This document shows positions 1 through 32,502 of a stretch of 32,502 nucleotides of DNA, piece after piece (the stretch's first letter is position 1; every line of letters starts with the position of its first letter). A model generated the notes under the pieces. The model was not told the origin of the DNA, did no database searches, and saw nothing but the letters and a program-made list of their open reading frames with translations. The translations under genes were made by a program, and so were the position numbers. The DNA is taken from positions 1 to 32,502 of IMG/VR virus record IMGVR_UViG_3300047478_000114; one strand, given 5' to 3'. The stretch is from a virus.

Positions 1-2
1 GT

Positions 3-515
3 GCTTCAGATGGAAGCATGAACCTTTCCAGCATTCCTCTGGGTGATGAGACTCTTCTTGGAGTCTCTGGAGTTATTAAGGATGCATCTACACAGAAAGA
101 GGCAGTCAATATGGCTGCTAGAATGAACCGGGATAAGATATACCAAAAGATGTACGACAAGTCTGGCCTTAAGGTAAAGTTTGCCCTGGTCGAAGTGGCC
201 CCCGGTGTTAAGGTCCAGATGATGCAGGAAGTAGAGATGAGAGAGGCCCCTAAATTTGATGAGCCTATCCCGGAAGTCTCTGAGCATCCTGTGTGGAAGC
301 TGGCGAACAATGTGGTTGATAAGGGTACTAATGTATTCCTATGGTCTTCGGCTATCCGGGAGCTAGGATCATGGGGTAAGCAAGCAACTGCTAACAGGGA
401 GGCATCTGTAGTTCGTCCGGAAGTCGTGAAGGTTGAGCCGTTCGTAGTCGAACCGACTATCATAGAGACTCCAGCAGCTCAAATAGTGCAGGTTCCGGGA
501 CCGGTAGCACCGTAA
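3..515 (+). CDS. C-terminal part of an unknown rightward phage protein
   Basis: The frame is open to the left edge. An ATG at 18 exists, but only a GGA three bases upstream could serve as ribosome site, so the gene probably starts outside the window. From that ATG 165 residues follow: a soluble-looking helical first half (residues 20-60 rich in Lys, Met, Val), a Trp-containing segment near 90-120, and a Val/Pro/Glu-rich tail of about 35 residues ending in PGPVAP. No signal peptide or membrane segment is seen. It lies just upstream of a virion-like gene on the same strand, so a structural or assembly role is possible. I do not recognise the family. Confidence 0.6.
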   Translation, partial: ASDGSMNLSSIPLGDETLLGVSGVIKDASTQKEAVNMAARMNRDKIYQKMYDKSGLKVKFALVEVAPGVKVQMMQEVEMREAPKFDEPIPEVSEHPVWKLANNVVDKGTNVFLWSSAIRELGSWGKQATANREASVVRPEVVKVEPFVVEPTIIETPAAQIVQVPGPVAP

Positions 516-518
516 GGG

Positions 519-532
519 TGTCTCTAGAGACA
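519..532. repeat. Dispersed palindrome copy 1 (perfect, 16 bp)
   Basis: GTGTCTCTAGAGACAC at 518-533, three bases after the stop of the first gene. The most extended copy. Confidence 0.95.
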
Positions 533-632
533 CATCAGTGACGCTAGGTTGCTAGAGATGGACATACATTACCAGATAGATACAGTTGGATCTAGACTGG
601 AACACACAAAATAACAATTGGAGAACTAAAAG

Positions 633-1427
633 ATGGCAAGAAAAGTAATCAGTGGTGTATCTATTAATTCAGATGAGCGTGATCAGATCAATGATAACTT
701 TGCTGAGCTGTACTCTGGGACTATGGTGGTGGGGGTGACTGCTACGGCAGCAGAATTGAATTACCTAGACATTGCTGTGCTAGGTGCAGGGGCAAACAGT
801 AAGGCTGTTGTTCCTAATTCTGGTGGGGATTACAAGTGGCCTGACAATGGTATCTTTCAGTACTTCCAATTGAAGGATGCCGATGATACAGTACTCAGTG
901 CTACCTTGGAATACGTAAATGACCAGTGTGACTACACGTTGCAGCAGATGACCCCTGGTACTGGATTCCCCGGTACTGGTACTGTGCATAAATCTGGAGT
1001 ACGCAAGACAGGTAACATGAGGAAGACTGAGATGCTCATTGATCTCACTGGGACAAGCTCTGTTGCTACCGATCTGGATATCATTGGTACTCATGCGACT
1101 AACCCAGCTCATATCGGTAAGATCACCTCGGCTCTTAATGGGACTATCTTGATGGGCAAGGTGACTTGTCTGGAGGTTCCTGTAGGTGGTGCAGTAGATA
1201 TCGACCTGTATGCAGCAGATGAATCAACAGGTGCTCTTAGTGGCTTAGTCACTGATCTTACTGCTGATGTAGCATTAGTTACTGCTGGTGGTAACTGGAC
1301 ACTTGGCTTAGTGAAGACCATGACTGGTCTTCCGGCAGTCGATCAGTATCTCTATCTGACTTCAGGGGCTGCTACTGCTGGTACATATACGGCTGGTAAG
1401 TTTCTTATTGAGTTCTGGAGCTACTAA
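633..1427 (+). CDS. Virion-associated protein, decoration or fibre type
   Basis: 264 residues, ATG preceded by GGAG nine bases upstream. The N-terminal third contains TATAAELNYLD, a motif often met in phage fibre and head-fibre proteins. The rest is rich in Gly, Thr, Ala and Val with few charged residues, as in beta-rich virion surface proteins, and it ends KFLIEFWSY. It is the last gene of the rightward cluster and is followed within 11 bases by a terminator. Structural role is inferred from composition, the motif and position. It could be a head decoration protein rather than a tail component. Confidence 0.65.
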   Translation: MARKVISGVSINSDERDQINDNFAELYSGTMVVGVTATAAELNYLDIAVLGAGANSKAVVPNSGGDYKWPDNGIFQYFQLKDADDTVLSATLEYVNDQCDYTLQQMTPGTGFPGTGTVHKSGVRKTGNMRKTEMLIDLTGTSSVATDLDIIGTHATNPAHIGKITSALNGTILMGKVTCLEVPVGGAVDIDLYAADESTGALSGLVTDLTADVALVTAGGNWTLGLVKTMTGLPAVDQYLYLTSGAATAGTYTAGKFLIEFWSY

Positions 1428-1437
1428 GTAGAATTAT

Positions 1438-1471
1438 AAAGGACACCACTTGTTGCTAAGTGGTGTCCTTT
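1438..1471. terminator. Bidirectional intrinsic terminator between convergent gene clusters
   Basis: Perfect 14-bp inverted repeat (1438-1451 and 1458-1471) with a 6-base loop GTTGCT. T-rich sequence follows on the + strand (TTTTGTCTTTT, ending near 1479) and the complement of TATAAA precedes it for the opposite strand. It sits 10 bases after the virion gene and 6 bases from the stop of the lipoprotein gene on the other strand, so it can end transcription from both sides. Confidence 0.9.
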
Positions 1472-1477
1472 TGTCTT

Positions 1478-1840
1478 TTAATAGAAGCTATCTGCATATC
1501 CTTGGCAGTGCTTAATCTCATGTCTAAACATATACCACCAGTTCCATGCTAAATATACATCACATTGCTTAACAGTTCCATCTCCTACATACACAGTACT
1601 ACAGGCTGGTATCACACAGAAGTTCAGGAGACACGCTAAGATTGACTGGTGCCCATTACCTGATTCCCACAAACCCTCATGGCACTCCTTCTGAGTCTCC
1701 CAGAATCCTACCTCTACATGTACTATTACATCTCCCAGATATGCCCTCTGATCTACACCAGGCATTAATGATGGTCCCGGCATAGGGGCACACCCTGTGC
1801 ATATCAGAAAGAGTACTAGAAGTATCCACCTATAACTCAC
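1478..1840 (-). CDS. Lipoprotein with HExxHxxGxxD zincin-type motif
   Basis: 120 residues starting with GTG, five bases after a strong AGGAGG inside the end of the ribonucleotide reductase gene (overlap 11 bases). Residues 5-14 are hydrophobic and end in the lipobox LICTGC, giving a lipidated Cys17. The C-terminus carries H107-E108-x-x-H111-x-x-G114-x-x-D117, the pattern of an extended metzincin-like zinc site. Six further Cys in the mature part suggest disulfides outside the cytoplasm. Family knowledge: HExxH with a third ligand is typical of zinc peptidases. A lysis or envelope-modifying role is only inference, and the protein is very short for a peptidase. It is the last leftward gene before the terminator. 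Confidence 0.75.
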   Translation of the reverse strand: MSYRWILLVLFLICTGCAPMPGPSLMPGVDQRAYLGDVIVHVEVGFWETQKECHEGLWESGNGHQSILACLLNFCVIPACSTVYVGDGTVKQCDVYLAWNWWYMFRHEIKHCQGYADSFY

Positions 1841-3773
1841 ATTGCCCTCCTGAACAGGCTAGCTCACCTGTACTAGTTGTTGCATCTTCCTTCTCGAATT
1901 CCGGTAGACGCTCCCAGTTTATCTGAGGGAATCTATCAGCAGCTATTTCGTACTCCTCTTTGGTTATCTCTAGATACGGCTGGATCTCCTTGTCATACAC
2001 ATAGTCATCTAGGGGGAAGAACGATAGACCTCCTATAGAATCCCAATTGTCCCATACCCACGATTGTATCCCTAAGAAATCCCCATCAGTATAGTAGACA
2101 GTCTGGGAGGGATTCCCATCGCACCAATCATCTGAATAAGTCTTCCAGATCTCCAACTGCTTCATAGCGCCCATCTCTTTGGCACATACAGCTCCATCAG
2201 GTGACTTCATAGGGAACGAGAAGATTACCTTAGTGTCTCTAGAGACATGAGGTACACCTTCAGATATCATTAGGTCAGTTAAGGGGTCCTTGATGTCCTG
2301 TGTGACACGTCTGAAGTAGTACGGTGCGAACCTTGGGTGCATACCTGCGGATGTACCACAGAGTAACGATACGGTTCCAGATGGTTTTATGAGACCAAGC
2401 TGCTTACTGTGTGGGATACCTAATCTATCTGCCCATTCTATGTTGGTATCTTTAGCTACTTGTTTGAGTATCTTCAAGATCTCCTTTAGAGAAAACCTAC
2501 CAAACAACTCATTACTCTGATCAAATGTATAGAGGAATTTATCCCGTATGTTAGCAGAGTTAGGCTGACTTAGAACTGGGTGATCCATAATACCTGTGAG
2601 ACTTACCCCTAGTAACCTTTCCTCCTTCTGGTTATCCGACCAGATCTTTCTTAGATACCTGAAGTCACAGAGAGTACTCTGTATAGTTCCCAAGATGGTA
2701 GCCATACGGACCTTCTCCTTGAGAGTCTCTAAGGTATCCCCGGGTCTCACTACTACCTCAGTCAAGTTACAGATCCCACCTGAGTCCCTAAGGATTGCCT
2801 CTCCACACGGGTTGAGCCCATAAGATCCCTCATGCTCTCTCCCACAAGATGCTGCCCGTCTCTCCAATGCTACCTTATTGACTATCCCCCTCTCCCCCGA
2901 CTTGGATTCGTAGAGATTCTTCATCTCATCCAGAAAGCTGATCAGGTCAGGCTTCTCTGTGTATGCTACAGAGTTATTCGCTAAGGATCTCTCTGGATTC
3001 TGCAAGTAAAAGTCCCCGGACTTCGCTCGGGCCATACGGGAATCAGTAAGATTCGATAAGGAGATACAGGCGCTTCTCCGGACAGAACCTACGATTACAG
3101 TAGAAGCTATCTTGCAGATCAGATCGTGACACTCTATGCTATTCAAGCGTCGTCCTGTAGCCATCCTGAAAAGGCGTACTGTATACCGTAGTAAAGCATC
3201 AAGAGGGCCAGGACCGCTAGCACGACCACCAAAAGTCTTAAGTCTAGCACCAGCAGGACGGACAGCACTAAGATCCCACTTAGGGACATCACCGGCATAT
3301 AGCAAAGTGATAAGCTCCTTGAGTGCTTTGGCCCATCCGATCTTACTATCTTGCACTTTGATAACTGTCTCAGTCTCATACATTGTCTCCGCTATCTTAG
3401 GCATCTCATTGATATACTGACGCTCCACTGAGAAACCTACTCCGCATCCATTCATAAGCAAGTAGAATACCTCATCGAATACCCGAGGACTATTGACAGC
3501 TATGAAGGCACAGTTAAAGCCCGCGATCTGATCCCTCTCTAAAGCTTTACCAGCAGTCATCACTGAGCGCATAGAGGGCATCACTTGCTTCTCTCTGACA
3601 GACTGGAAGACTTCCTTTAAGTCTCTAGAGACATCTTCTGGAAACCTTGGAGACCAGAAGTCTTCCAGTCGATCTATTGTCTCTGACCATGTACCCTCCC
3701 TACGATTCTTAGAGACTCTCCAGCGGGAGTACTTGGAGAGATGTATGTATGCTTCTAGTTGCTTATTGATCAA
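1830..3773 (-). CDS. nrdJ: Adenosylcobalamin-dependent (class II) ribonucleoside-triphosphate reductase
   Basis: 647 residues. Converts ribonucleotides to deoxyribonucleotides using a B12 radical, supplying replication. Visible signatures: Cys88 in GFNCAF, Cys323-x-Glu325 in NPCGEA, Cys335 in CNLTEV (radical and redox residues in the order of the Lactobacillus leichmannii-type monomeric enzyme), the IKPSGTVSLL loop, and the C-terminal redox pair Cys640/Cys645 with the same spacing as in that enzyme. It is shorter than the roughly 740-residue bacterial enzyme. Start is TTG with GGGAG upstream and overlaps the stop of the preceding gene by 4 bases; alternatives are not excluded. Two copies of the dispersed palindrome lie inside it. 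Confidence 0.95.
   Translation of the reverse strand: MINKQLEAYIHLSKYSRWRVSKNRREGTWSETIDRLEDFWSPRFPEDVSRDLKEVFQSVREKQVMPSMRSVMTAGKALERDQIAGFNCAFIAVNSPRVFDEVFYLLMNGCGVGFSVERQYINEMPKIAETMYETETVIKVQDSKIGWAKALKELITLLYAGDVPKWDLSAVRPAGARLKTFGGRASGPGPLDALLRYTVRLFRMATGRRLNSIECHDLICKIASTVIVGSVRRSACISLSNLTDSRMARAKSGDFYLQNPERSLANNSVAYTEKPDLISFLDEMKNLYESKSGERGIVNKVALERRAASCGREHEGSYGLNPCGEAILRDSGGICNLTEVVVRPGDTLETLKEKVRMATILGTIQSTLCDFRYLRKIWSDNQKEERLLGVSLTGIMDHPVLSQPNSANIRDKFLYTFDQSNELFGRFSLKEILKILKQVAKDTNIEWADRLGIPHSKQLGLIKPSGTVSLLCGTSAGMHPRFAPYYFRRVTQDIKDPLTDLMISEGVPHVSRDTKVIFSFPMKSPDGAVCAKEMGAMKQLEIWKTYSDDWCDGNPSQTVYYTDGDFLGIQSWVWDNWDSIGGLSFFPLDDYVYDKEIQPYLEITKEEYEIAADRFPQINWERLPEFEKEDATTSTGELACSGGQCEL
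2234..2247. repeat. Dispersed palindrome copy 2 (perfect 14 bp)
   Basis: Inside nrdJ, read as VSRD on the coding strand. Confidence 0.95.
3620..3633. repeat. Dispersed palindrome copy 3 (perfect 12-bp core)
   Basis: Inside nrdJ near its start; outermost left base is A. Encodes VSRD. Confidence 0.95.
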
Positions 3774-4078
3774 TTCAATTCTCCCGGCTCTTCAGAGAGC
3801 TTGTATAAAGTGAATCTTGGACTATTAGCATACCCGGCGTAATCTTTCGGAACTATAGATTCTAAGAACTCTATATCATCACTAGTCAACAGGGGATGAA
3901 ATCGTCTGCAATCATCAAAAGAATACTCCTCCATATCAAGGCACTTATCTGGTTCTACTCGTGACAGTACCTCCTTCAGTTTCCTGATAAAAACCTCATC
4001 ACATCTTAGTGACTTCTCTACTAAACCAATACCAGCACAGTCCACTTGTATGACTAATAGGTACTCTTTATTGATCAT
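3770..4078 (-). CDS. Unknown phage protein, 102 aa
   Basis: ATG with GGGAGAG seven bases upstream; the start overlaps the previous stop as GAATGA and its own end overlaps the reductase start. Acidic, mixed alpha/beta composition with Cys residues at 14, 26, 46 and 57 but no recognisable motif. Its tight coupling directly ahead of nrdJ suggests co-translation, not a proven functional link. Confidence 0.8.
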   Translation of the reverse strand: MINKEYLLVIQVDCAGIGLVEKSLRCDEVFIRKLKEVLSRVEPDKCLDMEEYSFDDCRRFHPLLTSDDIEFLESIVPKDYAGYANSPRFTLYKLSEEPGELN

Positions 4079-4293
4079 TCAATCTCTCCCGAATTCCCCA
4101 CAGAACTATAAGACCTTAACCACTCCTCTATGATCTTCGGTAGGAAATCCTCCAGGTTATCTATTACATGTGGCTTGATGTACCCCAGTGCTATCGACTG
4201 GAGATACGCTATGTGTACGTGGTGCTCCTGACCGGACTTCCCTTCGATCACTAGGTATCTTGTGCCATCTTCAGCTATCTTCTCGACTGTCAT
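4075..4293 (-). CDS. Unknown phage protein, 72 aa
   Basis: ATG start, with only a weak GAG upstream, lying inside the end of the preceding 51-codon gene, so translational coupling is likely. The first 30 residues look like a small beta sheet (repeated Val/Ile/Tyr), followed by an amphipathic helix with two Trp-flanking acidic patches. No family recognised. Confidence 0.75.
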   Translation of the reverse strand: MTVEKIAEDGTRYLVIEGKSGQEHHVHIAYLQSIALGYIKPHVIDNLEDFLPKIIEEWLRSYSSVGNSGEIE

Positions 4294-4426
4294 TAGGATT
4301 CTCTAGCTCCTCATTGATCTTATCTATTAGGTAGTTCAAGGCATCTGCTATATCATACCTTAGATCAACACAAAATCCATCAGGTATGATCCTCTTGATC
4401 TCTGTGTAATCTATATGGTCAATCAT
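4271..4426 (-). CDS. Small acidic phage protein, 51 aa
   Basis: ATG with GAGGTG four bases upstream. Fills what would otherwise be a 125-base gap; overlaps its upstream neighbour by 8 bases and its downstream neighbour by 23. The sequence has a hydrophobic helix around residues 24-40 (ADALNYLIDKI) followed by an acidic tail. Function unknown. Confidence 0.7.
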   Translation of the reverse strand: MIDHIDYTEIKRIIPDGFCVDLRYDIADALNYLIDKINEELENPNDSREDS

Positions 4427-4613
4427 CTATCACCTCTATGCGTAGTCCGTGGATATACGGGAATTGTCCCAGGTCAACCTTGCCGATTGTCCATTTGAGT
4501 TCTTCCTGTAGCTGTTCTATCTGATACCATTTGAGTCTAATACCAACCGGCCTCTGACCAGATAGCATCTCTATGGTATCTGCTTGCTCCTTGATCTGAT
4601 CATACAGAGTCAT
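4419..4613 (-). CDS. Unknown small phage protein, 64 aa
   Basis: ATG start five bases after the stop of the ThyX-like gene, with a weak AGGTAA. Helical first 40 residues (KEQADTIEMLSG, WYQIEQLQEEL) and a short beta-like C-terminus (GLRIEVIDD). No motif recognised. Confidence 0.75.
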   Translation of the reverse strand: MTLYDQIKEQADTIEMLSGQRPVGIRLKWYQIEQLQEELKWTIGKVDLGQFPYIHGLRIEVIDD

Positions 4614-4618
4614 ATGTA

Positions 4619-5161
4619 TTACCTGATGTCATCATAAGTAACCCCTAAGAATTCAGGATGATCTAGTTGATCCATAAGCTCTCCTATAAAGTACTGCCAC
4701 TCAGGAAGCTTATGGGTAGCTCGTTGCTTACACATGTTCCTTAAGGTCTTATAGTTCACGGAGACTATCCTTCGTTGCAAGAAGGATTCCGGGAGATGTG
4801 CCTTGAGCATCTTGAAGCAACCTGTGTCTCTCCACTTGTTGAGTATCTCTAGTATCCTATGGTCAATACCCCCCTCGAAGTCTGACTGCTCTAGCCTGTG
4901 CATCATCAATGTATGCATGGTGGATTCAGATTGCTTTGTTATGCCTACTCGGTAGGTGTCCATCTGTTGCCACCAGTACCTTGGTGCTGTGACATCTAGC
5001 CATACTTGGATACTCTCGGCAAACTTATTGTGCCCTCCGTCTCTAGAGACAAGCCTCTTAGCTACCCTTTCAGAAGGCTCAGAGTTATAGCTTAGGGATA
5101 AACCTAGCAGGGCTTCATCATAACCATATTCTTTTAGTATCTTTACGTTCATCCATGTCAC
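4619..5161 (-). CDS. ThyX-like protein lacking the usual RHRxxS signature
   Basis: 180 residues. The order of segments resembles flavin-dependent thymidylate synthase: an SYNSEPS segment, a helix with APRYWWQQMDTYRVG, a KQSESTMH block where ThyX has its RHRxxS and flavin-contact region, and a C-terminal SVNYKTLRNMCKQR helix like the ThyX stretch before its final substrate-binding residues. The canonical RHR motif is absent, so catalysis is doubtful. The neighbourhood (reductase, dUTPase) fits thymidylate metabolism. Start: GTG overlapping the previous stop as GTGA; ATG at 5152 with AGGGTGA upstream is equally possible. A palindrome copy encodes VSRD near residue 37. The family assignment is by eye. 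Confidence 0.5.
   Translation of the reverse strand: MTWMNVKILKEYGYDEALLGLSLSYNSEPSERVAKRLVSRDGGHNKFAESIQVWLDVTAPRYWWQQMDTYRVGITKQSESTMHTLMMHRLEQSDFEGGIDHRILEILNKWRDTGCFKMLKAHLPESFLQRRIVSVNYKTLRNMCKQRATHKLPEWQYFIGELMDQLDHPEFLGVTYDDIR
5038..5051. repeat. Dispersed palindrome copy 4 (perfect core)
   Basis: Inside the ThyX-like gene; left outer base C. Encodes VSRD. Confidence 0.95.
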
Positions 5162-5454
5162 CCTACAGGGTCCTCCTCAATCGTTGAATCTAGCTCAGTG
5201 CTGTTGGAAGGATTCCAACGGAATGCATAAAGAGGACACTGAGGTGCCGTACACTCACTTATGGATTTCTTCCAGCCACTATCAGGCATACTGTCAGCAG
5301 TACCCCCAACACAATGGAAGCACATCGCCTTGATAGCCATAGACTTACTGTGTGGATTCTCTCGGCTCTTCTTGATCCAGTTGTATTCATTAGGCTTCAG
5401 CGTGCCATCTTCTAGTTTCTCTGTTCGTATCCGTAAGACTTCTGCTATATCCAT
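5158..5454 (-). CDS. Small Cys-rich protein of the CxxC...CxxxCPLYxxR type
   Basis: 98 residues from ATG 5454, chosen over a longer frame because GGGGGT lies just upstream and the previous gene has just ended. Residues around 44-82 contain KAMCFHCVGG and ECTAPQCPLYAFRWNP, a pattern I know from many small phage and prophage proteins of unknown role in which four Cys probably bind a metal. The last 15 residues are acidic. Function unknown. Confidence 0.75.
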   Translation of the reverse strand: MDIAEVLRIRTEKLEDGTLKPNEYNWIKKSRENPHSKSMAIKAMCFHCVGGTADSMPDSGWKKSISECTAPQCPLYAFRWNPSNSTELDSTIEEDPVG

Positions 5455-5458
5455 ATTA

Positions 5459-5686
5459 TTACCCCCACCAGATCCACGTTTGATCCCTCTCGGATATATA
5501 CATGGGCTCATATCCAGCCTTCAGCAAAGCCATGTGAACATCATGAGGTATCCTACCATTCACATTGACACCCTCAAGGCCACCTCTTGCTGCCTCGCGG
5601 ATAAGCCCTTCGATCTTCTCTATGCTCTTAGGAATTGAAGCCATCTCCCTGGCCTGTTCTGCCGTAAAGGTTATCCTTATGTCCAT
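5459..5686 (-). CDS. Unknown phage protein, 75 aa
   Basis: ATG 5686 with GAGG five bases upstream; an in-frame GTG six bases earlier is the alternative. Starts inside the end of the preceding gene. Beta strand (MDIRITFTAEQ), a helix, then a segment VNVNGRIPHDVHMALLKAGYEPMY that looks like a small globular domain; ends in aromatic WIWWG. No family recognised. Confidence 0.7.
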   Translation of the reverse strand: MDIRITFTAEQAREMASIPKSIEKIEGLIREAARGGLEGVNVNGRIPHDVHMALLKAGYEPMYISERDQTWIWWG

Positions 5687-5979
5687 AGCCACCTCGCATT
5701 GTTTCTTCTTGGTGCATAAGAGTATTCATCTAGGTCATTGTATAGTAACCTACGTGTCTGTTGGCTCTCCTTGTGTCTCAAGATTCTATTGAGTTCCCTA
5801 CGGAACCAAGCAGGTGCATAATTCCATCTTCTTGAATCCATCCGGAATTCTCTTAGAGTTACTTCTAGTTCCTCTTCAGTCTGCGGAACGTATAGCCACT
5901 TGAATCCAGCGACTCTCTCCAACCTCATCTTCTGGTAGCCTCTTAGCTTCATACGCTTTCTCCGGATGGTTCTGCTCAT
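5677..5979 (-). CDS. Basic Arg-rich phage protein, 100 aa
   Basis: ATG with GGGAGGA seven bases upstream, one base after the previous stop. The sequence carries about twenty Arg, clustered at residues 3-22 and 50-78, and several Trp and Tyr. The charge suggests nucleic-acid contact, which is inference. No domain recognised. Confidence 0.75.
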   Translation of the reverse strand: MSRTIRRKRMKLRGYQKMRLERVAGFKWLYVPQTEEELEVTLREFRMDSRRWNYAPAWFRRELNRILRHKESQQTRRLLYNDLDEYSYAPRRNNARWLWT

Positions 5980-5980
5980 G

Positions 5981-6163
5981 CTATTCCTCCCAGTATTCTC
6001 CTAGAATAAACTGTGCATCTAAACACATCTGTCTGCCTACCATCTGGTTCTCTATGGACTTCTCTCCGGTTGATAGCTGATCTAAGCGCATAGCTATAGA
6101 CCTCCAGGTGAGACCATCCGTCAGCCTCCATTGCTTTATCTTTAGGGCATCCTCACGAGTCAT
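5981..6163 (-). CDS. Small helical protein, possibly HTH, 60 aa
   Basis: ATG 6163 is preferred: it overlaps the stop of the upstream zinc-ribbon gene as TAATG and has AGAGGG seven bases upstream; two earlier in-frame starts exist. Residues about 15-35 (WRLTDGLTWRSIAMRLDQLS) resemble a helix-turn-helix. A DNA-binding role is possible but unproven. Confidence 0.65.
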   Translation of the reverse strand: MTREDALKIKQWRLTDGLTWRSIAMRLDQLSTGEKSIENQMVGRQMCLDAQFILGEYWEE

Positions 6164-6300
6164 TACCATTCCCTCTTGGTTCGTTTGCACTTCGGACAGT
6201 ATAGCTTGATGAGGTACGCGTTGTCAGTACCGACAGCATATAAGATATCCATAAGCATATCCTTCCAGAATCCCTCACACTCCTTACAGTTATACTCCAT
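6163..6300 (-). CDS. Small zinc-ribbon protein, 45 aa
   Basis: ATG with AAGGAGAGG upstream, directly after the previous stop. Two CxxC pairs (CKEC at 5-8, CPKC at 35-38) spaced like a zinc ribbon, with a hydrophobic helix between them. Ends in a basic stretch. Role unknown. Confidence 0.7.
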   Translation of the reverse strand: MEYNCKECEGFWKDMLMDILYAVGTDNAYLIKLYCPKCKRTKREW

Positions 6301-6302
6301 AG

Positions 6303-6482
6303 CTACCTCTCCTTGTCCACCCCAAGCTTGATTACTTTACTAGAGTATCCAATGTCATCAATACAAATGCTAAAGGTTCTCAACTTGCATCCCCATGAAG
6401 ATCCATCTGGCTCAAACAATCCGAACTCCACATCAAAGTCTTCGTAAGCAGAAAGTTCCTCAATCAATTCCTTAACTTTCAT
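6303..6482 (-). CDS. Unknown acidic phage protein, 59 aa
   Basis: ATG with GGAGAG eight bases upstream; starts 5 bases after the previous stop. Begins MKVKELIEELSAYEDFDVEF, a layout common to small phage proteins with one helix then a beta hairpin. No function known. Confidence 0.7.
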   Translation of the reverse strand: MKVKELIEELSAYEDFDVEFGLFEPDGSSWGCKLRTFSICIDDIGYSSKVIKLGVDKER

Positions 6483-6486
6483 ATAG

Positions 6487-6654
6487 TTATCTCTCCATAT
6501 CTTTGAGATCCTTCAGTCTCATCTTGGTCTCCATGTCTCTAGAGACAACTCTTGGCCAAGGACCTACGAATACCTTCGTGGGTTCCAACAGACGACCCTT
6601 AGTGCATACCTTATCGCATCCATTGTGAGCCTTGTTGCATACACAGATTACCAT
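6487..6654 (-). CDS. Small Cys-containing protein, 55 aa
   Basis: ATG inside the end of the upstream gene (overlap 7 bases), suggesting re-initiation; its own Shine-Dalgarno is weak. Four Cys in the first 17 residues (CVC at 4-6, C13, C17) could bind a metal. A copy of the dispersed palindrome encodes VSRD at residues 37-40. Role unknown. Confidence 0.65.
   Translation of the reverse strand: MVICVCNKAHNGCDKVCTKGRLLEPTKVFVGPWPRVVSRDMETKMRLKDLKDMER
6534..6547. repeat. Dispersed palindrome copy 5 (perfect 14 bp)
   Basis: Inside the 55-aa Cys gene. Encodes VSRD. Confidence 0.95.
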
Positions 6655-6809
6655 ACGTCAAACCTATCGAATAACTCTTGTTCCTCCCACTCTGATTCCT
6701 CTAGATCTAATGGCCAAGCTGACGGACTCTTCCAGTTTTCCTCTAGCCAGTTCTCCTTGAATCTATCAAGTTCTGCCTTAGCTTTCTCAATGTATTCTTG
6801 TAGTGTCAC
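6648..6809 (-). CDS. Acidic Trp-rich small protein, 53 aa
   Basis: GTG start overlapping the upstream stop as GTGA, with AGGAGG eight bases upstream. One long amphipathic helix (residues 3-25) then a Glu/Trp-rich C-terminal half. Net charge strongly negative. No family recognised. Confidence 0.65.
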   Translation of the reverse strand: MTLQEYIEKAKAELDRFKENWLEENWKSPSAWPLDLEESEWEEQELFDRFDVW

Positions 6810-7051
6810 TTATAAATCCTCCTGCCAGCTTTAAAGTTCTCAGCATCTCCATAGGTAGTCGCATAGCCATCATTAGACCACCCAACTTTACCATCAGTAC
6901 CCAGCTTGAATCCCCCATGACTCGAAGAGTCTCTTGATAGGGGGGTCCCACAGTGGGCACATGGCATACCCACAAACTTATTCCTTTGATCTACAGGGAG
7001 GATTAGCTCCTCAGTGTAACCACATTGTTCACAGTAGTATTCATAAAGCAT
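6806..7051 (-). CDS. FmdB-like zinc-ribbon protein
   Basis: 81 residues. Begins LYEYYCEQCGYTEE, then CAHCGTPL at about 32-39, the two CxxC knuckles of the FmdB/CxxC regulatory-protein type. The C-terminal half is Gly/Ser-rich. ATG follows AAGGAG by five bases and sits 2 bases beyond the RNA ligase stop. The molecular role of phage members is not known. Confidence 0.8.
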   Translation of the reverse strand: MLYEYYCEQCGYTEELILPVDQRNKFVGMPCAHCGTPLSRDSSSHGGFKLGTDGKVGWSNDGYATTYGDAENFKAGRRIYK

Positions 7052-7053
7052 AC

Positions 7054-8133
7054 CTACTCCTTCAGAAGAAACTTATTAGATATCGCTTTGAATGAGAAGT
7101 GGTCATCCCGAAGATCCCTTACGACTATACCTTCTCGTTCTGTTGGGTACAGTTGTGACTGTCCTTCAGCTTGCTCCAGGAAATTCTCCACGGTACAAGT
7201 AGGATCTACTAGATGTACAGAAGGTGGTGCGTAGAGCATTAACCATTGGATTACCTTCAGCTTCTCCTTGTATGGCAAGTAGCATCCCTTACGAATATCA
7301 TAGACATTGAAGATATACAGTTGGTGCTTCTTGAACCTATAGATGTTATCCTGTATGCCAGGCCCAACGATCTCCCCTTGAATAGCAAGGGATACATTAT
7401 GCTCCCTACAGTATGCTGGGAGCTTCTTGTCCAGTTGGTATTCCTTTGTGATATTCCACCAGTTGTTTGGGATCTCTTGGGGGAAGTAGCAGTTCCTTGA
7501 GCACACACCAAGAAGTCCTTTGGAAAACAAAGAGGTCCTCTGGTCGAGATCATAGAAGATAGTCACGGACTGTCCATCTAGTTTCTCAGTAGCATACAGG
7601 TGTCTGCCTCTTAAAAGCTCAGGGAGATTCTTTATGTTCTGCACACGAGTCTCATCAGTCTTCGGGATGAACGGAGGGAAGCTCCCAGAAGGCTTGGGGA
7701 ATATCCACTGGACTACTTTACGAATCACAGGGATCTTCATGTACCAAGGCCAGGGTTTCCGTGTGTTCTGCTGGATGTTCTGCTCCCTTCTTTCGGATTC
7801 CGAGAGGATCTTAGTGACCTTAAGTTCCTCAGTGACATCCTCACCTATCGAGCAGCTTCTCTCCAGTATCGTAGAGGGAAGCAGGAGACCCTGACTGAGT
7901 ACGCCACGGAGCTTAACAGTCTTCACTTTGAATCCCCGAGGTCTCATGAACTCTGACCAATCTCTTTCTGGAAGCCTAGAGTCTATCTCAAAGTACACCA
8001 CCTTGTCTCCAGGTAGGAACTCATTACGCCTCACTACGCATTGCCAACCGTCTACCTTTGCTAGCTCTATCCGATCTGCTCCTGGTATCGGTAGCAGATC
8101 GGAGACTTCTCTTACTGATGCTAGTGCTCTCAT
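7054..8133 (-). CDS. RNA ligase of the DRB0094 (Rnl5-like) type
   Basis: 359 residues; joins or repairs nicked RNA through a Lys-AMP intermediate. The N-terminal 90 residues match the accessory domain typical of the DRB0094 group (ASVREVSDLLPIPGADRIEL, PGDKVVYFEIDS). Nucleotidyltransferase motifs follow: I = E183-K184-L-D-G187, IV-like QGEIVGPG at 252-259, V-like EGIVVRD at 334-340 and SFKAISNKF at 347-355. ATG follows AGGAGG by seven bases and overlaps nothing of importance. In phages such enzymes can counter host RNA cleavage; that use here is inference. Confidence 0.9.
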   Translation of the reverse strand: MRALASVREVSDLLPIPGADRIELAKVDGWQCVVRRNEFLPGDKVVYFEIDSRLPERDWSEFMRPRGFKVKTVKLRGVLSQGLLLPSTILERSCSIGEDVTEELKVTKILSESERREQNIQQNTRKPWPWYMKIPVIRKVVQWIFPKPSGSFPPFIPKTDETRVQNIKNLPELLRGRHLYATEKLDGQSVTIFYDLDQRTSLFSKGLLGVCSRNCYFPQEIPNNWWNITKEYQLDKKLPAYCREHNVSLAIQGEIVGPGIQDNIYRFKKHQLYIFNVYDIRKGCYLPYKEKLKVIQWLMLYAPPSVHLVDPTCTVENFLEQAEGQSQLYPTEREGIVVRDLRDDHFSFKAISNKFLLKE

Positions 8134-8376
8134 CTAGTCCTCCTGATATACACAGAAACTTCCTATGAGTTCCTTCAAGCAATCCTGGCAGAGGTCACAG
8201 GTTACATGAGACATATCCCCGAAGACTGACTCATAGCCTCCATGGATTTCTATCATGTAGGCTTCTTGTAATTCCATAGAATCTTCCGGAGAAGTCGTTA
8301 GGACTCTCTTGCACTTATCACATATGAACTCCTTCATCTGCTCCTGGACTACCTGTCTGGTTTCATATCGGATCAT
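8134..8376 (-). CDS. Small zinc-finger-like protein, 80 aa
   Basis: ATG with AAGGAGG seven bases upstream. Cys pairs CDKC near 19-22 and CDLCQDC near 60-66 suggest one metal site; the centre carries HGGYESVFGDMSHV. Looks like a nucleic-acid or protein-binding knuckle. Function unknown. Confidence 0.8.
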   Translation of the reverse strand: MIRYETRQVVQEQMKEFICDKCKRVLTTSPEDSMELQEAYMIEIHGGYESVFGDMSHVTCDLCQDCLKELIGSFCVYQED

Positions 8377-8560
8377 GCTGTACCTCCTTACAGTTTATCA
8401 TACAGACACCTAAGACTCTATCATCTATACCTCTTAGATTCTTACAGAATTTAGTGAGAGTCGTATGGGAATCTATTTGGAGCTTGGAAAGACAAGCGGG
8501 ATACCTACAATATCCGACTCGGATTCTTCCCCGTTCTCTTGTTGCTTTAATCCTTGGCAT
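8363..8560 (-). CDS. Possible small Cys-rich protein overlapping the exonuclease gene
   Basis: 65 residues in another frame, starting 88 bases inside the exonuclease gene and ending 14 bases inside the next gene. It is the only ORF covering 8377-8472, which would be an unusually long gap here. AGGAGG lies ten bases before its ATG. Cys at 18, 23, 39, 53 and 57 and a basic N-terminus look protein-like. It may be a chance ORF. Confidence 0.45.
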   Translation of the reverse strand: MPRIKATRERGRIRVGYCRYPACLSKLQIDSHTTLTKFCKNLRGIDDRVLGVCMINCKEVQHDPI

Positions 8561-9069
8561 ATCTTTAAGACCTCCTGTAGATACTCCAGCTCATTCTCAC
8601 AGTCCTTCATAGCATGATGATCATTAGGCTTCATCTTGGCTAGCTTTAAGGAATCCAATGTACGTATGTCTCGGAACACATAGTATTCTAGTGGACTACT
8701 CAGATGATAATTAAAGATCTCGAAGTCCATATGGTCACGACTCCAGAACTCCTTGAGCTTGTAACCATCAGAACGTACCCTACCAATTACATCAGATACC
8801 CAGAGGTCTACAGAATGTAGACCTCTGGGGTCAGGGTCTAGGAGAAGTCTCTCGAACTCTACAAGATCTGTTTGTTTCCACCAGTCTACTGTGTGCTTAT
8901 CTATCTGAGATCCCTCTAGTATCTGGTATGGTATATCAAATTCTCCATACATATTCCACCTGACCTTATCCCCTTGAAAGCAGATAGCCGCACCAGATAA
9001 TACTATTGAGTCTCTAGAGACACCAAGCGTTTCAAAGTCTACCACTAAGCTAACGTCCTGTACTCCCAT
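8473..9069 (-). CDS. DnaQ-like 3'-5' exonuclease
   Basis: 198 residues. DEDD-family layout: VDFETLG near the N-terminus (Asp and Glu of motif I), SRDHMDFEIFN in the middle (motif II Asp), and HHAMKDCENE near the C-terminus (His and Asp of motif III, DEDDh type). Likely degrades or trims nucleic acid 3' ends. ATG 9069 follows GGGGGTGG and is preferred over GTG 9075; overlaps the end of dut by 20 bases. The gene carries one palindrome copy and an internal perfect 14-bp hairpin described separately. Confidence 0.85.
   Translation of the reverse strand: MGVQDVSLVVDFETLGVSRDSIVLSGAAICFQGDKVRWNMYGEFDIPYQILEGSQIDKHTVDWWKQTDLVEFERLLLDPDPRGLHSVDLWVSDVIGRVRSDGYKLKEFWSRDHMDFEIFNYHLSSPLEYYVFRDIRTLDSLKLAKMKPNDHHAMKDCENELEYLQEVLKICQGLKQQENGEESESDIVGIPLVFPSSK
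8799..8829. repeat. Perfect 14-bp inverted repeat with 3-base loop inside the exonuclease gene
   Basis: Arms 8799-8812 and 8816-8829 are exact reverse complements, loop GAA (TTC on the coding strand). The arms encode PRGLH and VDLWV. Nothing in the protein requires such symmetry. No T-run follows on either strand. Confidence 0.85.
9009..9022. repeat. Dispersed palindrome copy 6 (perfect core)
   Basis: In the first 20 codons of the DnaQ-like exonuclease. Encodes VSRD right after the catalytic DFETLG. Confidence 0.95.
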
Positions 9070-9463
9070 GACCACCCCCTCTAGTTGTATTGGAAAGCTC
9101 TTCGACTTCCCTCAGTATTACTGTTGGTATCTCCTCAATCTTTAGCTGTGCTATACGGTCATGCTTCTGGATCACATACTGATCATCTGAGAAGTTGTAT
9201 AGCATAACCTTAAGGTTCCCTCTGTAATCCGAGTCGATCAGTCCATATGCAAAGATCCCTTTAGTGTTCATGCCAGATCTATGCGACAATATCCCACAGG
9301 TGTTCTCCCGTAATGCCAGTTGTATCTTTAAGTCTATCAGTTCGTATGACTGAGGATACAGTATGACTTGCTGCGGGGAATACAGGTCGAATGCTGCTGA
9401 TCCCTCGGTTCCTTTTGTAGGTAGCTTAGCGCATTCCAAAAGCTTTACATCTAGCAGTATCAT
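9050..9463 (-). CDS. dut: dUTPase (deoxyuridine triphosphatase)
   Basis: 137 residues, the usual length of the homotrimeric enzyme. All five motifs visible: GSAAFDLYSP (I), HRSGMNTKG (II), GLIDSDYRGNLKVM (III, with the catalytic-loop Asp), DRIAQLKI (IV), and RGGGHGSTGR at the C-terminus (V, P-loop-like). Hydrolyses dUTP to dUMP, feeding dTMP synthesis and keeping uracil out of DNA. ATG overlaps the previous stop as TAATG with GGAG five bases upstream. Confidence 0.95.
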   Translation of the reverse strand: MILLDVKLLECAKLPTKGTEGSAAFDLYSPQQVILYPQSYELIDLKIQLALRENTCGILSHRSGMNTKGIFAYGLIDSDYRGNLKVMLYNFSDDQYVIQKHDRIAQLKIEEIPTVILREVEELSNTTRGGGHGSTGR

Positions 9464-9792
9464 TAGAACTCCATAGTGGCTAGTGCTTGGTGCAATAAGG
9501 ATGCACAGAGATTCACAAAGTCTTCGTTATAATGTACATCTTTGATATCTTTCAGCATACCTTGAGCATAGTATATGATCAGATGCATAAGCTCATGAAG
9601 GAACGTCTGCTCAATCTGATCCGGTGCTAAGGGATATCCAGGAGTACTCGGACGGAGGTACACTTTGTTCTCCCGATAGGAACAGAAGCCTAAAGCATCT
9701 AAGTGCTCTGATCCAAAGTATGCTTCTGAGATCTCTACTTGTATCTTCTCAGCGAACAAGTAGAAACTCTTTGGTATTTCAATTGGATTCAT
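9463..9792 (-). CDS. Zinc metalloprotease-like protein with HELMH motif
   Basis: 109 residues. H66-E67-L-M-H70 lies in a hydrophobic helix (TFLHELMHLIIYY), the zinc-binding and catalytic motif of small ImmA/SprT-like peptidases. Upstream residues ENKVYLRP form the expected strand. A third ligand is not evident; Glu90 in NEDF is a candidate. AGGAG seven bases before ATG. No signal peptide, so cytoplasmic. Substrate unknown. Confidence 0.7.
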   Translation of the reverse strand: MNPIEIPKSFYLFAEKIQVEISEAYFGSEHLDALGFCSYRENKVYLRPSTPGYPLAPDQIEQTFLHELMHLIIYYAQGMLKDIKDVHYNEDFVNLCASLLHQALATMEF

Positions 9793-9973
9793 TCAGTATC
9801 TCCTGGACTATAAAGATCCTTCTGGATATCTCATCGCACAGCTTCTTAACAGGGTCACTTAGGTATCCTTTATCTAGATCCATAGTGACCCTACTACCTG
9901 ATCCCTTAATGCTACTATAGTCAAACAGATTGCTCTCTATAGTTACAACGCCAGATGCTACTTGTATCTTCAT
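9779..9973 (-). CDS. Unknown phage protein, 64 aa
   Basis: ATG with GGGGGT three to four bases upstream. N-terminal beta-rich half with Gly/Ser, C-terminal helix (SDPVKKLCDEISRRIFIVQEIL). Overlaps the metalloprotease-like gene by 14 bases. No family recognised. Confidence 0.7.
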   Translation of the reverse strand: MKIQVASGVVTIESNLFDYSSIKGSGSRVTMDLDKGYLSDPVKKLCDEISRRIFIVQEILNESN

Positions 9974-9975
9974 GA

Positions 9976-10158
9976 TTACCCCCGATCAATGAGGTTGCAC
10001 ATTGCCCTTCTACCTAGAGTACCTGTGCACCACCCCCCAATGAAACCAACGATCCACTTAGCTATTACCGGATCTAAGATAGCTGCACCAGACAATACTA
10101 ATGACACTATAAATATACCCAACAGACATAGATAAAAGACATCACTTAGTTTACTCAT
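9976..10158 (-). CDS. Small two-helix membrane protein, 60 aa
   Basis: Two hydrophobic stretches, about residues 8-27 and 33-50, separated by a short DPVIAK turn; ends Arg-rich. Start overlaps the previous stop as ATGA. The topology would suit a holin or a small inner-membrane modulator, but nothing specific is visible and the site is far from a recognisable endolysin. Confidence 0.7.
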   Translation of the reverse strand: MSKLSDVFYLCLLGIFIVSLVLSGAAILDPVIAKWIVGFIGGWCTGTLGRRAMCNLIDRG

Positions 10159-10379
10159 AGCTTCTTCTGCTCCCTCTCTAGATCCTTCTTGATTCTATTA
10201 GCTACCTTCACTAAGCGCCCCTTATGCATAGCATTAATGACATCCGTAAGGAATATCTCTAGCTCATCAGGAGACATCTCTATGTTTACCCCCAGTGCTC
10301 CGGGAGCAAACACATAGAGCCTACAAGTACCATCAGGTAGCTCCTCAAATGTCAATCGGGAGAAGCCTCTAGTCTTCAT
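10155..10379 (-). CDS. Unknown phage protein, 74 aa
   Basis: ATG with GGAGGG six bases upstream, overlapping the previous gene by 11 bases. Begins with a beta-rich segment (SRLTFEELPDGTCRLYVF) and ends in a basic helix (RLVKVANRIKKDLEREQKKL). No motif recognised. Confidence 0.75.
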   Translation of the reverse strand: MKTRGFSRLTFEELPDGTCRLYVFAPGALGVNIEMSPDELEIFLTDVINAMHKGRLVKVANRIKKDLEREQKKL

Positions 10380-10590
10380 GTGTATCCCTCCAGTTCAACA
10401 TGAATGCAAGACAATCATTGAACTGTGCAGAAGATATACTAATAGTCCCCATGCTGCCATCTGGTCTAGGGACTCCATCACGATAATGAAAGTGAGCCAC
10501 AAGGTAAGTTATAAGTTCCTTATCCTTTTCCGATTGCTCACTCCAGGAGCCTTCAACATCATCTTTGTATACAAATGGATTAATCCTCAT
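10369..10590 (-). CDS. Unknown phage protein, 73 aa
   Basis: Start ATG 10590 chosen because GGAGGAG stands five bases upstream; a longer frame to 10665 would run inside the preceding gene. Contains LITYLVAHFHYRDG and NDCLAFMLNWRD, suggesting a compact helical fold. Function unknown. Confidence 0.7.
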   Translation of the reverse strand: MRINPFVYKDDVEGSWSEQSEKDKELITYLVAHFHYRDGVPRPDGSMGTISISSAQFNDCLAFMLNWRDTHED

Positions 10591-11029
10591 CAGTCTCCTC
10601 CAGGAGTGCCTCCCGCATACATATAACAGCAGCAGCAAGGTAGTTGATAGCCCCAAGTAATTCATCAGGACCCCTCTTGCCTAGCCGTAAGGATTCTTCT
10701 GCCTTCTTAATGGCTTGACCTACTGGATAGCCTAAGCCTACCCTCCGGGTTATCTCACAGATCTTCTGCTTATCAAAAGGTTCATCTTTCTTAGCATGAC
10801 GCTCCTTACCTTTACCCCGAGAGGCTTGATTGTATGCATCCATCAAGACAGCTACAAGAGAATCATACGGATCATCTATGTCTCTAGAGGCAATCGGAAG
10901 AACAATCTCTATTTGATCAAATGGAATCTTAGTAGGCCCGTATGTGATATAACTGTAGCAATATGGGCACATGGTGCCCTCCATATGCAATGATCTGCAT
11001 TTCAAGCACTCTACCTGTTTACCTGACAT
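10580..11029 (-). CDS. Zinc-ribbon plus KGKERHA...LLGAINYLAAA phage protein
   Basis: 149 residues from ATG 11029 (GGAG seven bases upstream). First 30 residues hold a zinc ribbon (CLKC, CPYC). The C-terminal 90 residues hold KGKERHA, VGLGYPVGQAIKKAEES and ELLGAINYLAAAV, a pattern I recall from conserved phage proteins, sometimes labelled as nucleotide diphosphohydrolases; I cannot confirm the activity. The central linker carries an imperfect palindrome copy encoding ASRD. Confidence 0.7.
   Translation of the reverse strand: MSGKQVECLKCRSLHMEGTMCPYCYSYITYGPTKIPFDQIEIVLPIASRDIDDPYDSLVAVLMDAYNQASRGKGKERHAKKDEPFDKQKICEITRRVGLGYPVGQAIKKAEESLRLGKRGPDELLGAINYLAAAVICMREALLEETDED
10879..10892. repeat. 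Dispersed palindrome copy 7 (one mismatch)
   Basis: TGTCTCTAGAGGCA, in the zinc-ribbon/KGKERHA gene. Encodes ASRD. Confidence 0.85.
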
Positions 11030-11780
11030 CGTTGAACTCCAATGATTGACTTTTAGTTTCCTTAGTGCAACATGTAGACTGACCATAAGGTATCACATGC
11101 TTGCACACAGGGCAGTGATTAGGTTTCAAGTAGTAATGTCTCATAGCATTCTCAGAGATACTCTTAGCAGTCTCCAGGTCATGCCGTTTGAATGGCGGTC
11201 GGAACTCTAATGATGCTATGTTCTTATTGTAGAACCTATAGTCACCTGTCTCGGGGTCCATATCGTACAAGACATCCCACAGAATCATGTGGTTTATCTC
11301 TGAGATATGCAATGAGAGTCTATCATGGCACATCTCAAGGACCTCATACTTGTAATCCCACACGTTACCCTTCTGGATTTCTACATTGAGTTCATCACAA
11401 GATCCCGTGTAGAATCTCCACTCGTTCTCTCGCCAAGCCTTAGGGTCCCACCATTCATTCCTTGGGTCTGTACACTTGAATCCCCCAACTGGTCCAGACC
11501 ACAGATAGAACTGCTTCTTGCCTACATATTGCTTGCCATTAGATTTGTTGGTGATTAGATAGGTGAATCCAAAGTAGTCACCTACTGGCTCCATATTCAA
11601 CCAATGGTGCCCCTGTAGATGTACCAAGCGTCTGTACTCAGCTTCCTCAGGGGTGATACATAGGGCTATGCTCTTTAGTAATCCTTTAGCATCCCACTTC
11701 AACGCTCTGTACTTCCCACCTTTCTCATAGATACCAACAGGTAACTCATGGTTTCTAATTCGCTTCCTTCCTGGTTTCAT
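11019..11780 (-). CDS. GIY-YIG-like nuclease with C-terminal zinc motif
   Basis: 253 residues. FGFTYLITNKSNGKQYVGKKQ near residues 70-90 is a variant GIY-YIG start (FTYLI ... KQYVG). It continues with WR-rich segments and a conserved Glu in HISEINH, the likely catalytic acid. The last 40 residues contain CPVC and CC, probably a zinc finger for DNA recognition. It resembles free-standing phage GIY-YIG (Seg-like homing) enzymes. A paralogue lies at 12715-13188. ATG follows GGAGGATCTG. Confidence 0.7.
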   Translation of the reverse strand: MKPGRKRIRNHELPVGIYEKGGKYRALKWDAKGLLKSIALCITPEEAEYRRLVHLQGHHWLNMEPVGDYFGFTYLITNKSNGKQYVGKKQFYLWSGPVGGFKCTDPRNEWWDPKAWRENEWRFYTGSCDELNVEIQKGNVWDYKYEVLEMCHDRLSLHISEINHMILWDVLYDMDPETGDYRFYNKNIASLEFRPPFKRHDLETAKSISENAMRHYYLKPNHCPVCKHVIPYGQSTCCTKETKSQSLEFNDVR

Positions 11781-11992
11781 CAGATCCTCCAGGTCAGCAA
11801 TAGATCTGCTGAACCATCTCTTCTTTTATTCAGAGGCCACACTTCCCGCACAATACTGGAAAATCCATCAGCACTGCCCACCCAAACTTCTGTAGGATAA
11901 CCATCTTCATTCTCTAGCGGCCATGACTGAAGGATGTTTAAGAGTTCCTTAATAGTCAATCCGCTTTCAATTAGGTGTACCTTTGGTTCCAT
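11780..11992 (-). CDS. Unknown phage protein, 70 aa
   Basis: ATG with GGAG five bases upstream; begins inside the preceding gene and ends overlapping the GIY-YIG start (TGATGA). The start MEPKVHLIESGLTIKELLNIL and later GYPTEVWVGSADGFSSIV resemble small phage proteins with a helix followed by a beta hairpin. Function unknown. Confidence 0.75.
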   Translation of the reverse strand: MEPKVHLIESGLTIKELLNILQSWPLENEDGYPTEVWVGSADGFSSIVREVWPLNKRRDGSADLLLTWRI

Positions 11993-12290
11993 CTTGACTC
12001 CCTCTGAGCAATTGCTCCTCTATGATTCTCACTACAGTATCTATGAAGAACAGCTTCTTGTCCGGGGAGATCTCCGAGTTCTCCGTAGCGGATAGCACTA
12101 GGCTTACTAAGAGATACCCTACAAAGAAGCAATTGGCTGCACCTTGAGGATCTTTATTGATCGTAAGGAATCCTTCATATTTCTGAGAGACTTCATTCAT
12201 GATACCCAAGAGCTTGTCCATAAAGGTATCCGGACTGGGGGACCTGAAGATCTCCCTTATGTCATTCACCATGTGTCCATAATTACTCAT
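11967..12290 (-). CDS. Unknown helical phage protein, 107 aa
   Basis: ATG follows AGGAGG by seven bases. Mostly helical; a hydrophobic stretch near residues 53-67 (CFFVGYLLVSLVLSA) could be buried or membrane-associated. Ends in a polar tail. No family recognised. Confidence 0.75.
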   Translation of the reverse strand: MSNYGHMVNDIREIFRSPSPDTFMDKLLGIMNEVSQKYEGFLTINKDPQGAANCFFVGYLLVSLVLSATENSEISPDKKLFFIDTVVRIIEEQLLRGSQDGTKGTPN

Positions 12291-12556
12291 TAAAGATCCT
12301 CCTCGAATACATGCAGAACTAGATCACCTTGGTTCATTTGGAATGTACCTATATATACCCGACATATATCATCTGGTAACTCATGACCTGTTCCGTGAAC
12401 CACAAAGCGCCTATTCTTTAATGGTTCATCTGGATCAACCAGCATCCAGAGTTGAGGCTTCTCATTCTGCATTTGGACACATAGAGCTTTAGCACCTCTT
12501 GGAACTGGGTGGATACAGTTTGGTGTAAGTGTGTACTTCCATATAGTCTTACTCAC
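12290..12556 (-). CDS. Small conserved phage protein of the WKY...GTGHE type, 88 aa
   Basis: GTG start with GGAGG six bases upstream. The sequence opens with IWKYTLTPNCIHPVPRGAKALCVQMQ and carries LWMLVDPDEP and RRFVVHGTGHELP, a pattern I know from a widespread family of small phage and bacterial proteins of unknown function (possibly DUF7352; not verified). Beta-rich. Confidence 0.8.
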   Translation of the reverse strand: MSKTIWKYTLTPNCIHPVPRGAKALCVQMQNEKPQLWMLVDPDEPLKNRRFVVHGTGHELPDDICRVYIGTFQMNQGDLVLHVFEEDL

Positions 12557-12728
12557 AAGGAACCTCCACTAGTTCATACTTCTTGATCTCATACTTAGCC
12601 TTCGTTTCTTCAGGCCACCAAGGGCTTATAATGTTCTCAGCATCTTTCCTTCTAGACCAAGTAGTCCTACCTCTACTGCCTGTACAAAAGTAACCACTCT
12701 CTACATTCTGAACTCTATAGACATACAT
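12549..12728 (-). CDS. Unknown basic phage protein, 59 aa
   Basis: ATG with AGGGGAT upstream, inside the end of the GIY-YIG-like gene. Opens MYVYRVQNVESGYFCTGS, rich in Tyr, Arg and Trp (RTTWSRRKDAENI), as in small proteins that read an external sequence or ligand. Overlaps the next gene by 8 bases. Function unknown. Confidence 0.7.
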   Translation of the reverse strand: MYVYRVQNVESGYFCTGSRGRTTWSRRKDAENIISPWWPEETKAKYEIKKYELVEVPCE

Positions 12729-13188
12729 CAGTTATCCCCTTGTCTTCCGGTGGTCTAAACTTGATAGCCTGTATAGCTACATTGAAATACATGTAGTCTC
12801 CATCAGGCCCCCTCTTGGTAAGCACATCGCGTCTCCACAACTCCCTCAGTTCAGCATAGTGCAAGCTACCACGGCTAGTGCATTGCATAAGAATCTCATA
12901 AGTATACACATGATCCTTATTGTCTCTCATGTATTTCGTGAAGATCTTAGAGGAACCCTTATAGGTTCTCCACCCGGATTCCTTCCAGCATTTCGGGTTC
13001 CACTTAGGACTCTGCCGGTTATACTGACGAGTCTTACAACCATACATAGTGATAGCTGTCCAGTATTGCTTCTTGCCTACGTATTGCTTACCTGAAGTCT
13101 CATCACGTATCACGTAGATAAACCCGAAGTACTTAGAGGGGTCCGGTTCAGGTCCTACCCAATGGCTCTGTCCAGCCTTTGTCTTCAA
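12715..13188 (-). CDS. GIY-YIG-like nuclease, shorter paralogue
   Basis: 157 residues. FGFIYVIRDETSGKQYVGKKQYW aligns with the first GIY-YIG-like protein, as do KWNPKCWKESGWRTYKGSS and a Glu in YAELRELWRRDV (likely catalytic acid). It lacks the C-terminal zinc segment of the larger copy. TTG start with GGAG five bases upstream, and it overlaps the 5'-3' exonuclease gene by 41 bases. A homing-type endonuclease inserted next to a replication gene is the simplest reading. Confidence 0.7.
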   Translation of the reverse strand: MKTKAGQSHWVGPEPDPSKYFGFIYVIRDETSGKQYVGKKQYWTAITMYGCKTRQYNRQSPKWNPKCWKESGWRTYKGSSKIFTKYMRDNKDHVYTYEILMQCTSRGSLHYAELRELWRRDVLTKRGPDGDYMYFNVAIQAIKFRPPEDKGITDVCL

Positions 13189-14053
13189 GTGATCTCCTTA
13201 GATACAATAGGTTAGCATTAGTATTTATGAGAGTCATTATGCTCTCATGGAAACCTTCTGTCTCTAGAGACAATCCAATGTCCATCTTTGGGACTGTCTC
13301 TACGTACTTGTTGAATACTACACGATACATCTCTTGCTCACTAGTGAGACCTTTAAGAAGTTTCTCTGCTGTCTTAGGGCCTACTCCTGCAAGTCCAGGG
13401 ATACCATCGGCTACGTCCCCTGTGAGTATCTGAGTATACAAGTTGATTAGCCCCTCGGTCTCTGAGACTATCTGATACTTATCCTTTACGAAATTGTAGT
13501 GGTGTCCAGGGACTTGCAGGAGATCCTTATCAACACTACAGATTATACTGTTAGTATCTTGTGCCATAGCCATGAGGTCATCTGCTTCGAACAGACCGCT
13601 ATAGCATTCGGCAGCATGTTCCAGTGATAGATGATCCTTTAGTATTTCCAAATGAACTGGTCTTCGAGTCTCCTCTCGGTTGTTCTTATAGGGTGGGAAG
13701 AGCTTCTCCCGGAATGATCCATGCCTACTAAGGAAGAACCTTACAGGACCTATGCCATCTGTATACTTCTGGATGTTGTTCTTTAGGGAGTCTATAGATT
13801 CTTCTATATTGTTCAAGGCATTATGAAGAGGTTCCGGTTCGTACCCTATAGTCCGTTTGATGTTAGTGAATCCTTCAGACATAAGAGATGCCATCAGTAC
13901 ATCAGCATCCTTAGCGTATCGCTCCCGTAGTACTATGGGAAGCCCTTCGTATTCATAGTGAATCAAGTAGTGCTTCCCATCAGTTACGGAGGAGGCTTTG
14001 TAGCACAAAATATCTCCGTCAATCAAGCAGATAGGTCTAACTAATTTCTTCAC
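13148..14053 (-). CDS. 5'-3' exonuclease (flap endonuclease family)
   Basis: 301 residues, homologous in layout to T5/T7 5' nucleases. Acidic metal ligands: D12 and D14 in LIDGDILCYKA, EADDLMAMA and CSVDKDLLQ in the middle, then TGDVADGIPGLAGVGPKTAEKLL, the helix-hairpin-helix that grips duplex DNA. Removes RNA primers and flaps. GTG start with GGAGAG upstream, overlapping the previous stop by 17 bases. A perfect palindrome copy encodes SLET near residue 263. Confidence 0.92.
   Translation of the reverse strand: MKKLVRPICLIDGDILCYKASSVTDGKHYLIHYEYEGLPIVLRERYAKDADVLMASLMSEGFTNIKRTIGYEPEPLHNALNNIEESIDSLKNNIQKYTDGIGPVRFFLSRHGSFREKLFPPYKNNREETRRPVHLEILKDHLSLEHAAECYSGLFEADDLMAMAQDTNSIICSVDKDLLQVPGHHYNFVKDKYQIVSETEGLINLYTQILTGDVADGIPGLAGVGPKTAEKLLKGLTSEQEMYRVVFNKYVETVPKMDIGLSLETEGFHESIMTLINTNANLLYLRRSLEDKGWTEPLGRT
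13259..13272. repeat. Dispersed palindrome copy 8 (perfect 14 bp)
   Basis: In the 5'-3' exonuclease gene, other allowed frame, read SLET. Confidence 0.95.
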
Positions 14054-14684
14054 CTTTACTCTCCTTAATATACTGTATAGCTTTTATCATAACCTCCTCA
14101 GAATCTCTGAAATGCCCCAGACCTCTATTGCAATGGTGACAGAGTAATCCACGAACTACTCCTGTCTCATGACAGTGATCTATTACTAAGTTCAAAGTGT
14201 TCCTGTAACCAGTATCTGTAGCTCCACAAATTGCACATGCACCCCCTTGCTTTTCTTCCAAGGCTGAATAGTCTTTCAGGGTCAACCCATACAGATAGCT
14301 AAGTGTGTTTCTCCTATCCCTGGCTTTAGCTAGCACTGGATTATCCTTCCTCCACTTTGACATTATAGTACTGCAACATTTGATACAGTTAAAATCTACT
14401 GTATCACAAGAGTTTTTATTAGGGTAGAACTCATCAAAACTCTTTCTTTCTCTGCAATATGCACATACCTTAGTGCGTGCAGAAATATCTTTTTGTATTT
14501 GTTCAGGAGTCCTCCTACGATTCTCTCTACCCTCTGCTAATCTCTTCTGCCCTCTCCTGTTCTTTTCATCTGCACTAGAACAACCCCTGCATACTGCTCG
14601 CCTTGCACCGGGTCTCTTTGCACCTACTAATCGGAACTCCTCAATTGACTTAACTTCTTTACATCTTGAACATTTTTTATCCAT
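14037..14684 (-). CDS. Recombination endonuclease VII-like HNH nuclease
   Basis: 215 residues from ATG 14684 (GGAG six bases upstream). Three Cys-rich knuckles come first (CSRC...CRGC, CAYC...CIKC), then the endonuclease VII core CAICGATD ... LVIDHCHETGVVRGLLCHHCNRGLGHFRD, with a ββα-metal site. T4 endonuclease VII resolves branched DNA before packaging; with extra N-terminal fingers this copy could also be a free-standing homing nuclease. Confidence 0.85.
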   Translation of the reverse strand: MDKKCSRCKEVKSIEEFRLVGAKRPGARRAVCRGCSSADEKNRRGQKRLAEGRENRRRTPEQIQKDISARTKVCAYCRERKSFDEFYPNKNSCDTVDFNCIKCCSTIMSKWRKDNPVLAKARDRRNTLSYLYGLTLKDYSALEEKQGGACAICGATDTGYRNTLNLVIDHCHETGVVRGLLCHHCNRGLGHFRDSEEVMIKAIQYIKESKGEEIS

Positions 14685-14834
14685 CTTGCTCTCCATCTAC
14701 GTTTGCTTTGAACCTGTTTCTCGCCTCTGTTACAGGTGTTATATCAACATAGACAGCATATGTAAAGTAAGTTTGAAAGAAACGTCAATTAGTTTGGTAG
14801 GCTACTATCCAGTAAGAGTGTAGGTTCTTTTAGC
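14685..14834 (-). promoter_or_regulatory. 150-base intergenic region with a weak promoter candidate
   Basis: Unusually long gap for this genome, upstream of the endonuclease VII gene. On the minus strand TTGACG (14783-14788) is followed after 18 bases by TACATA (14759-14764), a mediocre sigma-70 match. No ORF with a ribosome site and no clear terminator is seen. Confidence 0.3.
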
Positions 14835-15023
14835 TTAGTCATGGACCATACACCGGATGCTTATTGAATTACCCCATTGGCTTATCGTTAGTGTAGTCTC
14901 TACAAGCTTTGGGTCACATACCTCCTTGATGAATTCAGTAGCTTGGTCTGTGTCACTCCCTCGATTGCCACAGGAACACAGACTGAGTGCCAGAAGTACT
15001 GCTACAAGCATCCTCTTAATCAT
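14835..15023 (-). CDS. Small lipoprotein, 62 aa
   Basis: ATG 15023 with GAGG six bases upstream. N-terminus MIKRMLVAVLLALSLCSCG is a lipoprotein signal with lipobox LCSC (lipid Cys18). The mature part is about 45 residues with two further Cys. Could be an outer-membrane spanin subunit or a superinfection-exclusion factor; no partner spanin is evident nearby, so the role is open. Confidence 0.7.
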   Translation of the reverse strand: MIKRMLVAVLLALSLCSCGNRGSDTDQATEFIKEVCDPKLVETTLTISQWGNSISIRCMVHD

Positions 15024-15162
15024 CAGTGTCCTCCTCAAGACTCTTCATAGCATCATCATACCACTCCCAGTTGTCTACTCCTGATGCATATAGAGCATCA
15101 AGTATCGCTTGGTCTTTCACTAGTTCATCATATGTCTCTTTAAGTATCGTTACAGTTTCCAT
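15016..15162 (-). CDS. Small acidic protein, 48 aa
   Basis: ATG with AAGGAG six bases upstream; overlaps the lipoprotein start by 8 bases. Contains LDALYASGVDNWEWYDDAM, a pattern that recurs in tiny phage proteins of unknown role. Confidence 0.7.
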   Translation of the reverse strand: METVTILKETYDELVKDQAILDALYASGVDNWEWYDDAMKSLEEDTDD

Positions 15163-15177
15163 TTGGTTCTCCTTCGA

Positions 15178-15324
15178 TCAATTGCATAGTACAGCAAAGG
15201 TTACAAATGCAGCAAAGAGTGCAACAGGTACAGCCACCATAGTGTTGTAGATAATCCCTGTGACACATATAGCTCCAACTGCTACCCACATAGCAGCTAA
15301 TACTATCCCCGTACCAGTTTCCAT
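15178..15324 (-). CDS. Small two-helix membrane protein, 48 aa
   Basis: ATG with AGGAG six bases upstream. Nearly all hydrophobic: residues 6-25 and 29-47 form two membrane helices with a short YNTM turn. Lies next to the small lipoprotein gene, so an envelope function (holin-like or exclusion) is possible but unproven. Confidence 0.7.
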   Translation of the reverse strand: METGTGIVLAAMWVAVGAICVTGIIYNTMVAVPVALFAAFVTFAVLCN

Positions 15325-15333
15325 TTAGTTCTC

Positions 15334-15513
15334 CTATACAACTCTGCTAAGTGCATCTCTTGCATCTTCTAAATGCTGCCAAGCTTCATCACAGTCATCT
15401 CTGAGACTCTGAAGCTCTGAGATAGTCTCATCAAGTTTATCTCGGACCTTAGTGATCTCCCCCTGTCTCTTCTCTAGTACCCTATCCATCCTTGCTGTTG
15501 CTATATATCTCAT
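15334..15513 (-). CDS. Small coiled-coil protein, 59 aa
   Basis: ATG 15513 with AGGGGA upstream (a TTG three bases earlier is possible). After a basic N-terminus, residues 12-56 form a continuous charged helix with heptad-like Val/Leu/Ile spacing (ITKVRDKLDETISELQSL). No membrane segment. Function unknown. Confidence 0.7.
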   Translation of the reverse strand: MRYIATARMDRVLEKRQGEITKVRDKLDETISELQSLRDDCDEAWQHLEDARDALSRVV

Positions 15514-15682
15514 CAAGTTCCCCTTTAAATAAACTACCGACTCCTCAAGCGTCCCCGAGGTGATATCTGTTGATTCAGATCGAATGGTGCGCCTTACCCG
15601 ACCTTACCTGTACTCTTGGGATTGTATGCCCCTCAACAGAACGAGCCTTTTCTCTTCAGGCGTTCCCGGTCATCTCTTAGCA
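15514..15682 (-). other. 169-base gap after the single-strand binding protein gene
   Basis: No ORF with a ribosome site on the minus strand. Contains several short inverted repeats: ATCTG/CAGAT around TTGATT near 15565-15580, CCTC/GAGG near 15543-15560, and an imperfect GAACGCCT stem near 15640-15670, plus the direct repeat GGTAAGG. No T-run, so not an obvious terminator. A structured 3' or 5' untranslated RNA is possible. Confidence 0.4.
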
Positions 15683-16171
15683 TCAGAATGGTACGTCTTC
15701 GGAGCCAGATACATCCTCAAAGCCACCACCAGAGAAAGGTACATGCTTGACTACCTGTACCTTCTCTATGTAGCAACCAAGTGTCCACTTCTTGGAAATC
15801 TCCCAGGCTCTAGCGGATAAGATTAGGTTGACTACTGTACCGTTACCAAGAGGTTCAGTGAAGGGCGTCTTGCCATCCGGTCCGACTACTTCAGGGGGCT
15901 TGTTGGGTTGTCCGGTCTTCTTATTGATAGCATCCTTCTTGGGCTTGAAGACATTCTTAATGACTGTCCCATCCTTAGCCTCCTTGTCCTTCACATTGAA
16001 TCCCTCAGCTTTCAACTGGTTTGCAAGGTGATCTTCCAAGTGACAGTCTAATGTCCACCTGTTGTTACCAAAGGCTGTGTCTGGTTTGTCCAAGTGGAAC
16101 CAGTGACCCTCTACATTATTCAACCGGAACTGCACGTACTTCCCTTGCTTGTACTTGTTGTCAATTGCCAT
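15683..16171 (-). CDS. Single-stranded DNA-binding protein (T7 gp2.5-like layout)
   Basis: 162 residues from ATG 16171, AAAGGAG eight bases upstream. An OB-like beta-rich body (YVQFRLNNVEGHWFHL, RWTLDCHLED, GTVVNLILSARAW, KKWTLGCYIEKVQVV) is followed by an acidic tail ending SGSEDVPF with a terminal Phe, the typical interaction tail of phage SSBs. Binds exposed single strands at the fork. It has its own strong promoter, fitting high demand. Confidence 0.85.
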   Translation of the reverse strand: MAIDNKYKQGKYVQFRLNNVEGHWFHLDKPDTAFGNNRWTLDCHLEDHLANQLKAEGFNVKDKEAKDGTVIKNVFKPKKDAINKKTGQPNKPPEVVGPDGKTPFTEPLGNGTVVNLILSARAWEISKKWTLGCYIEKVQVVKHVPFSGGGFEDVSGSEDVPF

Positions 16172-16195
16172 CTTCAGATCTCCTTTGAGTTTGGT

Positions 16196-16215
16196 GCATT
16201 CATTAGGCACCCTTT
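16196..16215 (-). other. Small hairpin in the SSB leader
   Basis: GGTGC ... GCACC with an 8-base loop lies in the untranslated leader 25-45 bases before the SSB start codon. It may protect or tune the message. Confidence 0.35.
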
Positions 16216-16232
16216 AGAAAAACACATGAACT

Positions 16233-16261
16233 GTTATATCACTTACCAGGCCCTTAGTCAA
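16233..16261 (-). promoter_or_regulatory. Sigma-70 promoter with extended -10 for the SSB gene
   Basis: TTGACT (16256-16261) and TATAAC (16233-16238) with exactly 17 bases between them, and TG one base upstream of the -10 (TGaTATAAC). An A/T-rich stretch at 16262-16320 lies just upstream of the -35, like an UP element. Transcription would start near 16226, leaving a leader of about 55 bases before the SSB start. Confidence 0.8.
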
Positions 16262-16325
16262 GTAAGAGGCTATCTTAAATAAATACATATAAGTAATACT
16301 ATAAGAAATATACAAGTAGGATACA

Positions 16326-16799
16326 CTAGATCTCCTTATACTTAGCTCTTAGATCCCTGAGTACCTGTCCTATATACTGCTTAGAGAATCCCAACTGTTC
16401 TGCCACCTCACTCTGGTTGTATCCCTGAAGCATCAGCTTTAGGATGTCTCTAGAGACACCAGAAGATTCCTCTAGCATTCTATCCAGTTGCATCTTGGCA
16501 TCCAGACGACCTTCCTCTGAGTACCCATGGGATTCCTCCGCGTAATCCACATGAGATCTATGACCATTCATATTGAGTTCCTTCAGTACATACCGTTGGA
16601 CATACATCTGGAGATACCCATGTATCACAGGGTACAGGAAGGTAGACAATGAGGCTATCTCAGGGTCCCACCTGTCTATCTTCTCGGTAACTATAAGCCA
16701 TGCCTGTGATTCAAGGTCATCCCACTCGACATCCGGATACATCTTATAGATCTTATAGACTACTGATCGTATCAGAGCGTCTACTTGTGTTCCATTCAT
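16326..16799 (-). CDS. Phage-encoded RNA polymerase sigma factor-like protein
   Basis: 157 residues. Region 2-like: PDVEWDDLESQAWLIVTEKIDRWDP then LSTFLYPVIHGYLQMYVQRY (core-binding and -10 recognition layout). Region 4-like helix-turn-helix at the C-terminus: ILKLMLQGYNQSEVAEQLG then FSKQYIGQVLRDLRAKY. Size is near ECF or T4 gp55-type factors. It probably redirects host RNA polymerase to middle or late phage promoters, since no phage RNA polymerase is seen. ATG with GGAG five bases upstream, overlapping the previous stop as ATGA. A palindrome copy encodes VSRD between the two regions. Confidence 0.75.
   Translation of the reverse strand: MNGTQVDALIRSVVYKIYKMYPDVEWDDLESQAWLIVTEKIDRWDPEIASLSTFLYPVIHGYLQMYVQRYVLKELNMNGHRSHVDYAEESHGYSEEGRLDAKMQLDRMLEESSGVSRDILKLMLQGYNQSEVAEQLGFSKQYIGQVLRDLRAKYKEI
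16445..16458. repeat. Dispersed palindrome copy 9 (perfect 14 bp)
   Basis: In the sigma-like gene between regions 2 and 4. Encodes VSRD. Confidence 0.95.
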
Positions 16800-16984
16800 A
16801 GCTTCTCCACGACTACCAGAGTGGTAGGTTTATAGTTATGCATATAGTCACCATGGTGAACAATCACCCGCTCCTCTGTGAATCCTACTACTTGCCCCCT
16901 ATGAAACTTCACTGCTCCATTAGAGTTCCATCCGTGTATCACTTGAGAGCCTAACTGTATCTCCTGATCAAATGCATCTTTCAT
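16796..16984 (-). CDS. Small SH3/KOW-like beta protein, 62 aa
   Basis: ATG follows AGGAGG by five bases. Short beta strands (QLGSQVIHGW, FHRGQVVGFTEERVIVHH) with the Gly-x-Val turn of KOW-like barrels. Its stop overlaps the sigma-like gene, so the two are co-translated. Role unknown. Confidence 0.75.
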   Translation of the reverse strand: MKDAFDQEIQLGSQVIHGWNSNGAVKFHRGQVVGFTEERVIVHHGDYMHNYKPTTLVVVEKL

Positions 16985-16993
16985 ATGTACCTC

Positions 16994-18919
16994 CTAGTGG
17001 GTCTGGCCCCAATCGTTCCCGATGGAACTCTTAGCTTCTATAGGAACTAGCATGTTGAGTTCCTTACCGATTGCTACTGCCTGTCTCTCACACTCCTTAC
17101 CCCATAAAGAAGCCGTAACGTCTCCAAAAACCTCATATTGGAGTTCGTCATGGTATGCTATGACCTGCTTGACATTAGGTGTAAATACTGCAAACCCATT
17201 ACCTATCCTACGCTTCTCATCAAGTCTAACCATCCTACGCTTCTCATCAAGTCTAACCATCCACTCTTTGAATATTATAGCAGCAGTATGTTGCAACAGG
17301 GTATTCAATAGCTTGTTCTTACCACGTACCTGTAGTGGTCTCTGATCAAATCCTATTAGGTATCCTCTGGAATCAAAGGCTCTTTCGAGATCATTGATAA
17401 GCTGTAAGATCCCTGGGTGTTCCTTGTAGAAATCCTTCTTGAGTCTAGCACCCATGCTCTCAGGCTTACCTAAGGTAGTCGCTAGCTTCTTCGCTCCAGC
17501 TCCATATAGCAATGCATATAGACCATTCTTAGCGAGGTCTCTAGAGACACCCCACAGTTTCGCATTGACGCTATGGAAGTCTCCCGTGAGGATCAGATCA
17601 GCAGTCTTCTGGGCATCCTTATACTTACCCTTAAGTAGGTAATGAGCAAGACACCTAGCTTCAATAGAACTCAGATCAACACCAACCAGCTTACACCCCG
17701 GAGCCACTGTGAATAACGAGCGGATCTCCTTGCCATATGCTGATGAAGGTCTCGGGATATTACATACAGTACCTGAGTGTCTATAGCGACTGGTGGGTGT
17801 ACCACAAGTGAATGCATCTGCTGTCACTCGGCCATCACCACGCTTCAACACGGAAGCTAGAGCACCTGCTGGTGGATCTCCCTTGGATTTCAAGAAGGAT
17901 CTCCTATGGGTAAGCGTGTTGTATTCCGCTATTAGTTTTCCCAAGCCTTCCGGGAGAGATGCATAAGAATCCTCTGTTAGCTTTGGGCTAGTCACCTTGA
18001 ACTCTTTGGTTATCTTATCGTATGTCTTGTTCCATTCTGTAGGAACCCAACCGAGACTCAGGAGAAGCTCTTTGATTTCTATATCGCTATCTGGATTGAG
18101 TGTCTTAATGTCTATCTTAGTGTATGGCCCTCGAACTTTCCCATAGTCTGCCCCGAAGTATTTCTTAGTGGCTTCGTTGTAACTACCATCAGCTTTCCGT
18201 GGGCGACAGAAGGGAGCACAGTGATCCTCATTGTTACTATAAGCTTCCTTAGTTGCCATCTGCTTGCTCTGAGGAACTCCGTGTATCATAAGCTTCTTAG
18301 GAGCTAGCTCTATGATCTTCTGCCGCTTGTCTTGAATCTCCCGGTCAAACATATGCAGCAACTGGATACCTTTCTCGATATCAAATTGTACCCCATTGAT
18401 TACCTGTTGAGCATGTATCATGGCTACTGATTGCTCTAGTTGTAATGCTCTGGCATTCACTTGGTCAAACAGAGGGTGCTTACTGAGATACTCATAGAGT
18501 TCCAAGGTTATCTCTACGTCTGTCTTGCATCTCAAGCCCATCTCTGGAGAGTACTTGGTCCAATCGTCATGAGCTACCTTCTGGACATCCAGCTTGAGTT
18601 CCTTAGCCCAATCCTCTAGACTCATTACGCCTTTCTCTGGGTACAAGATGCAACCTAAGAGCATCGTGTCGATAAGCCTAGCGGAACATGTCCAGTTCGG
18701 GTAGAGTTTCTGGATGGCTCCAAGGTCATACCCACAGATATTGTGCCCGATCAACAGGGTTGCTTTAGATAGTGCTTCAAGCATCTTCTTGATTTCTAAT
18801 GGAGTACATCCGGAGAAGTGTATAGGTAAGCTATCAATATCTATAGCATGTATACAGAAGATCTCAGAGACATCCAGAAGAAGTCCATTCGTCTCAATAT
18901 CCCAAACAAGTGTACTCAT
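16994..18919 (-). CDS. Family A DNA polymerase with 3'-5' exonuclease domain
   Basis: 641 residues, T7-like organisation. Exonuclease ligands: D7 and E9 (VWDIETNG), D65 (GHNICGYD), D134 (CKTDVEITLE). Polymerase motif A VGVDLSSIEAR (D415), motif B R460-DLAK464-NGLY468-ALLYG, motif C YHDELQYE (D591, E592). Tyr468 occupies the Phe762 position. ATG follows GGAGG and overlaps the previous stop as ATGA. Odd: an exact 27-base tandem duplication adds a second MVRLDEKRR (554-562 and 563-571) between motifs B and C. One palindrome copy encodes VSRD directly ahead of motif B. Confidence 0.97.
   Translation of the reverse strand: MSTLVWDIETNGLLLDVSEIFCIHAIDIDSLPIHFSGCTPLEIKKMLEALSKATLLIGHNICGYDLGAIQKLYPNWTCSARLIDTMLLGCILYPEKGVMSLEDWAKELKLDVQKVAHDDWTKYSPEMGLRCKTDVEITLELYEYLSKHPLFDQVNARALQLEQSVAMIHAQQVINGVQFDIEKGIQLLHMFDREIQDKRQKIIELAPKKLMIHGVPQSKQMATKEAYSNNEDHCAPFCRPRKADGSYNEATKKYFGADYGKVRGPYTKIDIKTLNPDSDIEIKELLLSLGWVPTEWNKTYDKITKEFKVTSPKLTEDSYASLPEGLGKLIAEYNTLTHRRSFLKSKGDPPAGALASVLKRGDGRVTADAFTCGTPTSRYRHSGTVCNIPRPSSAYGKEIRSLFTVAPGCKLVGVDLSSIEARCLAHYLLKGKYKDAQKTADLILTGDFHSVNAKLWGVSRDLAKNGLYALLYGAGAKKLATTLGKPESMGARLKKDFYKEHPGILQLINDLERAFDSRGYLIGFDQRPLQVRGKNKLLNTLLQHTAAIIFKEWMVRLDEKRRMVRLDEKRRIGNGFAVFTPNVKQVIAYHDELQYEVFGDVTASLWGKECERQAVAIGKELNMLVPIEAKSSIGNDWGQTH
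17205..17258. repeat. 27-bp exact tandem duplication in the polymerase gene
   Basis: Units 17205-17231 and 17232-17258 are identical, in frame, nine codons each. A shorter ancestral form with one unit would read smoothly through the same helix. Confidence 0.95.
17536..17549. repeat. Dispersed palindrome copy 10 (perfect core)
   Basis: In the DNA polymerase gene; its R-D are the first residues of motif B (R460-D461). Confidence 0.95.
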
Positions 18920-19155
18920 ATGAGCTTCCTCCAGAGTATCTGCTCGTTAGTACAGATAGGTCTCACTAGATCACCAAGAGTACCAAGACAGTTATTACCG
19001 GACACTTCGCATATCGTACCGCATCCAAAAGGGTGCCCCTTGCCATATTTAGAGGGTCTCTCATACGCCCGGAACACCTGAGTGCCATCTTGACTCTTGC
19101 AGTACAAGTTGAGGGCCTTTAAGGTTAACCCTTTGTAGTGTATCGAATCACTCAT
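18916..19155 (-). CDS. Unknown phage protein, 79 aa
   Basis: ATG with GAGGA upstream; its stop overlaps the polymerase start. Four Cys (19, 45, 49, 56, with a fifth near 68) and Gly-rich centre (GHPFGCGTICEVSGNNCLGTLGD) suggest a small metal-bound or compact beta fold. It ends in a basic helix. Coupled translation with polymerase; function unknown. Confidence 0.75.
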   Translation of the reverse strand: MSDSIHYKGLTLKALNLYCKSQDGTQVFRAYERPSKYGKGHPFGCGTICEVSGNNCLGTLGDLVRPICTNEQILWRKLI

Positions 19156-19348
19156 GATCCTCTAGCTCCTTCCATCTACGGTTAAGGAGACCACATAGGA
19201 ATCTGTCATTAAACTCGACACATAATCTCCCCGTACCTCCAGAATTAAAAGCACATTCTTGGCAGTTCTTGATAGGATCTATAAAGTCTCTAGAGACATA
19301 CACCTTGCCATCCACCTGTATGTATACTTCTGGTATTACTCTAGCCAT
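19148..19348 (-). CDS. Small Cys-containing protein, 66 aa
   Basis: ATG 19348 chosen because GGAGGTGG stands upstream and the longer frame lies in the previous gene. Cys pattern C-x2-C ... C ... C (NCQECAFNSGGTGRLC, FLCG) resembles a small metal site shared by many phage proteins. A palindrome copy encodes VSRD at residues 17-20. Confidence 0.7.
   Translation of the reverse strand: MARVIPEVYIQVDGKVYVSRDFIDPIKNCQECAFNSGGTGRLCVEFNDRFLCGLLNRRWKELEDHE
19285..19298. repeat. Dispersed palindrome copy 11 (perfect core)
   Basis: In the 66-aa Cys gene, encodes VSRD. Confidence 0.95.
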
Positions 19349-20040
19349 ACCCACCACCTCCCTCTTGAATGCCCCGGATAATCTAGAGATACCCACCTAG
19401 TATTCTCATAGATTCCAGAAGCATAGTGATGCCAATGCCCATGATACCATAGACTAGGCTTATACTTCCTTAAGATCTCCGACAGAATATTCCGAGTGGG
19501 ATCTCCATACTTATCCCCTCTGCATACATCTGGTATCCACTCGTGAGGACACGTATGACTCACTACGATATCCACATGGTCATACTGCAATGCTTGGTCT
19601 TCCTCTGACTTACACGGGAGTTCCCGAGGGAACCAGTCGAATCCTGTGGTTCTCATGTGCTTGTCTATGGAATCCGCACCACCCATAAAGAGTACTACTC
19701 GACCATCCTTGAGAGTCAAGGTGGTTCCTCTTGGCTTATATATGACATTCTCATAGCATAATATCTCGGACTTCTGTCGTCTACCAAGGGAGTCCAGGTC
19801 GTCGTGGTCCTCGTGATTCCCATCGCACCAGTAGACCGTAGTGCCTTGCGGCTTGACTCCTTTGAGAATCCAGGTGTCTTGCTGGCCGTACAGTACAGGT
19901 TTCTTGAGTTCCATACGGGGCCAATGCCCAAAGTCTCCCACTTGCAATAGGATGTCTGGGCCATGCTTGTTGAGAAGCTTATTGATCTGGCCCCAGTCTC
20001 CATGGAGATCTCCGGCTACCAGTATGCGTTCTTTAGACAT
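19336..20040 (-). CDS. Calcineurin-like metallophosphoesterase
   Basis: 234 residues with the full motif set: AGDLHGDW, VGDFGHW, DGNHED, VSHTCPHEW and YHGHWHHY, which bind two metals. Closest in length to phage and bacterial single-domain phosphoesterases. Substrate unknown; lambda-type protein phosphatases and nucleases share the fold. ATG follows GGAG by seven bases. Confidence 0.9.
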   Translation of the reverse strand: MSKERILVAGDLHGDWGQINKLLNKHGPDILLQVGDFGHWPRMELKKPVLYGQQDTWILKGVKPQGTTVYWCDGNHEDHDDLDSLGRRQKSEILCYENVIYKPRGTTLTLKDGRVVLFMGGADSIDKHMRTTGFDWFPRELPCKSEEDQALQYDHVDIVVSHTCPHEWIPDVCRGDKYGDPTRNILSEILRKYKPSLWYHGHWHHYASGIYENTRWVSLDYPGHSRGRWWVWLE

Positions 20041-20200
20041 CCTTTAACTCCTCAAAGTGACCCATTGGTAAGTCACTACATGTTTCCTCAAAAGTATAAT
20101 CACAGTCTTCATGGAGATCACACTCAGAACAACTGATAGTATCCTCAGTGAACCTATAAAGTTTCCCATCAACCTTAATGATCATCCCTTCAAGTTTCAA
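20033..20200 (-). CDS. Small Cys-rich acidic protein, about 55 aa
   Basis: TTG at 20200 is six bases after AAGGAGG and is the best start; ATG 20185 is the alternative (50 residues). Contains CSECDLHEDC and a later Cys, an arrangement seen also in the next gene upstream. Metal binding likely; role unknown. Confidence 0.65.
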   Translation of the reverse strand: MKLEGMIIKVDGKLYRFTEDTISCSECDLHEDCDYTFEETCSDLPMGHFEELKDV

Positions 20201-20405
20201 GATGCACCTCCTTGAATCTGTGTGTTGTCACAGAGCCTACTGAACTCCTCATAGCTTCACAAAGTTCTCTAATAATCAGATGATCTTTATGATTGTCATG
20301 GTAGCACTCATCAGCAAGATCACAGTAGCTAATACACGTGTGGCCAGGATGCTCTACCCAGGAGTATATCTTATCGTTATGCTTGATGATTGCATAGAAT
20401 TCCAT
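20190..20405 (-). CDS. Small Cys-rich protein, 71 aa
   Basis: ATG with GGAG eight bases upstream. Carries CISYCDLADEC and another Cys in RELCEAM, like its neighbour, so the two may be distant paralogues. Overlaps it by 11 bases. Confidence 0.75.
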   Translation of the reverse strand: MEFYAIIKHNDKIYSWVEHPGHTCISYCDLADECYHDNHKDHLIIRELCEAMRSSVGSVTTHRFKEVHLET

Positions 20406-20545
20406 TATAGATACTCCGTGATAGCTTTATGTCTGCAAGAGACAGTGTAGTAGATGCTCATAGTATACGTAGAGAGCCTATTGATATGCCCATCAGATTC
20501 TAATGTGCAAGCTATCAAGCTGTGCAAGAAAAGCTTATAGGTCAT
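20405..20545 (-). CDS. Unknown small protein, 46 aa
   Basis: ATG with AGGAG seven bases upstream, overlapping the next start by one base (TAATG). Mixed hydrophobic and Ser/Thr/Tyr content, two Cys. A palindrome copy lies directly upstream of its ribosome site. Confidence 0.65.
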   Translation of the reverse strand: MTYKLFLHSLIACTLESDGHINRLSTYTMSIYYTVSCRHKAITEYL

Positions 20546-20559
20546 GGTGTATTCTCCTC

Positions 20560-20573
20560 TGTCTCTAGAGACT
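20560..20573. repeat. Dispersed palindrome copy 12 (perfect core)
   Basis: Intergenic, between the primase stop and the ribosome site of the 46-aa gene. A further TCTCTAGA follows at 20573-20580. Confidence 0.95.
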
Positions 20574-20575
20574 CT

Positions 20576-22222
20576 CTAGAAGCTAAGTGTTGGTTCAAGA
20601 TAAGCTTGTGTAGTTACATCATAGAATACCTGGAACTTACCTGTTGATCCAAAGTTACGATCCTCAAGTAACACAAAGGTACTCGTGTTGATTTCATCTG
20701 GTGTCAGGTCAGGGTCTTTATTGCGTTCTATGCCCAGCAGGTAGAAGCAGTTCTCCATCATGGATCGAGACCCCCTGAACTGGTAGCTCTGGACTTTCCC
20801 GCCTCTTTCATGCGGCACTCCTGACGTCGGTGCCTTAAGGTGACAAGTGACAATGTAATAGAACCCCATGTCCTGTGCCATACATGCCAGCTCATCAGAC
20901 AACTTCCGAAGTTCTGTCTCAGTCTCTGATGAATTCAAATGGTTTGTCAATTTGGTTATTGGGTCCAGTACAACTGTGGAACAGCCCGACAACGCAACGT
21001 ATCTAATGAACTCCTTAGTGCTCTCCCATGTAGCCTTTCCAAATGCTGGATACATATACAAATAAGGTTCCAAGGAATTGACTGTACGCAGCAGATCAGC
21101 ATCATTATATACCACCCCAGGCTTATGGTAGAACATCCCATCAATCTTACCAGCAACACGCTTTACAGTAGCTACAGGTGGCTCCTCATATTTCAACACA
21201 GCTATCTTCCTGCCAGCTTTAACATCGAATGCCACTAGCTCATTGATGAACTCTGATTTCCCCTGCTTGACACCAGCTCCCACATACATACCCTGACCAG
21301 GATTCCTACCATATGTCATCTTGGTAAGCGTAGGCCAGGGCCACTTGATACCCATCGTAGGTCTTTCAAGTACCTTAGTTAATACATCGGATACCCTAAC
21401 GATAAACTCAGGCTTATACACATTAGCATCAAAGAAAGCACTAACGAACTCAGCCTGTTTCCCACTGGTCAGCATATCGTTAGCATCTTTCTCTGAGAGT
21501 TTCAAGAAGCGAGCTTGTGGAATCAGGTTGGCTATATCCCGAGCCACAGTCTTACCGGCATCATCTTGGTCTACCGATACGAATATCTCCTTGAATCCTT
21601 TAAGATACTCCAAGTTATCCATTAAGGTCTTCACGTTGGCACCAAGAGGTAACGACACGCAAGCAACACGATACTTTTCGAGCATCTGGTATGCACTAAG
21701 AGCATCAAGCTCCCCTTCGGTAATCAAGAGACGCTTGGCTCTCGTAAAGATATCCTGTCCGAATAACTGTAGCTTCTTCCCTTTGGTCTTCTGGCTCGTA
21801 TAGAAGTCTTTAGGTAGCTTACGGATCTTCTGGGCTACTACTAGATTCGTAGAGACTTCCTTCAGGTCATACCGAAGTGTCTCTAGAGACCCATCTGGAA
21901 GCCTCGTGCATGTCATATTGTACTTCTGGAAGACATGCGGTTGGATACTCCTATAGATTTCCCCTATGCTCCCAGTAGGTACAACATCTGGCACCACAAC
22001 TGGAGACTCCAGGGGCTTAAGTACATCCAGAAGGGAAAGTTCACCAGGAAATCTCTCAGCAGTTCCAACATAATTCTCTTTGGCATCTTCATAGTACATC
22101 TCTCCATCTTTATGGTATTCTGTGCGAGTGCAGCAGTACCGCAGGCCATCTCGCATGAGGAACATGTGGTCTCCCTTGGAGTCATGACCCATCTCTTTGC
22201 AGGCACTACAAGGTCTATTCAT
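20576..22222 (-). CDS. Primase-helicase (T7 gp4-like)
   Basis: 548 residues. N-terminal Cys knuckle (CSAC at 5-8, CC at 30-31) for template recognition; TOPRIM fold with E169-G-E171-L-D173 and D218-x-D220; then a DnaB/RecA-type helicase with Walker A GAGVKQGKS (315-323), VVLDPITKL as Walker B, and HLKAPTSG plus QFRGSRSMME downstream. It unwinds DNA and lays primers at the fork with the polymerase at 16994-18919. ATG after GGAGG. One palindrome copy encodes SLET at 112-115. Confidence 0.93.
   Translation of the reverse strand: MNRPCSACKEMGHDSKGDHMFLMRDGLRYCCTRTEYHKDGEMYYEDAKENYVGTAERFPGELSLLDVLKPLESPVVVPDVVPTGSIGEIYRSIQPHVFQKYNMTCTRLPDGSLETLRYDLKEVSTNLVVAQKIRKLPKDFYTSQKTKGKKLQLFGQDIFTRAKRLLITEGELDALSAYQMLEKYRVACVSLPLGANVKTLMDNLEYLKGFKEIFVSVDQDDAGKTVARDIANLIPQARFLKLSEKDANDMLTSGKQAEFVSAFFDANVYKPEFIVRVSDVLTKVLERPTMGIKWPWPTLTKMTYGRNPGQGMYVGAGVKQGKSEFINELVAFDVKAGRKIAVLKYEEPPVATVKRVAGKIDGMFYHKPGVVYNDADLLRTVNSLEPYLYMYPAFGKATWESTKEFIRYVALSGCSTVVLDPITKLTNHLNSSETETELRKLSDELACMAQDMGFYYIVTCHLKAPTSGVPHERGGKVQSYQFRGSRSMMENCFYLLGIERNKDPDLTPDEINTSTFVLLEDRNFGSTGKFQVFYDVTTQAYLEPTLSF
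21878..21891. repeat. Dispersed palindrome copy 13 (perfect core)
   Basis: In the primase-helicase gene, encodes SLET. Confidence 0.95.
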
Positions 22223-22503
22223 TCTAATGGCCTCCAGTCAGGTTCGAAAGCATCCAAGTAGACACAACCTTCTGGTTTACTTAGGCTGTGAATACCTACT
22301 GCAACCACATAGCACTTACCAGTATCACAGCCATTGCATATGAAGCTCTTGCAATTCTTAGGCTTGTGTGGTTGCGTATCAGTTTCCCACGGTTTCAAAT
22401 AGGGTGAATCATTTAGGAAGCATCTTTCTGGTACAAAAGAATTAGGCTGGAACATAACGAGATAGCATGGATTCCTACAGCCTTTACAAATGTATCTGTT
22501 CAT
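22219..22503 (-). CDS. Cys-module protein A (two CxxC...C repeats), 94 aa
   Basis: ATG 22503 with GGAGG eight bases upstream. Two similar modules: YICKGCRNPCYLVMF ... ERC and FICNGCDTGKCYVVAV ... EGC, each four Cys. The next gene upstream repeats the same plan, so both arose by duplication. Likely metal-binding; role unknown. Confidence 0.75.
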   Translation of the reverse strand: MNRYICKGCRNPCYLVMFQPNSFVPERCFLNDSPYLKPWETDTQPHKPKNCKSFICNGCDTGKCYVVAVGIHSLSKPEGCVYLDAFEPDWRPLE

Positions 22504-22775
22504 CTGAGTAGCCTCCACTTAGTATCCTCACGTAAATCAAAGGGACATTCAGTACGCATACCTGTGTCCTTCAGGTCAAGTACTACACAATAGCACGGGT
22601 TACTGTTACATCTATCACATACAAAGGAGACACACCTAGTTGTATCATGGAGGTTCTTATCCACCTTCCAGTCATTCATCCCTGATCCAAGTGTACAACT
22701 AACCGGATTCACGGAGGATGTCTCAGTAACCAGTACACATGCATGATGGCACCCATTACATATCCACTTGATCAT
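22500..22775 (-). CDS. Cys-module protein B (two CxxC...C repeats), 91 aa
   Basis: ATG 22775 follows AGGAGG by six bases. Modules WICNGCHHACVLV ... VSC and FVCDRCNSNPCYCVVL ... TEC match those of its neighbour. Overlaps it by 4 bases (ATGA). Confidence 0.75.
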   Translation of the reverse strand: MIKWICNGCHHACVLVTETSSVNPVSCTLGSGMNDWKVDKNLHDTTRCVSFVCDRCNSNPCYCVVLDLKDTGMRTECPFDLREDTKWRLLR

Positions 22776-22789
22776 ATAGAACCTCCTGT

Positions 22790-22984
22790 CTACAAAAGGA
22801 TACCCTTCTCGAAGCATTCAGTACACACACAGTAGTAGTGGGTATACTCTGGATCAGCATGATCTGGACACTTCGCTAAGGGTACAATAGATTCAATAAG
22901 ATGCTTCTCTGTCATCTTCTTAGAGCACAGGAAGCATCCATTTGACCATCTCTTAAGGTATTCTTCTTGCTCTTTTATGGTCAT
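22790..22984 (-). CDS. Small zinc-binding-type protein, 64 aa
   Basis: ATG with GGAG seven bases upstream. Cys/His pattern CFLC ... C-x2-H ... YYCVCTECF suggests one or two zinc sites. Starts MTIKEQEEYLKRW, a basic helix. Role unknown. Confidence 0.75.
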   Translation of the reverse strand: MTIKEQEEYLKRWSNGCFLCSKKMTEKHLIESIVPLAKCPDHADPEYTHYYCVCTECFEKGILL

Positions 22985-22985
22985 C

Positions 22986-23555
22986 TCAGATCTCCGGGAA
23001 GACTACCTTAACCGTGCATGGGCTACCAACGAGAACCTTAGCATTCCTTACGGCTCTTACAGCATTAATAATGGAAGTCAAGCAGCCACCCTTAGTTGGC
23101 ACAAAGTCATCCGGAGACATCTGGTAGGGTTCCATAGCCTCCCTTAAATCTCTAATGAGATCTTTTGAGATAACTGAAAGCTTCTGCATAATGGAATCAT
23201 GCAGTACTACAGTATGCATACCGTCTGACCTATGAATTATAGCCATTGGATGTTCCCTTGTCAAGCCCTCTGATATCTCATAGGTGTCAATAAGTTTGTC
23301 GCTAGAGACACTGAATTGGTAGTCCATTTGGTTCTCCTGTTGAATATGTGCTGCTACTTTGAGTTCCAATGAGGAAGGGTCCATAGATAACATGGGACTT
23401 TCCGGTTGAAGTTGGAAGTACTCCGGGGAAGCACTTACTGACTCTCCATTATTACCTATAGCTTGCATACCCCTTGTTGCTTTGTAGCATTTCCCAATAG
23501 TATAATCATAGTTATCATGAGCAACCCTCTTGTACATCCGCCCAGGTATCAGCAT
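22986..23555 (-). CDS. Unknown protein, 189 aa, possibly two products
   Basis: ATG after GAGGGGG. Residues 1-50 form a small beta domain (MYKRVAHDNYDYTIGKCYKATRG). From Met77 on, a second part begins after a good internal AGGAG (five bases before an in-frame ATG at 23327), with VISKDLIRDLREAM and a C-terminal VRAVRNAKVLV helix. A shorter second product from the internal start is possible. A variant palindrome (TGTCGCTAGAGACA) encodes VSSD just after it. Confidence 0.75.
   Translation of the reverse strand: MLIPGRMYKRVAHDNYDYTIGKCYKATRGMQAIGNNGESVSASPEYFQLQPESPMLSMDPSSLELKVAAHIQQENQMDYQFSVSSDKLIDTYEISEGLTREHPMAIIHRSDGMHTVVLHDSIMQKLSVISKDLIRDLREAMEPYQMSPDDFVPTKGGCLTSIINAVRAVRNAKVLVGSPCTVKVVFPEI
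23297..23310. repeat. Dispersed palindrome copy 14 (one mismatch)
   Basis: TGTCGCTAGAGACA, encodes VSSD in the 189-aa gene. Same variant as copy 25. Confidence 0.85.
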
Positions 23556-24046
23556 TTGGCAGCCCCCTCATAGATCTCATAGGTTATCTTGTAGTGGTCA
23601 CAGCAGTTCTTGAAGTAATGCTCTACGAATTCCTTAGTAGTGCTATAGGACACATCACACACCAAGAAGTACCCCATAACAGTACCCTGAACCTCTCCAA
23701 CATTCAATGTGAATCCAAGAGGAAGCATGTTGATATACGGAGCAGCTTCAACAAGTTGGTCAAGGGCATCTCTTGTGGAAGCTCTAAGAACTACTGTGAG
23801 ATATGCCTGATCAGCAGGAGATACTGAGAGTAACAGACCGAGTTCATTGGCAATCTCACTGAGATCTCTGAACAGATCATTGAATTTCTCCTGAGAATGC
23901 TTAGAGATTACATCGAGAGTACATACGAGATTCCCTTTGACTTTCTCAGGATTACTAAAGACAAACTTGCTGTCCTCAATGAGATTAAGGGATTTCTTAA
24001 GAGAGTCAAGAACATTTTGGTTTCCAGCAGTCACTATGAATTTCAT
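23549..24046 (-). CDS. Unknown phage protein, 165 aa
   Basis: ATG with GGAGG seven bases upstream, overlapping the next gene by 7 bases. Alternating strands and helices (FIVTAGNQNVLDSLKKSL, LVCTLDVISKHSQEKFNDLF, YLTVVLRASTRDALDQLVEA) suggest a repeated alpha/beta sandwich, two similar halves. No family recognised. Confidence 0.8.
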   Translation of the reverse strand: MKFIVTAGNQNVLDSLKKSLNLIEDSKFVFSNPEKVKGNLVCTLDVISKHSQEKFNDLFRDLSEIANELGLLLSVSPADQAYLTVVLRASTRDALDQLVEAAPYINMLPLGFTLNVGEVQGTVMGYFLVCDVSYSTTKEFVEHYFKNCCDHYKITYEIYEGAAKC

Positions 24047-24303
24047 TTGTAGTCCTCCGTGGTAATCACTAAGATTATGTTGCGTCCCAGATAGTTGATC
24101 ATGATCTGCTCATGCACTTCATGAGCATCCGGGCAGTCATCTCCTGTAGCAAGCCCATAGTTGCAATGAAAAAGCCTTTCGGTCTCACTTATAGGTCCTA
24201 ACTGATACACTACGCCCTCCTCCAGTAGCTTCTTCTCAAATGCTTTGAATTCCTCGAAGACTACTGGATCACTGGACATCATCATGCCACTATACTTTTT
24301 CAT
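24043..24303 (-). CDS. Unknown phage protein, 86 aa
   Basis: ATG with AAGGAGAT upstream. Helical centre (FEEFKAFEKKLLEEGVVY) then LFHCNYGLATGDDCPDAHEVHEQI, with a Cys/His/Asp cluster that could bind metal. ATGA overlap with the next gene indicates coupling. Function unknown. Confidence 0.8.
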   Translation of the reverse strand: MKKYSGMMMSSDPVVFEEFKAFEKKLLEEGVVYQLGPISETERLFHCNYGLATGDDCPDAHEVHEQIMINYLGRNIILVITTEDYK

Positions 24304-24313
24304 TTAGATCTCC

Positions 24314-25651
24314 TTATATAGCATTAGAAATGAACTTCTTAGCGACCCTTATCTCCCCTTGATCACCCAACTTGTTTACATATGAAAGCTCAAGGGCTGT
24401 CTCTAGAGACACTTTGTTCTCCAGGAGACCACAGACTACCATAAGACCACGAGGACTCATAGTGAGCGAGAGATCCCCTTGATTCATGAAGGCTTCCCTC
24501 ACAAGGTTAGCGAAGGTAACAGACTTCTTGATAGCTACCTTATCCACCAAAGGATACCGCTTCTCAAGCATGTGGACTTCCCTAGCTTGCTTCATATAGG
24601 ATACATTCTGAGTAATCCCGAAGCGATCCAATGAGCTAATATCCTGCTGCTGTCCTGCTGCATACTGGTCAATACCATCACCAGTTCCTTTAGTATTGTC
24701 TGTGCCTACTATACGGAACTCCATACGGGGATGTATGTGCTTGTCCTTGATAGTTCCAGGTTTCTCATCAAGCATAAGGAACCCATCCTTCTCATAGAGA
24801 CTTTGAAGAGCCATCTGGATACCTGGGGGGAGCTTAAAGATCTCATCAATAGCCGTGAGATATCCACTAGCTACAGCTTGAGGCATAAGACCATCACGCC
24901 ACTCCATGCCTTCCTTAGTAGCCCAGGTGTATCCAAGGAATGCCGAAGCTTCTATGGAATCCTTACCGTTGAACCTGGCGAATGGCTGGCGTAACCAAGC
25001 TGCAAACTGTTGGGTAGCTTTAGTCTTCCCAGATCCTGGGGGACCTACCAGTAAAACATTCTCGTTCATCTGGTATCCCAACCATAATGATTCGAGTACA
25101 TCAGGGTCCCACTGGTACATCTCGTCAATCTTCGGGATATTCTCCCGATGCTCTTCAGCCCAATGGTCATCAGGATACCGGGTGATTACATGATTGATGC
25201 CTGATCGAGGCTTAAGACCCTCAGTGATATCCGTCAGTAATATCTGGAGACTCGTTAAGGAATCTCTGAGAGCTTCCTCGGCTTCCTGTTGCTTCCTTAT
25301 GGCTATCTGTGGATCTACCTTTGGTACATCTACTTGAGCCTCAAAGGCTTTCTTATCGTCTGCCATAATGAACTCAAGAGAAGACTTCTGCTCCTTTGAG
25401 AGTTCTACCTTGGCACCTCCGATGATTTTCATCAGGTCTGCATTTGATACTTTGGACATCTCTGCCTCCGTTAGTTGTTGGAAGTTCTTTCTTTTTGAAT
25501 ACGCACGGAAGTGCCCCGTCTCATTTAGAAGTTCTGTTGCTGATACTGCAAGATAGTACTTACCAGTACAAAAGATTGGACCAGTTTCATAACCAGGGCA
25601 GACATACCAATACAGCTTACCAACCTCTAATGGTATCTCTAATACTTTCAT
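24314..25651 (-). CDS. cobS: CobS/MoxR-like AAA+ ATPase
   Basis: 445 residues. N-terminal 180 residues are phage-specific and partly helical; the AAA+ core then starts: Walker A GPPGSGKT (203-210), Walker B LTAIDEI, and MSPRGLMVVCGLL near the C-terminus as the sensor/lid region. Family knowledge: CobS with CobT inserts cobalt into the corrin ring; MoxR-type relatives act as chaperones with VWA proteins. The start overlaps the CobT-like stop (ATGA) with little Shine-Dalgarno, so it is coupled to that gene. One palindrome copy encodes SLET. Confidence 0.85.
   Translation of the reverse strand: MKVLEIPLEVGKLYWYVCPGYETGPIFCTGKYYLAVSATELLNETGHFRAYSKRKNFQQLTEAEMSKVSNADLMKIIGGAKVELSKEQKSSLEFIMADDKKAFEAQVDVPKVDPQIAIRKQQEAEEALRDSLTSLQILLTDITEGLKPRSGINHVITRYPDDHWAEEHRENIPKIDEMYQWDPDVLESLWLGYQMNENVLLVGPPGSGKTKATQQFAAWLRQPFARFNGKDSIEASAFLGYTWATKEGMEWRDGLMPQAVASGYLTAIDEIFKLPPGIQMALQSLYEKDGFLMLDEKPGTIKDKHIHPRMEFRIVGTDNTKGTGDGIDQYAAGQQQDISSLDRFGITQNVSYMKQAREVHMLEKRYPLVDKVAIKKSVTFANLVREAFMNQGDLSLTMSPRGLMVVCGLLENKVSLETALELSYVNKLGDQGEIRVAKKFISNAI
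24398..24411. repeat. Dispersed palindrome copy 15 (perfect 14 bp)
   Basis: In the CobS-like gene, encodes SLET. Confidence 0.95.
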
Positions 25652-27546
25652 CGCAGTATATTCTGACGCAATAAGTCAATCAGAACCCTCTCAAGTTGAT
25701 CCAGCTCGTTTACCACACGATAATCCTTGTAGTAGTTCTTTACGTATTCTGATTGAATCCCTATGCCTACTATTGACATAATCCTAGAGGCTTCTATAGC
25801 TGCTACAGAGTCCTTAAGAAACCTCCCGCTATCACCACGACCACCTGAGAAAGCAGGACGACCATCTGACAGGACTATCAGCAGCTTATGCTTCTCAGGT
25901 CTCTTAGCGAGCATCTGAGCAGCCTCAGTGACTGCCTCACCATCCGCATTGTCTCCTAGAGAGATCATACCGTGACCATAGCGACCTATCAGTTTGTCTC
26001 TAGAGACATTGTGCTCATCAAAACGCTTCATGATCAGGTGGATTCTCTCGTAACCCGCAGCAGTAAACTGCATCATCATATGGGGTATCTGAAGACTCTG
26101 AAGGACTTCCGATATGGCTATCTGACAGCAACTTGAGACAGTATACTTCGAGCCACCCATAGATCCAGAAGCATCCCCTAAGAGGAACACTGCGCTATCC
26201 TCTTCGATCTTAGAGGAAGCCCTGGTCTTGAAGATCCTCGGTTGACTTTGGGAAGTGTAGAGTCTGCTTATGGACTTAGAGCATATCTTGCCCTGCTTCT
26301 GACCATACAAATAGCCTGTCTGAGACATGACTGTTAGATACTTCTTGATCTTCTTGGTCAAAGAGAATGTCCCAAGAGTCTCCTCAATCCTCCTGACGTA
26401 ACCAGAAGGATATGGAGACTTCCTAGAGATATCCTCGTGCTTTACAGGAGAACACGGAATGTATGGATCAGAGGATTCCGGACGGACATCCTTATTGGAT
26501 GCCTCTTTGATCATTCCGATATCTTTGAGGAAGCTTATAGCTTTACCAGCACCTACTCCGAAGCTATCCGATGGAGTTCCTTCTGGTGACTTTGGAGGAG
26601 GTCCATCAACTTCTTGAGAAGACCCCTGAGCTTGCTGTTCTCGTCCTCCAAGCTCCTCACTTTCTCCTCCTGCTCTTCCAGGATGCTTGACAGGCTGCTG
26701 ATCGCCTCTATCTGATTCTCCCTCTGAACCTTCATCGCCTGGATCAGATCCATCAGGTTCTCCTGTTCCTTCTGGAGATCCTTCACCTTCTCCTCCAGAC
26801 CCCACCTGATCTCCCCTAGAGTCATCATGTTCTTCAGGAGATTCTTGTTGCTCTCCTCCAGATTCATTACCACTGCTTCCTGCTCCAGTAGAGCTGCTGC
26901 TATCGCCCTTACTGTCATCATCTGAACCTTCTCCATTACCTTCTGCATCTTCTTGCACCTCTTTGATTTGTTTTAGGAGTGTCTCTAGAGACTCCTTGTT
27001 GGAAAGCTCAAGCCATTGTTTCTTGATATGCTTGAGTCTCTCGTAATCCTCTTTGATTTCTTCAGGGATTTCTGCATGAGAATACCCTTGAAAATCATTG
27101 CGTAGCTCATTGCCTATACACAGCAATGCACCAGCAGTCTTGTTGATTTTAGAGACATTCTTTACGAGTTTCTGAAGACCTCCAGCCTTATCCAGAGACT
27201 GCCTGTATGCTCTCGACAGGTCTCTGTCTCGACCCTCGTAGGTTCCATTGAGATGGTACTCGGTCCTTACAGACTGCAAGATGGACTTCACTAAGGAATC
27301 CATGGAGCCTTCCTTAGTGGGGACCTCATGGAAGAACCTCATGCCCTTCATCTGCTTAGAGATTTCCCTGTGTAATATCCCGATGTATTCATCATGATGG
27401 TACAGGGAAGGCGTACCGACTACAATAGTACCATCAGGTTTCGAATAAGGTTCTACAGATCCGGAGACCTCTTGGACCTTCACGCCCTCCCCAGATGCTA
27501 ATGCTCTAGCGAATGAGCTGCTTTCTTGTATTCCGAAGATAGACAT
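25648..27546 (-). CDS. cobT: CobT-like protein with acidic linker and VWA domain
   Basis: 632 residues. N-terminal CobT-like helical domain (1-198), a Gly/Ser/Glu/Asp-rich disordered linker (about 199-330), and a C-terminal VWA domain with the MIDAS motif D458-x-S460-x-S462 in GDASGSMGG and a downstream LIVLSDGRPAF. This is the known CobT plan: partner of the AAA+ CobS. ATG follows AGGAGG. Two palindrome copies lie in it. Whether it serves cobalt chelation or a virus-specific chaperone task cannot be told from sequence. Confidence 0.88.
   Translation of the reverse strand: MSIFGIQESSSFARALASGEGVKVQEVSGSVEPYSKPDGTIVVGTPSLYHHDEYIGILHREISKQMKGMRFFHEVPTKEGSMDSLVKSILQSVRTEYHLNGTYEGRDRDLSRAYRQSLDKAGGLQKLVKNVSKINKTAGALLCIGNELRNDFQGYSHAEIPEEIKEDYERLKHIKKQWLELSNKESLETLLKQIKEVQEDAEGNGEGSDDDSKGDSSSSTGAGSSGNESGGEQQESPEEHDDSRGDQVGSGGEGEGSPEGTGEPDGSDPGDEGSEGESDRGDQQPVKHPGRAGGESEELGGREQQAQGSSQEVDGPPPKSPEGTPSDSFGVGAGKAISFLKDIGMIKEASNKDVRPESSDPYIPCSPVKHEDISRKSPYPSGYVRRIEETLGTFSLTKKIKKYLTVMSQTGYLYGQKQGKICSKSISRLYTSQSQPRIFKTRASSKIEEDSAVFLLGDASGSMGGSKYTVSSCCQIAISEVLQSLQIPHMMMQFTAAGYERIHLIMKRFDEHNVSRDKLIGRYGHGMISLGDNADGEAVTEAAQMLAKRPEKHKLLIVLSDGRPAFSGGRGDSGRFLKDSVAAIEASRIMSIVGIGIQSEYVKNYYKDYRVVNELDQLERVLIDLLRQNILR
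25995..26008. repeat. Dispersed palindrome copy 16 (perfect 14 bp)
   Basis: In the VWA domain of the CobT-like gene, encodes VSRD. Confidence 0.95.
26980..26993. repeat. Dispersed palindrome copy 17 (perfect core)
   Basis: In the N-terminal domain of the CobT-like gene, encodes SLET. Confidence 0.95.
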
Positions 27547-27554
27547 CCGACCTC

Positions 27555-27578
27555 CTTATGCCCCCGAAGGGGATACTT
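27555..27578 (-). other. UUCG-type hairpin upstream of the CobT-like gene
   Basis: On the transcribed strand CCCC-TTCG-GGGG (27561-27572) with flanking partial pairing, between the 64-aa gene and the cobT ribosome site. UUCG loops are very stable. No U-run, so more likely an RNA stabiliser or translation modulator than a terminator. Confidence 0.6.
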
Positions 27579-27773
27579 TTAGTCAGTCAAGGCCATCATG
27601 ATGATTGCTTCAAGTGCTGCTTGAGCATTCTCAGATAGATCATCATGTGGTGTACGGTCGATTAAACCCTGACGGAGATCTTCGAGACCTTTAAAAGCAG
27701 CACTGTTGGTATCTCCAGCTTTCTTACCAGATTCCATCAGACTGTCAATAAGACTTAACATAGTTTCTCTCAT
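27579..27773 (-). CDS. Unknown helical protein, 64 aa
   Basis: ATG 27773 with GAGG eight bases upstream. Almost entirely helical with Met-rich start and acidic end. It stands directly upstream of the CobT-like gene. No family recognised. Confidence 0.75.
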   Translation of the reverse strand: MRETMLSLIDSLMESGKKAGDTNSAAFKGLEDLRQGLIDRTPHDDLSENAQAALEAIIMMALTD

Positions 27774-27775
27774 GT

Positions 27776-28270
27776 TTACCACCTCGTTTCTTTAAGTTTT
27801 CTTATAGCTTGGACAGGATTGTCCACTAGACCTAATTGGATATCAGATAAGGTATCCTCAATGGTCTGTTTAACATGTTCATAGCGTCTCCGGATCTCTT
27901 CAGAGAGCTTCATGTTGTGCTCAAGATCCTCAGCATGTCCCGGCTTCTCGAACTGCTTCTTAATAGCTGCTTCGAGTATCCTCTTAGCCTTTATCCCAGA
28001 CTGCTTAATGTCACATTTAGTAGCAATAAGCATCATTTTGATGTCTCTAGAGACAGACTCAAGAAACTCTTCAGACACTATACGATCTTTCTTAGGAATC
28101 ATGTAGTGTCCAAGAGACTTCTTACGGGATTCCTCCTCGGATTTCAGTTGTCTGCCTACAGAACCATCCCAATACAAGTGCCTTGAACGTGCAGAGGAAC
28201 CTAATAGCTCCTTGCAGGTAAGCTCAACAAGCTGCCTGAGACGGCCATCAGCATCTATGGGAATACCCAT
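27776..28270 (-). CDS. Unknown helical protein, 164 aa
   Basis: ATG 28270 overlaps the previous stop as TGATG with GGGGGT six bases upstream. Lys/Glu-rich with several helices; a palindrome copy encodes VSRD near the middle. Probably functions with its neighbours in the same early operon. No domain recognised. Confidence 0.78.
   Translation of the reverse strand: MGIPIDADGRLRQLVELTCKELLGSSARSRHLYWDGSVGRQLKSEEESRKKSLGHYMIPKKDRIVSEEFLESVSRDIKMMLIATKCDIKQSGIKAKRILEAAIKKQFEKPGHAEDLEHNMKLSEEIRRRYEHVKQTIEDTLSDIQLGLVDNPVQAIRKLKETRW
28042..28055. repeat. Dispersed palindrome copy 18 (perfect 14 bp)
   Basis: In the 164-aa gene, encodes VSRD. Confidence 0.95.
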
Positions 28271-28752
28271 CACCAAACCCCCTGCTCCAACTTAAGAAGC
28301 TCTTTAGAGAACTCAGAGATATCCTTGACACCCAAGATGAACTCATCCTTGATATCCTGGAAGTCCCCATCAATGGTAGCAATACGCTCATCATGCTGCT
28401 TTTGAATGAGTGCCAATTGGTTCTTCCATGCGGCTTCTCCAGGATGCACAAAGGCACCTTCGAGAACCTTCTTGCCTCTAGCAGCAAGCTCCTGGGAAAT
28501 GTAATGAGTATCACTATGATGCTTCTTGATCATGCTAGCAGTCGGAGTCATAGCCTTCTGGATCTTCTTGGCAAGACCCTCCTGAATTACCACACGTTCC
28601 TCAGGAGTATACACAGGTTTGTTCCCAAGGTTCTTCTTCTGCTCATTGATATCCGTCTCGACTACGCCACGCTTACACATCGAAAGCCTGTCGAGTCGAG
28701 AGGTAATCAATCTGACCATCTGTTGATGCTGCATGTCACCTATCTTGTACAT
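28270..28752 (-). CDS. Unknown helical protein, 160 aa
   Basis: ATG follows AAGGAGG. Charged, helical throughout; His-rich centre (KKHHSDTHYISQ). Follows the conserved hairpin element at 28790-28843 in transcription order. Function unknown. Confidence 0.78.
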   Translation of the reverse strand: MYKIGDMQHQQMVRLITSRLDRLSMCKRGVVETDINEQKKNLGNKPVYTPEERVVIQEGLAKKIQKAMTPTASMIKKHHSDTHYISQELAARGKKVLEGAFVHPGEAAWKNQLALIQKQHDERIATIDGDFQDIKDEFILGVKDISEFSKELLKLEQGVW

Positions 28753-28789
28753 ATAGACCTCCTTAGGTTACTGTTGTGAGTATCACCAT

Positions 28790-28843
28790 TGATAACTCAG
28801 AGAATACCTTAGACTCAGCACTAAGATATTCATTTAGGTATCA
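28790..28843 (-). promoter_or_regulatory. Conserved intergenic hairpin element 1
   Basis: Stem 28803-28812 with 28821-28830 (10 bp, one G-U), loop TGCTGAGT in the RNA sense. Flanked by TGATACCTAAATGAAT and TTATCAA sequence shared with element 2. Lies between the 58-aa and 160-aa genes. Confidence 0.75.
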
Positions 28844-29017
28844 GCAGGCTGTCTCTAGAGACTCTTCCAGCTTCAAAATATACTTCCTCACATATTCATT
28901 CCGTACCATGTCCTGCAATCCGGAATCCCATTGTACCAGGATGTGATCCGGATGAACCGATATGATCGTACCAGTTTCATTAGAGTGTTTCTCTCGGATT
29001 CTTTGGCCTTCTTTCAT
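28841..29017 (-). CDS. Small KOW-like protein, 58 aa
   Basis: ATG 29017 with AGGAG seven bases upstream, overlapping the previous stop as ATGA; a longer frame is less likely. Strands TGTIISVHPDHILVQWDSG look like a small barrel. The last seven residues (ESLETAC) are contributed largely by a palindrome copy. Confidence 0.7.
   Translation of the reverse strand: MKEGQRIREKHSNETGTIISVHPDHILVQWDSGLQDMVRNEYVRKYILKLEESLETAC
28850..28863. repeat. Dispersed palindrome copy 19 (perfect core)
   Basis: At the 3' end of the 58-aa gene (SLET), abutting hairpin element 1. Confidence 0.95.
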
Positions 29018-29166
29018 CGCAATTCTCCTATCATACCCATCATACAACACACTTGGTTATGCACAGTTGGTTTTCTTTTGTACTGCTTAAGGAGCTTCTT
29101 TAAGCCCCTGCCTGTGGCCTTCAGCTCACGCTTCATGGTTTCCCTAAGAAATTTCCTGTGATTCAT
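29014..29166 (-). CDS. Small basic protein, 50 aa
   Basis: ATG with AAAGGAGG upstream. About 14 Lys/Arg in the first 32 residues (FLRETMKRELKATGRGLKK), then Cys-Cys-Met-Met-Gly-Met. Suggests RNA or DNA binding; unknown. Confidence 0.7.
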   Translation of the reverse strand: MNHRKFLRETMKRELKATGRGLKKLLKQYKRKPTVHNQVCCMMGMIGELR

Positions 29167-29569
29167 CTGGTTCCTCCTTTAAATTAGTTAGCTTCCAGTC
29201 GCTATCGAACTCACAGAGATCTTCTATTAGTTCTTTAGCTTCCTTAAGACCCATACCAAACTCCCCTCGAATCATCTTGATCAATGGGATCTTGTGTGCA
29301 TCTTCATATATGCAGTGCTTACTTATAGCATCTCTGTAATTCTGCTTACCGTCTCTAGAGGGAGCATCAAGAACCATCTGGAGTACACGGGAATGTCTCA
29401 TTGAGAGATCATCATAACTCTTTGTGATATCCCCGAGGATAACCATAAGATGCTTAGATAAATCCGGATAGGATAGCTCACCAGATTCATATAGCTTCAT
29501 CGAATTGGACATCTCAGCGAAGGCTTCAGATGTCTTCTTGATTGGCCCCGTGAATACATTCTGATTCAT
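29144..29569 (-). CDS. Protein with ribosomal L7/L12-like C-terminal motif, 141 aa
   Basis: ATG 29569 follows GAGGAGG. Residues about 105-125 read IKMIRGEFGMGLKEAKELIEDL, close to the helix-turn of the bacterial L7/L12 C-terminal domain (VREITGLGLKEAKDLVE pattern), which binds translation factors. The N-terminal 90 residues are helical and unrelated. It could contact the host ribosome or translation factors; that is inference. An imperfect palindrome copy encodes PSRD. Confidence 0.7.
   Translation of the reverse strand: MNQNVFTGPIKKTSEAFAEMSNSMKLYESGELSYPDLSKHLMVILGDITKSYDDLSMRHSRVLQMVLDAPSRDGKQNYRDAISKHCIYEDAHKIPLIKMIRGEFGMGLKEAKELIEDLCEFDSDWKLTNLKEEPDESQEIS
29350..29363. repeat. Dispersed palindrome copy 20 (half-degenerate)
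   Basis: GTCTCTAGAGGG, in the L7/L12-like gene. Confidence 0.75.
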
Positions 29570-29714
29570 CAGATTCCTCCTCAAAATACGTATGATTCAT
29601 AATGCATACCAACTGTCCGCCCTTGTCTCTCGGGCAGACTTCCCATTGACTTGTACTGAAACAGCAAGAAGAACACCCTTGGCCTTCATCTTCGACTTCA
29701 TTTAGATTTTCCAT
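29526..29714 (-). CDS. Small Cys-rich acidic protein, 62 aa
   Basis: ATG with AAGGAG seven bases upstream; overlaps the next gene by 44 bases. CSSCC at 14-18, C27, C37 and C53 with acidic N-terminus. Metal or disulfide binding likely; role unknown. Confidence 0.7.
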   Translation of the reverse strand: MENLNEVEDEGQGCSSCCFSTSQWEVCPRDKGGQLVCIMNHTYFEEESDESECIHGANQEDI

Positions 29715-29724
29715 ATTGGTCTCC

Positions 29725-29780
29725 TTGATAACTCAGAGAATACCTCAGACTCTACACTAAGGTATTCATTTAGGTATCAA
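29725..29780 (-). promoter_or_regulatory. Conserved intergenic hairpin element 2
   Basis: Inner stem 29739-29748 with 29757-29766 (10 bp, one G-U), loop TGTAGAGT, and an outer TTGATA/TATCAA pairing. Lies between the 75-aa and 62-aa genes. Sequence shared with element 1 over most of its length. Confidence 0.75.
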
Positions 29781-29790
29781 CAGAGTGCTT

Positions 29791-30018
29791 CTAGTAACTG
29801 CTGGTGATTGTTACAGTACCCTCAAAGGGTACAAAGAGACTTTTATTCCAGCAATCATCAAAGTCCCACAGAGTCCCATCACCACTTTCACCGAGCTGTA
29901 TAGAGATACCTGAGAAGCTCTCAGCATCACATCCAGGTCCAGTTGCAAGCACAACAAGACCATTAAGTGTGCTCTCGACTAAGAATGGTGGTTTGAATTG
30001 CTTTCTTTTTGATTCCAT
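29791..30018 (-). CDS. Unknown phage protein, 75 aa
   Basis: ATG with GAGGGA six bases upstream; that ribosome site is formed by the right half of a degenerate palindrome copy. Beta-rich with Gly/Ser/Asp (GPGCDAESFSGISIQLGESGDG). Function unknown. Confidence 0.75.
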   Translation of the reverse strand: MESKRKQFKPPFLVESTLNGLVVLATGPGCDAESFSGISIQLGESGDGTLWDFDDCWNKSLFVPFEGTVTITSSY

Positions 30019-30024
30019 AATGTT

Positions 30025-30038
30025 TCCCTCTAGAGACG
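30025..30038. repeat. Dispersed palindrome copy 21 (half-degenerate)
   Basis: CCCTCTAGAGAC, intergenic; its altered half provides the GAGGG ribosome site of the 75-aa gene. Confidence 0.75.
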
Positions 30039-30048
30039 CTGTGAGGTA

Positions 30049-30285
30049 TCACAGCAGGTTTACTCTTTTGGAACACTGAGCGATACTCTGCTTAGGTTCC
30101 ACCTTTACCCATACTGCTCTGTAGATATCCAGGCAGTCTCTTCGACCTTGCGAAAGGATGGGACATATAGGATCATCAGGATTCACTTTGTCCGCATAAC
30201 AGCCCTCACAGGGTATACTTGTGCCACGTTGCAATTCAAGAGCTTTCCTGTCGAATATTATTTGCTTACCTATGAATGATCTCAT
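30049..30285 (-). CDS. Small Cys-rich protein, 78 aa
   Basis: ATG overlaps the preceding stop as ATGA, with GGGGGT upstream. Cys pattern CEGCYADK, CPIL, DC and QCS resembles other small phage metal-site proteins. Function unknown. Confidence 0.75.
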   Translation of the reverse strand: MRSFIGKQIIFDRKALELQRGTSIPCEGCYADKVNPDDPICPILSQGRRDCLDIYRAVWVKVEPKQSIAQCSKRVNLL

Positions 30286-30437
30286 AGCATTACCCCCTTG
30301 TTCTTCCTGATCAATTGGCTAACTGATTGAAGTCTGTCAGATTCAATAGCCTTCAGATAAGAGCCAGCTTTAATGTCTCTAGAGACTCTCTGGTGTTTTC
30401 TAGCAGGGACCATTTGCTTGCTAATACGCACTATCAT
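30282..30437 (-). CDS. Small basic protein, 51 aa
   Basis: ATG with GGAGGAG four bases upstream, inside the end of the preceding peptide gene. Basic (IVRISKQMVPARKHQRVSRDIKAG). The palindrome copy encodes VSRD at 18-21. Role unknown. Confidence 0.7.
   Translation of the reverse strand: MIVRISKQMVPARKHQRVSRDIKAGSYLKAIESDRLQSVSQLIRKNKGVML
30374..30387. repeat. Dispersed palindrome copy 22 (perfect core)
   Basis: In the 51-aa basic gene, encodes VSRD. Confidence 0.95.
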
Positions 30438-30501
30438 AGCACTCCTCCAGGTTTACCCATACGAGCCATGTGAGGCCATTGGATACTATTTGGATTATCA
30501 T
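30421..30501 (-). CDS. Possible 26-residue leader peptide
   Basis: ATG with the strong site AAAGGAGG seven bases upstream; hydrophobic with three aromatic residues (SNGLTWLVWVN). Ends inside the next start region, so it may couple translation of the 51-aa gene rather than make a stable protein. Confidence 0.45.
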   Translation of the reverse strand: MIIQIVSNGLTWLVWVNLEECYDSAY

Positions 30502-30519
30502 AAGATACCTCCTTTGTAG

Positions 30520-30557
30520 TTATTAGACTCCCCACTAAGGCTCCTTTTAGGTATCAA
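30520..30557 (-). promoter_or_regulatory. Conserved intergenic hairpin element 3 (degenerate)
   Basis: Loop TGGGGAGT flanked by a short TTAG/CTAA stem and preceded by TTGATACCTAAA as in elements 1 and 2. It lies between the 100-aa gene and the 26-residue ORF and abuts a palindrome copy. Confidence 0.55.
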
Positions 30558-30560
30558 TTG

Positions 30561-30574
30561 TGTCTCTAGAGGGA
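30561..30574. repeat. Dispersed palindrome copy 23 (half-degenerate)
   Basis: GTCTCTAGAGGG; its central TAG is the stop codon of the 100-aa gene. Abuts hairpin element 3. Confidence 0.8.
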
Positions 30575-30868
30575 AGGCTGAAAAGAACCCTTCTGATATG
30601 GTTCTGTGCCATCTCCGCCCATAGAGAACCCGATAGAGAATACCCAATCTTTAAAGCCGAAGAATACCACCTTGCCGTCACACTCAACTTCGAAAACTAT
30701 CTTATTGTCACGGTATGCTTTGATTCCATTCTCTTTGAACAAGGTAATCAGCTCTTGTTGCAACCCTTGGAAGTATGAGTCCTGGCTATAGTCAACCCTT
30801 ACAATTGCATGAGTTACATAAGATGTGTACGGATGAAATGCTACTGGTTTCATGTTATCTGTTTCCAT
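30566..30868 (-). CDS. Unknown phage protein, 100 aa
   Basis: ATG 30868 with AGAGGT six bases upstream, chosen over a longer frame that enters the hairpin. Its stop codon TAG is part of a palindrome copy (CTC-TAG-AGA). Alternates helix and strand (YFQGLQQELITLFKENGIKAY, KIVFEVECDGKVVFFGF), looks globular. No family recognised. Confidence 0.75.
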   Translation of the reverse strand: METDNMKPVAFHPYTSYVTHAIVRVDYSQDSYFQGLQQELITLFKENGIKAYRDNKIVFEVECDGKVVFFGFKDWVFSIGFSMGGDGTEPYQKGSFQPSL

Positions 30869-30906
30869 AAGATACCTCTTTGGTTGATTGTTTGACCATC
30901 TAAGCA

Positions 30907-30932
30907 AAACCCTAGACTCTGCACTAGGGTTT
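30907..30932 (-). promoter_or_regulatory. Conserved intergenic hairpin element 4
   Basis: Perfect 9-bp stem 30907-30915 with 30924-30932, loop TGCAGAGT, then a TTTT run in the RNA sense. Same loop as elements 1 and 2 but a different stem, so base pairing is kept by covariation. Follows the 246-aa gene and its palindrome. Confidence 0.75.
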
Positions 30933-30948
30933 CATTAGATCTTCAAGG

Positions 30949-30962
30949 TGTCTCTAGAGACA
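30949..30962. repeat. Dispersed palindrome copy 24 (perfect 14 bp)
   Basis: Intergenic, immediately after the stop of the 246-aa gene and before hairpin element 4. Confidence 0.95.
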
Positions 30963-30963
30963 A

Positions 30964-31704
30964 TCAAGCAGCTTTAGCCAGGAAGTACTTCACAAGCTTG
31001 TTCAGGTTAGTCCTGATGACATCCCGCTCGGACTCATCGACACTATCAAGGATAGCGTCAAGCTTATCAATGAGATCACTGGCTTCATCAATAGGCTCCA
31101 GGTTATTCACAGTAAGCGCATTGCAGAGGTTACGGGCCTTGAGTACATCAGCACGCTCTGTGACCTTATCAAAATGCTCCTGAAGCTCTCCCGAGAGACG
31201 CTCAATACCATTCATAAGCGTCTCTGGAACCTTACAAAGACTGAGGATATCACAGCGGGCAGCTACCTTGAGACTCTCAGGGTACAGTTCTGCTTGTTTC
31301 CCATAGTTGATAACCTTGGCGATATCACTGAGATACGCGAAGATCCTTCTTGTTTGGTCCCAGCTAGCCCATTTGGGCTCACCAGTCTTCGCATTGACTA
31401 CTTCGATCTCCTTCCCGTCACGGTCTTTGCCTTTCTCGGGGATAACCATAACGCTAAGCAGATGCTTGCTCATACCAGTCTTCAGAACCTGGAAGATTTT
31501 CTCTTGACTTTCCTTCGAACCATCCCTGGCAATGTCGCTAGAGACAAAGATGCTTTCCATACAACAGCTCACGGTTTGTGCCCAGACAAGCCCATCTGCA
31601 TTCTTGACGGTTCCAGCGGCCTTAGTGGACTTGGCAGATGCATTGGTAGCAGCAAGCATGTCAACAGATGCTATAGAGATATAACTGATTGTTTTCGGTT
31701 CCAT
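30964..31704 (-). CDS. Unknown early protein, 246 aa
   Basis: ATG 31704 chosen: AGGGAG stands seven bases upstream, while the longer frame to 31821 has none. Helical and charged, with a Ser/Ala/Thr-rich start and a long helical C-terminus (LIDKLDAILDSVDESERDVI). First gene after the leader in transcription order, so likely among the earliest made. A palindrome copy sits just after its stop and a variant one encodes VSSD inside. No family recognised. Confidence 0.78.
   Translation of the reverse strand: MEPKTISYISIASVDMLAATNASAKSTKAAGTVKNADGLVWAQTVSCCMESIFVSSDIARDGSKESQEKIFQVLKTGMSKHLLSVMVIPEKGKDRDGKEIEVVNAKTGEPKWASWDQTRRIFAYLSDIAKVINYGKQAELYPESLKVAARCDILSLCKVPETLMNGIERLSGELQEHFDKVTERADVLKARNLCNALTVNNLEPIDEASDLIDKLDAILDSVDESERDVIRTNLNKLVKYFLAKAA
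31533..31546. repeat. Dispersed palindrome copy 25 (one mismatch)
   Basis: TGTCGCTAGAGACA, encodes VSSD in the 246-aa gene. Confidence 0.85.
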
Positions 31705-32094
31705 GATGATTCTCCCTAAGTATTGGTTGTGTTCTTCTATCGTTGGACTACACAAGTTAGGGAAAGGATGCACAGTGCTTCCACAGCGATCTACTCTGTG
31801 CTTCTCTCTGCTCTCACACACCCTTTCCCTGCGTTCTGTACTCCACTTGCTACCTGGTAGCTTCCTGGCGCTACCTTGCGCTCTCTACCTGCTCTCTGCG
31901 ATCAGTCTACAGCTAGGCACTAGGCTGTCTGCTAGACTCTCTACTACTTCTTATCGCAATGTGCTATGCACCTTTTAACAGACTATTCCTGTAGTTGGTA
32001 CAGGCACCATCAGTAGGCGTTCTGTGTCAGTTGGCCAATGCTACCTATTGGCTACTCAAGGACTTCGAACCGAGTGCTAGTCGGTTCTTTCGGC

Positions 32095-32108
32095 TGTCTC
32101 TAGAGACA
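32095..32108. repeat. Dispersed palindrome copy 26 (perfect 14 bp)
   Basis: In the leader region. Confidence 0.95.
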
Positions 32109-32135
32109 ACTCAGGGTATCCACCTTTGCCTGCTA

Positions 32136-32267
32136 TTAAGAGACTTTCCGGTCATTCAGCCGTCTTCCAGTGTTCCTACTTGCAGTCTGCTCTGTCCGTC
32201 TTACTGACCCACTTGACCCTTGTTCAGCTAACCATCTAGCTTTCCGTAGTCCTTCGCTGGTGTTCAT
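32136..32267 (-). CDS. Doubtful 43-residue basic ORF in the leader
   Basis: ATG without a good ribosome site. Arg-rich and Ser-rich (RRTEQTASRN), consistent with chance translation of purine-rich DNA. Kept only because the region is otherwise empty. Confidence 0.2.
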   Translation of the reverse strand: MNTSEGLRKARWLAEQGSSGSVRRTEQTASRNTGRRLNDRKVS

Positions 32268-32502
32268 CCGGGTTAGCCCTAAGCTTAGGCTTGCTCCCTG
32301 GTTGTCGTCTCTCCGATCTTAAGGTCAAAGCTCTACGCTCTCTTAAGATCCTATAGTCGTCCTGTCGGACACCTCTACTTGACTCTTTCTGCCTTTCACC
32401 TCCGTGTAGTATTCCTGACTTTCTTCTGCTCCGTTTGGAGCGTGTCGTGTTTGTTAGACTCTCTGTGCTCTCTACTCGTCCTACAATAGTATACTACTTA
32501 GC

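Follow-up and report, generated by a model that had tools for sequence, protein, structure and literature searches.

Phages that have a T7-like replication module but no T7 RNA polymerase raise an old question, namely how the timing of their late genes is controlled. In T4, the small late sigma factor gp55 works on the host polymerase; it has no region 4 and needs the clamp and gp33 for its function. Among podoviruses, gp36 of phiEco32 and gp47 of Salmonella phage 7-11 act with the host core enzyme, and according to PMC8948821 both direct middle and late transcription with host polymerase, gp47 through two-element promoters.

Sigma genes placed next to a DNA polymerase gene are found in the Zobellviridae. 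We opened eight regions of this family, six of which were reached through a sigma match. In these six the sigma gene lies beside the polymerase, namely: gp21 of CW02 (Salinivibrio), gp012 of PA11 (Pseudomonas), ORF 36 of 1.235.O (Vibrio), and the genes of the oyster-derived T2S1, T2S2 and KZY1. The proteins have 159–167 aa; the annotation is RNA polymerase sigma factor for five of them and hypothetical for the sixth. Each gene comes after the helicase position and is separated from the polymerase by one small ORF at most. In CW02, T2S1 and T2S2 this polymerase neighbour carries the annotation DNA polymerase, and in PA11 it is noted as putative; in KZY1 it is a polymerase by tblastn, and in Vibrio phage 1.235.O it is annotated only as RNase H-like. 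At a threshold of E 1, tblastn with CW02 gp21 gives 57 records, among them its own.

The Cobavirus paper (PMC6775973) states that SIO1 lacks an RNA polymerase, and the text of this paper does not contain the term ‘sigma factor’. The helicase-polymerase gap of SIO1 gives no HMM match in three frames (39,000 of 39,898 bases searched). VpV262 has no annotated RNA polymerase and no sigma HMM match at or below E 0.1. Since SIO1 and VpV262 lack a detectable sigma factor, such phages can do without one, which counts against the model favoured below. By title and start of abstract, the matches listed for open-licence PubMed Central include no paper on the phage group described here or on a Zobellviridae sigma.

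The phage and its leftward arm

We analyzed a stretch of viral DNA of 32,502 nucleotides, referred to here as the window. It comes from a short-tailed phage for which we detected no RNA polymerase gene, and it covers almost only the leftward arm, with two rightward ORFs at its left end. The replication set is T7-like: a family A polymerase, a primase-helicase, a gp2.5-like SSB and an exonuclease. The features concerned are:

1438–1471, no strand: 15-pair, terminator-like hairpin between the rightward ORF 633–1427 and the leftward arm (hairpin search)
13148–14053, minus strand: 5'-3' exonuclease, downstream of SSB (phrog_107, E 5.2e-51)
15683–16210, minus strand: gp2.5-like single-stranded DNA binding protein, SSB (phrog_112, E 6.1e-9)
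16326–16799, minus strand: phage sigma factor gene, 157 aa (Pfam Sigma70_r2 above cut-off, seven-member profile against solved sigma factors, predicted fold)
16796–16984, minus strand: 62-aa ORF between the polymerase and sigma genes (ORF call)
16994–18919, minus strand: family A DNA polymerase, upstream of the sigma gene (phrog_17, E 5.6e-108)
20576–22222, minus strand: primase-helicase (phrog_239, E 8.4e-127)

As in the Zobellviridae, the sigma gene is next to the family A polymerase, the two being separated by no more than one small ORF. The order differs: the Zobellviridae gene lies between helicase and polymerase, whereas the window gene comes after the polymerase and before SSB.

The window also encodes an RNA ligase, a ribonucleotide reductase, and an AAA-type ATPase adjoining a CobT-like protein. 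The last two (24314–27546, minus strand), of which the ATPase belongs to a ‘porphyrin biosynthesis’ PHROG, occur as a pair in the related contigs G001, G002 and G005 too, and are possibly a MoxR/VWA pair rather than cobalamin genes. In a phage protein at 29144–29584 (minus strand), Pfam finds the C-terminal domain of ribosomal L7/L12 above cut-off (E 3.2e-6), and a 75-nt direct repeat (28789–28863 and 29725–29799) is 85% identical over copies 936 bases apart. Within the DNA polymerase gene, a 27-bp tandem duplication (17214–17268) repeats MVRLDEKRR near the C-terminus; it is absent in the polymerases of L002 and L003 and is either a real insertion or an assembly error. Rfam and tRNA scans of the window gave 0 and 0 matches.

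The group is far from phage records, with a polymerase identity of at most about 33% among the best 40 of 2866 records, and the terminase of G001 names no CW02-type phage among the best 15 of 224 records. No host was found, because none of 48 pattern matches of the polymerase profile to bacterial genome contigs was confirmed.

G001, the closest relative, is probably complete, since it has a 123-base direct terminal repeat at 57,585 bases. Its replication genes make up a leftward arm, and its rightward arm encodes a head-tail adaptor, the terminase, and major head and tail proteins. In those relatives whose late arm is covered, the late genes point to the right, against the direction of the sigma arm. 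The rightward late genes to which the original prediction refers are present in relatives, but the window itself has only its two rightward ORFs. In another contig, L172 (~250–1300), the terminase large-subunit gene has, by eye, an apparent intein-like insertion directly after the ATP-binding loop.

The absence of a phage RNA polymerase, which the original prediction had noted, agrees with scans for the single-subunit family PF00940, which were mostly on fragments: none of eight records, window included, has a match (run without a positive control), and neither has any of six related records in a second run (window not among them) where the control phage CRP-118 matched at E 4.2e-88. The single-subunit RNA polymerase of the T7-like Autographiviridae is thus not found in this group. 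A late protein of 2,076–2,537 aa was considered as an N4-type virion polymerase and set aside, its sole match being an internal virion protein (E 3.1e-4).

A two-domain sigma factor beside the DNA polymerase

The ORF at 16326–16799 runs from ATG to stop on the minus strand and has 157 codons, in agreement with the original prediction, which had described it as sigma-like with regions 2 and 4. Its two domains are:

16593–16778, minus strand: sigma region 2 segment, residues 8–69 (Pfam match, relatives, fold overlay)
16344–16445, minus strand: region 4-like helix-turn-helix (HTH), residues 119–152 (weak Pfam match, family profile, relative L282 above cut-off)

The HMM comparison with sigma-70 regions 2 and 4 that had been proposed supports this description. 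For residues 8–69 the Pfam Sigma70_r2 score is 30.1 bits (E 4.1e-7; cut-off 24), and two PHROG sigma-factor families match the protein at E 1.4e-8 and 5.9e-5. Region 4 is below the Pfam cut-off in the window protein alone (Sigma70_r4, E 0.045; Sigma70_ECF, E 0.0016, residues 91–154) but clear in its relatives. The C-terminal part also matches HTH_3 (E 3.7e-4) and KORA (E 0.029), again below cut-off. When the single sequence is compared with PDB chains, the best match is an HTH repeat protein (E 0.018) and the first sigma factor appears at 0.11. Regions 1.1 and 3 are absent by size (157 aa): the region 2 match stops at residue 69 and the next confident helix begins at about residue 95.

Direct searches with the window sigma confirmed no relative among viral contigs and gave one weak record only (E 0.02) among 50,697 phages. 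Since these scans found none, relatives were reached through searches with the DNA polymerase and the primase-helicase. An iterated sigma profile was then applied to the ORFs of 148 records (the window among them) and gave 10 matches at E 1e-3 or better. Without the window's own copy and duplicate contigs these amount to seven distinct lineages, namely: the window, G001 (L068), G002 (L077), G003 (L069), G005 (L006), G006 (L003/L073) and G007 (L002). G004/L070 is the same phage as G003 (99.8% over 10.7 kb), and G011, a longer contig of the G003 lineage that also has the sigma gene, is not counted apart. The remaining fetched records, with more distant polymerases or helicases and often short, have no sigma match at E 1e-3.

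An eighth lineage, L282, comes from a scan with a palindrome (see below) that used neither sigma nor polymerase; it is the one stretch with such a sigma gene among 63 new ones. G008, G009 and G010, which have several copies of the palindrome, and G012, with one copy found, have no sigma match; all four are fragments.

Sigma70_r2 matches every one of the seven aligned members (the window protein among them) at E 0.1 or better, and Sigma70_r4 matches four of the seven at the same level (best 3.8e-7). In the L282 protein the situation is reversed, with Sigma70_r4_2 at 30.2 bits against a cut-off of 25.7 and region 2 just below its cut-off (22.4 against 24). The seven-member profile aligns with solved sigma factors over both domains, namely: 8x6g_H (S. 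aureus SigB complex, 6.2e-11), 1l0o_C (2.8e-8), 8hkc_E (RpoH, 6.7e-7) and 4cxf_A (CnrH, 6e-6). It should be noted that the top of this list is a non-sigma HTH repeat protein, which scores through summed short repeats, and that KorA-domain and NarL/LuxR-type regulators match in the HTH only, at about E 5.8e-5 to 1e-3. In 7/7 members region 2 comes before region 4, and the linker between them varies in length.

The gene order polymerase, sigma, SSB is present in all eight distinct sigma-bearing contigs, window included, with the exonuclease next. Besides the sigma gene, zero to two small ORFs lie between polymerase and SSB; in L282 there are two larger genes, read as ligase-like by eye, so that its order is polymerase, sigma, these two genes, SSB, exonuclease. 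Pairwise identity of the sigma proteins is 51% for the window and G001, 95% for G002 and G003, and 15–34% for all other pairs. Thus, the position of the gene is kept while its sequence diverges, since the order holds in 8/8 contigs at identities down to 15%.

At the position that corresponds to sigma70 Y430 in our alignment, all seven members have an aromatic residue, F or Y. The neighbouring tryptophan pair of sigma70 region 2.3 is absent in all seven (a single W in G005), as in ECF sigma factors. Because this pair is absent, DNA melting would need a strict -10 element; no such element was found, which counts against the model favoured below.

An AlphaFold2 model from the seven-row alignment is all helical (mean pLDDT 76.9, pTM 0.47), with residues 75–94 poorly defined. 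Model residues 1–71 overlay sigma70 378–447 at 1.9 Å over 69 residues with Z 9.8, so the structural match to region 2, without which the original prediction was to be given up, is present. Full-length overlays reach sigma70 residue 601 with an rmsd above 20 Å. Foldseek gives nothing at E 0.001 or below against the PDB (best 9.2e-3) and four matches at that level against viral models, the first being an RpoE-like phage protein (E 1.1e-4). A Z near 10 is not decisive for a helical model, and the case for sigma identity is carried by the sequence profile rather than by such values. Taken together, these data allow us to call the window gene a true sigma-type gene with confidence. The protein is a small two-domain (sigma2 and sigma4) phage sigma factor of ECF size, with a short linker, and belongs to the sigma-70 type by its own region 2 and, at the level of the family, by region 4.

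Relation to described sigma factors

A profile of the six Zobellviridae sigma factors was run on the ORFs of 12 records. The best match beyond CW02 is the sigma of G002/G003 (E 7.6e-5), and the window protein is matched at E 0.051. In the reverse direction, the profile of the window family finds CW02 gp21 at 0.0069. The hhalign probability is 29%. These profile comparisons suggest a weak but reciprocal kinship at the family level. Polymerase-adjacent sigma factors are already annotated in the Zobellviridae, and the window sigma is a very divergent branch of a known protein type.

Like phiEco32 gp36 and 7-11 gp47, the window protein would be a podovirus sigma factor working with the host core enzyme. 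With gp36 no specific sequence kinship was detected (hhalign probability 1%, E 0.055 over 40 columns); the published promoter motifs of phiEco32 and 7-11 also differ from those found here. Unlike T4 gp55, which lacks region 4, the window protein is not confined to region 2, since an HTH resembling region 4 is present. Both domains of bacterial ECF and SigB-type sigma factors (8x6g, 4cxf) align with the family profile; the window sigma differs from them in being a phage gene and very divergent.

Proposed function

The analysis gives a two-domain architecture, a place beside the polymerase and no detected T7-type polymerase. The window protein is probably a factor that redirects host polymerase. 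In the model that we favour, the sigma factor would be made from the leftward replication operon, directly after the DNA polymerase, and would replace the host sigma on the host core RNA polymerase. Region 2 and the region 4-like HTH would then direct the host enzyme to phage promoters later in infection, and the targets would most likely include the rightward structural operon outside the window. That a two-domain phage sigma takes over the host core polymerase for later phage genes appears reasonably likely to us, with core binding, promoter choice and timing as the parts that we infer. The fixed place of a sigma gene next to the DNA polymerase, seen in eight divergent contigs and also in several Zobellviridae, suggests that these phages borrow the host polymerase through a sigma of their own. 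The genes are small and expressible alone, and are thus open to a direct in vitro test.

The C-terminus of the window protein resembles HTH repressors as much as region 4 (HTH_3 3.7e-4, KORA 0.029, Sigma70_r4 0.045). It might therefore have lost transcription start, so that sigma2 holds the host core polymerase while the HTH regulates or silences, and host or early transcription is shut off. We regard this as unlikely, given that region 4 is clearly of sigma type in the relatives and that the order of region 2 and region 4 is the same in 7/7 members.

Promoters ahead of SSB and the late genes

Three elements in the window are relevant to the promoters:

16233–16261, minus strand: SSB promoter, TTGACT-N17-TATAAC with TGA before the -10 element, 23 bases from the called SSB start (promoter scan)
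14738–14766, minus strand: TTTACA-N17-TATAAC, also of the SSB promoter class, preceding the endonuclease VII-like gene 14037–14696 (pattern scan)
16290–16303, plus strand: AT-rich element TAAGTAATACTATA in the gap between SSB and sigma genes, resembling one ahead of the G001 late operon (weak statistics)

The original prediction had placed the sigma gene beside an SSB promoter, and this promoter is present as sequence (TTGACT-17-TATAAC, 16261–16233, minus strand). The corresponding elements before SSB are TTGACA-17-TATAAC in G001 and TTGACA-17-TACTAT in G002 and G003; none is listed for G005, G006, G007 and L282. The pattern TT[GT]AC[AT]-N13..15-TGNTATAA[CT] occurs twice in the window (SSB and 14766–14738) and twice in G001 (SSB and the late operon), and all four sites are in gaps ahead of genes. 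The Markov-3 expectation of 0.00 for this pattern is only descriptive, because the pattern was drawn from those very sites. It has no match in six other contigs, G002–G007.

In leave-one-out analysis, a matrix made without the G001 sites gives the SSB and late-operon sites of G001 the first and second places in that contig. When the window sites are omitted, the window site at 14738 ranks first and the SSB site is outside the top two, and without the G002 site, the SSB site of G002 is second. These rankings support a putative promoter class shared by SSB and the G001 late operon. The class looks like host sigma-70 with an extended -10 element, for which the sigma factor that reads it is not separable at the level of DNA sequence.

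The original prediction also expected a separate promoter class ahead of the late genes. Such a class is not established by the present data: the promoter of the G001 late operon is of sigma-70 type (11/12), and a clean class switch is argued against because it belongs to the same class as that of SSB. Among the four late starts examined (G001, G002, G003 and G005), only that of G001 has a strong promoter; no sigma-70-like promoter of 10/12 or better is listed for the late-operon gaps of G002, G003 and G005.

These elements raise the alternative of a working sigma without any class switch, which would serve TTGACW-N14-TGRTATAAC before SSB and the G001 late operon and back up or replace the host sigma, for example when the latter is scarce or blocked. 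The two sites each in window and G001, always in gaps before genes, and the first and second rank of the G001 sites under a matrix built without them speak for this alternative. The same elements fit host sigma-70 directly, however, so that a phage sigma is not needed for SSB-class promoters. Moreover, contigs G002–G007 keep the sigma gene but have no match to the pattern, and the leave-out results are weaker for the SSB sites of the window and G002. We consider this alternative possible, though on the doubtful side. Only the sigma-70-like promoter class is reported here as real sequence; host and phage sigma cannot be told apart by it.

An AT-rich element, TAAGTA(T)ATACTATA, was noticed by eye upstream of the four late starts and is found again in the window, between the SSB and sigma genes. 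In controls, the G002-G005 pair has p 0.01–0.05 and G003-G005 0.06–0.26, and the pairs G001-G002, G001-G003, G001-G005, G002-window and G005-window are not significant. The G001-window match has p 0.005 or below, but it concerns different loci. With modest or no statistical support in these controls, the element is a weakly supported candidate for an alternative late promoter. A MAFFT alignment of the four late-upstream regions shows no clear block common to all. The region upstream of the first late gene of G005 (37943–38158) has many CTTAAG repeats and is perhaps an origin or operator region.

We also compared upstream regions pairwise within each contig, following an idea in PMC4331800. No promoter-like family joining early and late genes was found; the comparison yields overlaps between neighbouring regions, repeats, pairs that contain the palindrome, and a few pairs that score slightly higher than 5 shuffles. 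In G006, a block of ~24 bases lies ~100 bases ahead of the leftward early genes ending at 38854 and 39526 (minus strand), with 26/30 identities against 24 for the best shuffle (n = 5), and is a possible early promoter or operator. A perfect 12/12 sigma-70 consensus promoter (23264–23236, minus strand) is located within ORF 22986–23555.

A 12-bp palindrome throughout the genome

The palindrome GTCTCTAGAGAC has 20 exact copies in the window and 28 with at most two mismatches, against a mean of 3.0 and a largest value of 8 in 100 shuffles. Copies lie, for example, at 520, 2235, 3621, 5039, 6535, 9010, 13260, 16446 and 17537, and further on at 19286, 20561, 21879 and from 24399 to 32096; the copy at 16446–16457 encodes VSRD, just ahead of the sigma HTH. 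Lineage variants are found in G001–G007 and L282, with window and G001 identical. Seven related records have 7–46 copies of these variants, compared to at most 4 in ten Markov-2 sequences each.

Most copies are within genes, where the two frames without a stop codon are both used (window, 10 and 6; G001, 10 and 10; G005, 19 and 20), and the third frame, which would contain TAG, is never used. The palindrome is denser in the early arm in 5/5 two-arm records, from 0.88 vs. 0.23 per kb in G001 to 0.78 vs. 0.53 in G006, the weakest case. When nine gene pairs of window and G001 are compared, only the CobT-like gene and perhaps the polymerase have copies at nearly the same positions. The two-frame use, the early-arm density and the mostly unmatched positions point to a function at the DNA level, possibly as stoperator-like roadblocks or as partition or condensation sites. 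No phage paper, by title, is among the literature matches listed for the palindrome string.

A further reading of the window protein is that of an HTH protein that binds this palindrome and is sigma-like merely by descent. Of the 66 called window genes, 29 were scanned (18 against PHROGs only), and among these the window protein alone gave an HTH match, which includes a weak KorA-type HTH. Against this, window and G001 share an identical palindrome but their putative recognition helices differ at most positions, and we regard the reading as very improbable. No palindrome-binding protein was recognised among the same 29 genes.

The sigma takeover favoured above could also be one half of a two-part early-to-late switch, in which a protein on the palindromes (GTCTCTAGAGAC and variants) would block the early arm while the sigma factor moves host polymerase to the other arm. 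If true, it would join stoperator-like roadblocks with a sigma takeover, a combination that is not known from any described phage; we hold such a switch to be quite unlikely. A candidate binder is the protein encoded at 30964–31821 (minus strand), beside the densest palindrome cluster of G001. It is conserved, with homologues in G001 and G005, has no Pfam or PHROG match, and lies near the start of the early arm.
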